Shown piece by piece: positions 1 to 64,000 of a DNA stretch of 64,000 nt (positions are counted from its first letter, which is position 1; each line of letters opens with the position of its first letter). Made by a program: the position numbers and the translations under genes. Source of the stretch: a virus; the IMG/VR virus record IMGVR_UViG_3300021171_000010, positions 1-64,000 of that record. The stretch is one strand, 5' to 3'. The notes beneath the pieces were generated by a model. It saw only the letters and a program-made list of their open reading frames with translations. It was not told the origin of the DNA and made no database searches.

Positions 1-96
1 ACGTCGCCTACGCCGCCTACGCCGCCTACGCCGCCGCCTACGCCGCCAACGCCGCCGCCCGCGCCGCCAACGCCGCCGCCCGAGATGAGATATTGG
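1..96. repeat. Imperfect tandem repeat of TACGCCGCC-type units
   Basis: The first ~96 bases are built from 9-12 base units of the form TACGCC(GCC)n and AACGCC(GCC)n. In the third forward frame they encode a Tyr-Ala-Ala / Asn-Ala-Ala / Arg-Ala-Ala string. The repeat belongs to the partial gene that runs into the window from the left. Confidence 0.8.
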
Positions 97-176
97 GGAT
101 TATGGCAGAAATCGGGGTTGAAGCACTCCAGCTTTGTAAATCACCCGGATGCAAATGGCTAAGCTTGATAAAATGA
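1..176 (+). CDS. Partial YAA-repeat protein (C-terminal end)
   Basis: The 3' end of a gene that begins before the window. Reading codons from base 3 gives Ala-rich repeats (AYAA, AANAA, ARAA) followed by a unique tail containing EILGIMAEIGVEAL and a Cys-x5-Cys pair, ending in TGA at 174-176. Phage proteins with long YAA/DAA repeats and a short unique tail are common, but I know no function for them. The other two forward frames are also partly open over the repeat. I chose frame 3 because its stop overlaps the next ATG as ATGA, the coupling used by the following genes. Confidence 0.55.
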   Translation, partial: VAYAAYAAYAAAYAANAAARAANAAARDEILGIMAEIGVEALQLCKSPGCKWLSLIK

Positions 177-274
177 AATCGTTGTCCAACATGTTTTGGT
201 TTTTTATGTTGATGACCTTGTTGGTCCCGGTGGCGAAGTTCGCACTGATTGCAGTTTTGCTTTTGTTCAAATGA
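173..274 (+). CDS. 33-residue single-span membrane peptide
   Basis: ATG at 173 overlaps the stop of the preceding gene (ATGA), and its own stop overlaps the next ATG in the same way. After MKSLSN the peptide is almost entirely hydrophobic (MFWFFMLMTLLVPVAKFALIAVLLLF), so it could span the membrane once or form a hairpin. No family is recognised. Small coupled hydrophobic ORFs in phages are often holin-like or membrane modulators, which is only a guess here. Support is the coupling on both sides and the clean hydrophobic segment. Confidence 0.5.
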   Translation: MKSLSNMFWFFMLMTLLVPVAKFALIAVLLLFK

Positions 275-345
275 AAATACTTTTGCTTCTGGCAGCGGCG
301 TGGTTCCTTTTCTTGCTCAGCTTCGGCCTAGCAATGCTCCCATGA
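271..345 (+). CDS. 24-residue signal-like hydrophobic peptide
   Basis: This tiny ORF starts MKILLLLAAAWFLFLLSF, overlaps the stop of the previous peptide by ATGA, and ends in TGA that overlaps the recombinase ATG at 342. It resembles a bare signal peptide or a single membrane helix. It may be a translation relay that delivers ribosomes to the recombinase start, or a functional membrane microprotein. Nothing else identifies it. Confidence 0.4.
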   Translation: MKILLLLAAAWFLFLLSFGLAMLP

Positions 346-977
346 TGAAAGTATTTGGCTACACTCGCGTTAGTGGTCAGAGTCAGAACGAAGGCGATGG
401 TCCTGAAAGGCAGGAATGCGCCATCAGGGCGTTCTGCAACACGCACAACTTACCGTTGCTGCAGTTTCATCACGAGGCAATAACTGGCAAAACGGAGGCT
501 TTGGCCCGGCCAGTCTTTTCGGAACTATTAGCTTGTGCGAATGTGATAGTGGTTGAGAAGATGGACCGCCTCGCACGCGACCTTGTAGTTTCTGAGCTGT
601 TGCTGCGGGAATGCCGGGCGCAGAAGATTAAAGTTTACGCGGCCGACCAGGGCTTATTGGATATGGCCGGGGATTGCGACGAGCCCGGCCGCAAGTTAAT
701 ACGACAAATTTTGGGCGCGGTGGCGGAGTTTGAAAAGTCCACCATCGTCATGCGGATGAATGCGGCTCGCCAGAGAATTATTGCAAAAGGCGACCGGTGC
801 GGGGGAGCATACCCCTACGGATATTATGAAGGCGAAGCGAGAATTAAGCAGCTCGCGCAGGATTTTCAGAAGGCGGGCCAGTCGTTGAATCAAATAGCGG
901 CTTTGCTGAATGAAGCGGGATTGAAGCCTCGCTTTGGTAAACAATGGAATAAGTTTTCGGTGAACAGAATTTTATGA
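342..977 (+). CDS. Small serine recombinase (resolvase/invertase family)
   Basis: A 211-residue serine recombinase. The N-terminus GYTRVS carries the catalytic Ser (residue 11) and a conserved Arg (9), and VVEKMDRLARDL holds the conserved D-R-L-x-R motif. The C-terminus (SLNQIAALLNEAGLKP, then GKQWNKFSVNRIL) matches the start of the DNA-binding Recombinase domain and stops there, so this is a short form without the zinc-ribbon and coiled-coil domains of large phage integrases. A longer frame opens at 249, but the ATG at 342 overlaps the previous stop (ATGA) and begins at the conserved fold. Its stop overlaps the next gene. It may act as an invertase or resolvase; no recombination sites were identified. 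Confidence 0.9.
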   Translation: MMKVFGYTRVSGQSQNEGDGPERQECAIRAFCNTHNLPLLQFHHEAITGKTEALARPVFSELLACANVIVVEKMDRLARDLVVSELLLRECRAQKIKVYAADQGLLDMAGDCDEPGRKLIRQILGAVAEFEKSTIVMRMNAARQRIIAKGDRCGGAYPYGYYEGEARIKQLAQDFQKAGQSLNQIAALLNEAGLKPRFGKQWNKFSVNRIL

Positions 978-1165
978 GAGGACATTATTTGAATCACACT
1001 GCAACCACGGATGCAGTAGAAATTGCCACAGCCCTGCACAAAGAGCAGTGCGAGCTGAGGCTTGCTCGAATCATGAATGGCGCCGAGCCGTCGCACCAGA
1101 ATGGACACGTAACGCCCAAGAAGCAGCCTGTTCAAACTAACATCGCGGACGGGACAAAGCGCTGA
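974..1165 (+). CDS. Hypothetical 63-residue protein coupled to the recombinase
   Basis: ATG at 974 overlaps the recombinase TGA. The product begins MRGHYLNHTATTDAVEIATAL, includes a short amphipathic stretch (KEQCELRLARIMNG) and ends in a basic, polar tail. I recognise no family. Coupling suggests co-expression with the recombinase, for example as a small accessory or directionality factor, but nothing in the sequence proves this. Confidence 0.5.
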   Translation: MRGHYLNHTATTDAVEIATALHKEQCELRLARIMNGAEPSHQNGHVTPKKQPVQTNIADGTKR

Positions 1166-1193
1166 GCATGTTGAGGCCCGTAAGGCCAATAGC

Positions 1194-1282
1194 ACCTGAG
1201 AATAAAGGCCACAGAGAAACTCCCGCGCCGGGAGGCCCACAGGTAAAAGCGAATACTGTTAGCTCGTCACCTTTTCTCAGGT
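1194..1282 (+). ncRNA. Candidate structured RNA with a long closing stem
   Basis: ACCTGAGAA (1194-1202) pairs perfectly with TTCTCAGGT (1274-1282). After a two-base bulge, AAGG (1205-1208) pairs with CCTT (1270-1273), giving about 13 pairs that enclose 61 bases. Inside is a GC hairpin, CTCCCG (1220-1225)/CGGGAG (1229-1234), with a 3-base loop. The element sits in a 428-base gap (1166-1593) where I see no convincing gene. It has no T-run, so it is not a simple terminator. Class unknown. The rest of the gap shows nothing I can support. Confidence 0.45.
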
Positions 1283-1593
1283 AGAATTTTGCAGATTGTT
1301 CTTTGAATTTGGGCGCGAATTTGGTTTCGATTTAATCGGAGCAAAGTTTAGCTGCACGCACAGGATGCCTCGTTGGCCTGTTTAAACATCCGAGACAAAA
1401 ATCAAACGATAATACTGAACCGTTAGGTGACAGTGTGAGTTTGTTCGATATGTGCGCCCGGCCGGCGCAGCCCGCATCACCAATGCAGGCACGCACGATT
1501 CCGGCGCACATGATTCTGGCCTGAGGCCAGTGGTGGAGGCAGGAGCAGTGTTGGTAAGCGTGTAAGTCAGTTTTTCTTTTTCGGATTAAAGAC

Positions 1594-1621
1594 GCGAGTT
1601 CGAATCTCGCCGCGTCCACCA
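1594..1621 (+). tRNA. tRNA 3'-end-like element (T-arm plus acceptor and CCA)
   Basis: GCGAG-TTCGAAT-CTCGC (1594-1610) is a canonical T-arm, followed by a 7-base acceptor-like strand CGCGTCC, an A and CCA. A D-loop-like stretch (GTTGGTAAGC) lies about 50 bases upstream, but I cannot find the matching 5' acceptor GGACGCG or a convincing anticodon arm. It is therefore either a degenerate tRNA, a tRNA broken by the neighbouring HNH gene, or a tRNA-derived attachment remnant. Confidence 0.4.
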
Positions 1622-1625
1622 ATTT

Positions 1626-1961
1626 ATGTTTAGAGATAAAATTAAACAGAGGGTATTTCAGCGAAAGTGGCAAGCTGAACAGCGACGAAAAAGAAAGTTA
1701 AAAGTAATTGTTTTGCTTGGCGGGAAGTGTAATAGATGTTCCTATGCGGGACATCCTGCGGCATTTCAATTGGACCATATTTTGCCTTTACTTCGACCGA
1801 GTAGAACTGTGCGTAGTGCTGGAAGCACAACTTGGGATGCTGTGGCTCGCGGACAAATTATACTGGACGAAGTTCAGTTGCTATGTGCAAATTGTCACGC
1901 TATTAAAACGTTCGAAGAAGACCGCAAAAAGTTTAAATGCTGGAAAGGTGAAACTGTTTAA
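1626..1961 (+). CDS. HNH endonuclease with CxxC zinc pairs
   Basis: A 111-residue protein with a basic N-terminus (KRKLKVIVLLGGK) and a cysteine pair CNRC at about residue 36. The HNH core follows: QLDHILPLL (D-H), then LLCANCHAIKTFEE with the second Cys pair and the final His. This Zn-coordinated HNH fold is typical of small free-standing phage homing endonucleases. It lacks the AP2 DNA-binding domain carried by the six other HNH genes here. It lies between two tRNA-like elements, starting 4 bases after the first and ending 2 bases before the second, which suggests insertion in a tRNA cluster. Confidence 0.8.
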   Translation: MFRDKIKQRVFQRKWQAEQRRKRKLKVIVLLGGKCNRCSYAGHPAAFQLDHILPLLRPSRTVRSAGSTTWDAVARGQIILDEVQLLCANCHAIKTFEEDRKKFKCWKGETV

Positions 1962-1963
1962 TG

Positions 1964-2034
1964 GCCCGGTAGTTCATGCAGAACACCGAAAAGATAAATC
2001 GGAGATGCAAGCTCGTAACCTTGCCCGGGCGCCA
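1964..2034 (+). tRNA. Degenerate tRNA, anticodon possibly GAT
   Basis: GCCCGG (1964-1969) pairs with CCGGGC (2025-2030), followed by G-CCA. A D-arm GTTC-ATGCA-GAAC (1972-1984) lacks the usual GG in its loop. The anticodon arm is CCGA/TCGG with GAT in an enlarged loop. The T-arm is GCAAG/CTTGC around an 8-base loop. Overall length (71) and order fit a tRNA, but U33, the GG pair and a 7-base T-loop are missing, so it may be inactive or divergent. Confidence 0.45.
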
Positions 2035-2055
2035 ATTTGAATCGACTGTTTATGA

Positions 2056-2433
2056 GTGACTCGATTAATAAAATTTCTGTGCTTGGGACTGCTCGCGATG
2101 TCAACGTTTGCGAGGCCATCACCGAAACCCACAGGCAGTGTGACGCTCGCTTGGGATGCAGTCACCGATTCTTCAGTCACTGAAGTGCGAGTTTATTATG
2201 GAGAACAATCACGCACATATGAAGGATTTTTCGCTGTTACTCCCGACCATAGCACGTGCACTGTCACCGGGCTCATTCCCAATCGAGAATATTTTTTTAC
2301 CGGCACCGCGGTCAATCCAGCAGGAGAATCGCCCTATTCAAACGAAGTAAGTTACACGTTCGATGGCAAACCGCGACAATCCGTCCCGGCGCCTCTAGTC
2401 AACCTAAACCAAAAAACTGAAAATGAAAATTAA
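2056..2433 (+). CDS. Secreted fibronectin type III domain protein, copy 1
   Basis: The 125-residue product starts at GTG with a signal peptide (basic MTRLIK, then FLCLGLLAMSTFA). One Fn3 domain follows: SVTLAWDAVTD, then EVRVYYG, then CTVTGLIPNREYFF, then SPYSNEVSYT, which carry the core Trp and the L/Y of the Fn3 fold. The ATG at 2052 is out of frame and gives no Fn3. The next gene is a paralog whose ATG lies 11 bases inside this one. Fn3 domains on phages usually decorate virions, but here the signal peptide and position outside the virion module suggest an exported protein made in the infected host. Role unknown. Confidence 0.75.
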   Translation: MTRLIKFLCLGLLAMSTFARPSPKPTGSVTLAWDAVTDSSVTEVRVYYGEQSRTYEGFFAVTPDHSTCTVTGLIPNREYFFTGTAVNPAGESPYSNEVSYTFDGKPRQSVPAPLVNLNQKTENEN

Positions 2434-2812
2434 AGCCCTCTTCACCTCACTGCTGTTAATCGCTGGTTCCGCTTTCGCTGGCAGCACTGGCAAAGTCTCC
2501 TTGGCCTGGGACGCTACCACAGACCCCACTATTACGGAAGTGAAGATTTACTACGGCACCGCTTCCGGCGTTTATGGGACTACTCCGATTGTGCTCCCTA
2601 TTGTTCCGCCGGCCACTTCGGTGCCTACCACGGTCACAGTCACCGGGCTGGTAAACAGCACCACTTATTTCTTCGCTGCCACATATGTGGGGGCGGAGCC
2701 AGATGGGACTTTTCTCGAATCGCTGTTTTCGAACGAAGTGAATACCAAGGTGCCTTACGCTCCGCCCGCGGCCCCGACCAACCTGAAGGAAGTCAGCGCG
2801 GTAGCAAAGTAA
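2423..2812 (+). CDS. Secreted fibronectin type III domain protein, copy 2
   Basis: A 129-residue paralog of the preceding gene. It has a clear signal peptide (MKIKALFTSLLLIAGSAFA, cleavage before GS) and an Fn3 domain with KVSLAWDATTDP, EVKIYYGTASG, VTVTGLVNSTTYFFAATY and SLFSNEVNTK. The C-terminus is a proline-rich linker (YAPPAAPTNL), which often joins Fn3 units. The pair looks like a tandem duplication. It ends 5 bases before a tRNA. Adhesion, or masking or modifying of the host envelope, are possible roles; none is shown. Confidence 0.75.
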   Translation: MKIKALFTSLLLIAGSAFAGSTGKVSLAWDATTDPTITEVKIYYGTASGVYGTTPIVLPIVPPATSVPTTVTVTGLVNSTTYFFAATYVGAEPDGTFLESLFSNEVNTKVPYAPPAAPTNLKEVSAVAK

Positions 2813-2817
2813 TTTAC

Positions 2818-2889
2818 AGCGGTGAGAATGGGATTCAACTTTGTCTCATAAGCAAAGCCCTGTAGGTTCGACTCCTACCTCCGCTACCA
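2818..2889 (+). tRNA. tRNA with CAT anticodon and shortened D-arm
   Basis: Acceptor AGCGGTG (2818-2824) pairs with CTCCGCT (2879-2885), one mismatch, then A and an encoded CCA. The D-arm is cut down to GAAT-GGG-ATTC. The anticodon arm is TTTGT-CTCATAA-GCAAA with canonical C32, U33, CAU, A37 and A38. The T-arm is GTAGG-TTCGACT-CCTAC. Length is 72. CAU could be elongator Met, initiator or Ile2 (lysidine-modified); the sequence does not decide. The small D-arm is unusual for a bacterial tRNA. Confidence 0.85.
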
Positions 2890-2890
2890 G

Positions 2891-2955
2891 TGTCCGGAAG
2901 CTAGACCGAGATGCGCTCCGGAGCCCGATGACGGAAAGGGTGCCTCGGCTCCGTC
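2891..2955 (+). ncRNA. Candidate RNA with mutually exclusive stems before a terminator
   Basis: Between the tRNA and the terminator three stems compete: CGGAGCC (2919-2925)/GGCTCCG (2947-2953), CCGAG (2906-2910)/CTCGG (2944-2948), and GACGGA (2930-2935)/TCCGTC (2950-2955). The last ends one base before the terminator stem, so the element could be a tRNA trailer, a small RNA ending at the terminator, or an attenuator. No known riboswitch class was recognised. Confidence 0.35.
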
Positions 2956-3003
2956 AAAGCGCCGCCCACGGCAGTAACTGGCATGAGGCGGCGCTTTTTT
3001 TTT
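2956..3003 (+). terminator. Strong intrinsic terminator
   Basis: AAAGCGCCGCC (2956-2966) pairs with GGCGGCGCTTT (2987-2997), 11 pairs around a 20-base loop, and the T-run reaches 3003. It closes the accessory/tRNA block before the virion module. Confidence 0.85.
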
Positions 3004-3006
3004 CGG

Positions 3007-3033
3007 TTGCCCCTCTGGCTACCACACTATTAT
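3007..3033 (+). promoter_or_regulatory. Possible promoter after the terminator
   Basis: TTGCCC (3007-3012), a 15-base spacer, then TATTAT (3028-3033). The spacer is short, so it is a weak call. A promoter is expected here because a strong terminator ends just upstream and the virion operon begins at 3037. Confidence 0.25.
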
Positions 3034-3036
3034 GGT

Positions 3037-3177
3037 ATGGTAGCTATTGTTGTTAGTTTCGTTGTTGGCGTTGTTGCTGGTGCGGTTTCTACGTTCCTCT
3101 TCCTCCGGAAGAATGCGAAGATTGCCGCTCAGGCGAACGCCGTTGTTCACGCCGTGGTTCCTCCGGCCGCAAAGTGA
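3037..3177 (+). CDS. Small single-span membrane protein
   Basis: A 46-residue product: MVAIVVSFVVGVVAGAVSTFLFL forms one hydrophobic helix, followed by RKNAKIAAQANAVVHAVVPPAAK, a positively charged and then Ala/Pro-rich tail. An upstream in-frame ATG at 2983 lies inside the terminator stem, so ATG 3037 is preferred. Topology and position ahead of the virion operon would suit a holin or envelope protein, but no family is recognised. Confidence 0.45.
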   Translation: MVAIVVSFVVGVVAGAVSTFLFLRKNAKIAAQANAVVHAVVPPAAK

Positions 3178-3217
3178 TACCCAAAACTGGGTTGCCGTGT
3201 GCAGCCCGGTCCTCTTT

Positions 3218-3529
3218 ATGCAAGTCTTCACGCTATATCAGCCCAAGACCGCCGGTATGCTCCGCCTGTGGGCACTGTCCTGGGAGCGCCGCGGCTGGAA
3301 AACCCGGCTGCTGACCGACCGCGAGCTTAAGAAATTTGGCTCAATCAAGCGGGCGATGCGCGGCCGGAAGCGAGCAATTTTCGTTCCCCCATCGGCGATT
3401 AACTTCGGATTTTCGCCAGGAAAGCGCCTACCGAAGATTAGCCGGTTCCCCGCGCGCGGCTGGGAGTCAGCGCCCGTGGTGCAGTTTAAACGAGAATACG
3501 ACATTTTAAATTGCGGCAGATACATCTAA
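3218..3529 (+). CDS. Hypothetical 103-residue protein, glycosyltransferase-like N-terminus
   Basis: The reading frame is open upstream to 3047, but the part before ATG 3218 overlaps the preceding small membrane gene and is not protein-like. From 3218 it reads MQVFTLYQPKTAG, then LWALSWERRGWKTRLLTDREL, a pattern seen at the N-terminus of phage glycosyltransferase-like proteins (order to retrieve, x-W-x5-G-W-x-P/T). At 103 residues it would be a fragment of such an enzyme, so the assignment is weak. It is followed without a gap by an AP2-HNH gene. Confidence 0.5.
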   Translation: MQVFTLYQPKTAGMLRLWALSWERRGWKTRLLTDRELKKFGSIKRAMRGRKRAIFVPPSAINFGFSPGKRLPKISRFPARGWESAPVVQFKREYDILNCGRYI

Positions 3530-4003
3530 ATGAGAGAGATTGCTTTATCTCGTGGTTTGGTGGCTTTGGTGGATGACCACAACTTTGATTGGCTTAATCG
3601 GTGGAAATGGCACGCACACAAAGCTGATAAAATTTGGTATGCGAGGAGAAATGAAGGCCGAGGAGAAACACGAACTACCGTGTTGATGCACAGGGAAATT
3701 CTACAGCTACGCGGAGGGTCCCGAGGAGACCACAAAGATGGGAATGGGTTAAATAACTTAGAAGAAAATATACGTGCCGCAGATGCTATGACTAATGGGC
3801 AGAACCGGCGTCCCAACGCCGGGCGCTCTCTAAAAGGTGTAAGTTTTCATAAAGGAAGTTGGATAGCGCGCATTACTGTTGGCGGAGTTACAAAACATTT
3901 GGGGTGTTTTTCTTCTGAGGAGTCGGCGGCCCGAGCATATGATGCAGCCGCATTAATTTATTTCGGAACCTTCGCACGCTTAAATTTTCCCGGAGATGCC
4001 TGA
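3530..4003 (+). CDS. AP2-HNH homing endonuclease (copy 1)
   Basis: 157 residues. The N-terminus carries the shared motif ALVDDHNFDWLNRWKW. An HNH core follows: LMHREIL, then GDHKDGNGLNNLEENIR. The C-terminal AP2 DNA-binding domain reads GVSFHKGSWIARI, then KHLGCFSSEESAARAYDAAA and FARLNFP. It starts on the base after the upstream stop and overlaps the terminase start by 8 bases. HNH enzymes with AP2 domains are mobile homing endonucleases that nick or cut intron-less cognate genomes. It is one of six AP2-HNH copies in this window and the only one on the plus strand. Confidence 0.9.
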   Translation: MREIALSRGLVALVDDHNFDWLNRWKWHAHKADKIWYARRNEGRGETRTTVLMHREILQLRGGSRGDHKDGNGLNNLEENIRAADAMTNGQNRRPNAGRSLKGVSFHKGSWIARITVGGVTKHLGCFSSEESAARAYDAAALIYFGTFARLNFPGDA

Positions 4004-5930
4004 TATCTTCGACAGAGTAGCGGAGCTTGTCCATCGGCGGAAAATCATTGACGCTGCTGGAACGCTTGCAGAAGAGTTTAAGATAAAGCTTAAATTAAAT
4101 TCCGAAAAATCTGCAAATAATTTTTTGTTGGGGGCCGTTCACAATCTATTGAATACTGGAAGGCCGGATAGAGCTGCCCAGATTCTTTGGTCCCCTACAC
4201 AATTCACCGCCGAGCCGAGTTCAGTAAAAGCGGTGTGGAATCTATATGACACCGCGAACATGGGCCTCATCATGGGCGCGGCTAAGATGGGCAAAAGTTT
4301 TTCGATGGGGGTGCGCCTTTTCCTGGAATGGGTGCGTGACCCGGAATGGACATCAATACGTGTAATTGGACCAAGTGAAAACCACCTTGAAGAAAATCTG
4401 TTCTCTCACCTTGTCGCTCTTCATAGTCGTGCGGCCCTTGAAATGCCGGGCGAAGTCGGTTCGTTGTTCATCGGCCTTAATCGACGGGACCAGCTATCCT
4501 CGATTAGGGGACTGGTCATTCCCAAAGGGAACACGAAGAAGGCGGGGAGATTGCAAGGTGGACACCGTAGACCGCGCGCGGTTTCTCATCCAATCTTCGG
4601 CCCCCTATCTCGCCTTTTTATCTTCTTGGACGAAATCGAAAACGTGCCCAATGGTGTTTGGCTCGACATCGACAACGTTTTATCCGAAATAGAAAAAGAG
4701 GGCGGCCCGGGCTCAGGCTTCAAAATTTTCGGCGCTTATAATCCCACAAACTCTGGCGATGAAGTAGCCAAGCGAGCCGAGCCGCCTTTCGGGTGGTCAT
4801 CGGTAGATGAGGAAACGCATTTTCGGTGGAAGTCAATCCGCGGATGGGAGGTTCTTCGGCTAGATGCGGAGAAGACGGAAAATGTGCTGCAGGGCAAGAT
4901 GATATTCCCCGGGCTGCAAACCAGGGAAGGCCTTGAGACGATTGCGTTGAATGCCGGCGGCCGGAACGCTCCCGGATATCGCACCATGGGCCGCGGAATG
5001 TATCCGTCCATGGGCATGGAAGCCACTGTGGTGCCGCCGGGCATGCTGGATAAATGGCGCGGGACTTTCATTTGGTATGAAGACCCTCAGCCGGTAGGCA
5101 GCACAGATTTGGCTTTGGAAGGTGGAGCGAACTGCGTTCACACTCTGGGAAAATTCGGCCGAGCCACTGGTATAAAATGGCCGTCCTCATTACTATTCCC
5201 TAACGGGCATACGCAGATGTTTAAAGACCGAGCCGGGCAGGTGATGCCTCGTTGGGCACTACAAGCGAATTCCCAGTTCGTGTTTCCCAAAGGTGACACA
5301 GTGGTAATGAAGGAAGGGATTTTACTAATTAATCGACGTAGCGGCACTGTAGGAAAATATTATGCGTGTGACCGAACCGGACACGGCGCCGGCATCGCAG
5401 ACTTGCTTAAGTATGAATGGTCCGGGGAAATCCACGATGTCAACTATTCGGGCGGCAGTAGCGAAGAGAAGTTGATGGCAGAGGACACAAAGACTTGCAA
5501 AGAGCAATTTGAGCGAATGCAAACCGAACTTTGGTTTGCACTCCGCGCCTGGGGCGAGTTCGGTTATTTTCTTTTGGACCCTGCTATGGATTTGTCAAAG
5601 CTTACGCAGCAGCTAACGCAGAGACGTTTTCGCACCTCTGGCGGAAAATCTAAAGTGGAAAGCAAAAAAGATTATATGAGCCGCGGATTTGCTTCTCCTG
5701 ATGAAGCGGACTCACTTACTTTGCTCATTCACGCTGCCAGGAAAGGTAGCGGATTGATTCTTTCGATGCGCGGTGACCACCTTCCGGATGTTCCAGGTGC
5801 AGACCCCAATAGCCCGGGAGAGGATTGGCCGGGGCAATATGAAAATGGTGTGCATGTGGATGTGTCCAATAAAGCCGACTATTTAGATACAGCCGAAAGG
5901 CTGCCATTTGATTACGCCGGCATCCTATGA
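3996..5930 (+). CDS. terL: Terminase large subunit
   Basis: 644 residues. The ATPase motor has a Walker A-like loop GAAKMGKS (residues 94-101) and Walker B LFIFLDE (207-213) followed by I-E-N. The C-terminal half should be the RNase H-like nuclease: GSTDLALEGG offers the first acidic residue (Asp371) and YACDRTGHGAGIADLL another. It packages DNA through the portal encoded 1 kb downstream. No separate small-terminase gene was recognised; the 68- or 188-residue genes that follow are the only nearby candidates, but they do not look like one. Start ATG 3996 lies inside the end of the HNH gene. Confidence 0.88.
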   Translation: MPDIFDRVAELVHRRKIIDAAGTLAEEFKIKLKLNSEKSANNFLLGAVHNLLNTGRPDRAAQILWSPTQFTAEPSSVKAVWNLYDTANMGLIMGAAKMGKSFSMGVRLFLEWVRDPEWTSIRVIGPSENHLEENLFSHLVALHSRAALEMPGEVGSLFIGLNRRDQLSSIRGLVIPKGNTKKAGRLQGGHRRPRAVSHPIFGPLSRLFIFLDEIENVPNGVWLDIDNVLSEIEKEGGPGSGFKIFGAYNPTNSGDEVAKRAEPPFGWSSVDEETHFRWKSIRGWEVLRLDAEKTENVLQGKMIFPGLQTREGLETIALNAGGRNAPGYRTMGRGMYPSMGMEATVVPPGMLDKWRGTFIWYEDPQPVGSTDLALEGGANCVHTLGKFGRATGIKWPSSLLFPNGHTQMFKDRAGQVMPRWALQANSQFVFPKGDTVVMKEGILLINRRSGTVGKYYACDRTGHGAGIADLLKYEWSGEIHDVNYSGGSSEEKLMAEDTKTCKEQFERMQTELWFALRAWGEFGYFLLDPAMDLSKLTQQLTQRRFRTSGGKSKVESKKDYMSRGFASPDEADSLTLLIHAARKGSGLILSMRGDHLPDVPGADPNSPGEDWPGQYENGVHVDVSNKADYLDTAERLPFDYAGIL

Positions 5931-6133
5931 ACGAAGTGGACGAGATTGTGGAACAAGAATTGGAAGTGGCCCGAGCACTGGACCGTATAATGGAGAAGGC
6001 ACAGATGTATGCGCGGCGCCTGGACACGCGCACTACGGACGAAATGTATCGCCCACTCCCTGTGGGGCACCCCGCGGCCCGGCTCCGATTCCTTGCTTAT
6101 AGAATGAAGCTCGCCAGAGAGGCGCTCTTATGA
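5927..6133 (+). CDS. Hypothetical 68-residue helical protein
   Basis: Overlaps both neighbours by 4 bases (ATGA). The product is almost all helix-forming: acidic N-terminal half (MNEVDEIVEQELEVARALDRIMEKA), then a basic C-terminal half (HPAARLRFLAYRMKLAREALL). Small coupled helical genes next to the terminase occur in many phages, sometimes as head-completion or packaging cofactors. No family recognised. Confidence 0.6.
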   Translation: MNEVDEIVEQELEVARALDRIMEKAQMYARRLDTRTTDEMYRPLPVGHPAARLRFLAYRMKLAREALL

Positions 6134-6696
6134 CTTTGAACACCAATATTTTTCCAAAAACGGGGTTCATGTTCGTTGAAAAAGACGGAGCGCGCATTTT
6201 CGGGCAGACCTGGGCCGGTGTTTTCGCTCGCGTAGCCGCTTACCGGCGGCGAAAAGGGCAGCCGGAGGGTGACGTGCCGGGCGAAGTCATCGCGCAGGCC
6301 TGTAGCAGGGAGCCAATTATCTGCAATCATGGCACGAACGCCCCATTGAATCAGCAAGCGGTGCCTTTGAAGACCCGGGTGCTCGCGTGGTTGAATAGTT
6401 TGCGTGCGAATCGGGAAAAACATCCGGTGGAAATTGTGTCGTGGGAAACCGCAAGGGAGCGAACAGAGATTTGTGCGAAGTGTCCGAAGAATCAGGGCCT
6501 AGCGGATGGCTGCGCAAGCTGCCGAGCAGCCCTTAGGGAGCTCCGGGACGACCTTGTGGGCAACCGATTCAAGGACGGCCGGCTGAATGAGTGTGACGTT
6601 CTGGGGGAAGACTTACCAGTATCGGTATATTTGGAGCAGCAGACCGTGGAACACGGTGGTTTGCCGGCAAACTGCTGGCGCCGGAGAAGTCTATGA
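6130..6696 (+). CDS. Hypothetical protein with Cys-rich metal-binding segment
   Basis: 188 residues, coupled on both sides. The N-terminal half (GARIFGQTWAGVFARVAAYRRR) is basic. In the middle, ICAKCPKNQGLADGCASC gives C-x2-C-x10-C-x2-C, a likely Zn site, and more Cys follow (NECDVLG, NCWRR near the C-terminus). Together with the next, smaller zinc-ribbon gene it forms a pair. The arrangement between terminase and portal suggests a role in packaging or head assembly, or a passenger function. No family recognised. Confidence 0.6.
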   Translation: MTLNTNIFPKTGFMFVEKDGARIFGQTWAGVFARVAAYRRRKGQPEGDVPGEVIAQACSREPIICNHGTNAPLNQQAVPLKTRVLAWLNSLRANREKHPVEIVSWETARERTEICAKCPKNQGLADGCASCRAALRELRDDLVGNRFKDGRLNECDVLGEDLPVSVYLEQQTVEHGGLPANCWRRRSL

Positions 6697-6959
6697 GTAT
6701 TTTTCGACGTTTTGGGCATTTTGTGGCCTCGTTTTTTCGCGTGGAATGGTGGAAATGGCGCGGATACGAGATTTTAGCTGACCCGGCGCGCCAGAGAATC
6801 CGTTTTCTCTACTGTCAGCACTGCGAGGCTTATAAAGAGGGCATGTGCACGGCTTGTGGATGCCTTGTGCATGCTAAAATTTCACTGAACAGCGAGGAAT
6901 GCCCGCTAAAGTATTGGCCGCGCGAAAAAGTGAAGAAAAATTCTGATTCACAGAGCTAA
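6693..6959 (+). CDS. Small zinc-ribbon-like protein
   Basis: 88 residues with a basic aromatic N-terminus (FRRFGHFVASFFRVEWWKWRG) and a CQHC-x8-CTACGC cluster, then SEECPLKYWP. The Cys order resembles a short zinc ribbon and resembles the Cys-segment of the preceding gene, so the two may be functionally linked. It overlaps that gene by 4 bases. The function is unknown. Confidence 0.55.
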   Translation: MSIFRRFGHFVASFFRVEWWKWRGYEILADPARQRIRFLYCQHCEAYKEGMCTACGCLVHAKISLNSEECPLKYWPREKVKKNSDSQS

Positions 6960-6981
6960 TTTGTCAACCATTGTGTAGAAT

Positions 6982-9108
6982 ATGCCTCAAGGCAGCACCT
7001 TTGTCGCTAGCGACACCGATTTATCAGGCTCTGGATACCCGAGAAACTATCTTGGGTCTGTAATTCAGTCCCCCAAGCTCGATTCAGCGAACAAACCGAC
7101 GCAGAGGTCTATTAAAGATATCGGGATGGCGCGTGACGTCATCAAAACGGTAGTCATGGCCGGCCGGAATCGCTCCATCGTTAATTCTCGCATTCTGGCG
7201 AAGTATAATGCTGAGCGGCCCTATGATGCATACAAGCTGGAAGCCGAGGGCCTGGGCTGGCGTTCGAATTTTACTACCAAGCCGCTCCCTTCGATGATTG
7301 AAAAGGTGGCGCCCATCTTTTTGTCGGCCGTCAACAACCTCAAGTATTTTACCAACGCTTCACTTGACCCGAAGTGGCCTAACTCAGTGGAGAAGACGGA
7401 AAAATTTCGGAAAGCAATCACTGACACTATTCGCGCCTGGAATGGCTGGCAGACTTTTGTGGAAGACGTCGCGTTCAACAACGCTTTGTTTGGTCACAGC
7501 GTGGTGGCGTGGCTCGACGAGTTTTCTCCGTGGCCGAAACATTTTCAGCAGGATGAAAGTTTCATGGCGGATGGCACCAAGGCAAATCCCAAATGGGCAC
7601 AGATTGCAGTCTTGAAGGAAGTATATTTACCGCATGAACTTTTCGAACAAATCAAAGACCAGGAGTCGGCGAAACTTGCCGGCTGGAATTTAGAGAACAC
7701 GCGAGACGCAATTAACCGCGCTTCGCCGATGCAAGTCAGGGACCGTTTAAACGTAGGAGGCACACTTGAAACTTGGTATCAAAATGCCCTCCGGGAGCTT
7801 ACGATTGGCGCCTCGTATATGGCCGGGGCTTCGATTGTCGTGGTTTACACTCTACTGGCCCGGGAGGTGTCGGGCAAGGTGTCTCACTATCGAGTGGCGG
7901 GTCCCGAGATGCTGGAGATTTTCTCCCGTGATGACCGGTTTGACAGTATGGAGGCTGCGACGGCATTTTTCAGTTTCCAAAAAGGTAATGGCACTCTTCA
8001 CGGCTCCAAAGGCATTGGGCGTGATATTTACGAGTTGGCCGGAATGATTGACCGCACACGCAACGAAGTGGTTGACCGGCTCATCATGTCGGGCAAGACC
8101 ATGTTCCAGGGGGACGTTCGCCGGCTGCATACGTTCAAGATGTCTATCATCGGCAACGCTGTGCTGGTGCCCACGGGCTGGGTTCCGGTGGAGACGAAGG
8201 TAGATGGAAACGTTGATGCCTTTCTCAAGCTGGACGCGTATTTTGGACAACTGGTAAATCAGTTGATTGGTTCCGTGTCCACTCCGCCGGCGGATGTGGG
8301 CGAAGGGATGCGCTCTCCGGCCGCCTGGAATCTTTTGGCTCAGCGCGAGGAGCAAGGTCAGGATGTTCGCATTACGCGCTTCATGGTTCAGTTCTGTGAC
8401 TTCATACAGCAGATGCAGATTAAGCTGTGCGATTCGGATACTATCGAGCCGGCCGCGAAAGTGATGCAAAAGGATTTGCTGCAAATCATGACGCGCGAGG
8501 AGCTCGACGAATTAGCCAATCACCCAGTGGCCGGAACAGTAAAAGATTTGACGCCGATTCAACGGCAGCTTTTGGTGTCTATCGCGGGTGAGAAAAAAGG
8601 AAATCCACTTTACAATCAGCGTCAGCTTGAGCTGGAAGATTTGACTGCGCGCGTGAGCCCGGAATTCGCTGAACGCGTGTTATTGCCTGAGAATGACCCC
8701 ACAGTGACTGCAGAGCAAGACCGTCAACAGCAGCTTGAGATTATGCTGCTTTCGCACGGGCAGCCGGTGCCAGTCTCTCCGCGGGATAATCACCTTATCC
8801 ATTTGAATGTGATGATGCCAGTGCTGGAACAGACTGGCGGGCAGGTGATGCAGGGACAACTTACTACGGATGTTCTGGAAGCGATGATTGCGCACGTGAA
8901 CGACCATTACAACGCCGCGCTTAGCCAAGGCACTCGGCCCAAAGCTTTGGCGCAGGTGAAAGAATTGCTCGACAAGGCCGGCGAGGCTTTGGCTAAACTT
9001 AAGCAGATTGATGCGCAGGCTGCACAGCTATCACAGCAGCATCAGCAATTTATGCAGGGTGGTGCCCCAGCAGCTCCCGGAGCAGCACCAGCACCGCAAC
9101 CACAATAA
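6982..9108 (+). CDS. Portal (head-tail connector) protein
   Basis: 708 residues. Size, place after the terminase and before a scaffold-like gene, and features such as IDRTRNEVVDRLIMSGKT and AAWNLLAQREEQGQDV fit the portal family of podoviruses, whose dodecamer forms the DNA channel. The C-terminus ends in a Gln/Ala/Pro-rich tail (QAAQLSQQHQQFMQGGAPA), common in portal C-termini of T7-like phages. Start ATG 6982 follows a 22-base gap without clear SD. I did not find a diagnostic motif, so identity rests on context and length. Confidence 0.75.
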   Translation: MPQGSTFVASDTDLSGSGYPRNYLGSVIQSPKLDSANKPTQRSIKDIGMARDVIKTVVMAGRNRSIVNSRILAKYNAERPYDAYKLEAEGLGWRSNFTTKPLPSMIEKVAPIFLSAVNNLKYFTNASLDPKWPNSVEKTEKFRKAITDTIRAWNGWQTFVEDVAFNNALFGHSVVAWLDEFSPWPKHFQQDESFMADGTKANPKWAQIAVLKEVYLPHELFEQIKDQESAKLAGWNLENTRDAINRASPMQVRDRLNVGGTLETWYQNALRELTIGASYMAGASIVVVYTLLAREVSGKVSHYRVAGPEMLEIFSRDDRFDSMEAATAFFSFQKGNGTLHGSKGIGRDIYELAGMIDRTRNEVVDRLIMSGKTMFQGDVRRLHTFKMSIIGNAVLVPTGWVPVETKVDGNVDAFLKLDAYFGQLVNQLIGSVSTPPADVGEGMRSPAAWNLLAQREEQGQDVRITRFMVQFCDFIQQMQIKLCDSDTIEPAAKVMQKDLLQIMTREELDELANHPVAGTVKDLTPIQRQLLVSIAGEKKGNPLYNQRQLELEDLTARVSPEFAERVLLPENDPTVTAEQDRQQQLEIMLLSHGQPVPVSPRDNHLIHLNVMMPVLEQTGGQVMQGQLTTDVLEAMIAHVNDHYNAALSQGTRPKALAQVKELLDKAGEALAKLKQIDAQAAQLSQQHQQFMQGGAPAAPGAAPAPQPQ

Positions 9109-9126
9109 ACGAAACCATACTGACCT

Positions 9127-9477
9127 ATGGAAATACAAGCTGGCCCGCTTGATTGGGCCTCGAACGATTACGATAATTGGGCCGCGTTTCTTAACACAGA
9201 AACCGGCAGGCGTTTTCTCCCTCGCCTGCTTGAGTCTGTTCCTCCGCTTATCGAGGGTGGCGACACAAACGCGATTCTGATTCGGACCGGAGTCGTTAGG
9301 GGTTTTCAATTGGCCGTTCAAGAATTAGCGCGTATGGCGCGTAATGATGGACCGCCCCCCAAAGTGGTAGATACACATCCTCCCTTGGAAGATGATAAAG
9401 CCTGGAATGACGGGCAGACCCTTGACCCAAATCCGCCCGCCCGCCCCGTTCTTGAACCTGACTTTTCGAAAGTATAA
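9127..9477 (+). CDS. Hypothetical 116-residue head-module protein
   Basis: Acidic protein starting MEIQAGPLDWASNDYDNWAAF, with a helical middle (FLPRLLESVPPLIEGGDTNAILIRTG, FQLAVQELARMAR) and a Pro-rich disordered tail. It lies between portal and scaffold with an 18-base gap before and 3 bases after. The pattern (short helical protein with a disordered tail ahead of the scaffold) is common in podovirus head operons. No family recognised. Confidence 0.6.
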   Translation: MEIQAGPLDWASNDYDNWAAFLNTETGRRFLPRLLESVPPLIEGGDTNAILIRTGVVRGFQLAVQELARMARNDGPPPKVVDTHPPLEDDKAWNDGQTLDPNPPARPVLEPDFSKV

Positions 9478-9480
9478 TTT

Positions 9481-10866
9481 ATGCCTGACCCTATTATTCA
9501 GCCCAGTCCCATGGACCCTGCAGCCGTGGAAGACCATAATAAACAAATCGCGCAGAAAGTGGCGGCCCAAGACATCATGGGCGCTTCCATGACGCCCGGT
9601 TCGACGGAGCCGGCACAGTCGGCGCTTGATAAACTTTTTCAGGAGAACGAAGCTCGACTGAAAGCGGCAGCGGGTGGGAAAGAGGCACCCGACCCGAACG
9701 CTACCCCCGCTACTCCGAAGACTACGGATGAGCCGGCGCCGAAGCCCGCCGAGCCGGTAGCCGAGCCTAAGGCGGATGAGACTCCTGCCCCAGCAGCGGA
9801 GCCCACACCGGAGCAGAAGCGCGCTGAGGAGCTTTTCAAAGATGCGCCTAAGCTTCCTACCGGCGCTAGTCCGAAGTCGGCCGAGGCCTTCAACCATGTT
9901 AAGGTGGAAGCGGCGAAAAAGATGATGGATTTGGAGAACAAACTTGCTGAGACATCGAAGGCTTTGGAAGAGGAGCGCAAGCGAGCTACCACTCCGACCA
10001 CTGAGCAGCTTGAAAAAGAAAACGAGCTCAAGGAGCTCCGGAACTGGCGCGCCAAGGTGGACGTTCAGTTTGACCCCGCGTTTCGAGAATTCGACAAGCA
10101 GATTTCTGAAGCGAGCGAATTTATTTACGCGCAGCTCAAGGAGTCGCCGGCCATCAATGATGACCACATTAATCTTATTAAGCAATATGGTGGTCCACAT
10201 AAGATTAATCTAACCAAGCTTTTCGAGACCATCAAAGACCCTACGCTGCAGCGCTCGATTGAGAATCAGGTGAATGAGCTGAAGCGGATTGAATACCAGA
10301 AGGGCAAAAAGATTGCTGAGGCAAAAGACAACATCGAGACTTACACGCAGGCGCGCGAGGAGCATTGGAAGAAGCAGGCAACCGCGCACACGATGGAAAC
10401 TCAGAATCAGCTTACCGCGCTTTTCAAAGACAAGTCCATGGAATGGTTTGCTCCAAAGAAGCCGGCTGATAGTGCGACAGCGGAGGAGAAGAAGGCCGCC
10501 GAGGCGCACAATGCTTTCATCTCAGAATTGAATGACCAGATAAAAGCCGCGGCCAATGACGATTCACCACAGATGCGCGCGGTTCTGGTCGCTGGCATGG
10601 CTCAGCTTTTCAATCTGCAGCGGGAGCATGCGAGCCTTAAGGCTCAATTGGAATCGGCCGTTAAAGAGCGTGATGCACTTTCCACTAAAATGGAAAAAAT
10701 CAAGGCCTCTGCCACTACTCGGTTGCGCGAGAGCGCTGCGCCGGGCGAGGGTGTGCGGCAGCCAGCCAAGCCGGCTGTGGGTGTTAAGACGCGCACGGAA
10801 GACGCGGTTGACGCTCTGGCGCGCCAAGTGATGGAAGAGCGCCAAGCTAAGGGATTACCCGTCTGA
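9481..10866 (+). CDS. Scaffolding protein
   Basis: 461 residues, highly charged and helical. The Ala/Pro/Glu-rich region at residues 45-120 (EPAPKPAEPVAEPK and similar) is disordered; the rest is long coiled-coil-forming helix (KMMDLENKLAETSKALEEERKR, EREHASLKAQLESAVKERDAL). It ends with a basic helix (LARQVMEERQAKGLPV), as scaffold C-termini that bind the capsid protein often do. Position after the portal fits. The capsid gene, normally next, is displaced about 5.5 kb downstream by the sugar island. Confidence 0.72.
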   Translation: MPDPIIQPSPMDPAAVEDHNKQIAQKVAAQDIMGASMTPGSTEPAQSALDKLFQENEARLKAAAGGKEAPDPNATPATPKTTDEPAPKPAEPVAEPKADETPAPAAEPTPEQKRAEELFKDAPKLPTGASPKSAEAFNHVKVEAAKKMMDLENKLAETSKALEEERKRATTPTTEQLEKENELKELRNWRAKVDVQFDPAFREFDKQISEASEFIYAQLKESPAINDDHINLIKQYGGPHKINLTKLFETIKDPTLQRSIENQVNELKRIEYQKGKKIAEAKDNIETYTQAREEHWKKQATAHTMETQNQLTALFKDKSMEWFAPKKPADSATAEEKKAAEAHNAFISELNDQIKAAANDDSPQMRAVLVAGMAQLFNLQREHASLKAQLESAVKERDALSTKMEKIKASATTRLRESAAPGEGVRQPAKPAVGVKTRTEDAVDALARQVMEERQAKGLPV

Positions 10867-10871
10867 TTTAT

Positions 10872-11771
10872 ATGTCACTCGTTCCATCTGACCATGGTGC
10901 GGGAATCAATACGAAGCCGACCTTTCCGGCGACTTCGGTGATTCAATATGACAAGAAGGTGCTGGTTGCGCTTCCTTGGCAGAAATCCGTTAATCCTATC
11001 ACGTCTTTTTGCGTGTCCCAGCTAATGGACCGCCGGCGAACAGCGGCAATGATTTCCTTCGGTGATGCTTTTGTGGCGCACACCAGGAACTCCTGCGCCG
11101 ATGTTTTTCTTGAATCCCCGTGCGAGTGGATGCTGATGATTGATGACGACATGATTTTGCCTTTCGGTGACCCCGGATGGTTTCGCACATACACGGGCTT
11201 TCAATTCGCTGAAAAATTCATGTCTTTGAATGCGATTGACCGGCTGATGAGTCACAAGAAAACCGTGGTGGGTGCTTTGTATTTCGGGCGTCATCCGGCG
11301 GCGCCGGCAGTCTTCAATGAAGGGCAAGCAGATAGCGCGGTGTCTGTTTATTGTCGGCGCGGCCCGCACGATGAAATTCGCGCTACTAAGTGGGTAGGAA
11401 CTGGCTGTTTGTTGGTGCATCGCTCAGTGTTCGAAGCTATTGAAAGAAAGTTTCCCAGGTTGGCTAGGAATGGAAAACGGGGAGGAAATTGGTTTACGTC
11501 TACTGAAGCCAGTGTAGTGTCTAAGCTTGAACAGATTCGCAGTGAGCTTCAGCAGGGGCCTTTGGATGGGACCAAAGCGTATAAAGCTTTGGAGGGCGTC
11601 ACGGCGGCACTAGCCCTTGCAGAGCACGAGAACATGCTTGGGTTTGGTGAAGACGTCTCATTTTGTATGCGGGCAGCCGCGGTCGGGCACCCAGCGCACG
11701 TGGACCTGGGTTTGATTTGCGGCCACATTGGGCACGCCGTCTACGGGCCGCACAACACCGGTTTGCGATGA
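10872..11771 (+). CDS. Putative glycosyltransferase (GT-A-like)
   Basis: 299 residues. MLMIDDDMILP at about residue 90 is a DxD-type metal and nucleotide-sugar site. The segments VGALYFGRHP, WVGTGCLLVHRSVFEAI and GFGEDVSFCMRAAAVGHPAHVDLGL with its final GHIGH form the acceptor half seen in family-2-like phage glycosyltransferases. It stands first in a five-gene sugar cluster placed between scaffold and capsid. It probably transfers a sugar to DNA, virion protein or host glycan; which cannot be told. Stop overlaps the next ATG (ATGA). Confidence 0.7.
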   Translation: MSLVPSDHGAGINTKPTFPATSVIQYDKKVLVALPWQKSVNPITSFCVSQLMDRRRTAAMISFGDAFVAHTRNSCADVFLESPCEWMLMIDDDMILPFGDPGWFRTYTGFQFAEKFMSLNAIDRLMSHKKTVVGALYFGRHPAAPAVFNEGQADSAVSVYCRRGPHDEIRATKWVGTGCLLVHRSVFEAIERKFPRLARNGKRGGNWFTSTEASVVSKLEQIRSELQQGPLDGTKAYKALEGVTAALALAEHENMLGFGEDVSFCMRAAAVGHPAHVDLGLICGHIGHAVYGPHNTGLR

Positions 11772-12502
11772 GTCCCAAAATCCTAATATGCTTGGAGTTT
11801 TGGGAGGGCGACAAAGCCCAATCGATGCAGCTCGCGCGATTCATCGCCGACCTTCAGCCCGGGCGCTGTGATTCTGCCGATTTTCTTTTCGTGTCACGTT
11901 TTGACTGTTCGCAGGATGCGGAAACAATTAAATATGTTGCTCGAAAGTTCAACGTGCACCACTACCGCAGTCCGAAGTCTGGCACGGGTTGGCCTCATGG
12001 TTGCAATGAATTGTGGTTCGGTGCCATGGAGTGGATTTATCACATGATAGAGGCTAAGAAAGTGCCTCAATATAAGGCCATTTTTACAATCGAGGGAGAC
12101 GGGCTTCCTCTGCAGTCAAACTGGATTGTGGACTTCTCTCGTAAGTGGGATGAACTAAATGCTATAAAGCCTGTTTATGTAGCAGGCGCTATATTGAATC
12201 CCGGCGAAGACGGGGAGCACGTGAACGGCCAAGCGTTCTTCTCTGGTGACCTTCGATTTTTATTTTGGATTGTTAAACGAATTAACGGAGCTCCTTCGAA
12301 TTGCGGCTGGGATTATTGGTTGCGGAAGGATTTTGCCCGATGGGGGCAGGCGCAGATGCCCGGGCTTCGTTGCTACTGGGGCACTAAGACTTTCTCACAG
12401 GAGCAGTATGAGCAGGAGCAACGAGATGGCACCGTGTGGCTGCACGGAGTTAAAGACAATTCACTATACTCAATGAGCCGAAAGAAACTCTTGAACGTAT
12501 GA
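11768..12502 (+). CDS. Putative glycosyltransferase-like protein
   Basis: 244 residues from ATG 11768, which overlaps the preceding stop (ATGA); the frame is open further upstream but only inside the previous gene. ICLEFWEGDKAQSMQLARFIADL resembles the N-terminal nucleotide-sugar fold, and AIFTIEGDGLPL and GQAFFSGDLRF offer acidic loops. The end (MPGLRCYWGTKTF, WLHGVKDNSLYSM) ends in a His/Asp context typical of acceptor loops. Membership in the glycosyltransferases is inferred from the pattern and the neighbours. Confidence 0.5.
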   Translation: MSPKILICLEFWEGDKAQSMQLARFIADLQPGRCDSADFLFVSRFDCSQDAETIKYVARKFNVHHYRSPKSGTGWPHGCNELWFGAMEWIYHMIEAKKVPQYKAIFTIEGDGLPLQSNWIVDFSRKWDELNAIKPVYVAGAILNPGEDGEHVNGQAFFSGDLRFLFWIVKRINGAPSNCGWDYWLRKDFARWGQAQMPGLRCYWGTKTFSQEQYEQEQRDGTVWLHGVKDNSLYSMSRKKLLNV

Positions 12503-13434
12503 TGGACCGAAATCGAAAAGTTTACGTGGCCGGACATCGTGGTCTCGCGGGCCGCGCAATTCTTCGGGAGCTAAATACCTTAGGATTTGAAAACGTGTTG
12601 ACGATTCCGCACAATTTATTGGACCTACGAAATCAGAAGGAAGTTTTTTCGATGTTCAAGCATGAGCGCCCCGATTACGTTTTTCTGTGTGCAGCTAAGG
12701 TGGGTGGAATTGTGGCGCATCTCAATTCGCCTGTTGATTTTTTGGTGGACAATCTGGCCATCCAAACGAACGTTATGCAGGCGGCTAAGCAATGCGGCGT
12801 GGAAAAGCTTTTATTCTTGGGGTCTGCGTGCGCGTATCCGAAGTTTGCGCCTAATCCAATCAAGGAAGAGTATCTACTTACCGGCGAACTTGAGCCTTCA
12901 AACCGGGGGTATGCTCTGGCGAAGATTGCGGGCATTGAAGCGTGCAAGGCATATCGAAGGCAATACAATTGTGATTTTATCGCGTGTATGCCAACTAACT
13001 TCTATGGGCCGGGCGACAACTATCATGCAGAAAATTCGCACGTTATTCCTGGCATGATACGCAAACTGCACGAAGCCAAAAAAGCAGGCGTCTGCAAAGC
13101 TGTATTGTGGGGGACCGGATTCCCGGTTCGTGAATTTATCTATTCCGACGACTTGGCCCGCGCGTGTATTTTTCTCATGAATAATTACAGCAGCGGGGAG
13201 CTTATAAATTTAGGTTCCGGGGAGAATGTGACCTTGCGCGAATTGGCGCGTCTGGTAGCGGCCGCGGTGAATTACCAGGGCGATGTTATCTGGGATACGG
13301 AGAAACCGGACGGAACCCCCGAGCGAAGGCTAGATAATTCCAAGCTTTTTGAAATGGGCTGGCTGCCGACTGTTGGACTGGGCTATGGTTTGCTAGAAGC
13401 CTACAAAGATTTTTTATGCCGAGAGCACTTATAA
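12499..13434 (+). CDS. fcl: GDP-L-fucose synthase
   Basis: 311 residues, extended short-chain dehydrogenase fold. The Rossmann motif [10 protein letters not shown] is at residues 12-21. LGSACAYP gives the catalytic Ser and [16 protein letters not shown] the YxxxK pair. NFYGPGDNY and [13 protein letters not shown]-type segments (here [14 protein letters not shown]) match the WcaG/Fcl family. It converts GDP-4-keto-6-deoxy-D-mannose to GDP-L-fucose by epimerisation and NADPH reduction. The next gene makes its substrate; the two overlap by 19 bases. Starts ATG 12499 or ATG 12502 are both possible. Confidence 0.93.
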
Positions 13435-14366
13435 CTGGAATAACCGGGCAGGATGGTAGCCATCTTGCTGAATTGCTGTTGTCAAAAGGCTATGAGGTGC
13501 ATGGCATCATGCGCCGGGCTAGCACCTTCAACACGGCGCGTATCGACCACATATGGGATAAACTGTATATTCACCATGGTGACCTAACGGATTCGGGCAA
13601 TCTCTCGCGCATCGTTCACACAGTGGCGCCGGATGAGGTTTACAACTTGGGTGCGCAGTCGCACGTGAAGGTGTCCTTTGATGTTCCGGAATATTCTATG
13701 GAAGCGACCGGCGGCGGCTCGCTTCGATTGCTGGAAGCGGTGAAGGAATTCGCTCCTGGCGCTCGGTTTTATCAAGCGAGCTCGTCCGAGATGTTCGGCT
13801 CTTCGCCCCCGCCTCAGAATGAGTCCACCCCGTTTCATCCACGCAGCCCTTACGGATGCGCAAAGGTTTTCGCCTACTGGACCGCGGTAAATTATCGAGA
13901 AGCTTACAAAATGCATGTGAGCAACGGGATTTTATTCAACCACGAGGGACCGCGCCGCGGAGAGACTTTTGTTACGCGAAAAATTACCCGGGCTGTGGCT
14001 CGAATAAGGAAGGGGCTGCAGAAAGAGCTGGTGCTTGGTAATCTTAATGCTCTTCGTGATTGGGGGTATGCCGGCGACTTTGTGGAGGCTATGTGGTTAA
14101 TGGTGCAGAAATCTTGGGCTGATGATTACGTTATTGCTACGGGCGAGATGCATACGGTGAAGGAATTTATTGAGCTCGCTTTCGATTATGTGGGCCTTCC
14201 CTGGGAGCCTTACGTGAAGACGGACCCTAAATATTTTCGTCCCTCTGAGGTGGATGCGCTGCAGGGCGATGCGACGAAAGCGTTTAAACAGCTCGGGTGG
14301 AAACCTAAAACTTCGTTTGCTGACCTTGTGGCGATGATGGTTGAGAACGACCTAAAGATAGTATGA
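13416..14366 (+). CDS. gmd: GDP-mannose 4,6-dehydratase
   Basis: 316 residues. [18 protein letters not shown] is the NAD(P)-binding Gly motif near the N-terminus. [10 protein letters not shown] and [12 protein letters not shown] carry the catalytic Ser/Glu and the Tyr-x3-Lys. [19 protein letters not shown] and [13 protein letters not shown] are hallmarks of Gmd. It converts GDP-D-mannose to GDP-4-keto-6-deoxymannose, the substrate of the upstream Fcl. GDP-mannose itself must come from the host, as no mannose genes are seen. Start overlaps the end of fcl by 19 bases and its stop overlaps the next gene (ATGA). Confidence 0.95.
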
Positions 14367-15094
14367 ACAATAATACGATGGTTGTAGTTTGTGGATACGC
14401 GGGGGACGCGCATCAGATTCGAAATTTGATGCCTTATTATTTACACCATCGTTGTCCTGTCCTCATTTTGTCCCCTTCAGATTCTCCCATCACGCCCCAG
14501 CAGCTTCCTATCCGTAGAGAGCTTGGGTTTTTGACTGGGGGTAAGCGTGCATACACCGGCCAAGAATCTCTTGACCGTCAGATTGAGCACATGCGATTGA
14601 TGCTACGGTGCCCGGCTGAGTATAAATTTTTTCTCGCTCATGATTCGGATTCTGTTGTGTTGAGCCAAGAGCTTCCTAGCTATATCTACAATGAGCCCGA
14701 TGTTCTGTGGTCAAATGAAGTCAGCGATGCGATGCATGACCCTCACCGACCGGCGGATTATTCATATCCGCATCTTGCTTTTCAGCCGCCATATTTTATG
14801 TCGCGAGGGGTCATTGAGCGTTTGTTAAGCGTAGCGCCGGCGGTGAAAGCGGACCCGCACACGCCCTTTATCGATTGGGCAATGATGGCCTGGGCCGTTA
14901 AGGCGGGGATTCCACACAAGAATTTTATTGAGGGCGCCAGTTGTCCCACTACTCCTGGCTATGGTATTGACACGATGAAAGAACTTGTTGAAAGGCATGG
15001 GCGGTATTTCGTCCATTCGGTGAAAACCCCCGAGGCGTTGAAGACATTGGTGTGGGCTCGCGTAGCTTTTAAGAATCGTTTTAGGAAGGGTTGA
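14363..15094 (+). CDS. Putative glycosyltransferase-like protein, end of the sugar cluster
   Basis: 243 residues. [37 protein letters not shown] begins like a nucleotide-sugar fold, [13 protein letters not shown] holds a DxD, and the end has [18 protein letters not shown] and a GIDTMKEL acceptor-type helix. It overlaps gmd by ATGA, so all five sugar genes are one translationally coupled unit. It is a likely fucosyl- or other sugar transferase by context only. Confidence 0.55.
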
Positions 15095-15132
15095 GTGTCT
15101 ACTTTAGAATACACACTATTATCTCAGCTATG

Positions 15133-15146
15133 GGGGGATATCCCCC
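15133..15146. repeat. Perfect GC palindrome in the gap before the decoration-like genes
   Basis: GGGGG-ATAT-CCCCC, a 14-base perfect palindrome in the 92-base gap between the sugar cluster and the next gene. It could be a transcript-end hairpin (no T-run follows) or a protein site. A short tract with a CTGTTAA loop follows at about 15175, discussed under rejected items. Confidence 0.5.
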
Positions 15147-15186
15147 GGGGCCGCAGTTGCAGGCAGCGCAGGACTGTTAATCCAGC

Positions 15187-15687
15187 ATGCAAGTATCTGG
15201 CAATAGTGGAATTAGAGCAGGGAAGTTCTCCACTTCCCTTAAGATAGTCCCACCCATAACCACGGCAAATTATTCGGCGGGCCAGAGCCTGGGAGGGCTC
15301 ATAACATTGTCCAATGCTGTTAGAATAGCGGGCCAAGGTTCCACGCTGTCCAGTATTACGGTGGCGGACAACTCTAGGCAGAATGCCGCTTTTTCTATTG
15401 TGCTATTTGATGCTAAGCCCACTACAGCCACAATCACAGACCACGTAGCTTTTTCGTTTGGGGCAACAGATATTGCCAAAGCTGCCGCACTTTTTCCTAT
15501 TACATCACAAGAATATGTGAATATAGATTCGGGGTCATCAATCGCGACCGTCCCGGGAATTAATGTTTACATAAAGAATAATGAGAATACTTTATTCTTA
15601 TATGCAGCGCTCGTGGTAGCTGCTGGAGGCCCGCACTATACTTCAGTTTCTTCACTACAATTCATATTCGCGTTTTCCCAGGATTAA
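15187..15687 (+). CDS. Decoration-like virion protein, family copy 1
   Basis: 166 residues. It shares the scheme of the next gene and of the C-terminal half of the gene at 17764: an L-G-G-L-x-T-L-x-N-A stretch (GGLITLSNAV), then DNSRQNAAFSIVLFDAKP, DHVAFSFGATDI, TALVAAG and a final LQFIFAFSQD. It is a beta-rich, roughly 140-residue domain duplicated around the capsid gene. The most likely role is head decoration or an outer capsid/neck protein, inferred from position; no known fold was recognised. Confidence 0.6.
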   Translation: MQVSGNSGIRAGKFSTSLKIVPPITTANYSAGQSLGGLITLSNAVRIAGQGSTLSSITVADNSRQNAAFSIVLFDAKPTTATITDHVAFSFGATDIAKAAALFPITSQEYVNIDSGSSIATVPGINVYIKNNENTLFLYAALVVAAGGPHYTSVSSLQFIFAFSQD

Positions 15688-15690
15688 TCA

Positions 15691-16152
15691 GTGGACAACA
15701 CCAACTCAGTTGTAATAATTTTGCAACACCCTACAATTTCAACTGCTGCGTATCAGACTGGTTTTGTGGTCGGGGGTCTTCAAACTTTATCGAATGCTTT
15801 GTCTTCGAGACAAACGGGAATTTTGAATTCTTTGCGTGTGCTCGATAGGTCTAATCAAAGGGCTCCTTTAGATGTGATTTTATTCAGCTCCCAACCCACA
15901 GCCGCAGCCACAGTAGACCACGCAGCGTTTTCATTTTCTACTGATGATTTGAAAGTCATTGCCATAATTTCAATTCTCACCACGGATTATGTGACTGTTG
16001 GCGGTAAGGCCTTGGCCACAGCACCTAACCTGGGACAATCTCTTGCGGTGCCTAGTGGGACCACGCTCTACGCCGTTGCTGTGACTTCTGGGACTCCTAT
16101 ATACACCACTGCAACGGACATTCAATTTGTTTGGGGATTCATTACAGATTGA
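15691..16152 (+). CDS. Decoration-like virion protein, family copy 2
   Basis: 153 residues from GTG 15691 (no in-frame ATG precedes it; the previous stop is 3 bases upstream). It reads VVIILQHPTISTAAYQTGFVVGG, then LQTLSNALSSRQTGILNSLRVLDRSNQRAPLDVILFSSQPT and ends YTTATDIQFVWGFITD. This matches the C-terminal part of the gene at 17764 almost segment by segment, so copy 2 and that protein are closer to each other than to copy 1. Role as for copy 1. Confidence 0.65.
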   Translation: MDNTNSVVIILQHPTISTAAYQTGFVVGGLQTLSNALSSRQTGILNSLRVLDRSNQRAPLDVILFSSQPTAAATVDHAAFSFSTDDLKVIAIISILTTDYVTVGGKALATAPNLGQSLAVPSGTTLYAVAVTSGTPIYTTATDIQFVWGFITD

Positions 16153-16338
16153 TTTTTTCTGGGCATTCACCCACTGTTATTTTAGAGCCTTAAAAAGGTC
16201 CCGCCCCGGCTCATGCGGGAAGTTGCCTATTGCTGTTGGCCGCAGCGAAAAAGAAAACTGAGCGAGTCCAGTGTTTAGACCGCCCGGGCAAATTTCGGGG
16301 CACCGGCTGACAGTCCCCAGCAATTGTTAGGCAATTTT
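16153..16338 (+). promoter_or_regulatory. 186-base leader of the capsid gene
   Basis: Non-coding gap holding two hairpins: CCCGC/GCGGG (in about 16200-16222) and GGGG-CACC...-CCCC (about 16297-16318). It ends in GTTAGGC-AATTTTATGGC, with AGG as a plausible Shine-Dalgarno core 7-8 bases before ATG. The same leader word GTTAGGC-GAATTTATGGC precedes the gene at 17764. It is probably a specific translation (or stability) leader for highly made structural genes. No clear promoter hexamers. Confidence 0.45.
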
Positions 16339-17655
16339 ATGGCTTTTTTCTGCGATAATCCTAGCGCGATTTCTGATATTGCGTCAAAGGATACAAACCG
16401 CATCGTGGGCACCATCGCTAAAGCGCTGGCCGCGAATGCTCCTTTCATGAACGTCATTCAGGGCGGAGTGTTTCCGTCTGGCACGTCTGACGCTATCCGG
16501 TCCATCGTCCAGATGCAGGCCGCTCCGGGCGACTCCCTGGCGGTTCCTAATTTCGTCTGCGATACCGACATCTGCGGTCAGACTGGTATCCAGGACTTGA
16601 CAGATACCGTTGAGTTTACCCTCCGGCTGGAAAGCTTCAGGGGTCGTGGTCCAAACATCTGCGTTAAGAAAGGCTACGCGGCCTTCAAAGGCAGTTATGT
16701 GATGGCTGAAGACTCGCTGAAGAAACTCGTTGTGCAGTATATCAACGCGGACATCCGCGCTCAGTTATACCTGCGCTCTGCGAGCAAATTCACCGCGAAT
16801 GCTGGCTATGATTTCAACTCGCTGTTCACCGGCGGTTTGGAAACTGACTTGGGTGTCAAGTTTGCGCCCCTGTTGCCTACCGGCCCCATGACCTTCAAGG
16901 CCTTGCATTTCATTGCGCGATATATGCGCGAGGTTCTTTTCGCCGAATGGTATTCGGCCGACCAGGGCATGCCCCATTTTCGGTTCATCGGCAGCTCCGA
17001 CCAAGTGGAATATTTCCGGTCGGAAGTCGGCGTGCAAAACGTCATGATTGGTTTGACCACTGGCGGTTATAAGCTCGGCGAGGAAACCCTCACCGCTTAT
17101 TCCTTCGAACAGAGCCCTGCTTATCGGGGCATCGCGTTCGGTGTTGACCAGCGGCCTTTGCGGTCCACCGGCTTTAACGCTGATGGCACCCTGGCGCTGA
17201 TTAACCCTATCACCATCGTGGCGAATCCTGCGCGCGGCGTTGCTTTCGCTAAGCCCAATCCGGCTTGGCTGAGCGCTCCATATGAAGTGGGTTTTCTCAT
17301 CGCTGATGGCTCGTTTGAGCGTTTGGTGCCCGAGAAGTATGTTGGCGAAGGTTCCTTCAAGTTCGCGCCTCAGTTGCACATGGGCGAGCTCGAATGGCAC
17401 TATATCATCGACAATCAATGTAATCAGTGGGGCGACTTTGGATGGCACAAGTATCAGATTACTCGCGCCTACCGGCCTTTGCGCCCGCAGCACATCGTGC
17501 CGATTCTGTATGGACGCTGCACCGCCGACCTGGGCTTGGTGGCTTGCGCTAATCCTACTACCAGCACCTTCAGTGGGGCGTTCAGCTACACTAACGTGGG
17601 TGTTTGCGGCGACAATGAATCGCCTGTGATTGGGCCTGGATTCCCCACCCTCTGA
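16339..17655 (+). CDS. Major capsid protein (by context)
   Basis: 438 residues from ATG 16339; a TTG 15 bases upstream is in frame but the GTTAGGC leader points to the ATG. The reading MAFFCDNPSAISDIA, SIVQMQAAPGDSLAVPNF, TVEFTLRLESFRGRGPNI, VIRAQLYLRSASKF-like helices and ITRAYRPLRPQHIVPILYGR with a Cys-rich end form an alpha/beta protein of capsid size. It has its own leader upstream and a terminator downstream, as expected for the most abundant protein. I recognise no HK97 sequence signature, so the call rests on size, place and expression signals. Confidence 0.72.
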   Translation: MAFFCDNPSAISDIASKDTNRIVGTIAKALAANAPFMNVIQGGVFPSGTSDAIRSIVQMQAAPGDSLAVPNFVCDTDICGQTGIQDLTDTVEFTLRLESFRGRGPNICVKKGYAAFKGSYVMAEDSLKKLVVQYINADIRAQLYLRSASKFTANAGYDFNSLFTGGLETDLGVKFAPLLPTGPMTFKALHFIARYMREVLFAEWYSADQGMPHFRFIGSSDQVEYFRSEVGVQNVMIGLTTGGYKLGEETLTAYSFEQSPAYRGIAFGVDQRPLRSTGFNADGTLALINPITIVANPARGVAFAKPNPAWLSAPYEVGFLIADGSFERLVPEKYVGEGSFKFAPQLHMGELEWHYIIDNQCNQWGDFGWHKYQITRAYRPLRPQHIVPILYGRCTADLGLVACANPTTSTFSGAFSYTNVGVCGDNESPVIGPGFPTL

Positions 17656-17691
17656 GCAAATCTAGCTCTCCCTGAGAGCTAAGCAGAAACG

Positions 17692-17730
17692 AGGGGCGCA
17701 CAGTGGTCAGGCTGTGCGCCCCTTAATAAA
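17692..17730 (+). terminator. Intrinsic terminator after the capsid gene
   Basis: AGGGGCGCACAG (17692-17703) pairs with CTGTGCGCCCCTT (17712-17724 region), 12 pairs with an 8-base loop, then TTAATAAAAA. The tail has few Ts, so termination may be partial, leaving read-through into the fibre genes. A smaller hairpin AGCTCTC-CCT-GAGAGCT (17664-17680) precedes it. Confidence 0.65.
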
Positions 17731-17763
17731 AACTGACAAACATTTTATCCGTTAGGCGAATTT

Positions 17764-18669
17764 ATGGCATTCACCGAAGACACAGGCTTCAAGACCGGGG
17801 ATTCTCTTTGGTCTCTCACTCGCAAGATTCTTTCTCGTCTCAACCAGGGTATATCGACATCCGGAGGTGGTGGAGGTGGTGGGGGTGGCGGTCCTACTCA
17901 AATTCAGGATGGTGGTGGTAGTGGAGCTCTAGCAACCGTAACGGCGGCTAATGCCGTTAAAACCGATGGAAGCGCAGTAACACAACCTATTTCCAATGCA
18001 AACCTGGGCAATCTTGACGTTTCTCTCTCTACTCGGCTGAAGCCCGCGGATACTCTTACCGCAGTCACTACGGTAGGAACTATCACGAATCCCGTCACAG
18101 TAGCACAGGCCACTGCGGCTAATCTCAAGGTAGATTTATCCGGCACGGGCGCCAATGCTACGGCGTTGAAAGTGGATGGCAGCGCGGTGACACAGCCAGT
18201 TAGCGGAAACGTGGGAGGTAAGACCGCCGTAATTAAAGCCAATCCGACTATCAGCACGAGCGCCTATTCGGCCGGCTTCACTGTAGGGGCAATCCAAACT
18301 CTTGCGAATGCGTTCACCTCACAGAGCACAGGAATTTTGGAATCTTTGATTCTACTCGACAAGTCTAATCAGAAAGCGCCGATGGATATTCTGCTTTTCG
18401 ATGCGAATCCCACCAACGCAACAACCACTGACCATGCGACTTTTGTAATCTCCACAGATGATTTGAAAGTGATTGGCCGAGTATCTGTAGCTGCGGGCGA
18501 TTACGTAACCATCGCGAGCGGTGAGGCAGTGGCAATTAAAACCGGCCTGGGAATCGCGCTGAAGGCCGCGGCTGCCGGCACTACTCTCTATGCTGTGGCT
18601 ATCACGTCAGGCACGCCCACTTATTCTGCCACTGCGCTGCAGTGGGTTTGGGGAATCCTGCAAGACTGA
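17764..18669 (+). CDS. Virion protein with Gly10 tract and decoration-type C-domain
   Basis: 301 residues. N-terminal 30 residues (GFKTGDSLWSLTRKILSRLNQG), then ten consecutive Gly, then two copies of a repeat with DGSAVTQPI/V (residues about 75 and 140), then a 140-residue domain homologous to the two genes upstream of the capsid (STGILESLILLDKSNQKAPMDILLFDANPT, TALQWVWGILQD). It uses the GTTAGGC leader shared with the capsid. It likely links an anchored N-terminus to an outer decoration-like domain by a flexible Gly hinge. Confidence 0.65.
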   Translation: MAFTEDTGFKTGDSLWSLTRKILSRLNQGISTSGGGGGGGGGGPTQIQDGGGSGALATVTAANAVKTDGSAVTQPISNANLGNLDVSLSTRLKPADTLTAVTTVGTITNPVTVAQATAANLKVDLSGTGANATALKVDGSAVTQPVSGNVGGKTAVIKANPTISTSAYSAGFTVGAIQTLANAFTSQSTGILESLILLDKSNQKAPMDILLFDANPTNATTTDHATFVISTDDLKVIGRVSVAAGDYVTIASGEAVAIKTGLGIALKAAAAGTTLYAVAITSGTPTYSATALQWVWGILQD

Positions 18670-18671
18670 GT

Positions 18672-20240
18672 ATGCCTAATCCGGTAGTCAATAGGCGCCT
18701 GGGCGGAGGAGCCAGTGGGTCTAACCCGTTGCTGAATGGGATTATTTCCTATTGGGATTTTCAGACTTCATCTTACCTGGATTTGGTAGACGGAAATAAC
18801 CTGTCTGCACCTAACGGTGGGGTGACTACCCAAGCTGAATTTATTGCTAACGGTATTCAGGTTAGTTCGGGCGTTGGGGCTGTAGTAGGTATAGCGGATA
18901 ACGCTAGTTTATCCGGAGGAGCGGGCGTATCGTTTACAGTAAGTGTGTGGTCTAATACCGCCAGTGGAACAAATGGTTTGCTTATCGGGAAGTGGGATAA
19001 AACGCACAATGATTATGCTATTCTGATTAATAGCCAGGATAGAGTAGTATTTGTAGCTACTGACATCACCACAGGGCTTGTCGTTGAAGTTGATTCAAAG
19101 TTTAATGTGTCCGGGGCGTCTAGCTTTAATCATTTTTGTGCCGGATTTGATGCTACGGTAGGTGCGATTTGGCTACAGATTAATGGTGGAGTTCGATTTT
19201 ATTCTAGTTGTAGTGGAGTTCAACGAACAGTAGCTGCTTTCACTGTGGGTAATTTTGGGTTGGCTTCGGCCCAAACTGGATTAGGCGCAGGTTTGGATGA
19301 GGCCGCTTTTTGGCACCGTAGCTTAAGTGCAGATGAAGTCAATCTTCTTTATAACATGGGAATTGGAAATCAGTATCCATTCTCTGGAGTTGTGGTGACT
19401 GGAAGCTCTTTGACTGTAGGCCAGGATTGGGCGAATAGGGTAGTTTCAAACGGTGGCGCTGCGCCTAGTTCCACTTCTATAAACGCCGCAAATGATTTTT
19501 ATAGTGGATTGGTGACTGATGGATTGGCCGGAATAGTAGTAGCTGCCAATATGTTTGCCCCGGACAATCTGATTGCGGCTATTACTCCGTTGATTGCACA
19601 GGCCGGTTCTGACCCTTGGGTTAATCACAATTTTGTAATTGGTGATTTGACTGTAAATGGATTGGTAGGAGATGGGTCCACTAAATATTTAGCAACCGGG
19701 ATAATTCCCGGGCTAGCGGATGTTTTTCGATTGAATGCGCCATTGACTAGTATTTCTGCCGGATTAGTCGGATACACATCAGTTGATAACTCTGGTTCGC
19801 AGGAAGAACTTGCTTGTTATGGGGCCAATACTCAATCTGAATTTGGATTGGCGACTAATTTTGGCGGCTCCTCATACCTCACTTGTTGGAAATTTGTTAC
19901 TTCTGGCACTGATGACATTGTTGTTACTGCGCCCTCTCCTGCCACTGGCTATTTTTCTGGGCAACGAACCGCTTCGAATGCAATTGCATTTTATTTTGCT
20001 AATAGTGGGCATGCGCACTCTACTCTAGGGAGCGGAACAGGCAATCAAACGGGTTCAATAGAAACCGTCCAACCGCTTTTTGCTTTTGCTGCCAATAACA
20101 ATGGTGGAGGTCCAGCTAATTTCACTAGAAAACGACTTTCATTTTTGGCGGTCACTAAAGGGCTTACTTCGGCGCAAGATGCGAAATTGTTTTCGCGAGT
20201 GCAAACTCTGCGCACTACTTTGGGTGGGGGATTCGTATGA
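18672..20240 (+). CDS. LamG-domain adhesin with shared C-terminal domain
   Basis: 522 residues from ATG 18672; the open frame reaches back to 18642 only inside the previous gene. Residues about 30-230 form a LamG/concanavalin-type lectin domain (GIISYWDFQTSSYLDLV, GVSFTVSVWSN, LDEAAFWHRSLSADEVNLLYN). The last 260 residues (from about VTGSSLTVGQDWANRV to TLGGGFV) are shared with the gene at 24462, with matching segments TDGLAGIVVAANMFAPDNL, NHNFVIGDLTVNGLVGDGSTKYL, GYFSGQRTASN and LFAFAANNNGGGPANF. This looks like a host-binding tip. It is likely a receptor-binding fibre. Confidence 0.7.
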   Translation: MPNPVVNRRLGGGASGSNPLLNGIISYWDFQTSSYLDLVDGNNLSAPNGGVTTQAEFIANGIQVSSGVGAVVGIADNASLSGGAGVSFTVSVWSNTASGTNGLLIGKWDKTHNDYAILINSQDRVVFVATDITTGLVVEVDSKFNVSGASSFNHFCAGFDATVGAIWLQINGGVRFYSSCSGVQRTVAAFTVGNFGLASAQTGLGAGLDEAAFWHRSLSADEVNLLYNMGIGNQYPFSGVVVTGSSLTVGQDWANRVVSNGGAAPSSTSINAANDFYSGLVTDGLAGIVVAANMFAPDNLIAAITPLIAQAGSDPWVNHNFVIGDLTVNGLVGDGSTKYLATGIIPGLADVFRLNAPLTSISAGLVGYTSVDNSGSQEELACYGANTQSEFGLATNFGGSSYLTCWKFVTSGTDDIVVTAPSPATGYFSGQRTASNAIAFYFANSGHAHSTLGSGTGNQTGSIETVQPLFAFAANNNGGGPANFTRKRLSFLAVTKGLTSAQDAKLFSRVQTLRTTLGGGFV

Positions 20241-20428
20241 TAAAGAGGATTTTGGAAAACGAAAAACTACTTTTTGCCGCCCTCGGTTTTAATGGTGTGC
20301 TGGAAGGAATCAGGCACATTATTGTGAAATACCAACCCGAACTTACTGCTTTGCTTACGCTTTTACAGATAGCTATCGCGGCGCTTACCTTGGCGCACTT
20401 GGGTAAAAAACTCCTGAAGAAAAAATGA
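20237..20428 (+). CDS. Small membrane protein, possible holin
   Basis: 63 residues. Positive start (MIKRILENEKLL), one hydrophobic region (LTALLTLLQIAIAALTLAHLG) and a Lys tail (KKLLKKK). Overlaps the fibre gene by 4 bases and the next lipoprotein gene by 4 bases. A charged C-terminus and one or two spans are typical of small holins. Since no endolysin was found nearby, holin function is uncertain. Confidence 0.5.
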   Translation: MIKRILENEKLLFAALGFNGVLEGIRHIIVKYQPELTALLTLLQIAIAALTLAHLGKKLLKKK

Positions 20429-21177
20429 AAAAAATCCTGACCTTACTTGCGTTATCCTCGTTCTTGTTTACTGGGTGCGCTCTTATTCCTAAACCGGTTG
20501 AGTTTTTCCAGAAGAAAGTGAAATCCTTCCCCGAGCCCACTTCTAAGCAGGTGGAAGTTCAGAAACAAACTGCACAACGGGCTAAGGAAGCGGCTCAGGC
20601 TACCCTAAGCACCGCAGTGGATGAGGGCGCTAGCACAAATCTTGTGGCGACTGCCAAAGATACCGCGGTGCTCACCGACGCAGTTTCGACTTCTCTGGGG
20701 CCGCCCGTGAAACCGTCTGTGGCGCCCGCGCAGGATTTGTCCACAGAGCTTTTGACCCAGGTAGCGAAGCTAAACCGAAAGATTGATGCTTTCGCTGAAG
20801 CAAACGAAAAGGTGGAAGGTAAAAAAATTGAAGGCACCGGAGTTTTTTCGGTTCCTTACTTCGTGTATGCCGGCGGATTTGTTTTGCTTGTGGTGGTTGG
20901 ATGGCACTTGGCTAAAACTGCCTTGATGGCCGGTTCGATTGCTAATCCGGCGATTGCTCCCCTACTGGGCCTTGCAAATGGCGGCATGAACGCTGCCGGT
21001 GCCGCGGCGGGAAAGGGACTGCAACAGGTGGTTGCGGGAGGCTCCGCATTTCTTAAAAAATTGGAAACGGAAGTGACAGACCCCGCGCTCCGACAAAGAG
21101 TGAAAGACCTTTTCGTGGCGGCACACAAAGAGGCTCAGGATGCGGATGTGAAAGTGCTTGTTGACAAGCTTAAATGA
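20425..21177 (+). CDS. Lipoprotein with internal transmembrane span
   Basis: 250 residues. A lipobox LFTGC places the lipidated Cys at residue 18. Then a Pro/Glu/Ala coiled region (QTAQRAKEAAQATLSTAV), a single span (FVYAGGFVLLVVVGWHLA, about 147-165), an Ala/Gly region and a helical C-terminus (RVKDLFVAAHKEAQDADVKVLVDKL). A lipoprotein plus an inner helix suggests a protein bridging two membranes, like unimolecular spanins, but it is longer than known spanins. Coupled with the small membrane protein before it, so a lysis role is plausible. Confidence 0.55.
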   Translation: MKKILTLLALSSFLFTGCALIPKPVEFFQKKVKSFPEPTSKQVEVQKQTAQRAKEAAQATLSTAVDEGASTNLVATAKDTAVLTDAVSTSLGPPVKPSVAPAQDLSTELLTQVAKLNRKIDAFAEANEKVEGKKIEGTGVFSVPYFVYAGGFVLLVVVGWHLAKTALMAGSIANPAIAPLLGLANGGMNAAGAAAGKGLQQVVAGGSAFLKKLETEVTDPALRQRVKDLFVAAHKEAQDADVKVLVDKLK

Positions 21178-21192
21178 ACCGACTCTTAGCCT

Positions 21193-21366
21193 GTGGACAA
21201 TGACCAAGATGATGGTGCCCCGCCGGTGAACAACACCGGCCGAAGCGCCGAGAGCGAGGGCGGAGATTTTCCTGTTGCCCACGCGCACCCCGTTAGGCCG
21301 CGAAACGTTATGCAAGTTCCTCCGCCCGCGCCGCAATACGTTTTGGTTGTTACTAACCCCGATTGA
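21193..21366 (+). CDS. 57-residue Pro-rich protein, GTG start
   Basis: A small frame starting GTG (GTGGAC, the same start context as the gene at 15691) and ending TGA 3 bases before the next ATG. It reads MDNDQDDGAPPVNNTG, then acidic SESEGG and PVAHAHPVRPRNVMQVPPPAPQYVLVV. It fills an otherwise empty 190-base gap in the operon. It is disordered and has no recognised family, but the reading frame, spacing and lack of internal stops support it. Confidence 0.45.
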   Translation: MDNDQDDGAPPVNNTGRSAESEGGDFPVAHAHPVRPRNVMQVPPPAPQYVLVVTNPD

Positions 21367-21369
21367 AAT

Positions 21370-22569
21370 ATGCCTGGAGACACTGGAAATTGCACCGATT
21401 GCGGGACTTGTAATCCACAAAACCCCAATCCTATCGATACTTGCGGCCGGTCGTTGCTGCAGTGTGACAACCCTTGCCGTTCGCAGCCGGGAAACACGGC
21501 AGCTTGTGAATCGCTCCCCAGCCAGATTCAGAATTTCACGCTCCAGTTTTTCGGCACAGTGGTCAAGACGGAAGTAAATGGTGTGGTTCAGTGGCTTCTG
21601 CCCTGCAGTCTGGACGTTGGTTTGCCGGCGAATCCTCGCGGAGTGGATGAGGGTTTGGCTTGTTATTTCCTTAGGCTATTTCAAACGGGGATTACCGGTT
21701 TGCAGGGGCCGCCCGGAGCGCGCGGCCCATCGGGTTGTGACGGACGAAACGCATACACTGTTACGCTGCAGGCCTTTTCTCAGCCAAGTTTGGGAAGCCC
21801 AATCGCCCAGGTGCTGACCCAATACAATCCTGCCATTTTGACGGGCCTATCTGTTTACATCGCGGGGTCTGGGTGGTATCGAGTCACTCAGGCAAATTCT
21901 GATGGCACCCTTTTTCTGTCCTTGGAGGAGTCGCTTGTCAATGCGCCGTCAAGCATTCCGGCGGGTTCGTTGGTGGTCATCGCTGGCGAGCCGGGCGCAC
22001 CTGGGCTTACCGGACCGGTTGGACCCCAGGGGCCTCAAGGTTTGCAGGGCGGTCAGGGTCCTGTTGGACCTATCGGGCCGCCGGGAATTCAGGGACCTCC
22101 GGGAACGCCGGGCAATACTCCCGTGCTCGCTTTTGGGTTTGCCCATGGCACAGATAGTGGCGGCGCTGATGCTAGCGTAGGTAGCTCTTACGCCGCGTTG
22201 AATTTTGGACCGGGAACTTTCGGATTTGTTGCTGTTGCGACAGGAACGTATTTCATCACGGTGGTGCTCACATTTAGCGTAACGCAGAATGATAATGTGG
22301 CGCCTAATCTGATTCCATCTCCGTTTGGCAAGTTGGTAAATATCACAGCCAGTGCAGACATTGCTTCTTCGGAGGTTTCAGTCACACCGTCCAAGATGGC
22401 ATCGTTGCCTGGAGTTACACAAGTTCAATTGACAATTAGTTCAATTGTAACTGTAGGCGCGCCGAATACATCAATCGGAGTTTACACTAAAGCTAACGGA
22501 ATCGCGGGCTCTAGCTCGGTGACTGCCATATCGGCACAAACAGTAATTAATTGGGTGAAAATCGCATGA
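21370..22569 (+). CDS. Collagen-like fibre protein
   Basis: 399 residues. Cys-rich N-terminus ([19 protein letters not shown]), then two blocks of Gly-X-Y repeats: [13 protein letters not shown] near residue 115 and a 45-residue run from [13 protein letters not shown] to GPPGTPGN near 210-255. The C-terminal 140 residues form a beta-rich trimeric-tip-like domain ([15 protein letters not shown]). Collagen-like segments occur in tail fibres and knobs of many phages; trimerisation is expected. Its stop overlaps the next ATG by 4 bases. Confidence 0.78.
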
Positions 22570-22904
22570 AACAAATGGACCGAGATTTGAATATGTCGGA
22601 GATGGGGCCGGATAGCCAGCCCGAGATGCCGAGAAACGACCACTATCCCACAATTCATTTTGAGGGGCCGGAGGAACTCGGCTTGCCGGAGCACGGCACG
22701 ATGCTAGTTCATTACAAGGTAAAGCGCGAGGTGGAAACGAAACACCCCCCGGACCGGCACTGGTATTCTTGCGATATCGAGATTCGAAAAATTTGTGGGG
22801 CTGAAGCAGAGAAAGATATGCGACCCTCTAAACGTGATACATCAGCAGAAGACAGTTTGGACAGGCTGATGAAAGAGCGCGAAGAGGGCGGTTCACGTGA
22901 GTAA
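22566..22904 (+). CDS. Hypothetical 112-residue protein between two collagen-like fibres
   Basis: ATG 22566 overlaps the fibre stop (ATGA). An earlier in-frame GTG at 22551 would overlap the fibre gene by 19 bases. The protein is charged: [16 protein letters not shown]-like start, then [48 protein letters not shown], which looks like one compact alpha/beta domain, then a basic/acidic tail. The start GTG of the next gene overlaps by 8 bases. It could be a fibre-folding chaperone judging from its place between two fibres; that is guesswork. Confidence 0.5.
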
Positions 22905-24462
22905 TCAGGGACCGGTGGGGCCTCAAGGTCCGGTTGGGCCTCAAGGAGCTCCTGGCGTAGTGGGACCAGTTGGTCCGCAGGGCTCCACAGGCCCTCAAGG
23001 TTTTGACGGGGCTCAAGGTGTTCCTGGACCGATTGGCCCACAGGGTGCCACAGGTCCGCAAGGTGTCCCTGGACCGGTTGGTCCACAAGGCGCCACAGGC
23101 CCTCAAGGGCCGGCTGGCAATGGTGGGACCGGAGTAGTCAGCACTAGTAATTTCTACAACATCAAGACTGATTTTGGTGCTTTGGGGGACGGAACAACTG
23201 ATGACACAATTGCCATACAGAATGCTATTAACGTCGTAGCTGCCTCGCCTGCTGGTGGGACAATCTTTTTTCCCAATGGTGTCTATATAATCGGCGGAGC
23301 CATGCGAGGAAGTGGAGCGTATCAAGCCCAGTTGCTTATACCTGAAATTCCAAACTACCCAAACCAAACCACGCTTATTCGATTTGTCGGTCCCGAGATG
23401 CCGGCACAAGGTCTCCCAGTAATTGCCTCTTTACCGAATGCTTTTGGCGGCGCTGTTTTAAAAAGCACCTTAGCTTCTACTGGAGGCGGCACCAATGCTG
23501 TAATCGCTACTGTTCGAAATACGGTTCCTAATTTTAACAACTTTAATTCCGTGTCAATAGATATGGAGAATCTGACAATCCAAGTGTCAGATAATCCTCA
23601 AATTTCTGGATTAAATTTCAGAAAAGCAGTTTGTCTCCGCCTGCGCGGGGTCACCGTTTACACGGGAGTGGCGCCGTTTTCATCCTCCAAGCCCACACTT
23701 ACTACTTCCATAGGCGTTGTGACGCCTGACAACAACAACGGAGCTTTTACTAGGCTTGACGACACTGTTGTAAGTGGTTTTTATACTGGGTATGAGCTGA
23801 ATGAACATGCTTGTGGCAATAATGTATGCGCATATTATTGTTTTCAAGGGGCTACAGTTCCTTTTGCATACCATGCTTTGCATTTCGAGCGTATTCTTTT
23901 GGTTCATTGTCCTCATGGGCTTGTGTGGAGCGGAGCATCCAGACTTGATGTAGAACAACTGGACGTTGAGTATTCTATGGGGGATTGGGCTGTTCTGGTT
24001 TCCAATTTGGATGACCCGGGTTCGGTGGCTTCAGGCAATATTCGATGGGCGGCTGTTCAGGGGGGCACTGGTCCCACTATTGGGGTAATCCATTCTTTTC
24101 CAAACGCGGCACCGTTGATTCATCTGCAAGAACTAGGAGATGGATTGCTTACCAGCAGTGCAGCCGCAACAGTTTCCGGCCCAACTGTGCTGGATTTTTC
24201 TGGGGCTCCCCTTCAAACATTTATAATGTCAGGAGATGTCTCTTTTACTACTCAGACCAGACGCGCCGGCGCTTTTTTGAGTGCGCGCATGCTTCCTAAT
24301 GGGGCGGTTCGTTCAGTTCTTTTTCCGGCTGGGTGGACTTGGTTGGGGGTAGACAATAGCGCGGGATTATCTTTGCCAGTAGGAAAAACTGGGGTGTTAT
24401 CTCTCACGTGTTACGGCCCGTTGGATTCGGATGTTGTGGCGGTCTATGCCGTTTCTCCCTAA
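22897..24462 (+). CDS. Tail spike: collagen-like neck plus pectate-lyase-like beta-helix
   Basis: 521 residues from GTG 22897. Residues 4-75 are Gly-X-Y collagen repeats ([23 protein letters not shown]). From residue about 88 the pectate-lyase_3 signature appears ([27 protein letters not shown], then [15 protein letters not shown]), the typical start of a right-handed beta-helix depolymerase. The C-terminus ([16 protein letters not shown]) ends in a beta-rich tip. It probably binds and cleaves or modifies host surface polysaccharide. Its TAA overlaps the next ATG by one base (TAATG). Confidence 0.82.
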
Positions 24463-25343
24463 TGATTCCTAATTCCCTATGCAATGCGCCGTTTTTAGCA
24501 TCCGCGGCGAAGGTATCTAGCGCTCCTATATCTGCGGGAGCCGCCTGGGCTACTCAAGTTCAGGTTAACGGGGGAGCTAAACCCAGCAATAATTCAATTG
24601 CCGCCTGTTCAACTTTTTGGTCCGGTCTGATATCAGATGGAATATCAGGAAAAATAGTTATGGCTAATGTCATAGCTCCTGATAGTTTGACTGCAGCTTT
24701 GACCCCGCTTCAGGCCTCTTACGGTAATTTGCTATGGGCAAATCACAATTTTCTGGTTTCTGATTTAACTGTGGGTGGTTTAAAAGGTGATGGAGCTACA
24801 AAATATTTGGATACGGGCTTAATTCCCGGAGCCGCAAATAGTTTATTGACTAGCTCATCTTTTGGATTGGCTATATATGTAACAGAAGATAGCGCCGGTG
24901 CTGAAGAAGAGTTGTCTTGCTACGGACCATTGAATTCTTCTTGGTGTTCGTTGATGTCGAACTGGACGCAAGTAGGGGCTTTTGGATGTTGGCGATTCAT
25001 CAATGTGAATAGTGATTTCATTCGTACCACTTCTCCCAACCCTGCAATTGGGTATTTTTCAGGGCACCGAGTCGCTTCTAATTTACTGAGCATGTATTTT
25101 GCTAGCAGCACGCACGCGCATACTGCGTTGATTACGGGCACTGCTGCTCAGTCAGGCTCGATTGAATCGGTCAGGTCTTTGTTTGCTTTTGCGGCCAATA
25201 ACAACGGCACCGGTCCAGCCAATTTTAGCCACAAGCGTCTTTCATTTTTTGCGGTGACTGCGGGCTTATCATCAGCAGAAGACACGTTGCTGTTCGCGCG
25301 GGTGCAAGCGCTTCGGCAGGCCTTGGGCGGGGGATTCATTTGA
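24462..25343 (+). CDS. Adhesin sharing its C-domain with the LamG fibre
   Basis: 293 residues from ATG 24462 (TAATG overlap). From about residue 30 it aligns along its whole length with the last 260 residues of the gene at 18672: SDGISGKIVMANVIAPDSL, NHNFLVSDLTVGGLKGDGATKYL, AEEELSCYG, GYFSGHRVASN, LFAFAANNNGTGPANF, and the final LGGGFI. It lacks the LamG domain. It is probably a second receptor-binding tip. Confidence 0.65.
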   Translation: MIPNSLCNAPFLASAAKVSSAPISAGAAWATQVQVNGGAKPSNNSIAACSTFWSGLISDGISGKIVMANVIAPDSLTAALTPLQASYGNLLWANHNFLVSDLTVGGLKGDGATKYLDTGLIPGAANSLLTSSSFGLAIYVTEDSAGAEEELSCYGPLNSSWCSLMSNWTQVGAFGCWRFINVNSDFIRTTSPNPAIGYFSGHRVASNLLSMYFASSTHAHTALITGTAAQSGSIESVRSLFAFAANNNGTGPANFSHKRLSFFAVTAGLSSAEDTLLFARVQALRQALGGGFI

Positions 25344-25358
25344 CCCACTATTAATTGT

Positions 25359-26366
25359 ATGTTCTTAGTCAATGACGTTTACGATGAGGCCAAGAACATT
25401 ATTGGCACGTGCGACGACACCAAGCTTTTTCGATGGCTGGGTGACGCAGTGTCCATGATTGCTAACAAGGAAGACCTGGAAGGCTGGAAAGGTTACCTGG
25501 ACATTTGCACGGGACATTGCCCGAATTGCAACGCGAGCTCGACAACCTGCAATAATCCGGCTGGATGTGGGCGCCGGGTGGTTACTCTTCCCCGAGAGGT
25601 TGACACAGTGATTGGGGTGAACGTAGGCGGCCAGCCAGTTCTTGGCCGGAATCAGCTTTTTCAGTTCCACTTAAACGGCCCTGGAAGTTGCCGCACTGTT
25701 TGCGAGTGGGCCTATACCGACCAGGGAAATTTTCACGTCACATACAAGGATTTGCATACTCCGGCGTTGCTGGTAGGTTACGCCGGCAATCCTGGGGACA
25801 ATGGAAAGTCATTCATCGTTTACGGGTATGACGACAAGCAGAACGTTCTTCGGCGCCAGGAGGGCGGAGTTTGGCTAAACGGGCTTCGGGTGCAGATAAG
25901 CTACGGTTACGCTATTCCTGCCGTAGGTGACCCGCTCGTGTCGCGCATCACCGGGCTTTTCAAAGACCCGACTATTTCTAGCGCACGCCTCTCGACAATT
26001 GACAGCAGCGGCTCAACCGGAGTGCTTCTGGGGATTTATGAGCCCGATGAAACAACTCCACAACTCCGCCGGATTCAATTGAATCGTTCTTGTAACTGGG
26101 TCCGTATTGCCTACAGGAAAATAAATCCGATATTTTCAAGTAAGTTTGACCACATCCCGTTGCGCAGTCGTGTAGCGCTTTTGGTGGCTGTTCAGGCTCG
26201 TAAACATTATGACGATAGGCAGGCTGCCGATGCTCACGCCGCGGAAGCGGATGCGGCTCGGTTGGAGCTTGAGGCCCAATATGCAGCCGAGCCACCTAAC
26301 TTTTTTCCGCCACAAGTTATTGACATGTCAAATCCCCGTGATAAATACGATTATGACATCCGTTAA
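25359..26366 (+). CDS. Tail tube-like adaptor protein
   Basis: 335 residues. The opening MFLVNDVYDEAKNIIGTCDDTKLFRWLGDAVSMIANKEDLEGW resembles podovirus tail-tube adaptors (T7 gp11-like), which start with an alpha-helical grip on the portal. A Cys-rich insert follows (CTGHCPNCNASSTTCNNPAGCG, a C-x3-C-x2-C pattern), then a beta-rich part. It precedes a 676-residue nozzle-like protein, the same order as T7 gp11-gp12. An HNH gene overlaps its end by 14 bases. Confidence 0.6.
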   Translation: MFLVNDVYDEAKNIIGTCDDTKLFRWLGDAVSMIANKEDLEGWKGYLDICTGHCPNCNASSTTCNNPAGCGRRVVTLPREVDTVIGVNVGGQPVLGRNQLFQFHLNGPGSCRTVCEWAYTDQGNFHVTYKDLHTPALLVGYAGNPGDNGKSFIVYGYDDKQNVLRRQEGGVWLNGLRVQISYGYAIPAVGDPLVSRITGLFKDPTISSARLSTIDSSGSTGVLLGIYEPDETTPQLRRIQLNRSCNWVRIAYRKINPIFSSKFDHIPLRSRVALLVAVQARKHYDDRQAADAHAAEADAARLELEAQYAAEPPNFFPPQVIDMSNPRDKYDYDIR

Positions 26367-26997
26367 GTTTACCTTATGGTTTGCGAAAACGATTTTATCG
26401 CTCATTCCGGAATCGAATGCGTTTAATTCTTGGGCAGCTAAACGTCGCAGTTATTTAAAAAGAAAAGGCACCGAGTTTGAAAAATTGAGAGCTAGACTCG
26501 CCGCCGCGCGATTTAGAAAAGCACATCCCGAGAAGGCTGGGGAATACTGGGACGCATATTACGAGGAACATAAACAAGTTTTGTTTCAAAATAAAAAAGA
26601 ATTCAACAAACGTAATCCAGAAAAGGTCCGACGATACGGGAGGAACAAGCAGCGAAATCGCCGAGTAAAAGACCCGGCGTATAGAATCGAATCTTCTATT
26701 CGATGCCGTATGCGATTGGCACTTAAAGGACTGAGTAAAAGTAAAAATACTTTATTACTATGTGGAGTTTCTTCTTGGCAGGAATTGCGCGCCAAGATTG
26801 AGCAGACTTTTTTGCCTGGATTTTCGTGGGGTAATTATGGGACCGTGTGGCACATAGACCACAAACGTCCTTGCGCAAGTTTTGATTTGTCAGACCCCAT
26901 ACAGCAGGCACAGTGCTTTCATTGGTCAAATCTTCAGGCTCTTTCAGTTCAAGAAAATTTGAGCAAAGGTGCAAAATGGAATCCGGAGGGAAAGTAA
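26353..26997 (+). CDS. HNH homing endonuclease (non-AP2 type)
   Basis: 214 residues from ATG 26353, 14 bases inside the end of the tail-tube gene. A long basic N-terminus (KRRSYLKRKGTEFEKLRARLAAARFRK) is followed by DPAYRIESSIRCRMRLALKG and the HNH core HIDHKRPCASFDL, then CFHWSNLQALSVQENLSKG. This architecture is that of phage group I-related HNH enzymes. Its stop (TAA 26995-26997) abuts the next ATG at 26998. It interrupts the tail-tube pair. Confidence 0.8.
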   Translation: MTSVKFTLWFAKTILSLIPESNAFNSWAAKRRSYLKRKGTEFEKLRARLAAARFRKAHPEKAGEYWDAYYEEHKQVLFQNKKEFNKRNPEKVRRYGRNKQRNRRVKDPAYRIESSIRCRMRLALKGLSKSKNTLLLCGVSSWQELRAKIEQTFLPGFSWGNYGTVWHIDHKRPCASFDLSDPIQQAQCFHWSNLQALSVQENLSKGAKWNPEGK

Positions 26998-29028
26998 ATG
27001 GGCCAGCTTCCTCAAGCAACAGACTCGAACCTAATTCAGGACTTCGATGGCAGTTTTTTTCAGGGTTCCAAATCCGATTGTGACCCGTCCCAGCTACCTG
27101 TTGGGTATGCGTGGAACCTGATTAACATGCTGAATCTCGGCGGAGTGCTTTCTTGCCGTCCCGGGTATCGTTGCATTTATACTTTGCCAGATGGAAATCT
27201 TCAGGGCCTAACTCTTTTTCGTCCTCTCGTGGGAGTGGAGCAGCTTATTGCGGTGGTGGACGGTTTGATTTACGTTTCTCCATATCCGTTCGTTTCATTT
27301 ACTCAATTAAGGGGCGTGACCCTTTTGCCGGCAGCGGAACAAGTTTTTTGGGCGCAGACTTTGCAGGCCGCAGAACGAATTACAGAAGACTTCGCATCTG
27401 CGATTAAACTAATTCCCAGCAAAGCAGTGTTGTTCATTCAGGACGGCGGATTCTCCGCACCTATTTGGTATGATGGCGCCCAGTTTGGTTCTGTGCAAGG
27501 CCACGCATTCGACACGCCCGCAGGTGGTTCGATGGTATGGGTGGGCAGCCGTTTGTGGGTAGCATCAGGAAATCAAGTTTTTGCTAGCGATGTGGGTAAT
27601 CCATTTTCGTTCCGGGAAAACATTTACTTGGGTGGCAGCTCAGCCTTTTTCTTTAACGGTCCAGTAACCGCCATGGCTAAAACGCCATCTATCGAAGCCC
27701 CTCAATTGATGGTATTCACGGAGCTTGATGGTTCAATCCTTCAGGCTAATATTCAAGACCGGACTCAGTGGCCCACCACAGTAGATTTTCAAGTGGAAGT
27801 CGTCCAAGTCGGATGCTCGTCGCAGCGTTCCATAGTTTCCCACTACGGCCAAATCGCATGGTTTTCTCCTTCCGGTGTCGCGATTTTCGACCCCGCCACT
27901 GCGGGCAAATTGACTGCGCGGTTACCCGTAAGAGACAATGAAATGTTGGTCAGCAAAACTCGTTTAAACGATGACCTTTCCTTGGTAGCGACCGGCGTGT
28001 TCGGACAATTTTTAATGTTCTCAGTGCCTGTGGATGACATCTACAATAAACATACCTGGGTGCTCAATCACGCGAGTTTCGAAACCTTGTCAGATACTTC
28101 CGGACCTTCCTGGTCTGGTTATTGGCTGGGCACTCGACCGGTAGAGTGGGCGTATGGGACGGTAGCGGACGTGCAGCGAATTTATCACATTTCAAAAGAT
28201 GCAGATGGGCATAATCGAATCTGGGAAGCTTTTCGGCCGGAAAGATTGGATAATGGTTGCCCGATTACCTGGGCCATGGAAAGTCGGGCCTATTTTGGCC
28301 TGACGGCTCCCACCCAGATGAAGGGGCCAGGACAGCGCGCCCGGCTTACCTGGGGTGATATTGCCATGGCCGGAATCGGTGAGGACATCGACTTGGGGGC
28401 GTTTTACGCTGGCGGCACGCGCGGCGCCTATAAACCGTTTCTAGCTAAACGGCTATCGGTGGCAAGAGGCAGTTTAGCATTTGACCAAGACATTGGAATT
28501 AATTCCCAGCTTTTCGCGTTCAAACCGCAATCCCGAGTGGTTCGCACGGAAGACGCCAGCAAGCAGCCTCTAGATTCTCCTTTAGCTTCGTGTGGCGCCG
28601 AGCGCCCCGAAAACGAGAATATTGATGAAAGTTTTCAATTCCTGATTGTGGGTCACGGGCCGGCAACCATTAGATGGGTGAGAGCATTTGGTCAAACTGT
28701 TCCGGAAGCCTTTCAAGGCAGCGGAACCGCATGCACTGATGAAACCGGAGTGAACGCCGTTCGATTTGATGGTGTTGGTGTGGCTGCTAATGATGAAGCC
28801 GGCGCTATCGCCGCTCTGGCGGCCGTCAATACGCAGCGTTATACTTCAGTGCAAACAGTGTCTGTTACTCAAAAAGGATTCTCTGAAGTAGGTGTAGGGA
28901 ACGCTGAAAGTATAGTGTCTCAGGAAGCAGCCGACCGAGTGGCGGGAATTATTGCCACCAAGCAGGCTGAAGCAGCCTTGTTCGCAGTTGTTCCCCCCGT
29001 GGTTTCGCAGGGGGTGGGGCTCCCGTGA
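26998..29028 (+). CDS. Tail nozzle-like beta-propeller protein
   Basis: 676 residues; size and position match T7 gp12-like nozzles. The N-terminal ~400 residues contain repeats of a beta-propeller kind (AWNLINMLNLGGVLSCRPGYR, LIAVVDGLIYVS, GRLWVASGNQVFASDVGNPFSF with many Trp/Gly turns). The C-terminus has Ala-rich helices (AGAIAALAAVNTQRYTSV). Its ATG starts directly after the HNH stop. Its stop overlaps the next ATG (ATGA-like GTGA). Confidence 0.6.
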   Translation: MGQLPQATDSNLIQDFDGSFFQGSKSDCDPSQLPVGYAWNLINMLNLGGVLSCRPGYRCIYTLPDGNLQGLTLFRPLVGVEQLIAVVDGLIYVSPYPFVSFTQLRGVTLLPAAEQVFWAQTLQAAERITEDFASAIKLIPSKAVLFIQDGGFSAPIWYDGAQFGSVQGHAFDTPAGGSMVWVGSRLWVASGNQVFASDVGNPFSFRENIYLGGSSAFFFNGPVTAMAKTPSIEAPQLMVFTELDGSILQANIQDRTQWPTTVDFQVEVVQVGCSSQRSIVSHYGQIAWFSPSGVAIFDPATAGKLTARLPVRDNEMLVSKTRLNDDLSLVATGVFGQFLMFSVPVDDIYNKHTWVLNHASFETLSDTSGPSWSGYWLGTRPVEWAYGTVADVQRIYHISKDADGHNRIWEAFRPERLDNGCPITWAMESRAYFGLTAPTQMKGPGQRARLTWGDIAMAGIGEDIDLGAFYAGGTRGAYKPFLAKRLSVARGSLAFDQDIGINSQLFAFKPQSRVVRTEDASKQPLDSPLASCGAERPENENIDESFQFLIVGHGPATIRWVRAFGQTVPEAFQGSGTACTDETGVNAVRFDGVGVAANDEAGAIAALAAVNTQRYTSVQTVSVTQKGFSEVGVGNAESIVSQEAADRVAGIIATKQAEAALFAVVPPVVSQGVGLP

Positions 29029-30425
29029 ACATTATCCAGGAAAATCTCTTCTTACGCCGACCGCCCATTGATTATGTGTCGCCCCCGGTGTGTCCAGTTT
29101 TCGTGACCCCTTCGAGTGGTTCAGGCTCTTCATTGACCAGCGCTTTTACGATTCCAGAATCATGTAATTTGGTATCGCCCACGGCGTTTGTCGGGCAAAA
29201 CAACATTTTGACTTGGACTCCTCTGCCTACTTCCTGTCAAGGAGGATGCCAGGATTCTGCCGCATCAGGCGATGCCGACTGCAAAACGGTTGAATTGTGC
29301 TATTCAGTATATCGAGCCACCAACGCGAGCAATCCCAATGGAAGTTATGATTTGATTGCTTCATGTGTCCCGAAGCTTACTACTATAATGTGCACACCCG
29401 GTTGCTATGTTGCGGCTGCGGTGGATGCTCACGGCGTGGAAATCGCGAGAGGAACACCGGTGTGTGGCAACGGCAGCGCGCCGATTAAGATTGCAATGCC
29501 CGTGGTAGACGGAGCGGTAGAATACAATTTGTATCACACCTCGGACCCTTCTAATCCATCTGGGATGTATCAGTTAGTTTTATCTCTATATGGGGGCGAA
29601 GCTTTTGAATTGTGCGCAACTGGGTGTTATCGGGTCGGTTTCATCACGCCAGACGGAGCAACTCCGCTAGGTAACGTTGTTTGTGTTACTGTGCTGTGCC
29701 CTCCCCAGGTGTGTTCCCCTGGAGACATTTGGAATGCGGCGAGCTGCTCTTGCGTCCCTATTATCTGCCCTCAGCAGCCATGCACTCCCGGTTTGATTTG
29801 GGATTTTCTGCATTGCGATTGTGTGCCATGTCCGGTTCAACCCTGCTTGCCGAGTCAGATTTGGGACACCACCAATTGCGCGTGCGTTACTTGTCCTGTA
29901 GAGCCGTGCCCACCCGGGTCCTGCTGGAATCCCTCCATATGCGCTTGCTCAGGTGCGCCCGGGGCTGGTTGGTCCAATGCAACTATAATTGCTCCCTGGG
30001 CCATATATGAGGGAGTGCCCCCGCTTCCGCCCGGAACTTTTGGGATAACCGGTGGCTACACCGGGAATTCGTCATTGACTGGCTCTTTATTCATGACGGG
30101 TGCCGCGGGCTTCAATAATCTTTTCGGGGAAATCCAGTTTAGCGTGATAAATCCCGGAGGTGTGGGCAACAGCGCTACCATGATTTGGAATTACACAGCT
30201 ACCGGTCCATCCAATCTGGGGATTGCAGTAAGCCAGGGGGGATGTTTAATAGGAACAGGAACCTGTGGAATCATGGTGCCGAACACGCCGGGCTCATACA
30301 GCGTAAGCTTTCCATTGCCTTCTTCTCCCGGGATAATCACGGTGGATTTTAAATTGGAAATCGAGGGACCGGCAGCCTCGAATGTGGCGAATTTAAGCTT
30401 TAGTTTCAACAACAACTGTCATTGA
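29025..30425 (+). CDS. Cys-rich repeat virion protein
   Basis: 466 residues from GTG 29025, overlapping the previous stop. Four tandem repeats lie in the middle (about residues 222-305): Cys-Pro-x-x-x-Cys-x-Pro-x-x-x-Trp-(6)-Cys-x-Cys-(V/A), as in CSPGDIWNAASCSCV, CTPGLIWDFLHCDCV, CLPSQIWDTTNCACV and CPPGSCWNPSICACS. The repeats and flanks are Cys-dense, suggesting disulfide or metal stabilisation outside the cell. The C-terminal domain is beta-rich (TATGPSNLGIAVSQGG). It probably belongs to the tail, but no family is known to me. Confidence 0.55.
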   Translation: MNIIQENLFLRRPPIDYVSPPVCPVFVTPSSGSGSSLTSAFTIPESCNLVSPTAFVGQNNILTWTPLPTSCQGGCQDSAASGDADCKTVELCYSVYRATNASNPNGSYDLIASCVPKLTTIMCTPGCYVAAAVDAHGVEIARGTPVCGNGSAPIKIAMPVVDGAVEYNLYHTSDPSNPSGMYQLVLSLYGGEAFELCATGCYRVGFITPDGATPLGNVVCVTVLCPPQVCSPGDIWNAASCSCVPIICPQQPCTPGLIWDFLHCDCVPCPVQPCLPSQIWDTTNCACVTCPVEPCPPGSCWNPSICACSGAPGAGWSNATIIAPWAIYEGVPPLPPGTFGITGGYTGNSSLTGSLFMTGAAGFNNLFGEIQFSVINPGGVGNSATMIWNYTATGPSNLGIAVSQGGCLIGTGTCGIMVPNTPGSYSVSFPLPSSPGIITVDFKLEIEGPAASNVANLSFSFNNNCH

Positions 30426-30435
30426 GGATAAAAAT

Positions 30436-31263
30436 ATGGCCCTAGTAGCAACAGACCTTTTCATCCAGATGGGACCGATTCCGCCCACTTTCATCGGCAC
30501 ACCGCAAGCCCTCGCTGACGCTATGGTGCAGCGCATGAAAATTATGTCGCCCGGCGGAACGAATTTCATTTTCACAGGAGACACCGCGCCGACTTCAAAC
30601 GTTGGACCGTGGTTACGCGGCAAGCAGTGGTGGGTATGGGACCCCGATACCAAGCAGTATGTGCCGCTTGACCTTTCGGCGAGTTTGACAATTCCGTTCT
30701 TTATCGGCAATTCTACTCCCTCCGGGACATCTCCTACAGTATGGCTGCAGACCACGCAAGATGCGACCACCTCAGCCCCCACAGCTTTTGGAATGCCCAT
30801 CGGATGGAATGTGTGGAACGGCACCTCATGGGTGCCTTTTGTGGGTATTGTGACTTCCGGACCGACTGCAAACAGACCCACCAGTCCCGCCAATCTTCAG
30901 CAGTTTTATGACACTGATATCAGTTGCTTGATTTGGTGGGAGCGTTCACAGTGGAGAACTGTGAGTGGGGTGCCCGGCGATTTGAAATTTGTAGTCTTCA
31001 CCACGCTGGCAGCCGCATTAGTGGCTAATCCCGGCTGGGACCTTTTCGGGCGAAACACCCCAGGTTTTCTCGGTCGCGGTCTCGTTGCTGCTACCCAGGA
31101 CGCAGTGGGGTCTAACGGTTCAAGCACATTTGCTCCGGTCCCCGGGGTGCCGGCGAGGCACGCTTTTGACACCTTCGGTGAGGCGAATCAAATCGCTACA
31201 TCCGGGTCATCGGGACTGGTTTATCCTCCTAGTATGGCCTTTTGGTTGCTCGTCAAAGGATGA
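30436..31263 (+). CDS. Tail-associated structural protein
   Basis: 275 residues, start ATG 30436 with a GAGG stretch about 12 bases upstream. It opens MALVATDLFIQMGPIPPTFIGTPQALADAMVQRM and contains several Trp/Gly loops (RGKQWWVWDPDTKQYVPL, TSGPTANRPTSPANLQQFYDTDISCLIWWERSQW). The pattern of repeated carbohydrate- or fibre-type loops suggests a fibre tip or tail collar. Final sequence SGLVYPPSMAFWLLVKG resembles the C-terminus of tail-collar proteins. The family is not certain. Confidence 0.5.
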   Translation: MALVATDLFIQMGPIPPTFIGTPQALADAMVQRMKIMSPGGTNFIFTGDTAPTSNVGPWLRGKQWWVWDPDTKQYVPLDLSASLTIPFFIGNSTPSGTSPTVWLQTTQDATTSAPTAFGMPIGWNVWNGTSWVPFVGIVTSGPTANRPTSPANLQQFYDTDISCLIWWERSQWRTVSGVPGDLKFVVFTTLAAALVANPGWDLFGRNTPGFLGRGLVAATQDAVGSNGSSTFAPVPGVPARHAFDTFGEANQIATSGSSGLVYPPSMAFWLLVKG

Positions 31264-31273
31264 CTATTAGGAT

Positions 31274-31714
31274 ATGGTTCGCCGCTTAACGCCCGGAGAG
31301 ATGGAAGAAGCCGTTTTGACGGTCATGCCATGCTTTGAGAAGGAATTCGGGCATTTTGCGCCAGTGAAGCCTGAGTTTTTGGCGGCGCACTGGAAGCTCA
31401 TTATGGATATGGGCGGTCTTGCTTTCGGGCTGGAAGTAGCCGACGAATGGCGAGGGTTTCTGCTCGGTTCTGTGCTTCCGGACATGGTATCTGGTGTAAA
31501 GCAGGGCCTAGAATTTTTTTGGTTGGTTGAAAAAGAGTTTAGAGGTGAAGCCTCACTTCAACTATTGAATGCATTCGAAGCAGAATGTAAAAAGCGTGGT
31601 GCTCAGTGGGTTGTGATTGGCATGTCTCAGCTCGCGGCGCCGGAGAAGCGGAAACGAAAATACGCGAAACTGGGATACGTTCCCCACTGCGAAACTTGGT
31701 ATAAGAAAATTTGA
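31274..31714 (+). CDS. GNAT acetyltransferase
   Basis: 146 residues. The C-terminal half carries the acetyl-CoA loop region FRGEASLQLLNAFEAECKKRGAQWVVIGM and RKYAKLGYVPHCETWYKK, typical of GNAT motifs A-B. N-terminal part (MEEAVLTVMPCFEKEFGHFAPVKPEF) is the substrate side. It lies among structural genes with an 8-base gap on each side. Phage GNAT genes near fibres may acylate sugars or proteins; the target is unknown. Confidence 0.6.
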   Translation: MVRRLTPGEMEEAVLTVMPCFEKEFGHFAPVKPEFLAAHWKLIMDMGGLAFGLEVADEWRGFLLGSVLPDMVSGVKQGLEFFWLVEKEFRGEASLQLLNAFEAECKKRGAQWVVIGMSQLAAPEKRKRKYAKLGYVPHCETWYKKI

Positions 31715-31717
31715 AAT

Positions 31718-32725
31718 ATGGGTGACGTATTAGGCTTTGTTGGACAAATTGGCGCGGCCGAAATTCAATCTTCGGCTGCAGAACGCGCTACTCAGGCACA
31801 GCTAGATGCTCTGAATCAGCAGCGCAATTTTGTTTTTCAGAATCTTCAACCGAGCACGATTAATGCGCAAGCAACTCAGGCGGATGTCCAGCAAACGCTG
31901 AGCCAGCTTGAACTGCAGCGTCAAATAGACCCTGGACTTGCTGCCGCTAGGCAAGCGGCAGGTTCGCAGATAGCAGCAGGCACTGCGGGAATTGGAGCCA
32001 CGAGCAACCCCATTGCTGCTCAGGCGGCTGCAGAAGCTACTTCCGGCGTGAGTGGTGCGGCTGGCAGCACCTCTGCTCAGGGTAAACAGCAATTGATTGA
32101 CGCCGCATTGCAGCAACTTAAGCTTGGCGCTACTCTTCCTCCGGATGTTGAAGCTCAACTCGTGCAGTCGGGTCTGGAACAATCTGGAATGGTTACCCAA
32201 TCCGCTTCCGGCCAGGGCATCGGCGGCCAGCTTCAGCGGCAAATCCTTGGGACAGCGGGTATTCAGTTGCAGATGCAACGCCAACAGCAGGCGCAAAACC
32301 TTTTGATGGGGGCACAGAATCTGGAAACATCTCGCGCTAACATCTTGCAGTCGTTGTTTCCGAATCTGGCGCAGACTCAGCTAGCCAATCTTCAGGGCGC
32401 TGAAGGCGCTTTCAACACCTCGAATGCCGCGGCTCCGAACGTAGGCTTAAGCGGCACCAATGTGGCCAATTTGTGGCTCGCGCGCGTGGGCGCTACGAAT
32501 CAGCTTACGCAATCTGCTGCGAACGCCGCGGCTCAGGGCGCAATGGCTCAGGGCACCATTTGGGGACAGGCCGTAGGCGGAGCCGCGCGCGCTGCAGGCG
32601 GAGCGCTTCCCACTGCTAGCCAACTGTGGAGCAGCTTAAACACTAACACCGGAGCTGGCGGAGTGGCTCCCGGAGCAGACCAGCAAAGCCAAGCAGATGC
32701 ACAGGCTGCCGCATCGATAATTTGA
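31718..32725 (+). CDS. Gln/Ala-rich internal virion-like protein
   Basis: 335 residues, extremely rich in Ala and Gln, nearly all helix (QSSAAERATQAQLDALNQQR, LQMQRQQQAQNLLMGAQNLETSR), with an Ala/Gly-rich C-terminus (AQAVGGAARAAGGALP-like). This fits the first ejected internal protein of T7-like phages (gp14 type), which forms the outer-membrane end of the ejection channel. Followed after 3 bases by the next gene in a row of four internal-type genes. Confidence 0.55.
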   Translation: MGDVLGFVGQIGAAEIQSSAAERATQAQLDALNQQRNFVFQNLQPSTINAQATQADVQQTLSQLELQRQIDPGLAAARQAAGSQIAAGTAGIGATSNPIAAQAAAEATSGVSGAAGSTSAQGKQQLIDAALQQLKLGATLPPDVEAQLVQSGLEQSGMVTQSASGQGIGGQLQRQILGTAGIQLQMQRQQQAQNLLMGAQNLETSRANILQSLFPNLAQTQLANLQGAEGAFNTSNAAAPNVGLSGTNVANLWLARVGATNQLTQSAANAAAQGAMAQGTIWGQAVGGAARAAGGALPTASQLWSSLNTNTGAGGVAPGADQQSQADAQAAASII

Positions 32726-32728
32726 TGT

Positions 32729-33199
32729 ATGGGACTTTTCGGCTGGACAGCACAATCATTGGTTCCTCCTCACTCTGTGAGTGCCTTTGGCACTGGTGGT
32801 GTGGGAATGCAGAACGTGTCCCAGGTAGGCACCCCGGCGGCTCAGACTTTTACCACACCGACCACGCCACAGCTTAACATTCAGCCACAAATGCAGCAGA
32901 TTCTTGCGAAGATTTTAGGACCTAATTATCAGCAGGGCACGAATCCAAGTCCCATTGCTGGGTCTCAAGATTTGTATTCTCCGAACTATTTGGCTCAGGT
33001 GAATTCAGGCACTGCGCCCCAGGTTTCTCCAAACGGTTTCACTCGATTTGGGAATTCTTTTTGGCGAATGCCCGCGCAGCAGCCCGCGGAGTCTCAGCAG
33101 CTATCGGGCACCCCAGCACCCACTTTTGCGCCCGCAGCTACCAGCTACGGCGCGCCTTCTGCGTGGACTCCCAACCAAACGAACCTTTTCAATATCTAA
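32729..33199 (+). CDS. Pro/Gln-rich virion protein
   Basis: 156 residues: MGLFGWTAQSLVPPHSVSAF, then Thr/Pro/Gln stretches (TFTTPTTPQLNIQPQMQQILAK), and a Trp-rich C-terminal zone (FWRMPAQQPAESQQ, YGAPSAWTPNQTNLFNI). Disordered overall. It sits between two long internal-type proteins with 3-base gaps on both sides, so it likely assembles with them. No family recognised. Confidence 0.5.
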   Translation: MGLFGWTAQSLVPPHSVSAFGTGGVGMQNVSQVGTPAAQTFTTPTTPQLNIQPQMQQILAKILGPNYQQGTNPSPIAGSQDLYSPNYLAQVNSGTAPQVSPNGFTRFGNSFWRMPAQQPAESQQLSGTPAPTFAPAATSYGAPSAWTPNQTNLFNI

Positions 33200-33202
33200 T
33201 TT

Positions 33203-34801
33203 ATGGCTATAGGACAAGAGCCCATTCAACCGATTCAAGCTGGCGCCACTGCGCAACCGCTAGTCACTTCGGCATCCGATGTCGTCACTCCGGATGCGGT
33301 GGCGCAGCTTACTGATGGTTTTCGCAAAGGCTTCATAACGGCTGATGATGTGGTCAATCGTATCGGGGACGTAGGCAAGGCACAGAAAAAGGCCCTCCTG
33401 GAATCTCTTGGTGAATATGTCAATCCGGATTTGATTAATTCACGGCTTGCTGCTGCCAAAGCTTCGACTGCGCAGAGTAATCTACAGCAGCAGCAAGCAA
33501 CGGCGGCGCAGGGCATCGTGCAGCCGGCCGCTAATCTCGCGCAGACACAGATTGCTTCTCAGCAGGCTGAAGCGGTTTACGGCAAAGGTGGACTGGAAAC
33601 TTATCAGACTCTTGGGCCGCTCTACGGTGAGTCTATGCCGCCTAATCCGGATGAGAACGATTTCAAGAAAGCTGCGCAGCGCGGGAATGAAATGAAAGGG
33701 CAGATGATGTTGGCGGACCGGTGGCTGCAACAAATCGCACCAGCGGCAGATTACACCTTCACCGATGCCCAAGGCAATACATATCCTCGCAAGAAAAATT
33801 GGCAGGGCATTGATGTGACTCCGCCAAACCCTTCGACCGGATATCCCGGGTCTCCTGCTTATTGGGCCTATGCGAAGCAGCTCGACCAGTTTTTGCCGAA
33901 GTTCCATCCAGCCCGGTCCCAGTATTTTCTTGACCAGTCTTCGGCACCTAGCCCGGATGATGTTCACGAGGTGGAACCTACTGTGCCGGCGGGAACGCAT
34001 CCCGCCTCGTCTGCGATTGAGCCTTTGACGGATGACCAAGTGCGAGCAGCCGCGGTGAATAAGTTGGGCCTTACCGGTGACCAAGCGGCGAACATGAACG
34101 CCCGAGATTTGACAACCGCCAGGACTCTCATAGAGCCTGCCCAAGCTCCTCCTGCAGTTGCTGCCGCTCCGGCCGCTGCTGCCGTAGCTCCCGCTTATTC
34201 CGGCCAGGGCGCCGCGCCAGGGGAAGTTCCCATAAAGCCCGGTCAGACGGTGCCTGAGGCACGCGAGCAGCTTCAGAAGCTTCCCGGTATCGAGCAATTT
34301 GCCAAGGCTCAGCCTCTGTATGCCAATTTTCTATCCGCGGCAGTGAACGCGCACAAAACTCCGGCCGGGGAGCCTACGGGAACCAGTGATTTGACTCTGG
34401 GAGAAACCTACGGCAAGCTGCTTGACCCGAGCGCCACACTTCGCGAGTTTAAGTGGGATGCTATCAAAAAAGCCATACCCTGGGCCGATGAGTTTTCGGA
34501 TGCTAAGAATTTGATTCTGCGCACCCACACTTTCCCACCCCAGTTCCGGCAGCGCTTGGTGGACGATGGATTCAACATCATCGAAAATAGCGAAAAGGCA
34601 ATTGCGCCGAAGTTGCAGTATGCTCAGAAGCAATATCCTGGGGTGCTCGATTCTGACGAGCAGGGTATCGCGAATGGAGTGCCTTTCCGGCAGCGCAAGG
34701 GTTATTACCAAGCAATCGCGAGCTCTCCTGCCGCGGCTGCCGGTGGCAATAAACGCACAGTAAATATTCCTGGTGTTGGCCCGGTAATCGTCAACTTTTA
34801 A
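33203..34801 (+). CDS. Internal virion-like protein, 532 residues
   Basis: Helical N-terminus (QAVYGKGGLETYQTLGPLYGES preceded by a Gln/Ala coil), a Pro/Ala linker at about 310-350 (APPAVAAAPAAAAVAPAYSG), and a compact C-terminal domain with RQRKGYYQAIASS and a beta end (VNIPGVGPVIVNF). No lysozyme or transglycosylase motif is seen. Its leader is TCTAATTTATGGC. It ends four bases before the giant gene. Likely a gp15-like internal protein by place only. Confidence 0.5.
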   Translation: MAIGQEPIQPIQAGATAQPLVTSASDVVTPDAVAQLTDGFRKGFITADDVVNRIGDVGKAQKKALLESLGEYVNPDLINSRLAAAKASTAQSNLQQQQATAAQGIVQPAANLAQTQIASQQAEAVYGKGGLETYQTLGPLYGESMPPNPDENDFKKAAQRGNEMKGQMMLADRWLQQIAPAADYTFTDAQGNTYPRKKNWQGIDVTPPNPSTGYPGSPAYWAYAKQLDQFLPKFHPARSQYFLDQSSAPSPDDVHEVEPTVPAGTHPASSAIEPLTDDQVRAAAVNKLGLTGDQAANMNARDLTTARTLIEPAQAPPAVAAAPAAAAVAPAYSGQGAAPGEVPIKPGQTVPEAREQLQKLPGIEQFAKAQPLYANFLSAAVNAHKTPAGEPTGTSDLTLGETYGKLLDPSATLREFKWDAIKKAIPWADEFSDAKNLILRTHTFPPQFRQRLVDDGFNIIENSEKAIAPKLQYAQKQYPGVLDSDEQGIANGVPFRQRKGYYQAIASSPAAAAGGNKRTVNIPGVGPVIVNF

Positions 34802-34804
34802 GAT

Positions 34805-37800
34805 GTGCCTACGTTTACCGCACCTGACGGTTCGCCTGTTACTTTGACCCCAGAGCAGCAGACTCAAGCGCTTAGCCTTGCATCTGCTGCTACTCCCGAA
34901 GCTACTTTCACTCGGCCTGACGGCACTCCCGTCACATTGGCACCTGAGCAGCAATCTCAGGCGTTGCAACAGGCCCAATCTCCCGCGCCGATGCTTAGCC
35001 GGCCGGATGGCACGCCCCTGGACGTCACAAGTCTTCATGCTGAACAACTGGCCGAGTTGAATAAGCAAGAGCCGGGTTTCGACCTCCCGTCCGTGTGGAA
35101 TTCCCTGCCCGCGGAACAAAAAACACCTGACGCGCTAGCGAGATTTTCTGAAGCTTCGCACCTCGTGCATCAGCAGCCTTTTTCGTTGCCTACGGTGACC
35201 AAGATGCTTTCCAATCTCTGGCAGCTTGCCAAAGGGGGCGGCGAGATGATTTCCAACCTTGCCAAGGGTGGCGCTTTGATAGTTGGTGGATATCCCGGCG
35301 CAGGCACCTGGATGGACCCCCAGAAGGTTAAGGAAGTTCAGCAGGGAATCGCCGAAGGATGGTCTGGAACAGAGAGCGCGGTGACTGGACTCGCCAATCA
35401 ACTCAAGGAAACAGTGGTGCGGCACGTCATTCAGCCGCCTAACACACTGGACCCGGCGGTTAAGCAGCAGAATTTTCTTGATGAGGCTGCGATGGCAGAC
35501 CAGCAGTCTCAAATTCTAAAAGGTCGCGGCGAGTTCATGAATCGAGTTGGTGGCGATGAAATATCTTATTTGGAGTCACAGGGATTTCCGGTTCGCCCAG
35601 AGCATGCTGCTAATCTTGCTCAAGTGGACCCATTCACTTTTTATCTTTTTGGCAAAGCCTTTGACGCATTGCCGGCGGCTACTAAAGCGGCTATTCCCAC
35701 GCCGATTTTAGACGCAATTCAAAAAGCCAGCGATACCGCGACCGATACCGCCAAACAAATCGTGGGCGGAGGAGCTGCTGCGACTGCTGCAGTGCTGCAA
35801 GGTGTAGGCGCGGGCGTGACTAAAGCGGCTCCGCATATTGGGCGCCCCGCGGCTGCGATTGCCGGCGGAATTCATGCCGGCGTGCCGGGCGCGGTCACGG
35901 GACTGGTTTTCGGCAAAGGCATGACCGAATCCCTGTCTGAGATGGGGAAGAAAATTGCTTCGGCAGCTAAAGGCACCGCTAAATTCGGTGAAGGCGTGTC
36001 CAGCGAGGCGGCTACCGGACCGGTATCACAGGCTGCCAAGGACATTATTGAAGCTGCGCCCGGCGCATTAGCTGGTGTCGCTCAAGGCGCCGCTTTAGAT
36101 GTGGGACTTCAGGCGGCCACAGCAGAGACGCCGCAGCAACAGCAAAGCTTCACCCCGGTGGGGACCGCCATGGGATTGACTCATGGTGCTATGTCTGCTG
36201 GCAAGTGGATGCTCGGCGGCCAACTTGCAGGAGAGCGGAACTGGGGCGCTACCGCAGGTGTGCCAAATTCGGCAGCGTTTCCCGCGCTGAACACTCTCCA
36301 CAACGCCGCAATGTCTGCTGCGCCCCCTAAGATTCAGGAAAGAATCAGGGCGATTCAGCAGCTTAAGCAGGGAGTCAATCCTAACACTGATGTTTTCTAC
36401 ATCCCCGACCCGGTGGGTGTGATGGCTGCTCTGGGTGCAACTCCGGGTGCGGAACAGCATGCTTTTCAGGCCGGCGCCGCGAATGGAGTTTTCTTGAAGG
36501 ATTTGCCCGGAGCGAATGGGCAGAAGCGCAACGCAATCATCTTCCAGAACGTAGATGCGGCCCCACACGAAGCAGTGCACGCGATGGATGCAGCTCTCGG
36601 AGCGGAAAGAGTAAATGAGCTTAATCAGTCTGCTAAATCAGACTATGGAGACCTTTGGGACCAATTTACCAGTCATTACGCCAATTTGCTCAATGGAGGA
36701 CAGCCACTTCCTGAAGGCACTACGCCAGGAGATTTTCTGCTTCAGCAATCAGGATTTGGCCCTGAGGCAGCCCGGAATAAAACCGGCGGAGACGGGTCAG
36801 ATTGGCAGACTGCTCTGACACCAGACGAAAAGCAAAACGCGATTGACCGCTACATCGGCGCCGAGATTCGCGCGGAGAACGGGGACGCGTATTTCAAACG
36901 CACGGGCGGCAAAGCGCCGGGATTCACAGACAAAATGGCGAATGCTGCCGGCGAGCTCGTAAGCCTGCTAGGTGGAAATCCCTTAGAGGGACGCGTTAGC
37001 AGCGGACTTCAACTACCGTTGCGATGGGACACGTTTAAACAGGCTGGTCAAACTCTTGCCGAGGCCCGGGCTAATGTTCCTCCTGCTTTGCGGCCTGTAG
37101 CTAGAACGCCACTAACTACTAAGACGGTGCCGACCACGCCGGAGGAAATCCAGCAGAATGCGGATGACGCAAGAGTAATTGCTGGACAGCAGCCGGCAGA
37201 GAAACCGACTGGCGCCGAGGGCGAGCAGTCGCCCAAAGAAGCCCTGGGAACAGTTGCTGAAGCGATTGCAAGCCAGTCCCCAGTGCGATATCAATACCGC
37301 GGGGCCGCCGGCGAAACTCCTACAGGGGGAGCCTTGGAAACTGATGTTTCGCAGCGCCAAGCCGAAATAGCCAAAGCTCAAAACGTGTCTGAGACCGACC
37401 GAGATCTTTTCGAGCGCGTCGGATTCCCATACAAAGTAGAAATGACCGGCAAAGGTCCTCAAGTTCTAGACTGGGCGCCCGTAAATCTCGCCGCAAATGC
37501 TTTTCGTTGGTCCAAAGCTCTGTCAGAACTAGCCAAGAAAAATCCAAATGCTCCGGAGCTTGCACGCAATCCATTTGCATTAGATGTCGCGAAAGGCGAG
37601 TTCACAACTGAAGGCTGGCATGATTTGTTAGACACTGCACAGAAAGTATCTGCAAATCAACTTGCCGGATTTGGCGGGGCTGGACAGAAAATCGTTGTGC
37701 CGTCCGATTTAGGGGCTGCGAACGTCTATGCACCGCCTCGTGTTTCTGAAACTGCTCCTTTTCAAGTTGACCAAGCGAAAGCAGATTTTATTAACATGCT

Positions 37801-40800
37801 TTATGGGGAACGTCCGCCAGAGACACCGCGTGTGTCTCGCAAAAGCGGCGTCCCCGCCAATGTTGTGGCGCAGAAAATCTCTGCCGCTACTGAGCCCGGA
37901 AGGGTAGTTGAGCCAGCGAAGATTCGAGCAAAGCCCAAGCAGGCCGCCGGGCTTGGCGTGGAACCTGGGACGTTAATAGAGCGCGCGCCATTCAAAGAGC
38001 CAATTTTGGGTGTGCCTACCATCCAGGAAGTAAATCCCACCCGAGGTGCTTTAGAAAATGCCCTGCAGTCCGCCGGTGTTGAAATCCCCAAGATGACAAA
38101 AGTCATCCGCCGGTTGAACCTGGAACATATCCATTCAGTTCAACCGGAACCAAATCTGCCGCGGACCGCGGGCGCCAATGTTCTAACCACCACTGCCGGC
38201 TTTATGCCGGTGACGGATTTTGTTGACCGGCTTGATAAAACCTCGCCGGATGATTGGCGAAACATGGTGACCAATTATCAGGGCCGATTTGGGGGTGGAC
38301 AGACCGGTTTGTCAATAGAGGTTGGGGCTGGGGCAAAAAGTCCTGAGGAAGTGGCAGCTTTGCAATCTGCTACGGAGCGCCAAAGTGAACTAATGCGCGG
38401 GGCTTTAAAGAACAGAGATTTTCAAACTGCCGCGGGATATGCGATTAAGGCGCAGGCAGCTAGAGAGGCTCATGAGGCCGCTACTGGTGGCGGAGGGATG
38501 CCAGATTTTCTGCAAAGGTATCACCCCGAGGCTGGATATAAACCTCCGTTTCCTGAATCGACTTTACAAGCTGCGCCGCGGAATGAAGATGTGGCCAAAG
38601 TGGCAGAGGATTATGTGGGCCGACCGCTGCGTCCCATCGGCAATTTGCCAATCAGCCCCGACTTAGGCAAGCGCCTCGCGGACTTCGCACAGGAAGCGCA
38701 GCACAATCCGGATGACCCTGCTGTGAAGGCTAGTTATGGTGCGTTGAACGCGCAGATTAAACAGCAGTATGACGCAATCCGGAAAGCGGGCTACACTGTA
38801 GAGCCGTGGACCGGCGCAGGCGAGCCTTACAAGTCCAGTGCCGAGATGTCTGCAGACGTGCGCGACAACAAGCACCTTTTCTTCACGCCAACTGCGCGCA
38901 GTTTTAGTGGCCAAGAAAACAACTTGATGCTACAACCCTCTGGCGTGGGTGATTTAAGTCATAATGATTTATTCCGCGCGGTGCATGATTTCTTCGGCCA
39001 CGCCAAGGAGGGGTTGCAGTTTGGTCCCCGGGGTGAATATAATGCTTGGCGGGAACATTCCCAGATGTTCAGCCCGGAAGCTCAGGGCGCCTTAGCTGCC
39101 GAGACTTTGGCTCAAAACGCTTTCGTAAATTTCGGTAGTCATCTCCGCAACGCGGAAGGAAACATACCGGCAGTGGGAGAGCCCGGGTATGTTCCGCCTG
39201 CTCAGCGACCTTTCGCGGAACAAAAAAATTTCGTGGTGCCCTCCGAACTCAGGAAAGCCGCACAATTTCAACCACTTCCTCCCGGTGCTGGCAAAGCTCT
39301 TGATTGGCGTGACTTAGGGAACGATACTCTTGCTCCCGGCCTTCACATCGAAGCTATCGCTGGAAAGCCTCCTGCTGTTCCGATTTCTCAGCTCCAAAAA
39401 GAGGGCTGGAAAACGATGGACTTTCAAGATAATGGAAGCTTCCATGATTACGACAATCGCCCCGTTTTTTACAAAGATAATACGGGAAAATTTCCCGTAA
39501 CTCCTGATGGAGTAAAGGCGGCTTCTGAGGCCGCTAGTAAAGCTTTTGATGAAGCTCAAAATTTAGCGTTCGAAGACCGATATGGCGAAGGCCCCGTTCA
39601 ATATCAGCCTAGACCAATCGAAGAGGCGCGTAGCGAGCCGAAAACGATTCTAATTCGCCACGGAACGACTGCCCTGAATAACACTGACCCGACCAAAGAT
39701 TTAATCCGCGGGCACAAAAACGTTCAGCTTAGTGAAGAGGGCCGACAGCAAGCCGCGGAGCTGGGGCAGCAGCTTAAAACCTCTGGTATCTCCAGAATTT
39801 ATTCCTCTGATTTAGACCGCACCATGGACACTGCCAAGGAAGTGGCCAAAACCACCGGTGCGCCTATAACGCCCGATGCTAGACTAAGGCCCTGGAAACT
39901 TGGAAGCACAATCGAAGGAAAACCGACAGCGGATATGCTGCCTAGAATCAAATCTCTTACTGAGAGTCCAGATGAACGACCGCCCGGCGGAGAGACCTTC
40001 AATGAATTCAAGGACCGTTTTCTTGAAGGCTATCACGCAATCCAGGACGCGCATCCGAATGAGCACACCGCTATAGTGACTCACTATCGCGGCACGAAGT
40101 TGATGGATGCTTGGCGTGCCGCCGGCGTGGATAATGACGAGGTGAAACCAGATGTTTTCGATGCATATGACCCGCACAAAAAACCGGGCAGTTATCAGGT
40201 GCTCGACAAGCAAGGTAATGAGCTACCTCTAGATACCGCTCGCCCGGAGGGAGCTCCAATCACTCACCTCTCTGATGCTGAGTTGAACTCGGCGCCGGGC
40301 ATGACGCGCGAGCAGACTCTGGCAGCCGAGCGAGGGGGAACCCAGCCAGCACAGTTCAAGCCTCGTGAGAAACAGGAAAAAGAAATCGAGCTGCGCCACT
40401 GGTCAAACATTCCGGGACTCAAAGTGCTTGACCCTCGTTTTCATGGCACCGGCTTGAGTGGTGAGGAACGCGCCCGAGCCCGTGACTACAAAGAAATTTA
40501 CGTGCCTCGCACCTATTTTGGAACGAAGGATTACACCAAAGAGCCGAACCTGGGGCCAGAGCAATACCGCGCTTTTGTGCAGCGCAGCAAGCTCTACCCG
40601 TTTCAGGAAGACCCCAAAGATTTGTGGCCCACGCCGGAGGAAGTGGAAAAGGCCGGATACGCGCCGATGGACTCTCGCGCGGCGAATACGCTTTACGAAA
40701 ATAAGATTGCGCAGGCTGGTTATGAGGGCTATATTCACCGTGATGCAAAAGTCGCTGCGAAGTTCACCAAGACTCCGGTAGAATATTTAGGCTCTATGGC

Positions 40801-42715
40801 CCAATTCTCACCATCTACCAAACCTCGTGCTATCCGAGCAGCCGCAGTGCAAGACAAAGACACTGGCCAAATTTTCGAAGGTTTTGCACATTTTGATGCT
40901 CACGGAAAAATGCTGGATGCTGGTTATAATCCTCACGACTTGTTTCAGCACCCGCAGGGTTTTGTGACAAATGAAGGTGAATTTTTGGACCGAGAACAGG
41001 CTTTAAAAAGGGCGAGAGAATTGGACCAAATACGTCCTTCCTACGCCGAAAATAAAACGCGAACGCGTGCTATTGCTGAGGCTATAGATATGGCCGCCAA
41101 ACCCCCATCCTCAGCAGAGCCGGCCGGGCCGGCGCAATTCAAACCCGCGGGCGCTCCCAAACTGGAAGATTTCCAATCTGAAGACAAAATAGCTAAAGCG
41201 CTCGCGCGCCCGGGATGGGCATTACTCACCGCGACCGAAGAGCGAAAAGGTCCCGGCACTGCTCCGGTAAATGTGAAAGCAAACGAACGCTTATCAGACA
41301 GACTCGCTCAGCTCGGTTATGATTTCACTCCTGTAGCTGGCAGCTATAAAGGCATCGACCAAGGCCAGAATTTTCTCGTGACTGGCATTTCTCCACAGGA
41401 TGCTCTCACGCTGGGGAAGGAATTCAATCAAGAATCCGTTCTTACTCCCGCCGGACTGGTGTATCAAGACGGAAGTGTGCACCCCGCCAAGCCGGAAGAG
41501 ACTACCATAGGCAAAGCGGCCAAGAAAAACGATTTCTATTCCCAAGTCCAGGGCGGCCCGGCATTTTCGATGGGTATCGATTTCGAGAACAAGATTCCCG
41601 CTTCTGAAGCTCCAGTCCCCGCGGCTCGGCCAGAGCAGCAGATGATGGGCGGAGAGTTTTCGCCCACCAAAGAGCTGGCCGGCAATCAAATGTCGCCCAC
41701 GGAGCTGAAGGAACATTACCCGGAAGCGATTGTAGTGCCTGATAAGGAAAACGGCAAGCCTGTAGGCATCCCTTCGGATATCAAAGAATCTCCACTCTAC
41801 AAAGAGCATGAGACTGAAGCTGAGGCAGTGGACACTTTCGCTAAACGACTCGCAGACTTTGCTCGCCAATACAAAGACAACCCAGCTTACAAAGATGGGC
41901 TGCGTTGGTATTCTGAATTCGTCCCGCTTTTGAAAAAGCATTTTGGCGAGCATGCCCAAATAATGGCTGAGCTCCTGGCGGCCACAAGCCCGCAGAACAA
42001 TCCACAGCAAAATTTTGCGATGGCGAATGATGCGCTGGAAATGTGGAAGCGCGGCAAGTTCGATAAACAGCTCGCTAAATTCGAAGAAGGTGCAAAAAAG
42101 ATTGAAGATGGGACTTGGAAAGATTCCGGGGCGCCGACCGAAGCAAAATTCATGGCTGACTGGATTGATGAGCACGATTTAAAACCGCGGCAGAGCAATG
42201 GAAAGCTTTATAACATGCACTCTGTGCCAGTGCTTCAGGTGCTCGCCCGCAAGTGGCTAGAAAACACCGGCGGCCCGAAGACTCAAAACTTCGTCAAGAA
42301 TCTCTTGGGCACCGGGCATGGCGCCACTTATGATGTGTGGGCTGACCGTACCCTTCGCAGAATCGGATATTCAGGGCATCAAGCGCGATGGCGAATCCTG
42401 CCAAAGAACGCGGTGGGGGTCTCAGATGCTGATTTTGCTTTCGGCCAGAAAGTTTTCGCCAAGGCAGCCAAGGAGCTCGGCGTGAGGCCGGATTCTCTGC
42501 AGGGCGGTCTGTGGTTCGCAGAAAAACAATTGTGGGCGGACAACGGGTGGGGTAGACTTGACTTAGGCGATTTTCGGAAAGAAATCCAGAATCGCGAGTT
42601 GCTGAACCGCGGCATTGTGCAGCGCTTGGCAGCTACGGAAGCGGCGCAGCAAGCTCCTCAGACTGCGCAGAGCGGATTTGATTTGGGAATGATTGAACCG
42701 AGACCGATTCGATGA
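34805..42715 (+). CDS. Giant polyvalent virion protein (2,636 residues)
   Basis: Starts at GTG 34805 and is nearly an eighth of the window. Three N-terminal (PDG-T/S-P)-type repeats are followed by Ala/Gly helices. Later domains: HEAVH (588-592), an HExxH metallopeptidase-like site; HDFFGH (1394-1399) with GPRGEYNAWREHSQMF, a signature of phage polyvalent proteins; a histidine phosphatase with RHG (1618-1620), then DLDRTMDTAKE and a second His region; an ART/PARP-like module (about 1862-1995, HWSNIPGLKVLDP, YFGTKDY); and a C-terminal helical domain (about 2298-2520). Several modules are preceded by A/V-Q-F/Y-x-P. Such giants are ejected with DNA and carry enzymes into the cell. No lytic transglycosylase is recognised. 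Confidence 0.8.
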   Translation: MPTFTAPDGSPVTLTPEQQTQALSLASAATPEATFTRPDGTPVTLAPEQQSQALQQAQSPAPMLSRPDGTPLDVTSLHAEQLAELNKQEPGFDLPSVWNSLPAEQKTPDALARFSEASHLVHQQPFSLPTVTKMLSNLWQLAKGGGEMISNLAKGGALIVGGYPGAGTWMDPQKVKEVQQGIAEGWSGTESAVTGLANQLKETVVRHVIQPPNTLDPAVKQQNFLDEAAMADQQSQILKGRGEFMNRVGGDEISYLESQGFPVRPEHAANLAQVDPFTFYLFGKAFDALPAATKAAIPTPILDAIQKASDTATDTAKQIVGGGAAATAAVLQGVGAGVTKAAPHIGRPAAAIAGGIHAGVPGAVTGLVFGKGMTESLSEMGKKIASAAKGTAKFGEGVSSEAATGPVSQAAKDIIEAAPGALAGVAQGAALDVGLQAATAETPQQQQSFTPVGTAMGLTHGAMSAGKWMLGGQLAGERNWGATAGVPNSAAFPALNTLHNAAMSAAPPKIQERIRAIQQLKQGVNPNTDVFYIPDPVGVMAALGATPGAEQHAFQAGAANGVFLKDLPGANGQKRNAIIFQNVDAAPHEAVHAMDAALGAERVNELNQSAKSDYGDLWDQFTSHYANLLNGGQPLPEGTTPGDFLLQQSGFGPEAARNKTGGDGSDWQTALTPDEKQNAIDRYIGAEIRAENGDAYFKRTGGKAPGFTDKMANAAGELVSLLGGNPLEGRVSSGLQLPLRWDTFKQAGQTLAEARANVPPALRPVARTPLTTKTVPTTPEEIQQNADDARVIAGQQPAEKPTGAEGEQSPKEALGTVAEAIASQSPVRYQYRGAAGETPTGGALETDVSQRQAEIAKAQNVSETDRDLFERVGFPYKVEMTGKGPQVLDWAPVNLAANAFRWSKALSELAKKNPNAPELARNPFALDVAKGEFTTEGWHDLLDTAQKVSANQLAGFGGAGQKIVVPSDLGAANVYAPPRVSETAPFQVDQAKADFINMLYGERPPETPRVSRKSGVPANVVAQKISAATEPGRVVEPAKIRAKPKQAAGLGVEPGTLIERAPFKEPILGVPTIQEVNPTRGALENALQSAGVEIPKMTKVIRRLNLEHIHSVQPEPNLPRTAGANVLTTTAGFMPVTDFVDRLDKTSPDDWRNMVTNYQGRFGGGQTGLSIEVGAGAKSPEEVAALQSATERQSELMRGALKNRDFQTAAGYAIKAQAAREAHEAATGGGGMPDFLQRYHPEAGYKPPFPESTLQAAPRNEDVAKVAEDYVGRPLRPIGNLPISPDLGKRLADFAQEAQHNPDDPAVKASYGALNAQIKQQYDAIRKAGYTVEPWTGAGEPYKSSAEMSADVRDNKHLFFTPTARSFSGQENNLMLQPSGVGDLSHNDLFRAVHDFFGHAKEGLQFGPRGEYNAWREHSQMFSPEAQGALAAETLAQNAFVNFGSHLRNAEGNIPAVGEPGYVPPAQRPFAEQKNFVVPSELRKAAQFQPLPPGAGKALDWRDLGNDTLAPGLHIEAIAGKPPAVPISQLQKEGWKTMDFQDNGSFHDYDNRPVFYKDNTGKFPVTPDGVKAASEAASKAFDEAQNLAFEDRYGEGPVQYQPRPIEEARSEPKTILIRHGTTALNNTDPTKDLIRGHKNVQLSEEGRQQAAELGQQLKTSGISRIYSSDLDRTMDTAKEVAKTTGAPITPDARLRPWKLGSTIEGKPTADMLPRIKSLTESPDERPPGGETFNEFKDRFLEGYHAIQDAHPNEHTAIVTHYRGTKLMDAWRAAGVDNDEVKPDVFDAYDPHKKPGSYQVLDKQGNELPLDTARPEGAPITHLSDAELNSAPGMTREQTLAAERGGTQPAQFKPREKQEKEIELRHWSNIPGLKVLDPRFHGTGLSGEERARARDYKEIYVPRTYFGTKDYTKEPNLGPEQYRAFVQRSKLYPFQEDPKDLWPTPEEVEKAGYAPMDSRAANTLYENKIAQAGYEGYIHRDAKVAAKFTKTPVEYLGSMAQFSPSTKPRAIRAAAVQDKDTGQIFEGFAHFDAHGKMLDAGYNPHDLFQHPQGFVTNEGEFLDREQALKRARELDQIRPSYAENKTRTRAIAEAIDMAAKPPSSAEPAGPAQFKPAGAPKLEDFQSEDKIAKALARPGWALLTATEERKGPGTAPVNVKANERLSDRLAQLGYDFTPVAGSYKGIDQGQNFLVTGISPQDALTLGKEFNQESVLTPAGLVYQDGSVHPAKPEETTIGKAAKKNDFYSQVQGGPAFSMGIDFENKIPASEAPVPAARPEQQMMGGEFSPTKELAGNQMSPTELKEHYPEAIVVPDKENGKPVGIPSDIKESPLYKEHETEAEAVDTFAKRLADFARQYKDNPAYKDGLRWYSEFVPLLKKHFGEHAQIMAELLAATSPQNNPQQNFAMANDALEMWKRGKFDKQLAKFEEGAKKIEDGTWKDSGAPTEAKFMADWIDEHDLKPRQSNGKLYNMHSVPVLQVLARKWLENTGGPKTQNFVKNLLGTGHGATYDVWADRTLRRIGYSGHQARWRILPKNAVGVSDADFAFGQKVFAKAAKELGVRPDSLQGGLWFAEKQLWADNGWGRLDLGDFRKEIQNRELLNRGIVQRLAATEAAQQAPQTAQSGFDLGMIEPRPIR

Positions 42716-42885
42716 AAACTAAACTGACAGAGAAGCAAAAAACTGAACTAGCTGGGGTTGCAAAATATTCTGCCGCCTCAGCGACTGATTCACCGTTTTG
42801 GAATGATGTGCTGCAGCACCTGGAAGACAGCCACGCGAAGCGGCAAGCACAGATTGAGCCTCGCAAACTGAAAGGAAACTATTAA
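42712..42885 (+). CDS. Small helical protein after the giant gene
   Basis: 57 residues. ATG overlaps the giant gene's stop (ATGA). It begins MKTKLTEKQKTELAGVAKY, includes SPFWNDVLQHLEDSHAKRQ and ends ERKLKGNY-like. It is a charged, helical protein, and the stop is 3 bases before the next ATG. No family recognised. The tight coupling makes it likely to be real. Confidence 0.5.
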   Translation: MKTKLTEKQKTELAGVAKYSAASATDSPFWNDVLQHLEDSHAKRQAQIEPRKLKGNY

Positions 42886-42888
42886 TTT

Positions 42889-43581
42889 ATGGCAACTGAT
42901 ACTAGCATGATTCAACCAGCGGATGACGCTGCTCCGCCTTCTCCTCAGGTCCAGCCCGCCAATGCACCAGCACCCCCTGCCGGGCCAAAGCTTTCCGAAA
43001 AGCTGCTCAAGATGCCGGCGATGCAAGCGCTTTTCGCTGGTGCACCTCCGGCCCTGAGCGCACCCACCAAGGACTTTACTCAATCCAAGCGGGACGAGGC
43101 TAAGATAATCAAGGACAATCTCCCAGCGCTGCAGCAGGTCGGCATGGGCTTTTACAAGTCCCTGAGCGGTCATCTGGGGGTTATATACAACATGCTGCAT
43201 GTGCACCTGCAGGATTTGCAGGCTGCAGATAAAGCCGGCAAGTTGACCGTCTTGGCGCCAGATTTTGATTCCATCACCCACGCAGTGTCCAAAAGTGGGG
43301 CACGTAACCCTGTCCTGGCGGTCCGGGGTGTTCCTAAAGGCTTCAAAACTCCTACTCCCCAGGCCCCGCCTCTGGCCGCCCCGGTGCCCCCAGGCGCTTC
43401 TGGACCCGCTCCCGCCCCTATGTCACCTCCTCCGGCTCCGCAAGTGCGCCCCGCCCCCGCCGGCGTTCAGCGCAAGCTAGCTAATGCGAGAGTGGCGAAC
43501 CTTCAACCGGGCGCCCCGACTTCTGGGGCTTCTCCGGGTGCCGGCCGATTGCTGAACGCAATCATGAAGCCAGTCATCTAA
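42889..43581 (+). CDS. Pro/Ala-rich late protein at the operon end
   Basis: 230 residues: disordered N-terminus (PADDAAPPSPQVQPANAPAPPAGPK), a helical core (KLLKMPAMQALFAGAPP, GMGFYKSLSGHLGVIYNMLHVHLQDLQAADKAGK), and a Pro/Ala tail (PVPPGASGPAPAPMSPPPAP). It ends 105 bases inside the convergent minus-strand SprT gene. A hairpin GCCCC-x7-GGGGC (43513-43529), inside both genes, could weakly end transcription here. Function unknown. Confidence 0.55.
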   Translation: MATDTSMIQPADDAAPPSPQVQPANAPAPPAGPKLSEKLLKMPAMQALFAGAPPALSAPTKDFTQSKRDEAKIIKDNLPALQQVGMGFYKSLSGHLGVIYNMLHVHLQDLQAADKAGKLTVLAPDFDSITHAVSKSGARNPVLAVRGVPKGFKTPTPQAPPLAAPVPPGASGPAPAPMSPPPAPQVRPAPAGVQRKLANARVANLQPGAPTSGASPGAGRLLNAIMKPVI

Positions 43582-43917
43582 ATTCTCACTGCTGAGAAAT
43601 GTGCCTTCGGCGGTCATGCCCAACTTTTGGGCGATGGCAGAAAACTCCGGTCCATGTCCTGGCACCGGGCAAGCCGCATGACAGAGCTCGTGCAATAAAA
43701 ATTGAAGCATCTGGCGCCGGCCGGGGAATTTCTTACTAATGACGACCACGTTCACCGCACGGTGAAACTCCCCAAAATAGTGAACATGCTGGCAGTCTCC
43801 CAGGAACACGCGCAGCCGAGTAGGTAGCGGGTGCCCGATTCGAATGAACTCGCCGCGCATTAGCTTTACTGCGCGGCGTAGCCATTTTTCCTTGAGCGCT
43901 CGTCTAGTGAGAGGCAT
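43477..43917 (-). CDS. SprT-like metallopeptidase, copy 1
   Basis: 146 residues. FLLHELCHAACPVPGHGPEFSAIAQKLGM holds the HExxH zinc site and the downstream His-x-Pro-Glu-F of SprT-like/wss1 folds. FHRAVNVVVISKKF precedes it. Cysteine pairs of the zinc ribbon usually following in SprT are absent. The C-terminus (RRSPRSRGARLKV) is basic. It is the last gene of the leftward unit and overlaps the rightward unit head-on by 105 bases. It could clear host protein cross-links or process a protein. Confidence 0.75.
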   Translation of the reverse strand: MPLTRRALKEKWLRRAVKLMRGEFIRIGHPLPTRLRVFLGDCQHVHYFGEFHRAVNVVVISKKFPGRRQMLQFLLHELCHAACPVPGHGPEFSAIAQKLGMTAEGTFLSSENLDDWLHDCVQQSAGTRRSPRSRGARLKVRHSRIS

Positions 43918-44386
43918 CTGGAAAATTTAAAGCCGCGAAATCACCAAAAAGTTTTTGTGCCGCGGCATCGTAAGCCTTGGCGGCCTCTACTTCATCATCG
44001 AAGTATCCTAAGTGTTTCTGGCAAGCATCAAGGACAATATATGCTCGCCAGCACTGGTCCCTTCGATACCAGCTCACGCCTTTGAAGCGACTGGTTCGTT
44101 TGCCTTGACGCGGTAAAATTTGATAACGCACGTTTTGAGCATTAGTGCAGACTCGTAAATTATCAAACCAGTTGTGCAGGCCATTGCCATCCCAGTGATT
44201 CACTTTTGCGGAATCCGGCGCGTTTACTAGCCATCTATGTAAGTAAACGAGCGAACCAGCGATGCGCGCTCTGGCATAAATAGTTTTCTCTCTTCGGTCC
44301 GCATGCCACTTATGAAGATTAACACTAGCAAACACCGAATCATCCACCAAGGCAACTAATCCCTGAGAAAGGGGAACGACTTTCAC
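43904..44386 (-). CDS. AP2-HNH homing endonuclease (copy 2)
   Basis: 160 residues, with GLVALVDDSVFASVNLHKWHADRR at the N-terminus, the HNH part (LHRWLVNAPDSAKVNHWDGNGLHNW) and the AP2 part (FKGVSWYRRDQCWRAYIVLDACQKHLGYFDDEVEAAKAYDAAAQ, FAALNFPD). In this copy the second HNH residue lies in NHWDGNG instead of D-H-K/A-D-G. It overlaps the metallophosphoesterase stop by 4 bases and the SprT start by 14. Confidence 0.88.
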   Translation of the reverse strand: MKVVPLSQGLVALVDDSVFASVNLHKWHADRREKTIYARARIAGSLVYLHRWLVNAPDSAKVNHWDGNGLHNWFDNLRVCTNAQNVRYQILPRQGKRTSRFKGVSWYRRDQCWRAYIVLDACQKHLGYFDDEVEAAKAYDAAAQKLFGDFAALNFPDASH

Positions 44387-45654
44387 GGCGTGACTGAAAA
44401 GGTTCCAACGTTACCATGCTCAGGATGCCAAAGAAAAGCCTCTGCCGCCCTTAACCCGTCATAGCCCTTCATGCGGTGCCACGCGTCAGCGGGGCAAAGG
44501 CTGGGGATGATTCGGACCCGAACACCGTTCTGTTCCTCTACCGGCTGCCAGAAGATTTCCTTTTTGTGGTGCCAATGACCGAGATGAATCTCGCGGAACT
44601 TCGCAACGGCCCACAGTTCTGGCTTCTCAGTCGCCATAATGAGCGGCAAGTTTTTGTGAGGTTCATTGTGCCCATGCGTGTATCCGATTAAGCACTTGCC
44701 AAAGGCATAATATTTTCGCAAAGTCGGGGCATTGTTAACAGTCACCCCGGGAGTTTTATTGAACCAACCTTCCAGGGTATCGCCCAGATAAAAAATTCTT
44801 TCGGTATCGTGATTTCCAGACACCATCACCACATCAACTGGCGCAATCTCTCGGAGTCGAAGAATTGCGTCCACCATTAACTTACGACCCGCCACGAAGG
44901 ATTTCTGATACCTAACGTCCTCATGTTGTGGCGTGCCCGCGGTAGTCGTTTGCGCCGCATTGTCAACATTAAAAAAGTCGTTGCCGACTGGAAAAACAAT
45001 TCTCCCGATAGGGAAACCTTTTGCCCGGGAAATGAGCCGCTCAAGCGCGGTAGAAAAAACAGACTGTGCGATTTTTGCATCATAGTTCTCTCCGGATTCG
45101 GGAGCCCAACAGAGTTTGCCTAGGTGTAAATCAAAAATAGAAATTTCCAATAAATGACCTTCGGTGCGCAAAGCGCAATCGCGAACGATTGCCGGACGCT
45201 TCGGCGCCTGCTGTGCGAATTGTTTCAACATTTCCTTAATCAACTCGCGGGTCTGGTTCACCACTATTCGTTTCTTCAGCCACGCTTTGACCTGAAACAG
45301 GGGCAATTTATCGGCCTCGTCGTTCTTGTCTTTGTAGCCCATCTCCCACTTGTTGACTACATAACGTTCAACTTCCCAAACGGACAAATCTACTTTAGTA
45401 AACTGCAGAAGCTGGTCAAGAGAAGTAATCTCTCGACTACAAGAGGAAGCGAAGCCGGTAGCGCCGGAATCTTCGAAAGTTGTTCCTTCTTTTGGGGTAT
45501 TAGGCGCCGCCGGTAGGGGAAGATGAGCTATCTTCGCCGTCACTTGGGAGACTCGGCGGCCGAGGGCTTCGGCGATTTCTTTTGCGGTCTTTCCCTGGGA
45601 GCGGAGTTGCGTCAGGGTTTGCGTTTCTGTTTTTGTCCAAGGGAGCTTGTTCAT
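44383..45654 (-). CDS. Metallophosphoesterase with N-terminal helix-turn-helix
   Basis: 423 residues from ATG 45654 (MNKLPWTKTETQTLTQLRSQ). The frame is open upstream to 45750, but that part overlaps the next gene. N-terminal residues 1-50 look like a SANT/HTH DNA-binding region (TAKEIAEALGRRVSQVTAKIAHL). The calcineurin-like core has DLHLGKLCW, PVGNDFFNVDN, MVSGNHDTERI, GYTHGHNEPH and LGHWHHKKE, i.e. the D-x-H, GNHD and GHxH metal ligands. A DNA-bound nuclease or phosphatase role is likely. The 155-base overlap with the upstream gene is discussed in the findings. Confidence 0.85.
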   Translation of the reverse strand: MNKLPWTKTETQTLTQLRSQGKTAKEIAEALGRRVSQVTAKIAHLPLPAAPNTPKEGTTFEDSGATGFASSCSREITSLDQLLQFTKVDLSVWEVERYVVNKWEMGYKDKNDEADKLPLFQVKAWLKKRIVVNQTRELIKEMLKQFAQQAPKRPAIVRDCALRTEGHLLEISIFDLHLGKLCWAPESGENYDAKIAQSVFSTALERLISRAKGFPIGRIVFPVGNDFFNVDNAAQTTTAGTPQHEDVRYQKSFVAGRKLMVDAILRLREIAPVDVVMVSGNHDTERIFYLGDTLEGWFNKTPGVTVNNAPTLRKYYAFGKCLIGYTHGHNEPHKNLPLIMATEKPELWAVAKFREIHLGHWHHKKEIFWQPVEEQNGVRVRIIPSLCPADAWHRMKGYDGLRAAEAFLWHPEHGNVGTFSVTP

Positions 45655-46246
45655 TTTTAGTTTCAACACCGTTTTTTTCCAACCATTCGTGAGTAAAGGG
45701 AGTCTGCCGGCCGGCAAAGGCTTCGTCAAAAGCGAACAGACATTGCTCAACTGTAGGGCCGATGCCCACCAAGCAGGTAGGCGAATTCAAATCCCCTTTG
45801 AAAGCGGCCCAGTCGCCTGTTTTCAACCGCACCAGGGTAGGATTCAACCGAGTATGGGGCGAGGAAATTTCTAGAGAGGCTTTTTTCTGCGCTTCCAGAC
45901 TTTCCAGGTTCAGCTTGATGGCTGCCTTGTAGTCGGCCTCGACCTGCTTTTGAAATTCGCTGTCCCACCGCGCGCTGTCATCCAAAATCGCATCCAGGCG
46001 TTCACACACCTTGATAAAAGTGTTCTCTGCAGCGACAAGGGCTTCCCCAGGCAACGCCTTTTCGGCGGAGGGCACGGAAGACTCATTGTATTCCATGTTC
46101 TGTGCCTTCACGTTACAGGCGGTAATCATCATGCCGATGATTTGCAAACAGGTGTTCACCTGCTGCTGAGTCGCCAACTCCCGCATCGAAAGCTGAATTT
46201 GTGGAGGATTCACGATTTGATTCTGCCTAAATGATTGATTGCCCAT
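45500..46246 (-). CDS. Hypothetical 248-residue protein, C-terminus doubtful
   Basis: Reads MGNQSFRQNQIVNPPQIQLSMRELATQQQVNTCLQIIGMMITAC, then a helical middle (FIKVCERLDAILDDSARWDSEFQKQVEADYKAAI) and a compact part ending VEQCLFAFDEAFAGRQTPFTHEWLEKNGV at about residue 197. The remaining 50 residues are Asn/Pro/Arg/Ser-rich and coincide with the HTH start of the metallophosphoesterase in another frame, so they look like a shifted read. One A fewer in the A7 run at about 45667-45690 would fuse the two genes. The function is unknown. Confidence 0.55.
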   Translation of the reverse strand: MGNQSFRQNQIVNPPQIQLSMRELATQQQVNTCLQIIGMMITACNVKAQNMEYNESSVPSAEKALPGEALVAAENTFIKVCERLDAILDDSARWDSEFQKQVEADYKAAIKLNLESLEAQKKASLEISSPHTRLNPTLVRLKTGDWAAFKGDLNSPTCLVGIGPTVEQCLFAFDEAFAGRQTPFTHEWLEKNGVETKNEQAPLDKNRNANPDATPLPGKDRKRNRRSPRPPSLPSDGEDSSSSPTGGA

Positions 46247-46718
46247 ACTTTAAAAAGTTTGTCCTCGCAAATTCTCCAAAAAATTTCCGAGCCGCAGCAT
46301 CATATGCCTTAGCAGCCTTTTCTGCCGTGTCGAATCTTCCAAGGTATTTGAGCCGATTGTTTACTCGAATACTAGCTTGCCACATCCCATTATGCCAGCT
46401 AACGCCCTTGAAACCGGAGGTATTGTTTCGGCTCATACCCTTGTTTTGCTGATTTTGGTGCCGAGTAACACGAAGATTATAGCGCTGATAATTTAGAGAA
46501 TTTCCATCAGCATGGTCTCCTTGTGTTTTAGGATTATCAAGTCCCAAAATTAAACGATGCATCAGGATAAGCTTACGCATGCCTTTGCATCTAATACTGC
46601 GCGCGGCATAATATCCGCTATTCACTTCCATTGCATACCAATTCCATTGGCTGAGCCATTCAAAATCAGCATCATCAACTAAAGCAAATTGACCCTTTGT
46701 CAAGGGAATCTGTTTCAT
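46227..46718 (-). CDS. AP2-HNH homing endonuclease (copy 3)
   Basis: 163 residues: IPLTKGQFALVDDADFEWLSQWNW, the HNH part (LMHRLILGLDNPKTQGDHADGNSLN) and the AP2 part (FKGVSWHNGMWQASIRVNNRLKYLGRFDTAEKAAKAYDAAARK, FARTNFLK). It overlaps the RuvC-like stop by 4 bases and the start of the 248-residue protein by 20 bases. In this copy the final motif is TNF instead of LNFP. Confidence 0.9.
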   Translation of the reverse strand: MKQIPLTKGQFALVDDADFEWLSQWNWYAMEVNSGYYAARSIRCKGMRKLILMHRLILGLDNPKTQGDHADGNSLNYQRYNLRVTRHQNQQNKGMSRNNTSGFKGVSWHNGMWQASIRVNNRLKYLGRFDTAEKAAKAYDAAARKFFGEFARTNFLKYGQSII

Positions 46719-47224
46719 ATTAAACGCCCCAAGTGTTGTTTACCCCAAAGCACCAACCAAATAGCATCCACAGCATCATCACTTAAATCTTGTGCTTTAA
46801 ATTCGGGATATTGTTTAAACAGAGCAGCTTTCATCATCGGCTTGTCGGCTCCTCCGTGCCCTGTCGCGAATTTTTTAAGACCCGAAGTCGAAACACATTC
46901 ACATATTTTATTGGCTCTTGAAGCGACAAGCCAAACCACCGTTCGAAATGAACTCCAAAGTTGCGCCTGAAGCCGGTATGTCGAAAACAGAACATCTTCA
47001 AATATTATCACTGAAGGGTTATACTGGACAACAACTTTATTCAGAGCATCAAAAAACCTGAACACTCGCGGGTCTCCGCGGCGGGTCTGCCGAGTTTGCC
47101 CCCATCGTTTGATTTCCTGAGCGGTGCCGAGCTTCCAATTAGTGGCCGCGATTGCTTTGCCATCGAAAAAGGCAACGCCAGTGTCAGTTCCCAAATCAAG
47201 TCCCAGTATCGTCGGTGGTCCCAC
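46715..47224 (-). CDS. RuvC-like Holliday junction resolvase
   Basis: 169 residues. LGLDLGTDTGVAFF holds the first catalytic Asp and Gly-rich turn. VIIFEDVLFS gives the Glu. TGHGGADKPMMKAALF and DLSDDAVDAIWLVLW give the final Asp pair. All four acidic positions of RuvC are present. It would resolve branched replication or recombination DNA before packaging. Coupled to the AP2-HNH gene (4-base overlap). Confidence 0.88.
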   Translation of the reverse strand: MGPPTILGLDLGTDTGVAFFDGKAIAATNWKLGTAQEIKRWGQTRQTRRGDPRVFRFFDALNKVVVQYNPSVIIFEDVLFSTYRLQAQLWSSFRTVVWLVASRANKICECVSTSGLKKFATGHGGADKPMMKAALFKQYPEFKAQDLSDDAVDAIWLVLWGKQHLGRLI

Positions 47225-47227
47225 ATA

Positions 47228-47884
47228 CTAGAAGTCGGAATAAAGAACGTGTCTCGCGAGTAATTTATTTCTGATTTTCTTGAGTGCGCTGCCGTGAATA
47301 TGCCGCACCGCCTCACAGGTCACACCCAGCTTTTTGCCAATGTCCGTAAGGGTGAAGCCGCTCTTGTAGTGCAGGTCAATCACCATCGCCTCGCGCTGCG
47401 ATAAAAGCTTAAGTAGCGGAGCGACCAAGGCCCACTGTTCCCGGAGTTTGACGGTTTTAAAATCTGGGTCTGCTATCTCACCAGTTAGGACTTCCACATC
47501 CAGAGTCTGCGTATCGGGGTCATTACTCATGCACAGCGTGTCTCTCAACTCCTCGCGCGAAACTGTGAAGCCTTTTTTAATCACTTTCTGAGTATTGAAA
47601 TATTCCTTCACCGCGCCACGGAGGTGTGCCTTGCTGAAAGCAAAGAACCGCGCCCAATTCGGCTTGAACCGCCGGGCAGCATTCAGCATGGCGCCATAGC
47701 ACAAACTCAAAAGTTCGGCGTCTGAAATCGCGGCCCCGCAAACCCGCTTGGAATACTTGACCGCCTCGCGCATATTGTGCAGCACTAGCTTGTTATGCGC
47801 AGTTGCGGTGCCCCGCTTCGCCAGGGCATTTTCTTGTGCAGTGGTCAGCTTCTCTTCAGGAAATCCGTCACAGATGTCGGTCAT
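47228..47884 (-). CDS. Sigma-70-like factor
   Basis: 218 residues from ATG 47884 (MTDICDGFPEEKLTTAQENAL), which overlaps the helicase stop (ATGA); the frame is open upstream only inside that gene. AVKYSKRV, ELLSLCYGAMLNAARRFKPNW and FFAFSKAHLRGAVKEYF match sigma region 2 including the -10-binding helix. LSQREAMVIDLHYKSGFTLTDIGKKLGVTCEAVRHIHGSALKKIR is a region 4 helix-turn-helix for the -35. It likely redirects host RNA polymerase to a class of phage promoters, perhaps late ones. Confidence 0.8.
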   Translation of the reverse strand: MTDICDGFPEEKLTTAQENALAKRGTATAHNKLVLHNMREAVKYSKRVCGAAISDAELLSLCYGAMLNAARRFKPNWARFFAFSKAHLRGAVKEYFNTQKVIKKGFTVSREELRDTLCMSNDPDTQTLDVEVLTGEIADPDFKTVKLREQWALVAPLLKLLSQREAMVIDLHYKSGFTLTDIGKKLGVTCEAVRHIHGSALKKIRNKLLARHVLYSDF

Positions 47885-50097
47885 ACGGGCAATGGAGTGG
47901 ATGATTGCGGTGGCGTAGTTGAATCCACCGGGACAGTCATTTCCCGGGGACGTTGAATAATCCAAGTTCGAGTTTTCAGGGCGCCTTCTTCCGAACGGCA
48001 TTTAATAATTCCCTCTTTTGACAGGCGTTCCATATAGCGATTGATTGAGCTGCCGTCAAGCCGGCGGTCCAGCAGCGCGTGCGCCGGGTCGGACATAATC
48101 AGCGCGGTTAAATCCCGCACGTTGCCGCGCCATTCAGTGTCTTTGTCGTGCGTCTCAAAATATCGCTTCAGCGATTCGAGCAAGATTTCCTTGAAAGGAT
48201 TTGCCGGATTGCCCTGCAGCACTTGGCTCAGCAAAGACGGCTCTTGAAAGCTAGCGAGCTCATATCTAGCATGCCGGGCAAGCTCATCAGAGATTTCCAT
48301 TTCAGAAAGCCACTTAAGAAAATGGGGCAATTCCTTCAGCAGAATTTTCTCCTGCTCACTTCGTGCCGGGAATTGGAAATCAGTGTGCTCCTCTACGCAG
48401 CGGAAAATATTGGTCTTGTCCAGCACAGTGTTGTCCAGGGTGCCTAAAATGCGCAGCGACACAGGGTCAAGGTTGCCCGTGATTCCAATCATGCCGCGCC
48501 ACTCAGTCATTCCGGAGACTACAAATTTTTCATTGTTGAGATGCTGGTCATTCGCCACCATTTTTTTCAGGGCAGCTTGGAAGCGTAGCGCCGAGGCTGA
48601 ATTCGCCGAAGGGTTATCGTCATCGAGTGCCCAATAGGGGTAGTGGTAAAGATGGGAATTGAAGGAGCTTCCTTCAACGAGATAATCCGATGCGTCAACA
48701 TATCCACCCAAGCTTCTTCCGAAAACCTCGCGGCTAACAAAAGTTTTTCCCACACCGGGACCTCCGAGAAAATACGAATAGCAGGAGGGCTGAGGCGCCC
48801 AATTAAGCGCTCGCATGTATCCAAAGTGGAACCACGCGAGGGCGTGGTTGAGCTGTGACCTGGGGTTAAATAACGCATCGAGCAGGGCAGAGATAAACGG
48901 AAAATTTCCATGAGGTCCCCAAACTTCTTTTACCGCTCCTGCGGCAGGTTGCACTGGTTTTTTGTTGTAGATGTTTAGAATTCGCTGACCATTCAAAATC
49001 ATGACGCCCGGCCGGCGCATTACAACCGGCACCGCGGCGCGCACACGGTTGTAAGTGTAAATGTGATTCTTGGCGAGCTCGATTTGGCTAACACCGTTAT
49101 CATCAGACTTTGTGGAGAGCTTGTGATTCACTTTCCAAAGCGTGACTTGCTCGTGCGGGTCTCGCCCTTCATACTCCTCTGAAATCACCGACTTGGACCA
49201 AAAACATTTTTTGTCCCAGTAGATGTCTTCTGTGGCTGATGCTATTGCGTCTTTGAAATAAGTTTTTGCGAATTCCTCGCCCAGGATGTCCGACCACTTG
49301 TTGAAAACCTTGGCAGCGTGCGCGGCGAAGGAAATCATTCCGCCCTCTTTCAGGATGGCAGACATCGGCGAAGTGCTCTCAGGAATCCAGAAGCTTGGCC
49401 CCTGGGAGCCTACTGTGAAATCCGTTGGCCACGAGAAGCCCGGGAATTTCGCTTTGATTTCCTTTTCGACAACATCCAAGGGAATTGCTTCCTCACCTTT
49501 TCCCAGGCCCTTAAAAGCATGTTTTTTTCCAACTCCAACGAAAAACGCCTGACAGTCTCTTCGGGGAAGTGCCTGAGCTCCGTCCACCTTTTCCCATTTG
49601 CATCCGTTGCAGTATAGACGGGTCGGTGTGATGAAAGCTTGTTCATCAAGGCCAGGGGCATGATGAAGCTGCAGCCACTTAATGGCCGCTTGGTAGATTG
49701 CGGAGCAGAAGCCATAGTCTTGAACGAGAAAAGGAATTTCGATGGGCCAGATGAACCGGCGATGAAAGCCCAGGGAGGTTTCGACCCACTGAGGTCTGAA
49801 AGGCATTTCCTTGATGATTTCCTGAATGCGCTGGTCAGGGATTTCCACGTCCAGGTCTGCCACGAAGGCATGAATCTTGTGCGGAGGATTAGACTCTTTA
49901 CTTACGCGCTGATTGGGATTCAATGCTTCCAGCCCGGAATAAAACTGATGCTGCGTTGCCGTGTTGCTATACCAAAGTTGGCGCTCTTCCTTATCCTTTC
50001 GGATTTGCAGCGTGATTACTTCTGTGGGAACGAAGTCCCAGGGTGCCGGGCACTCCTGCATGGAAAGGGTAACGAGATTCTTTGTAGCAAAAAACAT
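47881..50097 (-). CDS. Primase-helicase
   Basis: 738 residues. FVADLDVEIPDQ (residues ~75) and ETSLGFHRRFIWPIE fit the D-x-D and His of an archaeo-eukaryotic-type primase; LYCNGCKWEKV provides a Cys pair. GGPGVGKTF (about residue 445) is Walker A of the helicase, followed by PYWALDDDNPS as Walker B, and GNLDPVSLRILGTLDNT as sensor region. It would unwind and prime the phage replication fork together with the family A polymerase. The ATG starts 2 bases after the AP2-HNH stop. Confidence 0.82.
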   Translation of the reverse strand: MFFATKNLVTLSMQECPAPWDFVPTEVITLQIRKDKEERQLWYSNTATQHQFYSGLEALNPNQRVSKESNPPHKIHAFVADLDVEIPDQRIQEIIKEMPFRPQWVETSLGFHRRFIWPIEIPFLVQDYGFCSAIYQAAIKWLQLHHAPGLDEQAFITPTRLYCNGCKWEKVDGAQALPRRDCQAFFVGVGKKHAFKGLGKGEEAIPLDVVEKEIKAKFPGFSWPTDFTVGSQGPSFWIPESTSPMSAILKEGGMISFAAHAAKVFNKWSDILGEEFAKTYFKDAIASATEDIYWDKKCFWSKSVISEEYEGRDPHEQVTLWKVNHKLSTKSDDNGVSQIELAKNHIYTYNRVRAAVPVVMRRPGVMILNGQRILNIYNKKPVQPAAGAVKEVWGPHGNFPFISALLDALFNPRSQLNHALAWFHFGYMRALNWAPQPSCYSYFLGGPGVGKTFVSREVFGRSLGGYVDASDYLVEGSSFNSHLYHYPYWALDDDNPSANSASALRFQAALKKMVANDQHLNNEKFVVSGMTEWRGMIGITGNLDPVSLRILGTLDNTVLDKTNIFRCVEEHTDFQFPARSEQEKILLKELPHFLKWLSEMEISDELARHARYELASFQEPSLLSQVLQGNPANPFKEILLESLKRYFETHDKDTEWRGNVRDLTALIMSDPAHALLDRRLDGSSINRYMERLSKEGIIKCRSEEGALKTRTWIIQRPREMTVPVDSTTPPQSSTPLPV

Positions 50098-50099
50098 AG

Positions 50100-50582
50100 T
50101 CAGGGGAAATTAAGCACCGCGAAGGCACCAAAATATTTACGAGCAGCGGTATCATAGCATTCGGCAGCTAATCGTAAATCTCTAAAATATCCCAAGTGCT
50201 TCTTTTTACCGTTCACCTGTATTTGCACCACCCAACTTTTATTGCTAATTTTCCACGAGACGCCCTTACGCCCAGAAGCATTATCGATACGCAAGCGCTG
50301 ATTTTGATTGTTGTTCGTCCTAGTGGCTACTCTTAAATTATGTTCCCTATTGTTAAGGCCATCGCCATCCCAATGGTCCCCCTCAATTTTGGGATTTTTA
50401 ATGCCTAAAATCAGGCGGTGCATTCTTATTTGAAGCTGCTTGCCGTTCGGCCCCGGAACATTCCGCACTGCATAGAAAGTTTTTCCGTGCTTCTGGGTCC
50501 ACCACTTCCATTGATTGAGCCAAGAATAGTTCCAATCATCTACAATAGTAGATTTACCTTGCGTAAGCGAAATGCGTTTCAT
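50100..50582 (-). CDS. AP2-HNH homing endonuclease (copy 4)
   Basis: 160 residues: ISLTQGKSTIVDDWNYSWLNQWKWW, HNH (RMHRLILGIKNPKIEGDHWDGDGLNN), AP2 (RKGVSWKISNKSWVVQIQVNGKKKHLGYFRDLRLAAECYDTAARK) and the end AFAVLNFP. It overlaps the polymerase stop by 4 bases. Unlike the others it ends 2 bases before the next start without overlap. It sits between polymerase and primase-helicase, a classic site for homing genes that target replication genes. Confidence 0.9.
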   Translation of the reverse strand: MKRISLTQGKSTIVDDWNYSWLNQWKWWTQKHGKTFYAVRNVPGPNGKQLQIRMHRLILGIKNPKIEGDHWDGDGLNNREHNLRVATRTNNNQNQRLRIDNASGRKGVSWKISNKSWVVQIQVNGKKKHLGYFRDLRLAAECYDTAARKYFGAFAVLNFP

Positions 50583-52555
50583 TTACAATAGTGAGAAACG
50601 GCTTTCGCCTCTGCGGCCAAAGGGAAATTGGGCGCCCAGTCAGGTGGCGTAGACATGTAATTCTCAATGTCTTCAGGTGACACGTCTAAATCAACCTCTA
50701 AAATGTTTTCATCGTGAGCTGTCCATAAACTTGTTAGCCCTGCTTTATGCGTGCGAACTACGGTAGACGCAAAGAAATCTCTAGCCACGGCTTGCACAAT
50801 GTTCTCTGTCAGCTTACCACCGTAGCTGGGAACGCGCCGACCGCCCACCTCAGCGGTATATTCCGTTTTCATCCAGGGCTTGCCGTCTTTCTTACTCTTC
50901 TCCATGCGGCCCTGCGCGCGCACGTTCTTGTAAATCATTTTCCTGCCATTCGGCAAGTTCATCACAAAGTCTCCGCCCACTGAGCTCCGAAAATTCTCCT
51001 CTAGCTTTTGCCACATTGCTGTGATAGTAGGTGAGGCAGCGCGAAAGTCTCTGACCAGTTTCCGAGCGAAAGCCCCATAGCCCGGCACCTTAGTGGTAAC
51101 GTCAGTGAAAGGGTCAACGATTTCTTCGAACTCCGGGTCAGTTTCGGTAAGGTCCATGCCGGATTCTTTGAGCGCAGTGGCGATGAACTTTTCCCAGCCG
51201 GCTTGATACCCGAGTTGCAGCACCTGGATTTTGATGAGCTTATATTCATTGGTAGACTTGTCCATCTTGCCACCGGTATAACCAAAGTTTGCCCTCGCAA
51301 AAGCTTCGTAAACTGACAGGCCGGAACGCACCTCTTCCAGCATTTTTCTATTACCAGACAACCACGCCAGCACTCTCGGCTCGATTTGCGCAAGGTCGGA
51401 GACAATCATTTTCTTGCCTGGCCGGGGAACGAAAAGCGCCCGGAAGTCCAGAGCGAATCTAACTTCGTCGGGCCACTTGCCAGTTTTGCTGTGCTCCTTT
51501 ATATAGCGCGCAACTGCCTTGTCATCCTGCTGCAGCAATCCGGATTGCAAGCCGAAAGCAGGATATCGGCGCATGTTCTGAAAATTGATTTTGTTATCGC
51601 CGCTCCACCGGCCGGTATGGGCGCCCCAATACTTGAGACCGAAAGGTATCGTGCCATCCGGCCGTAACCGAGACTTCATAGTCAAAAAGCTTTTGTAAAG
51701 CTTATTGATAGACCGCCATGCGGTGACAGCGAGAATCCAGGGATGCTGCGGTGCATAGAGTTTTTCCCAGGCATCATACTCCTCCTCACTCTCAGCCTTA
51801 ACGGGACAGCAAGGTATGCCAACGCGCCGGCACTGCTCCGCGATGCATTTTGAGCTAGTGGGCGAGAGTTTAAAATCATCCCAGTCTTCGTCATCTGGGT
51901 CTTGCATCCACGGAATCATTTTTTCCGTATTGGCTTTCATCTCGTGCGAATCGCAGATGTAGCGGTTCAGCAATTCAACGTCCACCTGTATGCCGCGGAG
52001 ACCTTGGTCAATCGTAAGATTAGAAAGGATGCGTTCATCTTCACTCCATTTGTGGGCGTGGTCGGTCCAAATTTTGTGCGGCCAGTATGCATCCCGGCGC
52101 GCGTAAGCAAGCATGGCGGTCTGCTGCTCCGGTGTGAAGTCTTGGGGCCAGCGCTTACCTTCAGCGTCTGCGCGTTCCGCCTTGCTGACCCGAACCCCAT
52201 AAAGCGCTTCAACCGCGTTATCCAGGGCTCGCTGATTGCAGAGAAAAGAAGTGAGATTCGCAGTGCAGTGCCATTCCGCCGGCGTGAATTTGGGGATGAA
52301 CTGCCTGCGCTGCATCTCGGAGATTACGGAGAAATCGAATTTCTTGTTGTGTGAAAGCAAGACCCGACCCTCAAGAGCGCTCCAGGTCATGTCCCTGGGA
52401 TGCCCGGCCCAGCAAGTTTCGCCATCCGTCACCGAAACCATATAGCAGTCAAAGAGCTCATGCCGGCAATACTGCTCGTCAATCAAGCTCTTGATGGAAT
52501 ACTTAAGCTTGGGAGCGTAATACGTTTCCGTATCAATCAGGATGGGCGGCGGCAT
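50579..52555 (-). CDS. DNA polymerase, family A
   Basis: 658 residues. The 3'-5' exonuclease has DTET (residues 8-11), LSHNKKFDFS and YARRDAYWPHK (exo III-like). The polymerase has motif A VSDLAQIEPR (about 383-392), motif B KIQVLQLGYQAG (about 445) and motif C TAHDENILE (HDE about 611-613). No 5'-3' nuclease domain. It replicates the phage genome. The start ATG 52555 follows a hairpin; its stop overlaps the AP2-HNH gene. Confidence 0.93.
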   Translation of the reverse strand: MPPPILIDTETYYAPKLKYSIKSLIDEQYCRHELFDCYMVSVTDGETCWAGHPRDMTWSALEGRVLLSHNKKFDFSVISEMQRRQFIPKFTPAEWHCTANLTSFLCNQRALDNAVEALYGVRVSKAERADAEGKRWPQDFTPEQQTAMLAYARRDAYWPHKIWTDHAHKWSEDERILSNLTIDQGLRGIQVDVELLNRYICDSHEMKANTEKMIPWMQDPDDEDWDDFKLSPTSSKCIAEQCRRVGIPCCPVKAESEEEYDAWEKLYAPQHPWILAVTAWRSINKLYKSFLTMKSRLRPDGTIPFGLKYWGAHTGRWSGDNKINFQNMRRYPAFGLQSGLLQQDDKAVARYIKEHSKTGKWPDEVRFALDFRALFVPRPGKKMIVSDLAQIEPRVLAWLSGNRKMLEEVRSGLSVYEAFARANFGYTGGKMDKSTNEYKLIKIQVLQLGYQAGWEKFIATALKESGMDLTETDPEFEEIVDPFTDVTTKVPGYGAFARKLVRDFRAASPTITAMWQKLEENFRSSVGGDFVMNLPNGRKMIYKNVRAQGRMEKSKKDGKPWMKTEYTAEVGGRRVPSYGGKLTENIVQAVARDFFASTVVRTHKAGLTSLWTAHDENILEVDLDVSPEDIENYMSTPPDWAPNFPLAAEAKAVSHYCK

Positions 52556-52566
52556 AGAAATTAGAA

Positions 52567-52594
52567 GCGCCGCCCCGGGTCAGCGGGACGGCGC
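52567..52594 (-). other. GC hairpin just upstream of the polymerase gene
   Basis: On the minus strand GCGCCG-TCCCG...CGGGG-CGGCGC can fold with about 10-11 pairs, then TTCTAATTTCT. It lies 12 bases before the polymerase ATG. It could be a weak terminator/attenuator or an RNA-processing site that sets polymerase levels. The short U-poor tail argues against strong termination. Confidence 0.35.
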
Positions 52595-52612
52595 GTAGGC
52601 ACCAGGGAACTA

Positions 52613-52963
52613 TTACCGTGTTGCTCGCAGGGTGCAACCCACAGAGGGCTGTTTTTGGACTTTCGACTGTATGAGCCTTGCGATTGCATCATTGAGCGCA
52701 GCCATAACCTTATCAGAAAGCGCGCCCGTCACACAACAAGCATTTTCATCCAGCGGAAGAGGCTCATGCAGGGGCGTGGGCCACTTGTTTCGAATCTCTC
52801 GAATAAAGGCCTCGACGTCTGCGCGCACTTCGTTCTGGAAGTCTTCCCCAACCCGGGTGAATTTGCCTGCCCGAAACTTCTGGGAGCACGCCAGGGCGTG
52901 ATTGTGAATGGCTGATTCATTCAGCAGCCGCAGAGTCGCAAGGTCAACAAATTCCGTGCTCAT
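52613..52963 (-). CDS. Hypothetical helical protein
   Basis: 116 residues: MSTEFVDLATLRLLNESAIHNHALACSQKFRAGKFTRVG, then EDFQNEVRADVEAFIREIRNKW, then LDENACCVTGALSDKVMAALNDAIARLIQSKVQ. It is helical with a Cys pair. It overlaps the SprT-like gene (upstream) by 4 bases. I recognise no family. Its position just before the polymerase suggests a replication accessory protein. Confidence 0.55.
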   Translation of the reverse strand: MSTEFVDLATLRLLNESAIHNHALACSQKFRAGKFTRVGEDFQNEVRADVEAFIREIRNKWPTPLHEPLPLDENACCVTGALSDKVMAALNDAIARLIQSKVQKQPSVGCTLRATR

Positions 52964-53613
52964 TCGTCTTCGCCGTCTCCTTCCAATTCTTTCGGGATTT
53001 CAAACGCCATGGCCTGTTTGTTGCAAGCACACAGCGGGGCGCCAACTTCTTCCAGCCATTTTCGAGTGATGCGAACATTGCAACCGCACTCGCCGCATTC
53101 CGCCTTGATTAGCCGGGTGGTCTGTTTCTTGTCCAGCCGAAAACCCGGCTGGAGGGCTGGGTGCGGATAATCTCCAAGCCTCGCCTGAGTCATTAAGCGG
53201 AGTTCTTGCATCAGCGATTCGCCGGCGTGCGTAGCGGTCATCTTGCCCTCAAGTCCGACCGCCAGGGCAGCTTTCTTGAAGACCTTGTTGTGCTTTTCCT
53301 TGCAGCCTACTACGGCGTGCACCAACTCATGAACCAGCACTGGCAACACCCCGGCCTGCGCCTCTGTCACACTGGCCGTAAGGCGAGGGCTGATGAAAAT
53401 GTGGCAGGCTTTGTCCTCGCTCGCCTTTTCCGGCCAACATTCCCCGATTGGGTATTTGCGGGTGCCTGTGCCGCCACGGCTAGGCCAGCCGCAGGATACG
53501 TGCAGTTTCGCCGGTATTTCATAACCGGCCGTCTTGAAATGCGTCCGAAGCAAATCGGTCGCAGCGATTAGCCAGCCCTCGCGGGTGGCATGTTTTGGTA
53601 TGGTTTTACTCAT
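52960..53613 (-). CDS. SprT-like metallopeptidase, copy 2, with zinc ribbon
   Basis: 217 residues from ATG 53613 (MSKTIPKHATREGWL). A TTG start at 53622 is also in frame. LVHELVHAVVGCKEKHNKVFKKAALAVGL gives HExxH (about residue 94-98) and the downstream zinc His. The C-terminus has ECGECGCNVRI and PLCACNKQ, the C4 zinc ribbon of SprT-like proteases. It is related in role but not closely in sequence to the gene at 43477. SprT/Spartan proteases repair DNA-protein crosslinks. Confidence 0.82.
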   Translation of the reverse strand: MSKTIPKHATREGWLIAATDLLRTHFKTAGYEIPAKLHVSCGWPSRGGTGTRKYPIGECWPEKASEDKACHIFISPRLTASVTEAQAGVLPVLVHELVHAVVGCKEKHNKVFKKAALAVGLEGKMTATHAGESLMQELRLMTQARLGDYPHPALQPGFRLDKKQTTRLIKAECGECGCNVRITRKWLEEVGAPLCACNKQAMAFEIPKELEGDGEDE

Positions 53614-53618
53614 AAAAA

Positions 53619-53804
53619 TCAAGCAGGAGAGCCGTAGGCTTCAATCCTCCAAACTCCCCGCACGGAAGTCTTTTGCACAATCCGAGACTGTGTAGGCAGC
53701 TCCGGGTGTCGAAAAGAGACGTAATCTGCAAACGTCCCGTGCCGAACCCATCCCTTTGATTGCAGATATTTTATTGCAGATTTTTTCGAACTGAATATGC
53801 TCAT
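53619..53804 (-). CDS. Hypothetical 61-residue protein
   Basis: MSIFSSKKSAIKYLQSKGWVRHGTFADYVSFRHPELPTQSRI, then VRGVWRIEAYGSPA. It reads as a compact alpha/beta miniprotein. It lies with 5-base gaps in the leftward unit. No family recognised; the amino-acid pattern and position support it as a gene. Confidence 0.5.
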   Translation of the reverse strand: MSIFSSKKSAIKYLQSKGWVRHGTFADYVSFRHPELPTQSRIVQKTSVRGVWRIEAYGSPA

Positions 53805-53808
53805 AAAT

Positions 53809-54006
53809 TCAACGAGTGCGGGGCTCTAAAGTAAGCGCGCCATTTTCCAGCAGGTTCCACAGCTTCAAAAGGGTTTTCTCATCGCCTTTACCAATACGAA
53901 TTCCGCCATGGAAACCCGCCTTGCGAATTTCTTCGCAAAACTCAATTCCGTTCCGGGCTAGCACTCCGCCACCTGCGTATCGCATCCAAACATTTGCTTT
54001 GTTCAT
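53809..54006 (-). CDS. Hypothetical 65-residue protein
   Basis: MNKANVWMRYAGGGVLARNGIEFCEEIRKAGFHGGIRIGKGDEKTLLKLWNLLENGALTLEPRTR: a short globular sequence with a Gly-rich loop and helix. It overlaps the upstream gene by 4 bases (ATGA). It is a small early phage protein without a recognised family. Confidence 0.5.
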   Translation of the reverse strand: MNKANVWMRYAGGGVLARNGIEFCEEIRKAGFHGGIRIGKGDEKTLLKLWNLLENGALTLEPRTR

Positions 54007-54263
54007 ATAAGGTCCCTCGGAAAGGCGGTATTGCGATTTTCGGCGGGGATTGGCAAACCAGGACCGGCGTAAGGGCTAGGCTGGTAATATCCAGTGAAAT
54101 TCTCCACAACCCAACACGGTGCCCAGCCAGCATGCAGAGTCCCATCGTCGCCGTGCCACATAAAGCCGTAGTGCGGCTCCGGCCCAAATTTGTCCACACA
54201 GGACACGACACATTCAAAACGTCCAAAACTGAATTTTTGACCAGCGCTTAATTTTGCATTCAT
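54003..54263 (-). CDS. Hypothetical 86-residue first gene of the replication unit
   Basis: From ATG 54263: MNAKLSAGQKFSFGRFECVVSCVDKFGPEPHYGFMWHGDDG, then WVVENFTGYYQPSPYAG. Cys pair, His/Trp-rich. A TTG further upstream at 54293 lies in the promoter, so ATG 54263 is used; the -10 box CATATT is only 12 bases before it. It should be translated from a leaderless mRNA. Coupled to the next gene by ATGA. No family recognised. Confidence 0.5.
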   Translation of the reverse strand: MNAKLSAGQKFSFGRFECVVSCVDKFGPEPHYGFMWHGDDGTLHAGWAPCWVVENFTGYYQPSPYAGPGLPIPAENRNTAFPRDLI

Positions 54264-54269
54264 GCCAAC

Positions 54270-54307
54270 AATATGGCATACCCGTTTAAACAACGCAAGC
54301 GGATTTT
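54270..54307 (-). promoter_or_regulatory. Early-type promoter, leaderless, copy A
   Basis: On the minus strand: TTAAAAATCCGC, -35 TTGCGT (54298-54293), 17-base spacer, -10 CATATT (54275-54270), six bases, ATG 54263. Copy B at 58909 has the same order and spacing to the base, including TTAAAATCCGC. Transcription would start at or next to the A of ATG. A strong terminator sits directly upstream (54328-54360), so this promoter opens the polymerase unit. GTTTAAAC lies in its spacer. Confidence 0.7.
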
Positions 54308-54327
54308 TAACTTTTTAGTTTCACTAA

Positions 54328-54360
54328 TGAAAAGGGCAGCTTGGATAATCCAAGCTGCCC
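54328..54360 (-). terminator. Strong intrinsic terminator of the upstream leftward unit
   Basis: GGGCAGCTTGGA (54334-54345) pairs with TCCAAGCTGCCC (54349-54360) around a 3-base loop, 12 perfect pairs. On the minus strand the stem is followed by TTTTC. It ends transcription of the gene at 54406 just before promoter A. Confidence 0.88.
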
Positions 54361-54405
54361 AGTGCGACGAATGGCTAGCCGTGTGTATGTGGGCCTAGTG
54401 GTCGC

Positions 54406-55242
54406 TCAATTTGCAAGAGCCTGCTGGGGCTTCAGCACGGTCTTGGCGAATTCCAGAAAGCTCTCTGTGCTCTTCTGGAAAGGCAAGCACACCGGCACCC
54501 AAGCTTCCTTGCCGCCGTTGTATTTCTGCAGCTTGGTGGTGGTGGCGTAGTTGTAGCTGGGATAACCGCCCAGGCGCAGGCAGCCCGTCTGGCGATGGGT
54601 GAAGAACACCTTCCGGGCGCCCTCAGTGTAGATAGCGCCTTTCATATTCCACCACGCCAGGGCGTATTTGAAACCATCCACATCGAAGGTGAAAATGGTG
54701 CCGTCATCCGCCACAACATCCGGGCGGCGAATCAAGGTAAGCGCTGTGGCAAGGGGCTGGAAATACAGCATTCCAGCAGCCTTCTTGAGCTGCCACTCGG
54801 ACCAATCGCAAGTTCCGCCGGCCGAAACGACTTCAGCTTCGCTGTTCACAATCATTCCACGCGCGGCCGAGCCTTCGATTTTCTGCACGTAGCGGGTATC
54901 CTTCCAGCCGAGCACAGTGATGATAACGGGCGGCGAAGCCGGTTGAACTACGCCGGTGGCGGGGTCAATCCGCGGAGGATTGAACAGAGGCAGCTTGCCA
55001 TCGAAAAGCAAGGTGCCGAGAGGAAACCGCCGGCCGAGTTCGCTCATGTTTTGGACGATAAGTATATGCGGAAGTATAATATCACGAAAGGTCGGGATAT
55101 AATCCCCGAGAACTGGACCACCAGGAGCCACTGCACGCGTGCCGGCCGCCGGAGTTGTGGCCACAGCCGTTGTAGCTGGTGTGGTAGGTGGCGCTACTTG
55201 TTCGACTGGGACCGCGCCGGGTCCGAATGTTACTTCACTCAT
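54406..55242 (-). CDS. Hypothetical protein next to a DUF2800-like nuclease
   Basis: 278 residues. Thr/Pro/Ala-rich N-terminus (VEQVAPPTTPATTAVATTPAAG), then a compact region IPTFRDIILPHILIVQNMSELGRRFPLGTLLF, VIITVLGWKDTRYVQKI, GTIFTFDVDGFKYALAWWNMKGAIYTEGARKVFFTHRQTG, a beta-rich oligonucleotide-binding-like profile. It follows the nuclease gene by 20 bases. In phages, DUF2800 nucleases often pair with an ssDNA-binding or annealing protein, so that role is suggested, not shown. Confidence 0.45.
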   Translation of the reverse strand: MSEVTFGPGAVPVEQVAPPTTPATTAVATTPAAGTRAVAPGGPVLGDYIPTFRDIILPHILIVQNMSELGRRFPLGTLLFDGKLPLFNPPRIDPATGVVQPASPPVIITVLGWKDTRYVQKIEGSAARGMIVNSEAEVVSAGGTCDWSEWQLKKAAGMLYFQPLATALTLIRRPDVVADDGTIFTFDVDGFKYALAWWNMKGAIYTEGARKVFFTHRQTGCLRLGGYPSYNYATTTKLQKYNGGKEAWVPVCLPFQKSTESFLEFAKTVLKPQQALAN

Positions 55243-55262
55243 TTTGTTTTTATGTTTTGTGT

Positions 55263-56507
55263 TTATGTGCTGCTTTTCTCCGTCAACTGACGTAGAAAAC
55301 TGTAGGAGTCTCCTCGCTCAACCGCGCCTGCTTCTTCCAGGGCCTTCTGGAATTCTTCCACGGTAGCCTCTTTGTAGCCGCGGGGCGTCTTCTCCAAAAT
55401 CTTATCTTCAAGGGTGCCGAAGCTCGCTTCAAGGCATGCTTGATATTCTTCCTCGTTCAAATATTTCAGGGCGACTTCCTTGAACTTCGCAAGGTCTTTA
55501 ATCTTTCGGCGCCCGCTCGTGGTCTCAATCTTGTAGCCGGGCGGAATCTTCGCGTCACCTCGAAGCACTCGATTTGTGACCTGCCGTTTAAACGCGCCAG
55601 TCCAAACTGCCATAACTTGGGCAAGCTCCATCGCGAGCTTTGTATTCTGCGGGTCTTGTATCTGCGTTGGCGTAATCGACTCCGGAAACGCTAGAGGATG
55701 AAACTTCTTTGCCACGCCCAAGGCAGTAGCGAGATTCGCCGGGCATCTACCGAGGTGGTCACAGAAAAGACACACCGGAGTGAACTGGCGCGCCAAAGAA
55801 AAATCTCCCAGGTGCTTTGCTTCGATTGCTCTTAGGCAGACGGTTTTAACTCGCCGATACAATTCGGGCGCCTGTTCGCGAGTGAACACAGCGTCTGTGA
55901 TGTAGTCCAGATGAGGCTGCTTAAACCAAAACCGAACCTTCTGAAGCTTGGCAAATCGTCTAAACAAACCCAGCGTGTAGGCGATGCCTTGAAGATTATT
56001 TTCAGCCGATTCAACCGCCCAGAATCCAAATTTATAGTCCACGAGTTCGGCGTATAATTCGTCCCAAGAGATGAATCCGTGGTCAATGTATCCGCCCGTT
56101 GTGCAATCAGCGTCTTCATATTTGCAATCGTCAATTGGCAAGTAAGTTTCTTTGAGCTCCTGGATTTGATACTTAGCGGGAACCGGTTGATTAACCGCCC
56201 AATCGTCACCCTTCGTATAGGCTTCTTGTGCCTGTTCCTGCATGAAAGCTCGCCGGGTAGCTACAAAATCCAGGCATTCCGCCACCGCCAAAGCGTCATC
56301 ATCTCCCAGTTGCGCGTTGTCTTCCTGCGAGTCCACCACCTTGTGCGCCCGGGTGCCGGCAGTTGAGCGGCGATGCACCAGACCGTCTGTCTTCGAATCG
56401 AAATCAGGACAGGCTTCCAAGCACTGCAGCTTGCTAGGTGACCTGGGATGATGCGGTCTTTCTTCCAGAATCCCAATGTTTTTGACTTCGAGGCCAGTGA
56501 CTTTCAT
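55263..56507 (-). CDS. DUF2800-like PD-(D/E)XK nuclease
   Basis: 414 residues. GTRAHKVVDSQEDN (H of the active site), TGGYIDHGFISWDELYAELVDYKFGFWAVE (the D-x-K core) and CLFCDHLGRCPANLATALGVAKKF (Cys cluster). A C-terminal helical region carries GTLEDKILEKTPRGY. The layout is that of RecB/Cas4-like phage exonucleases (DUF2800 family). It likely makes 3' ssDNA for recombination or repair with its neighbour at 54406. Confidence 0.8.
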   Translation of the reverse strand: MKVTGLEVKNIGILEERPHHPRSPSKLQCLEACPDFDSKTDGLVHRRSTAGTRAHKVVDSQEDNAQLGDDDALAVAECLDFVATRRAFMQEQAQEAYTKGDDWAVNQPVPAKYQIQELKETYLPIDDCKYEDADCTTGGYIDHGFISWDELYAELVDYKFGFWAVESAENNLQGIAYTLGLFRRFAKLQKVRFWFKQPHLDYITDAVFTREQAPELYRRVKTVCLRAIEAKHLGDFSLARQFTPVCLFCDHLGRCPANLATALGVAKKFHPLAFPESITPTQIQDPQNTKLAMELAQVMAVWTGAFKRQVTNRVLRGDAKIPPGYKIETTSGRRKIKDLAKFKEVALKYLNEEEYQACLEASFGTLEDKILEKTPRGYKEATVEEFQKALEEAGAVERGDSYSFLRQLTEKSST

Positions 56508-56513
56508 AAAATA

Positions 56514-56543
56514 AGTAAGGCCAGAATATCACTTCCGGCCTTA
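56514..56543 (-). other. Inverted repeat upstream of the nuclease gene
   Basis: GTAAGGCC and GGCCTTAC flank a 14-base loop (plus coordinates about 56515-56543). On the minus strand it is followed by TTATTTTATG, that is, the nuclease ATG. It could be a weak terminator/attenuator or a protein-binding site. The 59-base gap holds nothing else. Confidence 0.4.
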
Positions 56544-56566
56544 CTCACTCAACTAAATTTTTGAGG

Positions 56567-56845
56567 TTACTTCACCTTGCACCACCTACCGCCACAGAAG
56601 TGCCAAGCTCCTGGCTTGACGTCCAACAGAGCCGAAGCCCGGGCGGCATTGCGGATTTCAAGCAGCCGTTGCCGAAGCTTGTAAAGCGCCAGTAGCTTAG
56701 TCTGCGTGACATACTGAGGAGAAACTCCAAGCTGCTTTGCGATTTGTGCGTCAGTCATCCGCTTTTCAGGCGGCACGATGTCATCCAGGGCATCGTTAAT
56801 TTCCCGGCCAATTTGTAACTTTTCTTTAAGTGTATGAGTTGCCAT
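56567..56845 (-). CDS. Helix-turn-helix protein (sigma-region-4-like)
   Basis: 92 residues. MTDAQIAKQLGVSPQYVTQTKLLALYKLRQRLLE forms a clear helix-turn-helix of the sigma-4/LuxR kind. The N-terminus (KEKLQIGREINDALDDIVPPEKR) is helical; the C-terminus (WHFCGGRWCKVK) has two Cys. It abuts the next gene with a 1-base gap. Probably a phage transcription regulator or terminase-small-subunit-like DNA-binding protein. Confidence 0.6.
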   Translation of the reverse strand: MATHTLKEKLQIGREINDALDDIVPPEKRMTDAQIAKQLGVSPQYVTQTKLLALYKLRQRLLEIRNAARASALLDVKPGAWHFCGGRWCKVK

Positions 56846-56846
56846 T

Positions 56847-57041
56847 TTAGTATTTGGACATCACGCGAGACTTGATGTCCTGAGCGGGTTTTCCAGTAGG
56901 ACGCCAATTACTGTGCTCGACTGCGTTTAGCAATCGTTTCTGGCGAGCCGCCTTTGCAGGCGTTGTGGATTTTGCTTTGATACCTCCCGGAGTCCGCACC
57001 TGGACCCGGCCTTTTCCAACAGATTTTATACGCACTGGCAT
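56847..57041 (-). CDS. Basic 64-residue protein
   Basis: MPVRIKSVGKGRVQVRTPGGIKAKSTTPAKAARQKRLLNAVEHSNW is a highly basic sequence (predicted nucleic-acid binder). Its start lies 16 bases inside the end of an AP2-HNH gene. It has no recognised family. Probably a small DNA- or RNA-binding phage protein. Confidence 0.5.
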   Translation of the reverse strand: MPVRIKSVGKGRVQVRTPGGIKAKSTTPAKAARQKRLLNAVEHSNWRPTGKPAQDIKSRVMSKY

Positions 57042-57532
57042 GTTTTAATGGTGGGAAAATTGAGCCGCGCAAACGAGCCAAAATATCTTGCAGCCAAAGC
57101 ATCATAAGCTTTAGCTGCCTCGATTTCATCAGTAAACAATCCTCCATAAATGTGAAGATAAAAATACCGAAGTTGCACAACCCATCGTTGTTTATCTGTC
57201 TTCCACGATACTCCACGAAAACGACTCGTTTTCCCAATTTTCAACTGGCGGAACGCAGAAGAATTTTGCTGATTAGAACAGGCCCTCAAATTCGAGCGAA
57301 GGCAATTTAAGCCATCTCCGTCTTTATGGTCTGTTTTTATTTTCCGGTCGGTAAGTCCCAAAATTACGCGATGTAAATAGCACTTTGTAAAGGAGCCGTC
57401 AGGTTTGACGGCGTGTCCGACCGCATAGGTGCGGCGTCCATATTTACGCGCCCACCAAGATTGCTGAGATACACGAACAAAGTCTTTTCGACTAACTCGT
57501 GCGAATCCTCCACTTGTAAGTAGTAATTTCAC
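57026..57532 (-). CDS. AP2-HNH homing endonuclease (copy 5)
   Basis: 168 residues from GTG 57532 (VKLLLTSGGFARVSRKDFVRVSQQSWWARKYGR); the frame is open upstream, but GTG 57532 overlaps the preceding stop as GTGA. HNH: LHRVILGLTDRKIKTDHKDGDGLNCLRSNLR. AP2: FRGVSWKTDKQRWVVQLRYFYLHIYGGLFTDEIEAAKAYDALAAR and FARLNFP. It overlaps the next gene by 16 bases. Its N-terminal DD motif is changed to SRKDF. Confidence 0.85.
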   Translation of the reverse strand: MKLLLTSGGFARVSRKDFVRVSQQSWWARKYGRRTYAVGHAVKPDGSFTKCYLHRVILGLTDRKIKTDHKDGDGLNCLRSNLRACSNQQNSSAFRQLKIGKTSRFRGVSWKTDKQRWVVQLRYFYLHIYGGLFTDEIEAAKAYDALAARYFGSFARLNFPTIKTCQCV

Positions 57533-57777
57533 GCTGCAATTCGCAAACCTAATTCTGCGCCGCGGTCTACAAGAGACCGAAGCTGTTGGTTGAGCGGCGC
57601 GCAAGACTGCCGCAGCGATTTAATGCTGGCTGCCTTTTTAACGGCGCCCAGTTCCTCGTCATTCTCGATACGCATTATCTGCACATCGACCGATGCTAAC
57701 TCTGCTTGAATCTGCTTGACTCGCTTCGGAATTCTCCGAGCTCGATTAGCCAGCAGGTGTTTTTTGGTATTGTGTTG
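57529..57777 (-). pseudogene. Frame-disrupted small gene, 3' part
   Basis: An open frame of about 82 codons without an ATG near its start: NTKKHLLANRARRIPKRV, then KQIQAELASVDVQIMRIENDEELGAVKK, then LNQQLRSLVDRGAELGLRIAA and TGA, which overlaps the GTG of the AP2-HNH gene (GTGA). Coding quality and the coupled stop argue it is real. It probably continues from the 39-codon ORF at 57746-57865 through a +1 shift at an A6 run. Either a recent mutation, a programmed +1 event or an assembly error. Confidence 0.5.
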
Positions 57778-57865
57778 TCATAAAAATAAACTGATTGAGA
57801 TTGCGAGCCAGATAAGCCGCCAGAGGCAAGCCCGGTCCCACCTCAGTTGAGAAAACGATTTGCAT
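57746..57865 (-). CDS. 39-residue ORF, 5' part of a split gene
   Basis: From ATG 57865: MQIVFSTEVGPGLPLAAYLARNLNQFIFMTTQYQ, then a new stop soon after an A6 run. Removing one A from CCAAAAAACACC would join it to the frame at 57529-57777 and give one ~112-residue protein. A second ATG at 57781 is in the same frame. The predicted domain has a hydrophobic segment followed by a charged helical half. Confidence 0.45.
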   Translation of the reverse strand: MQIVFSTEVGPGLPLAAYLARNLNQFIFMTTQYQKTPAG

Positions 57866-57893
57866 GGATGGAGTTGTCTATAAAGGCAAGGAT

Positions 57894-58436
57894 TCAATTG
57901 GCGAGCCTCAACATTTTCTGGAAAGTATCTTCACAATCCGGCGTGAAAGGAAAAGTGTTGGCCGGATTCACAAACTGGTCTGTCCGAATACGGTCAAAGA
58001 ACGGCACCACGATGTGCGGTGGAACGCCACGCTCATTACAGAATCGCTCAATAGTTGGCTTGGAAATACCAAGCTGGTAGTGAAGCTGAGCAACGCCCAC
58101 AGGAGTGGAGTCTATCCAAATTTCAACCTTCTTGGCCCAGGTATTGAGAAAAACCCCCTGTGCACCGCGCATACCGCAGTGCGCCGCTATGAGCCCCGCC
58201 CGGGCGCCCATACATTGAGCCCATCTCATATCGCCGGCCACGAATTCATGGGCATGCACCGTGTGATAAACAATCGGTGCACCTACCGGGATTGACTCCC
58301 TATGGGCGGCGAGAATAAGTGCATTTTCAAACTCTCTACTGCGCAGTCGGGACAGCTTTACTTCGTCCCGGGCCGCGAGAAGCTCCATGACCCTGGGGCA
58401 AGATTGCTGTGTATAAAGTTCTTGAAATGTATTCAT
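57894..58436 (-). CDS. Hypothetical protein with helical C-terminus
   Basis: 180 residues: MNTFQELYTQQSCPRVMELLAARDEVKLSRLRSREFENALILAAHRES, then GAPIVYHTVHAHEFVAGDMRWAQCMGARAGLIAAHCGMRG, and a C-terminus STPVGVAQLHYQLGISKPTIERFCNERG, which resembles a helix-turn-helix. It is coupled to the upstream gene (58433, 4-base overlap). It could be a DNA-binding protein, based on the last segment. Confidence 0.5.
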   Translation of the reverse strand: MNTFQELYTQQSCPRVMELLAARDEVKLSRLRSREFENALILAAHRESIPVGAPIVYHTVHAHEFVAGDMRWAQCMGARAGLIAAHCGMRGAQGVFLNTWAKKVEIWIDSTPVGVAQLHYQLGISKPTIERFCNERGVPPHIVVPFFDRIRTDQFVNPANTFPFTPDCEDTFQKMLRLAN

Positions 58437-58675
58437 ACGCCGGCGAAAAAGGATTCGATGAATTTGTCTCGCCGCTCTGCGGTGCGATAGCCGCGGACCT
58501 TGTTCAGAAACCGGATAGCCTTGCGGCCCTCCAAAAACACGGTGTTCCGGAGCTTGGCGGAGTGCAGCACCACTTCAGTGGCTGACGCCTGCGTGAAGGA
58601 GCAATGCCGGTTGTGGTTGTCTTCCACCTTCACAGGAGCTTTGTTCATTTTGATGATTGTTGGCAAGTCGAACAT
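58433..58675 (-). CDS. Hypothetical 80-residue protein
   Basis: MFDLPTIIKMNKAPVKVEDNHNRHCSFTQASATEVVLHSAKLRNTVFLEGRKAIRFLNKVRGYRTAERRDKFIESFFAGV: beta then helical, basic. A second ATG at 58648 is possible. It overlaps the downstream gene by 4 bases and follows the leaderless gene by 20 bases. No family recognised. Confidence 0.5.
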   Translation of the reverse strand: MFDLPTIIKMNKAPVKVEDNHNRHCSFTQASATEVVLHSAKLRNTVFLEGRKAIRFLNKVRGYRTAERRDKFIESFFAGV

Positions 58676-58695
58676 AAAACTGTTACGAGATAAAG

Positions 58696-58902
58696 TTAAT
58701 TGTTACGGGCCGGATGACGAGACGGTAAATAGTTATGCTTAGGGCGGTCTTCATCGGGAACTGCATCAGTGAGCATCGCCCGGGCGGCAATGACTCGACC
58801 CCGCAAAGCGATTCCCTCCGGGGATTGGAAGTCTTTCACAGTATCTTCTGCTACGGCAACTGCAGCATTCAACGCCGCCCATTCTGCTCTGTTTAATCTC
58901 AT
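58696..58902 (-). CDS. Leaderless 68-residue early protein
   Basis: MRLNRAEWAALNAAVAVAEDTVKDFQSPEGIALRGRVIAARAMLTDAVPDEDRPKHNYLPSRHPARNN. A helical protein with a disordered basic tail. Its ATG lies six bases after the -10 box of promoter B, so its mRNA should have almost no leader. First gene of the middle leftward unit. No family recognised. Confidence 0.55.
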   Translation of the reverse strand: MRLNRAEWAALNAAVAVAEDTVKDFQSPEGIALRGRVIAARAMLTDAVPDEDRPKHNYLPSRHPARNN

Positions 58903-58908
58903 GCCCAG

Positions 58909-58946
58909 AATATGACAGACACCACAACCAAAGGCAAGCGGATTTT
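58909..58946 (-). promoter_or_regulatory. Early-type promoter, leaderless, copy B
   Basis: Minus strand: TTAAAATCCGC, -35 TTGCCT (58937-58932), 17-base spacer, -10 CATATT (58914-58909), six bases, ATG 58902. It matches copy A (54270) in boxes and in spacing to the start codon. Its upstream element overlaps the stop of the SF2 helicase (58945), so it is embedded in the operon. Confidence 0.7.
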
Positions 58947-60441
58947 AACGATTTAAGGGCAGGTTATCCGGGCACCAGTCTGAATCAGTCAAAGTCATAA
59001 GGGCATCCAGGTTGTTTAGCTTACCCCGGACTGCACTCCAAATTTTCTTTTCTATTGTGCCAGCAGCGAAAAGCACTTTATAAAACGAATGAGATTTGCC
59101 GCTTTCCCTGGGAAGCCGGAAGAAAAGCTGGCGCATAGTCTCGGCAGAAAAGCATGGGCTCGCGATGCCGGCCCGGGGATGGCCGCCATGCAGGTCATGC
59201 AGCGACATCGACACCCCGCCGGCCTTGGAATTCACTATCAGTTTACGGAGGTGATTACTCTGGAAAGCGGCGAGGGTCTTCTCCCGGGTCTTGATTGTTG
59301 TGCCGTCGATAATGCCGGCACCGGGGAACTTCTTCAACAATTCTTCAATCGTTTGACGGTAGTTCACGAAAAACACCACTGATAATCCGCGGTCCGCATA
59401 GGTCTCGCCGAGCTCAGTCATAACCGGCACTTTTAGTAGCTCCACAGTCTGCTGCGCGCGCAGTATTTTGGTGAGCGGATGGTCCGGCGATTTATCATTT
59501 TCACTAGCATGCTGTTTTAGCGTTTCGACTGCTTCACGCATTATCCCATAAGCCCGGTCCATCTCTTCCGGCTTGTCCAAATCATAGAGTTCAGCGTCAA
59601 TCTGACAGGTGGGAAAACCGGGAATGCTTGCCACAGTCACTCTGACGCCACGAGCAGGAATAATCTGGTCCCTGATGGATTTCATAATTTCCAGTTGCCG
59701 GGACTTGCTAGCAAACCATTTCAAGCCACGCGTGTGCACATCGAACCGGACTTCCTGCTTCGCAAGCCAGCGTTTAAACGATGGGCGCCGCATTGCTGCA
59801 CCAAACTTTGTCTGCACTAATTCATCAGTGGAGTCATTATGTAAATCGAGAAGATAGCCGAGAGCTCGCATATCCAGGGGCGAGCTGGCCGGCGTAGCCG
59901 ACAAGCAAAGAGTCTTAATTCCTTGCCGCTTTGCCGCAAGACCGAGCTCGCAGTTCAAGGAATCGATACCGTTGAAGCGCTGCGACTCATCAAAAATTAC
60001 TAGGCGCACTGCTGGATTGAAAACGAAACTGCCGTAGTGGGCGCTAATTTTTTTAGTGACAAGGCAGTGAATTCCAGCCGGGTGGCAATAGCAAGGCACG
60101 AAGCGAGCGAAATCAACTTTGCACTGGCAATTCTCACACTGGAAATATTCCCGGGCTGCCCGGTATTCGGTCCAGGTGCCAAATTTTTGGTTTCCAGTGC
60201 GAAGAAGTTCATAATTGCAAAACGAAAACTTGTCATTAAAGGTCTCAGCAGCAAGGTCCCAGGCAGTCTTACTAATCTTAGGACCAACAATTAGGGCGGG
60301 TAGTTTTAACTGGGAGGCTACCCAGGCGCCCACGTAGGTCTTGCCGACTCCTCCATCTGACCAATCGACTACGGAGTCATGTTTCTGCAATAAAGTCAGA
60401 AGCTGCTCTGCAGGTTCGACTTGGTGAGGTCTTAGGGGCAC
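58945..60441 (-). CDS. SF2 helicase with Cys-rich insert
   Basis: 498 residues, probably from GTG 60441 (PLRPHQVEPAEQLL). Motif I SDGGVGKTYV (about residues 28-37), motif II FDESQRF (DEAD/DESQ), motif III LCLSATPASS. A zinc-type insert CENCQCKVDFARFVPCYCHPAG (about 98-120) is set between motifs I and II. C-terminal motifs V/VI: SKAGGVSMSL and RQLFFRLPRESGKS. It is a UvsW-like/SNF2-type DNA translocase. Its start lies inside the upstream AP2-HNH gene by 10 bases. Confidence 0.85.
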   Translation of the reverse strand: MPLRPHQVEPAEQLLTLLQKHDSVVDWSDGGVGKTYVGAWVASQLKLPALIVGPKISKTAWDLAAETFNDKFSFCNYELLRTGNQKFGTWTEYRAAREYFQCENCQCKVDFARFVPCYCHPAGIHCLVTKKISAHYGSFVFNPAVRLVIFDESQRFNGIDSLNCELGLAAKRQGIKTLCLSATPASSPLDMRALGYLLDLHNDSTDELVQTKFGAAMRRPSFKRWLAKQEVRFDVHTRGLKWFASKSRQLEIMKSIRDQIIPARGVRVTVASIPGFPTCQIDAELYDLDKPEEMDRAYGIMREAVETLKQHASENDKSPDHPLTKILRAQQTVELLKVPVMTELGETYADRGLSVVFFVNYRQTIEELLKKFPGAGIIDGTTIKTREKTLAAFQSNHLRKLIVNSKAGGVSMSLHDLHGGHPRAGIASPCFSAETMRQLFFRLPRESGKSHSFYKVLFAAGTIEKKIWSAVRGKLNNLDALMTLTDSDWCPDNLPLNR

Positions 60442-60917
60442 GGAAAATTGAGACGTGCGAATTCTCCAAAATATTTACGCGCCGCAACATCATAAGCCCG
60501 GGCCGCTTCTTCTGCCGTTTTGAACCGCCCTAAAACAATTGATTTATAGTTTACACAAATCATCCCCACCCAAGGGGTCTGGGGGCGTCCTTTACAAGCA
60601 GAAACTCCTTTATATCCCGATTTATTATTTCGACGAAGGCCTTGATTTGCGTGATTTTGTGAATTAGTTGCGGGACGAAGATTGTGTCGCTGATTATCTA
60701 AGCCGTTAAGATTTTTATGCTTCCCCTGAATTTTAGAATCCGTAAGTCCTAAAATTTGTCGATGCATTAGATAATTTTTGCCTTTCCATCCTTCCTTACG
60801 CATCGCATACCAAGAGCCTCGAAAACAAACCGCTTGCCATCTCCATTGATTTAGCCAATCAAAATCAGCATCATCAACAAACGCAACTTTGCCCCGAGTT
60901 AGAATAATCTGTTTCAA
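60432..60917 (-). CDS. AP2-HNH homing endonuclease (copy 6)
   Basis: 161 residues: IILTRGKVAFVDDADFDWLNQWRWQ, HNH (LMHRQILGLTDSKIQGKHKNLNGLDNQRHNLR) and AP2 (YKGVSACKGRPQTPWVGMICVNYKSIVLGRFKTAEEAARAYDVAARK, FARLNFPC). The usual D-H is G-K-H here, so the first catalytic His context has changed. It overlaps the small zinc protein by 4 bases and the helicase start by 10. Confidence 0.88.
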   Translation of the reverse strand: MKQIILTRGKVAFVDDADFDWLNQWRWQAVCFRGSWYAMRKEGWKGKNYLMHRQILGLTDSKIQGKHKNLNGLDNQRHNLRPATNSQNHANQGLRRNNKSGYKGVSACKGRPQTPWVGMICVNYKSIVLGRFKTAEEAARAYDVAARKYFGEFARLNFPCP

Positions 60918-61105
60918 TTTCCTAAAGCTTCACAACACCACGCGGCGTGGCGGTCTCCTTCAGGAACACCGCAGTGAGGACAAGCAGCGATAGCCAGTCC
61001 ACACTTGATGCATTCCCACCCCACAACAACGACCCCGCCAGTATCTTTACACTCTTCAGTGACTTCCTGAAGTTTGTGCGTTCCGCATTTTGGACACGTG
61101 TTCAC
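60914..61105 (-). CDS. Small zinc-ribbon protein
   Basis: 63 residues with MNTCPKCGTHKLQEVTEECKD, GWECIKCGL, ACPHCGVP and AWCCEALGN: at least four Cys pairs, so one or two zinc ribbons. Overlaps neighbours by 4 bases on both sides. It probably binds DNA or another phage protein; no more can be said. Confidence 0.6.
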   Translation of the reverse strand: MNTCPKCGTHKLQEVTEECKDTGGVVVVGWECIKCGLAIAACPHCGVPEGDRHAAWCCEALGN

Positions 61106-61539
61106 TTCTCCGTAAATTCAGCAATCAACTTGCCAGCGGGTCCCTTTGGGGGTCTATCATCAATCATGCAATCGCAGCTCATGGCATCCAGGATAATAGC
61201 CATGCAAGCTGCTACGCTGGCCTCGTGCGGCTTGCCAGTCTCGTGGTCCGCATCCTCGCCATCCAAGGCCTGTTGAAGGTGCCTCATCGCGGCTTCCAGG
61301 TAGACAGTCCTGCGGACTTTCTTGTCACGCCAATTGTAAGCGCCATACTTCTTAGCGCCCACTGCCATGGCGAACGAAGTGTATATGAGCAATGCCGGCG
61401 GCACTAATCGGAGCGGAGGTTTCTTCATCCCAAGAATGTCCTTGGGATTTGTTGTATCTACTGTTTCAGGCACGTTCATATCTCGTCCAGCTAGCTCAAG
61501 AGCTCGTGCATGCATCTGTGCCTCTGCAAAAGTGCTCAT
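61102..61539 (-). CDS. DUF5664-like nucleotide-pool protein
   Basis: 145 residues. The segment NPKDILGMKKPPLRLVPPALL, then VGAKKYGAYNWRDKKV and YLEAAMRHLQQALDGED, then KPHEASVAACMAIILDAM fits the DUF5664 family, described as a dATP/dGTP diphosphohydrolase-type N-terminal domain, a MazG-like all-helical fold with metal-binding Glu/Asp. It is next to a DUF4406 gene, a combination seen in phages. It would act on dNTP pools. Overlaps 4 bases on both sides. Confidence 0.75.
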   Translation of the reverse strand: MSTFAEAQMHARALELAGRDMNVPETVDTTNPKDILGMKKPPLRLVPPALLIYTSFAMAVGAKKYGAYNWRDKKVRRTVYLEAAMRHLQQALDGEDADHETGKPHEASVAACMAIILDAMSCDCMIDDRPPKGPAGKLIAEFTEK

Positions 61540-61916
61540 GATGCGGGAATAAGCACAAAGTTTTCATATTGCCTCACTGGAATACCCAGGGCATGCGCGA
61601 CTGCCACTTCAGCACGGGCGCCCTTAGACCGTTCCCAGCCAGGAAGGCACACCACCATGTCTGCGTGCAAGCAGATATAATCACAATCCTTCAGGAAGGC
61701 CTCACGAAAATTCCACTTGAGATGCGCGATGTCTTTTAAGTCCCCGGTTTCGGATTTGTTGAATCCCACGCCGAATTCTTCCTCTTCACATTCCGCGGCG
61801 CTGAAGACTTCAAATCCTTTATCGCGAAGGGCGGCAGTCGCAGCGTGAAACGCGGGGAAGTTAAAGTCCTTGATGTTGCGCATCGGACCAGCCAAATATA
61901 TTTTTTGTGGATTCAT
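61536..61916 (-). CDS. DUF4406 nucleoside deoxyribosyltransferase-like protein
   Basis: 126 residues. KIYLAGPMRNIKDFNFPAFHAATAALRDKG matches the start of DUF4406, and CLPGWERSKGARAEVAVAHALGIPV its central motif (GWERSxGAxxE). The fold is related to nucleoside 2-deoxyribosyltransferases. Probably acts in nucleotide metabolism or modification together with its neighbours. Coupled by ATGA on both sides. Confidence 0.8.
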   Translation of the reverse strand: MNPQKIYLAGPMRNIKDFNFPAFHAATAALRDKGFEVFSAAECEEEEFGVGFNKSETGDLKDIAHLKWNFREAFLKDCDYICLHADMVVCLPGWERSKGARAEVAVAHALGIPVRQYENFVLIPAS

Positions 61917-62116
61917 AGCGGGCTTTTCTGAGGAGGGTCGCCGCGCTGGCCAACTTCGGGAATACGAGTCTCTTCCTCTAGTTGCGTGCCGTCTTCACCG
62001 ACCTTCTTTTTAGTCTTGTCATAGACGCCGGCGGCACGATTTTTTTCCCCGGGCCACTGGGGTTGCTGACCTACCGTTTCCGGGGTCACCGATGAATTTG
62101 TTTCTTTTTCACTCAT
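61913..62116 (-). CDS. Disordered 67-residue protein
   Basis: MSEKETNSSVTPETVGQQPQWPGEKNRAAGVYDKTKKKVGEDGTQLEEETRIPEVGQRGDPPQKSPL. Highly charged and likely unfolded. The ATG at 62116 overlaps the upstream stop (ATGA) and is preferred to one at 62131 inside the previous gene. No function can be proposed. Confidence 0.5.
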   Translation of the reverse strand: MSEKETNSSVTPETVGQQPQWPGEKNRAAGVYDKTKKKVGEDGTQLEEETRIPEVGQRGDPPQKSPL

Positions 62117-62334
62117 AAATTTTTGTTCCATTTAATGTAACTGCGCACTGCAAGAGCAAAGAAAACGCAGCAGATGAAAGCAAGGTCCCACATCCCGGCT
62201 GCAACAGATTTCACAATCCAAGCGGCTTCGCCAACCATCGAAAACCAGAACGCTCCTCGCCGGCGGTTGCCGATGCCCCAAAGGCCTGCAGTGATGGCGA
62301 TGTTACCGAGCCAGCCAAGCAGGAAGGTAATCAC
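62113..62334 (-). CDS. Membrane protein with two to three spans
   Basis: 73 residues. Hydrophobic segments: MITFLLGWLGNIAITAGLWGIG, FSMVGEAAWIVKSVAAGMW, and LAFICCVFFALAVRSYIKW. The ending RSYIKWNK resembles small phage PnuC-like or DUF membrane proteins. It is coupled to the kinase gene upstream and the disordered protein downstream. It could act as a nucleotide-precursor transporter, because the neighbours handle nucleotides; weak inference. Confidence 0.55.
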   Translation of the reverse strand: MITFLLGWLGNIAITAGLWGIGNRRRGAFWFSMVGEAAWIVKSVAAGMWDLAFICCVFFALAVRSYIKWNKNL

Positions 62335-63326
62335 AGGTCAACTCCAGTCACTGGTTCCGCAGGCGCTTGCGAGAAAAGCGCTTTGAATTCCTCCGGCGTG
62401 TAGAACCGCTGGCACGGGCTCGCTGTAATCGGGTCTGACCAAACCACCGGCTTCTTGTCGCCTTGAGGCTCTCGCTGCATTAGCTGCGAGGCTTGGCCAT
62501 CCAAGTGCGCCGCGAGCTGCTCATTACGCTGTCTCTTGTTGCGGCTCGCCATGGTGGTTTGAGAGGCTGCCACATGAAAATGCCTGAAGCCCGCTTCCTT
62601 GAGCATCTGGAATTCTGCCGTGGTCTGCACATCAGTCACCGCAACAATCCCGGATTGCACCTGGGAAGCTTCCTTAATAAGATACTTGGCCAGGAAACCT
62701 GCGGTGCCAAATTCCGGCATATCAAAAAGCAGCCGGGCGACCTGAGTCATTGTCACACGCTCCACCGTGTTTGGCTTTGCAAAATCGCCATTCGCCCAGG
62801 CGATTATCCGAGCAAATTCCTCTGCAGTAGGAGCCGGCCCCACCCAGAGCGCTCCTAATGGCATGTTGAATTCCAGCACCCGGGCGCCCAATAGCTGAGC
62901 GAGAAAAGACTTGCCGGCGCCAGAGCGGCCAGTGAAGAAGATTTTATGCGCGGGGTTTGTATTCACAGAAGCAATTTCCGGAAGGCCGGCCGCAGGCAGG
63001 GCAGCGGGCAGCACGGGGACTAGTTCCGAAGTCGGGACAGTTACAGTTTCCTCTTCCACCTTCGGCGCCGGAGCCCGCTTCCGCTTGCCCGCCATTGGAT
63101 TGGCTGCCGCCTGCGCTGCCTGCTCCTCCGCACTCGGTCCCCCCAGGGTTTCCGCCAGCATATGCGCCGCTTGCTGTTGCTCCAACTTGTCCGCAGCGCT
63201 CATCGCCGGGTCTTGGATGTTGGGGTTGTTTACGAGAGTTAGCAGGCTGCTTTGCGCGAGCAAGTCGTTTCCTTTGAGCGTGGGGTCCAGGGGGCGTGTA
63301 AGTTTTGAATCCAAAAGTCCGGGCAT
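62331..63326 (-). CDS. P-loop kinase, deoxynucleotide monophosphate kinase-like
   Basis: 331 residues. Residues 1-110 are low-complexity (KRKRAPAPKVEEETVTVP, LVPVLPAALPAAGLPE). IFFTGRSGAGKSFLAQLLGARVLEF is the Walker A (about residue 132). SGIVAVTDVQTTAEFQMLKEAGFRHFHVAAS matches the substrate motif of dNMP kinases (D-V-x-T-x-x-E-x4-K-x2-G). It would phosphorylate deoxynucleoside monophosphates, perhaps including a modified one. Its start lies in the overlap zone with the frame at 62944. Confidence 0.72.
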   Translation of the reverse strand: MPGLLDSKLTRPLDPTLKGNDLLAQSSLLTLVNNPNIQDPAMSAADKLEQQQAAHMLAETLGGPSAEEQAAQAAANPMAGKRKRAPAPKVEEETVTVPTSELVPVLPAALPAAGLPEIASVNTNPAHKIFFTGRSGAGKSFLAQLLGARVLEFNMPLGALWVGPAPTAEEFARIIAWANGDFAKPNTVERVTMTQVARLLFDMPEFGTAGFLAKYLIKEASQVQSGIVAVTDVQTTAEFQMLKEAGFRHFHVAASQTTMASRNKRQRNEQLAAHLDGQASQLMQREPQGDKKPVVWSDPITASPCQRFYTPEEFKALFSQAPAEPVTGVDL

Positions 63327-63426
63327 AAACTAGTTCTTTCTGTTCTACTTGTATTGTCGGCGTTTCAACAGGCTGCGCGTCTTCGACATACTCGAAAAAC
63401 GCTTCACGGTATTCGCTGCATTCACT
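62944..63426 (-). CDS. Possible overlapping gene ahead of the dNMP kinase
   Basis: From GTG 63426 this frame reads VSECSEYREAFFEYVEDAQPVETPTIQVEQKELVYARTFG, a protein-like beginning in a gap of about 100 bases, and then overlaps the kinase gene for 383 bases as a Gly/Arg/Ser/Cys-rich sequence. The first 33 codons look real. The overlapping remainder does not, since the kinase frame is clearly coding there. It may be a short gene with an unidentified stop or just a fortuitous frame. Confidence 0.25.
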   Translation of the reverse strand, partial: SECSEYREAFFEYVEDAQPVETPTIQVEQKELVYARTFGFKTYTPPGPHAQRKRLARAKQPANSRKQPQHPRPGDERCGQVGATASGAYAGGNPGGTECGGAGSAGGSQSNGGQAEAGSGAEGGRGNCNCPDFGTSPRAARCPACGRPSGNCFCEYKPRA

Positions 63427-63443
63427 CACATGACGGATAGTAG

Positions 63444-63968
63444 CTAATTGCCGCGGTCTACACAACGTAATTTTATCTCGGCCAAGGTCAGCTCAATGAT
63501 GAGCTCGAAATGCATCACAGCTATGTCTAGTTCCGCCTGCCGGCGCTTTGCCATCCCGGCAGCGGCTTGCAGAATCGGTGCAGGTGAATCAGTGCGAGCA
63601 ATCTTGTCAAGCTGCCGGGCCAGCATCTGATAGGCGCACTGTGCATCCCGCCTTCGATTCGTCGCTCTACGATTCCACCTGTTCAACTGAGCGAAACTAG
63701 CGTAGTCGAAACGGTTTTCCAACTTGCCGTGCACTGGCTTCGCAACTCTGGTGGATTGATAATGATTCTCCCGGGCGCGCAGACATTCTTTGCGCTCTCG
63801 ATTAGTCATCCTCGCCTTTGGCGAACAGAGCATCTCAGTCGCCACTTCAATGGGCATGTGGTCAAACTGAACGCGTTCAATCGTCGTGCAACCTATTGGC
63901 GGAAACGGTTTCTGAATAGCGACAAGTTGGCCGTTTTTACAATCAAAATGATTAATGTGCTTATTCAT
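63444..63968 (-). CDS. Hypothetical 174-residue protein
   Basis: MNKHINHFDCKNGQLVAIQKPFPPIGCTTIERVQFDHMPIEVATEMLC, then a basic helical region (RMTNRERKECLRARENHYQ) and a helical C-terminus (AELDIAVMHFELIIELTLAEIKLR). ATG overlaps the preceding gene's stop (ATGA). No family recognised. Confidence 0.55.
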   Translation of the reverse strand: MNKHINHFDCKNGQLVAIQKPFPPIGCTTIERVQFDHMPIEVATEMLCSPKARMTNRERKECLRARENHYQSTRVAKPVHGKLENRFDYASFAQLNRWNRRATNRRRDAQCAYQMLARQLDKIARTDSPAPILQAAAGMAKRRQAELDIAVMHFELIIELTLAEIKLRCVDRGN

Positions 63969-64000
63969 TCGAAAATCTCCGGGGTGGCGTTGGCTTGATT
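63965..64000 (-). CDS. Partial gene at the right edge (C-terminal end)
   Basis: On the minus strand the last window bases read NQANATPEIFE and TGA, whose TGA overlaps the next ATG by ATGA. Only 11 residues are inside the window, so nothing can be said of its function; the coupling argues for a real gene. Confidence 0.35.
   Translation of the reverse strand, partial: NQANATPEIFE

Follow-up and report, generated by a model that had tools for sequence, protein, structure and literature searches.

Whether the giant proteins that phages inject are cut into working parts is a question raised when such proteins were first described. A giant protein of the polyvalent type is encoded in the window, the whole stretch of 64,000 nucleotides analysed here, which belongs to a 73,551-base virus record. 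A short tag recurs along its chain, and the locus asks what this tag is for. Because the site is repeated and tuned at one residue, processing can be tested directly.

Make-up of the giant protein

The frame at 34805-42715 is open over 2636 residues, and its single stop lies at its end. A second IMG/VR contig, L002, encodes the same protein (blastp 99.96% over 2636 aa), which differs at the GTG start alone, where the query has M. The gene, its modules and two motifs within them are as follows.

34805-42715, + strand: polyvalent protein gene, GTG start, 2636 aa
36362-37084, + strand: zincin-like metallopeptidase module, aa ~520-760 (alignment A4, AF2 model)
36566-36580, + strand: HEAVH, aa 588-592 (sequence motif)
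37352-38194, + strand: conserved core (MID) module, aa ~850-1130 (alignment A2, 6 relatives)
38582-39250, + strand: HDFFGH module (phrog_3170), aa ~1260-1482 (PHROGs, scan of viral contigs)
38984-39001, + strand: HDFFGH, aa 1394-1399 (sequence motif)
39275-39595, + strand: uncharacterised module, aa 1491-1597 (clear relative in L112 only)
39641-40204, + strand: histidine phosphatase module, aa 1613-1800 (Pfam His_Phos_1)
40382-40789, + strand: ART-like module, aa ~1860-1995 (alignment A5)
40814-41038, + strand: "D2000", a small module that is shuffled, aa 2004-2078 (found 15 times, in 11 proteins of the clade)
41192-41599, + strand: DUF3293 module, SAM-lyase-like fold, aa ~2130-2265 (Pfam E 9.5e-7)
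41687-42640, + strand: C-terminal module DUF7178, all helical, aa ~2295-2612 (Pfam E 7.3e-7)

Pfam recognises His_Phos_1, DUF3293 and DUF7178 in the window protein, and PHROGs four phage families, all unnamed. In relatives of the same clade Pfam detects ART-PolyVal, radical SAM and acetyltransferase (GNAT) modules, and several domains of unrelated activity reside therefore in single chains. The giant protein of L117 hosts a radical SAM domain at aa 1415-1574 (Pfam E 3.5e-13), alongside GNAT and histidine phosphatase modules. The window protein is a phage polyvalent protein. It is built of a conserved N-terminal part (the zincin-like peptidase plus the core MID), a variable enzyme cassette and a common C-terminal module. 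The initial annotation had described a 2,636-residue frame with HEAVH at 588-592, HDFFGH at 1394-1399 and RHG at 1618-1620; the frame is real, and all three motifs lie where it placed them. Its view of a polyvalent protein made of separate enzyme modules is borne out by the Pfam modules found here and by the shuffled modules of the relatives.

The N-terminal half carries a zincin-like peptidase module. In an alignment of 19 homologs (A4) H69, H73 and the distant E168 are invariant, and the HExxH Glu is almost always kept; one homolog, L115, carries HDxxH, HDAGH replacing HExxH. The AF2 model of the region (pLDDT about 90) predicts a strand (574-580), the HExxH helix (583-598) and then a Glu helix, which is the order described for polyvalent zincins (PMC5512222). 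No PDB match was obtained by sequence, or by fold when the whole model of the N-terminal half was compared to the PDB by Foldseek, and the assignment thus rests on sequence and predicted topology.

The phosphatase proposed by the initial annotation corresponds to a His_Phos_1 envelope at 1615-1761 (E 2.7e-33, 115.7 bits versus a cut-off of 21.7). Judging from its residues, the module is intact. The catalytic positions of branch 1 histidine phosphatases (RHG, Arg, Glu, His) are invariant across 5 homologs, RHG, R77 and H165 being so in alignment A9, and the closest solved structures are 1ebb/1h2e. The module recurs in L106, L111, L112 and L117. With 5 of the 18 clade members carrying it, this is no isolated case. 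The ART-like part, proposed as well at the outset, has 10 homologs in alignment A5, but Pfam ART-PolyVal, which does match the relative L112, has no match in the window protein.

Giant multidomain organization, a zincin-like peptidase, ART-type or unknown modules and extensive shuffling are features shared with the polyvalent proteins described by Iyer et al. 2017 (PMC5512222). Neither a per-protein border tag nor a histidine phosphatase module is found in PMC5512222. Its text does not speak of a "linker", a "boundary" or a "short linear" motif, and the word "phosphatase" occurs in it 0 times, in agreement with the early remark that such an enzyme is unusual here. An earlier description of a comparable border tag was not found in a literature search covering papers accessible without subscription.

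Distribution of the border tag

The tags of the window protein are listed below.

38195-38209, + strand: core border tag AGFMP, aa 1131-1135 (AGFxP invariant in six aligned relatives)
39260-39274, + strand: border tag AQFQP, aa 1486-1490 (after the HDFFGH module)
39596-39610, + strand: border tag VQYQP, aa 1598-1602 (pattern, module-border comparison)
40349-40363, + strand: border tag AQFKP, aa 1849-1853 (pattern, module-border comparison)
40799-40813, + strand: border tag AQFSP, aa 1999-2003 (before D2000; pLDDT < 50)
41132-41146, + strand: border tag AQFKP, aa 2110-2114 (pattern, module-border comparison)
41651-41665, + strand: border tag GEFSP, aa 2283-2287 (before the C-terminal module)

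The initial annotation had reported six copies of a recurring motif, and the pattern [AV][QR][FY]x[PY] does occur six times, at 827, 1486, 1598, 1849, 1999 and 2110. The core of the motif is however F-x-P, and AGFMP (1131-1135) and EFSP (2284-2287) had been missed. In turn, the copy at 827 reads VRYQY, lacks the Pro and is probably there by chance. Shuffled sequences contain on average 0.32 copies of the pattern and 0/3000 reach 6, a figure that is optimistic because the pattern was picked after seeing the data. QFxP alone was observed 5 times versus 0.48 expected; one of the five copies (1405, QFGPRG) is a conserved residue stretch inside the HDFFGH domain. In the AF2 models aa 1126-1134, the tag at 2000 and aa 2271-2295 fall below pLDDT 50, between confident domains.

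Relatives were gathered through the core module. In six aligned relatives (A2) the module ends in an invariant AGFxP, and a scan with the module retrieved 23 loci, mostly new; all clade members are metagenomic viral contigs, L012 and L115 being two labels for one contig. A scan of genome contigs for the core module, made in search of hosts, gave no match. Across the ~23 relatives modules differ in order and number, and the motif lies at module starts or ends. Local alignments between clade proteins have 294 distinct starts, 111 of which fall within -15 to +40 of a tag (random 60, maximum 82 of 1000). According to independent profiles, 14/15 D2000, 4/4 DUF3293 and 4/4 ART-like modules begin at a tag, or up to 48 residues after it, and 8 of the 11 clade members with a HDFFGH module have a tag 6-14 aa past its end. 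As an example, QFLP (1554) of L112 resides between ART-PolyVal (1304-1543) and His_Phos_1 (1570-1720). All counted tags fall outside the Pfam envelopes, with the exception of KFGP in L111, a phosphatase residue. Both the shuffling of modules and the placement of tags at their borders are thus computed results. Borders lacking a tag occur as well, at the phosphatase of L106 and L117 and at several C-terminal modules, and count against the reading favoured below.

The expectation that the motif would track borders in homologs holds within the clade, but not beyond it. The Nostoc phage Nsp-JY18, the Planktothrix phage Pag-Yong1 and the Flavobacterium elemo phages carry HDFFGH, DUF3293 and/or ART-like modules, differently arranged. 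The homologous pieces lie in giant or large proteins, which have no repeated FxP tag. The tag is therefore a feature of the clade and not a general rule. In Nsp-JY18 the giant gene lies directly after a lysozyme gene, downstream of capsid and tail-tube genes, and the elemo phage counterparts are labelled "structural protein".

Polyvalent proteins do not share the tag universally, an idea that was considered and rejected. When recurring words were tested for without bias, the only clear cases outside the clade were L041 (QFAAR) and L076 (R[FY]MPE). The same kind of search, in which no motif is named, ranked FLP at the top in L012 (8 copies), FMPE in L010 (5), RxMP in L076 (6) and QFxA in L041 (7). 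The distant polyvalent protein of L041 contains three exact copies of QFAAR and one QFAAA. In L039, another distant polyvalent protein, a FSVPK-like repeat of its own recurs at 5 sites, without reaching significance. Scanning viral contigs for the codon pattern of DVRFMPE yielded 4 stretches and a permuted control 2, mostly short frames in either case, and is uninformative.

The variable position and its reading

The residue at x is set per protein, the usual choices being K, Q, L, M and A. K is favoured in L098 and L114, Q in L097, L104 and L105, L in L115, A in L111, M in L112 and L010. Window tags are mixed (M in the core, then Q, Q, K, S, K, S), and the matching code is therefore clearer in relatives than in the window protein. 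Downstream of the core, x equals the x of the core AGFxP at 51 of 90 sites, the permutation mean being 15.6 and the maximum 39 in 5000; in a hold-out set of five further loci, four of which have a core site, 10 of 15 sites match (3.8 expected), a count reached by 23/5000 permutations. None of these permutations gives an exact probability, because clade sequences are related. Agreement within proteins peaks at x (z = 16.1), and is at most 4.7 at other positions. Matching is thus, by computation, almost confined to one position.

Three observations speak against simple inheritance. The residue follows the protein, not the module (19/49 pairs versus 30/193), and where two D2000 copies are tagged, both have A in L111, M in L112, and Q in L117. 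The sister phages L098 and L105 have K and mostly Q in their tags, respectively, while K/Q exchanges are rare elsewhere, 16 being counted among 1862 aligned positions. Synonymous codons agree 450 times at tag sites, versus 410 predicted from codon usage, and the FLP sites of L115 use five different Leu codons. Such scrambling denotes selection for the peptide rather than for repeated DNA.

The initial annotation had left the choice between a linker and a cleavage site. Per-protein matching at x and scrambled codons strengthen the case into that of a recognised peptide site; cleavage itself stays putative. It is an even call, on the strength of sequences and models, whether the F-x-P tags are sites recognised in a phage-specific manner, the likeliest use being the proteolytic release of modules. 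Many module borders carry [Q/K/R/S/A/G]-F-x-P, and x would be the specificity position, tuned in each phage. We infer that a single partner recognises the tags. More tentatively, recognition might amount to cleavage, the partner might be the built-in zincin, and the protein might be packaged and injected. A peptidase, perhaps the zincin of the protein itself, would cut at or beside the Phe and free the modules, whether still inside the head or once ejected into the host. Zincins that are selective for the residue following the cut would be well served by a Phe ahead of x-Pro. Cleavage is favoured since recognition is needed exactly at borders, a peptidase is built in, and processing has been described or proposed elsewhere. 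DdrB of phage P1, which is polyvalent and has an MPTase at its C-terminus, undergoes processing ahead of packaging, and processing by embedded peptidases has been proposed for polyvalent proteins generally (PMC5512222). DarB and DdrB are large proteins packaged in the P1 head, and DarB is believed to enter the host (PMC9024508, PMC5512222). Head targeting of DarB is however ensured by its N-terminal 30 residues, and not by repeated internal tags (PMC9024508).

Some observations weigh against release by cleavage. L115 is the most regular tag carrier (FLP eight times, core included), yet has HDAGH and not HExxH. Distant homologs manage without the tag. The window protein, with M in its core tag and Q, K, S and K at others, is itself a poor instance of matching. 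No clear candidate emerged among N-terminal and core residues that might track x, and the only new acidic residue common to both K-type phages is found in the Q-type L105 too.

Tags could alternatively be docking sites for one phage protein, such as a portal, an inner-core/ejection protein or a chaperone, which would hold the long chain in a threaded or partly unfolded state while it is packaged and ejected, x being tuned to this partner. Copy number, border position, disorder and per-phage x are explained equally well in this manner, and in several relatives a related RFxP/QFxP is found at the extreme C-terminus of the gene just upstream, which a shared partner would lead one to expect. A docking motif, however, need not sit exactly between modules. 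Moreover, x is R, R, Y and V in the upstream genes of L098, L105, L101 and L112, while the giant proteins have K, Q, Q and M. Docking is accordingly a possible, but rather unlikely, role.

The tags may be seen also as recombination scars or repeated linker DNA, the likeness of which is inherited. Modules clearly shuffle starting at the tag, and D2000 reaches three copies in one protein, but tag codons are scrambled, tag flanks do not match, and x tracks the recipient protein, not the module; this origin is largely refuted and most improbable. Equally hard to credit is the notion of ordinary flexible linkers, where F-x-P would serve as a structural cap or reflect a composition bias. Linkers are indeed rich in A/Q/P here, the raw enrichment was seen after the choice of the pattern, and the count of any-x sites is unremarkable at p 0.05 in 7 of 18 proteins. 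One-position matching, repeated in the hold-out set, and the recurrence of FLP, FMPE, RxMP and QFxA in a search naming no motif are nonetheless difficult to reconcile with linkers of this sort.

Returning to a recognised site that releases modules, the tag pinpoints the ends to be expected, the key residue, and the contrasting sisters L098 (K) and L105 (mostly Q). A broader proposal, to which we grant slightly less than an even chance, is that tags form a private peptide code. The residue at x would be read by one phage-encoded partner, module swaps between phages would require tags to be retuned to the recipient, and other polyvalent lineages would have analogous tags (QFAAR, FSVPK, R[FY]MPE). 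The recognised site, if confirmed, could also serve as a modular tag system for phage protein delivery, and as a route to module borders in uncharacterised polyvalent proteins.

Other modules and neighbouring genes

The DUF3293 module is plausibly related to SAM lyases. Foldseek pairs it with the T3 SAM lyase 8bb1/7ock (prob 1.00, TMt 0.55, E-values 0.06-0.13), and a GxY plus QE signature resembles Gly56, Tyr58, Gln104 and Glu105 of Svi3-3, a member of the T3 SAM lyase family (PMC7877911). DUF3293 and SAM lyases have no significant sequence similarity, and profile comparison performed no better than with unrelated profiles. The link therefore rests on the fold and the four-residue signature. 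The catalytic Glu (Glu69 of Svi3-3) is replaced by Gln/Gly at the aligned position of the window protein, and E69Q nearly abolishes Svi3-3 activity (PMC7877911). SAM-lyase activity of the window module is doubtful because of this replacement. Some DUF3293 members, the window protein excepted, may have kept the catalytic Glu, as their sequences have PE/DE there. DUF3293 may be an anti-restriction or anti-CRISPR module. The SAM lyase fold, GxY and QE(S) are found in the window module (41192-41599) as well as in L004, L008, L029 and L085.

D2000, present in at most three copies in one protein, has a weak PHROG match (phrog_839). The AF2 model of the DUF7178 module has a pLDDT of about 97, and weakly resembles the 8-oxoguanine glycosylase AGOG 1xqp (Foldseek rank 7, prob 0.38, TMt 0.40). 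A search of viral contigs for the HDFFGH module identified 80 loci, relatives accounting for 572 of 599 matching stretches. The module is extremely common in phages, has no assigned function, and keeps ND[LI]FRAVHDxFGH and GQNSW nearly invariant.

The gene directly upstream of the giant gene (33203-34801) encodes 532 aa, and belongs to no Pfam or PHROG family. Elsewhere in the window, adjoining genes for a NAD-dependent epimerase and a GDP-mannose 4,6-dehydratase (12499-14366; Pfam E 8e-60 and 9e-133) make up a nucleotide-sugar pair in a phage, and a single tRNA-Met gene is located at 2818-2889.

Follow-up and report, generated by a model that had tools for sequence, protein, structure and literature searches.

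Two short minus-strand blocks in the first 64,000 nucleotides (the window) of the 73,551-base viral record IMGVR_UViG_3300021171_000010 are probably sigma70-type promoters placed to give leaderless mRNAs, as part of a habit shared across a group of related phages. Leaderless mRNAs, whose 5'-terminal AUG the ribosome recognises directly, are an established phenomenon, described chiefly in a small number of bacterial groups and at individual phage genes. The two promoters (A and B) and their surroundings are as follows.

54264 to 54310, minus strand: promoter A, with a TTAAAAATCCGC tract, -35 box TTGCGT, a 17-nt spacer containing GTTTAAAC, TGC, -10 box CATATT and 6 nt to the ATG
54003 to 54263, minus strand: gene A (codon-use caller), 86 aa, predicted leaderless start at 54263
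54330 to 54360, minus strand: predicted intrinsic terminator (fold), hairpin plus TTTT, just upstream of promoter A
54406 to 55242, minus strand: 278-aa protein upstream of the terminator, conserved in relatives and used as marker gene of the A locus
52960 to 53613, minus strand: SprT-like protein, encoded in the gene run that follows promoter A (phrog_6361, E 7.6e-47; PF10263 below cut-off)
50579 to 52555, minus strand: DNA polymerase A in the same run (PF00476, phrog_17)
47228 to 47884, minus strand: phage sigma factor of 218 aa, in a frame that stays open to 48001 (PF04545, E 1.9e-11)
58903 to 58948, minus strand: promoter B, with a TTAAAATCCGC tract over the helicase stop codon, -35 box TTGCCT, a 17-nt spacer, TGT, -10 box CATATT and 6 nt to the ATG
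58696 to 58902, minus strand: gene B (codon-use caller), 68 aa, predicted leaderless start at 58902
58945 to 60441, minus strand: helicase-like gene upstream of B (PF00271, phrog_62)

A sequence-only reading of the window had placed two copies of one motif, equally spaced down to the start codon, at 54307-54261 and 58946-58900, and both are indeed there. Read along the minus strand, copy A consists of TTGCGT (54298-54293), 17 nt, CATATT (54275-54270), 6 nt and ATG (54263-54261), and copy B of TTGCCT (58937-58932), 17 nt, CATATT (58914-58909), 6 nt and ATG (58902-58900). The -35 boxes are weak (three of the six bases of TTGACA, at a spacing of 17), the -10 box is extended by a preceding TGn in both promoters, and its initial C departs from TANNNT, as happens in 20% of the sites of the family. 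Additionally, A and B share two further stretches, AAAATCCGC immediately 5' of TTGC and, spanning the start, GGCATGA; their alignment is equal at 36 of 51 positions. The exact arrangement TTGC(G/C)T-N17-CATATT-N6-ATG occurs at these two places only in the complete record (none in the reversed control), and the 32 identities between A and B in the 48 nt that precede the start (end-anchored) are the highest value among 3,741 gene pairs of the genome, for which the runner-up has 24 and the mean is 12.3 (sd 3.2). No 4-base Shine-Dalgarno match was found upstream of either start, and no RNA family between 53,500 and 59,500.

The terminator claimed just upstream of copy A is also real, with a folding energy of -24.4 kcal/mol (z -7.2; none of 200 shuffles equally stable) followed by TTTT, and copy A opens a minus-strand run of replication genes which takes in the phage sigma factor gene. 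All gene starts are predictions of a codon-use caller written for this analysis. Genes A and B have no match in Pfam or PHROG and no homologues except in an identical contig, which leaves codon use as the evidence that they code for proteins; the stop of gene A overlaps the ATG of the following gene, and 58902 is the first start codon in the frame of gene B. The 278-aa marker protein has no family match in Pfam or PHROG either.

The layout extends well beyond this pair. A third exact copy is absent from the remainder of the genome (64,001-73,551), where looser copies, both on the minus strand, lie at 65,579 and 68,288; under one rule for leaderless-type starts, there are four in this genome and 99 across 16 family genomes, which makes a dedicated early class limited to two members, as initially proposed, too narrow. 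Among the 800 genes of nine hold-out relatives, 30 extended -10 boxes stand exactly 6 nt from the start, against about 2 at other distances, as do 33 TTGA-type promoters, again against about 2 elsewhere, while four outgroup phages have no such peak (0 in 356 genes); the start-distance counts, including a further one on family genomes, leave out genes lacking 70 nt of upstream sequence (3/803 and 5/361 here, 4/555 in the further one). Shine-Dalgarno motifs are near background in the phage group, including the nine hold-out relatives, and dominant in the four outgroup phages (225/356 genes). The base preceding the start is C in 51 of the 99 leaderless-type sites, against 260 of 1,252 other starts (P 2e-10), which is what a +1 on the A of ATG would lead one to expect. 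Sigma70-like leaderless starts are commoner on minus-strand non-structural orthologues (13/224) than on those of the structural block (6/345; P 0.015). In some relatives, the SprT-like gene is itself the first gene, with a leaderless-type start. Based on these comparisons, we consider it likely, with good confidence, that the leaderless layout is a habit of the whole group, found at genes in many places.

The locus of copy A can be followed directly in the relatives. Starting from 69 SprT loci, of which 22 near-duplicates were removed (leaving 47), the top promoter lies 5-7 nt from the start codon at copy A's place in 14 of the 21 relatives with the marker gene and in 1 of the 23 loci without it (L103, L132 and L154, with the match too near the contig end, are in neither group), and none of 187 decoy matrices reached 14 (200 draws, 13 skipped for reproducing TATAAT). 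The promoters at A's place are of the sigma70 type, with TTGACA- and TATAAT-like versions among them. Leadered loci also occur (G001, about 28 nt; L102, 23; L112, 12; L105 and L106, 9). The 15-mer TTAAAATCCGCTTGC is found in 49 stretches of viral contigs with a correctly placed CATATT in one only, IMGVR_UViG_3300050821_020388, which is not independent evidence because it is 100% identical over the 10 kb compared; L026, considered as a further such locus, was rejected, the hexamer upstream being a chance one. Together with the 6-nt peak and the C before the start, the A locus in relatives supports the earlier proposal that transcription would begin on the A of ATG.

In the mechanism that we propose from these comparisons, RNA polymerase would recognise the extended -10 (TGn-CATATT) and TTGC-type -35 of A and B and start on the A of ATG, and the resulting leaderless mRNAs would be translated via direct recognition of the 5'-terminal AUG. 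Promoter A would begin a fresh transcript downstream of the terminator, feeding the replication run with the phage's own sigma factor. The repeated layout in the relatives suggests a host able to start translation without the usual ribosome-binding signal; the group-wide layout, combined with hardly any Shine-Dalgarno use, is the reason why we think that the host probably handles both leaderless and Shine-Dalgarno-independent initiation. The tRNA-Met at 2818-2889, considered as a possible initiator tRNA, is by eye without initiator features.

Which sigma factor reads A and B is the first point at which another explanation has to be weighed. The phage factor has a region 4 (PF04545, 43.7 bits against a cut-off of 24.1), as to region 2 its residues 56-151 weakly match RpoH of PDB 8hkc (E 5e-5), and the region-4 match is present in all 15 family records searched and over cut-off in none of six outgroup records. 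This conservation would agree with the phage sigma itself being the reader, which we nevertheless regard as unlikely, given that A and B resemble ordinary sigma70 extended -10 promoters, that the relatives' versions are TTGACA/TATAAT-like, and that the sigma gene is itself part of the minus-strand run downstream of A. That host sigma reads A and B before the phage factor acts is plausible, because the run of A includes the sigma gene and region 4 is so widely kept; the likely order would then be A and B first, by host sigma, and phage sigma later.

Somewhat less probable still is a version in which the promoters are real but transcription starts, or the true start codon lies, a few nucleotides off, so that the mRNAs have a short leader. 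Start-site choice does vary by a base or two, and the A locus has leadered versions (in G001, L102 and L112), but the peak at exactly 6 nt and the C before the start codon speak against it, as does, for B, an ATG which is the first start codon in frame. We give far less credit to the idea that the likeness of A and B reflects recent copying of a promoter cassette, or repeated sequence with no regulatory meaning: the equal positions do include AAAATCCGC, dispensable for a sigma70 promoter, but, in agreement with the initial reading that no whole-region duplication is involved, the spacers differ and only promoter-relevant blocks are shared (by eye, a block of about 50 nt and nothing beyond), and relatives have same-layout promoters of different sequence. 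Copying and function of this block are compatible with each other. Chance resemblance of A+T-rich stretches 5' of genes to promoters is hardly credible, for, even if the core pattern with up to two mismatches is not rare (0.59 expected per shuffle; at least two matches in 12 of 100 shuffles), the exact pair is unique in the record and the best of all gene pairs, 14 of 21 relatives agree at the A locus, the hold-out peak is absent from the outgroup, and C precedes the start codon. The exact pair, the shuffles and the gene-pair comparison lead us to reject both chance and plain copying as full explanations.

Promoters for leaderless mRNAs placed in this way have known counterparts. The "TA-led" leaderless genes of bacteria (Zheng et al. 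2011, PMC3160421) have a -10-like hexamer some 12 bp upstream of their start codons and no Shine-Dalgarno sequence, and their transcription start is taken to be at the start codon; A and B are alike in the hexamer near the start, the missing Shine-Dalgarno and a promoter position implying a start at the start codon. They differ in that TA-led genes come from cellular genomes, whereas here a phage group is concerned, in which the -10 is extended and the -35 often clear, and A and B carry CATATT where TA-led genes have TANNNT. In Deinococcus-Thermus (PMC12340547), TANNNT near the ORF is a promoter for leaderless mRNA, and a -35 at 17 bp raises expression; that work concerns bacterial genes with reporter tests, ours the comparison of phage sequences. 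The cI gene of lambda, expressed from a leaderless mRNA (PMC3160421, PMC9031893), is likewise a phage gene, but a single repressor gene, whereas the layout described here recurs at numerous genes in a whole series of related phages. PMC5312081 mentions in passing that leaderless transcripts are frequent in phages, and no phage group with systematic leaderless starts was found in the literature searched, subscription journals lying mostly outside its scope.

If a phage group does use this layout so widely, it would point to phages adopting their host's way of initiating translation. As a sequence signature, the layout may help to guess the hosts of uncultured phages, and it would aid gene-start calling where Shine-Dalgarno sites are missing. 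The promoter-plus-start modules are compact (about 40 bp) and directly testable.

A box of another kind stands at near-leaderless distance from some structural genes as well, as in the following lead:

25346 to 25352, plus strand: CACTATT box 7 nt before the structural-block gene start at 25359, candidate second class

Boxes of the form CACT(A/G)(T/A)T, 4-11 nt from the start, precede 23 of 345 late genes, against 6/224 early ones (only P 0.05), 2/435 unassigned genes that lie on the other strand from the structural block (P 8e-7) and 0/356 outgroup genes (P 6e-8), the motif having been spotted by eye and counted on the same genomes, so that these P values are without hold-out. Another start codon with a CACT box lies at 42889. 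Boxes of the form (G/C)A(A/C/G)(C/G)(C/T)T with a TTGA -35 were found at six structural orthologues and no early ones (G006, G015 and G016; few genomes). A phage-encoded sigma-like gene plus a different box before some structural genes recalls T4 gp55, a phage sigma factor that redirects host RNA polymerase (PMC5312081), the second box here being a predicted lead only. We tentatively entertain, at rather less than even chances, a phage group with leaderless or near-leaderless starts in two classes, sigma70-type at replication and small genes and CACT(A/G)(T/A)T at structural genes, the latter read by phage sigma, all adapted to a host lineage in which Shine-Dalgarno initiation plays little part.

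The spacer of promoter A holds a further element:

54284 to 54291, no strand assigned: palindrome GTTTAAAC, present as well in several relatives' homologous promoters

This palindrome is a possible operator. As a general operator of leaderless-type promoters it was rejected, being held by 7 of the 99 sites; several genomes do contain more copies than expected (12 in this one, for 0.96 expected), and it also occurs 10 times in one outgroup genome.

Regarding distribution, the SprT-like protein and the polymerase have matches in many phages, and tblastn against 50,697 phage records gave no match for the helicase, the most conserved structural-block protein (at 16339, which we presume to be the capsid) or the 644-aa protein at 3996. 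In the genome collection, the 278-aa marker protein has no relative, and the structural protein at 16339 matches one contig only, which is assigned to a Ca. Peribacteraceae MAG; as three more contigs in the same MAG come from phages of this kind too, a binning error is likely. The 14 other Peribacteraceae genomes examined show only a weak enrichment of the layout, with 76 matches where the reversed control gives 17.

The likeness of two minus-strand promoter-like sites, copies A and B, did not arise by chance. A pattern search of the whole virus record (73,551 bases, of which the window covers 1-64,000) returned exactly two matches to TTGCnT-N17-CATATT-N6-ATG, confirming the two identically spaced copies claimed by the sequence-only reading, and none in the reversed control. 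The sites and their immediate surroundings are:

54307-54261, minus strand: copy A, ATG at 54263-54261, starting gene A (86 aa; its stop and the start of the following gene overlap)
58946-58900, minus strand: copy B, ATG at 58902-58900, starting gene B (68 aa)
54360-54330: terminator preceding copy A
54406-55242, minus strand: marker gene (278-aa protein, no family match)

Both copies also share TGn ahead of the -10, AAAATCCGC ahead of the -35 and, around the start codon, GGCATGA, and in the 48 nt upstream of the start codon they are identical at 32 positions (24 for the runner-up among 3,741 gene pairs of the same genome). The core pattern alone, with two mismatches permitted, would not stand out, because 12 of 100 shuffles give two or more matches.

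The strong terminator claimed just upstream of copy A was borne out (-24.4 kcal/mol, z -7.2, fold against shuffles); it is preceded by a minus-strand run of a helicase, an exonuclease-like gene and the marker gene. Gene A is followed by a small gene, a SprT-like protein, DNA polymerase A, an HNH-type gene, a 738-aa protein (weak DUF5906 match, under the family cut-off), and then a sigma factor and a RuvC-like protein. Copy B and the helicase stop codon overlap. Profile searches gave no family match for genes A and B, and their relatives were found only in one identical contig.

In order to compare the A locus (copy A and the equivalent place in relatives), we used the helicase as a query, yielding 6 related contigs (36-48% identity), and the SprT-like protein, yielding 69 loci (47 after near-duplicate removal), 21 of which carry the marker gene upstream. 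Examples of the promoters of relatives, often preceded by a hairpin, are:

G003: TTGACG-16-TACATT-5-ATG
G005: TTGAAC-16-TATATT-6-ATG
G006: TTGACA-16-TAGATT-5-ATG
G007: TTGACT-16-TAACTT-6-ATG
L095: TTGCGT-16-TATCTT-6-ATG

When promoters were scored blind to start codons, the best-scoring one lay 5-7 nt from an ATG or GTG opening an ORF of at least 30 codons in 14 of the 21 marker-gene loci, versus 1 of 23 SprT loci where the marker gene was not found (P 1e-5); among 187 scrambled-consensus decoys the maximum was 11, short of 14. One of the 14 (L100), where a GTG opens just 30 codons, may be wrong. Longer -10-to-start distances occur at L102 (23 nt), L112 (12 nt), and L105 and L106 (9 nt), and G001 has a leader of about 28 nt. 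The gene behind the promoter is not the same one across relatives, so what is conserved is the layout itself.

The spacing recurs across the family, as a pile-up at 6 nt, and Shine-Dalgarno (SD) sites are scarce. With starts picked solely by codon use and start codon, the first set (7 genomes, 551 genes), which contains the pattern's source sites (A, B and 65,579), has 16 genes whose extended -10 sits at precisely 6 nt from the start (mean 1.5 at other distances). The hold-out set (9 genomes, 800 genes) is a cleaner test, with 30 genes at 6 nt (mean 2.1, maximum 6 at other distances), although its genomes came from loci used in the A-locus comparison and their A-locus sites are not new; requiring a TTGA -35 gave 33 at 6 nt, 15 at 5 nt and a mean of 2.1 elsewhere. 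Four outgroup phages sharing the SprT-like protein (356 genes) gave none at 6 nt. A separate pattern count, against reversed controls, gave 40 versus 7 matches in the first 6 relatives, 83 versus 8 in the 9 hold-out records and 55 versus 31 in 6 outgroup records. SD four-mers within -17 to -4 were found in 79 of 551 first-set genes (control windows 57-60), 144 of 800 hold-out genes (80-96) and 225 of 356 outgroup genes (44-46).

Bacterial transcription start sites typically have a pyrimidine just ahead of a purine at +1. Immediately ahead of the start codon, C stands at 51 and T at 28 of 99 sites (16 genomes) selected on -35, -10 and spacing from the start; the figures for 1,252 other starts are 260 with C and 529 with T. 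Given the usual pattern, this supports the A of ATG as +1. An A-rich tract 5-10 nt upstream of the -35 may resemble an UP element. We infer that transcription of A and B begins at the A of ATG, that their mRNAs are translated leaderless, that host sigma reads them and that the host tolerates leaderless initiation. The leaderless reading is well supported by the comparison among relatives; the "dedicated early class" of two copies proved too narrow, given 99 such sites, and its early timing is a prediction.

A phage sigma factor is conserved in the family: all 15 family records searched carry an above-cut-off match to PF04545 (sigma region 4), and none of the 6 outgroup records does. In this genome the gene lies at 47228 (E 1.9e-11); it also matches RpoH weakly in a region-2-like stretch. 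Sigma70-like leaderless starts occur in 13 of 224 orthologues of minus-strand non-structural genes versus 6 of 345 structural-block orthologues (P 0.015). The box CACT(A/G)(T/A)T, counted 4-11 nt upstream of the start, is found in 23 of 345 structural-block orthologues versus 6 of 224 early ones (P 0.05), 2 of 435 unassigned opposite-strand genes (P 8e-7) and 0 of 356 outgroup genes (P 6e-8); since the box was itself picked out from these data, this enrichment is a lead and not a result, and its reading by the phage sigma is a guess. Similar boxes, candidates for a late-promoter box of that factor, lie a few bases ahead of structural-block starts at 25346-25352 and 42877-42883, and in similar places in relatives.

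The palindrome GTTTAAAC is over-represented in the whole record (12 copies versus 0.96 expected; for example at 54284-54291, in the spacer of copy A, and at L052 5237-5244), with 10-17 copies in eight relatives and 0 or 1 in six others. Most copies lie within genes and several in promoter spacers. Different relatives repeatedly show a promoter subtype with leaderless spacing whose -35 is overlapped or followed by the palindrome (TTGCGTTTAAAC or TTGACGTTTAAAC), a putative operator:

Window: 54298 (-)
G003: 65365 (-), 53250 (-)
G008: 24834 (-), 29032 (-), 38919 (-)

The A/B layout is that of the "TA-led" leaderless genes already described in PMC3160421 and PMC12340547. Lambda cI is a known phage leaderless mRNA (named in PMC3160421 and PMC9031893), and phage transcripts are often leaderless according to a remark in PMC5312081. 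Among the papers listed by our literature searches we saw no phage group described as combining this layout at many sites with scarce SD sites. Neither the helicase nor the conserved structural protein had a match in the phage-record collection (tblastn, 50,697 records). The genome-collection match to this phage group was one Ca. Peribacteraceae MAG (G023), with several contigs (L093, L215-L217) that are probably misbinned.

Other genes were also seen. Six paralogous genes, which matched the same genes of relatives in one search, look like HNH/AP2 homing-endonuclease-type genes, because an AP2 domain and a weak match to HNH were found in the one member scanned, at 43904:

3530-4003, plus strand
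43904-44386, minus strand
46227-46718, minus strand
50100-50582, minus strand
57026-57532, minus strand
60432-60917, minus strand

Behind a tRNA-Met (CAT) gene (2818-2889, plus strand) come a terminator-like hairpin with a T run and a promoter-like TTGCCC-18-TATGGT. An RNA ligase gene (PF09414; L052 4267-5220 and 5217-5579, both minus strand) sits immediately behind the site at 65,579, the third leaderless candidate.
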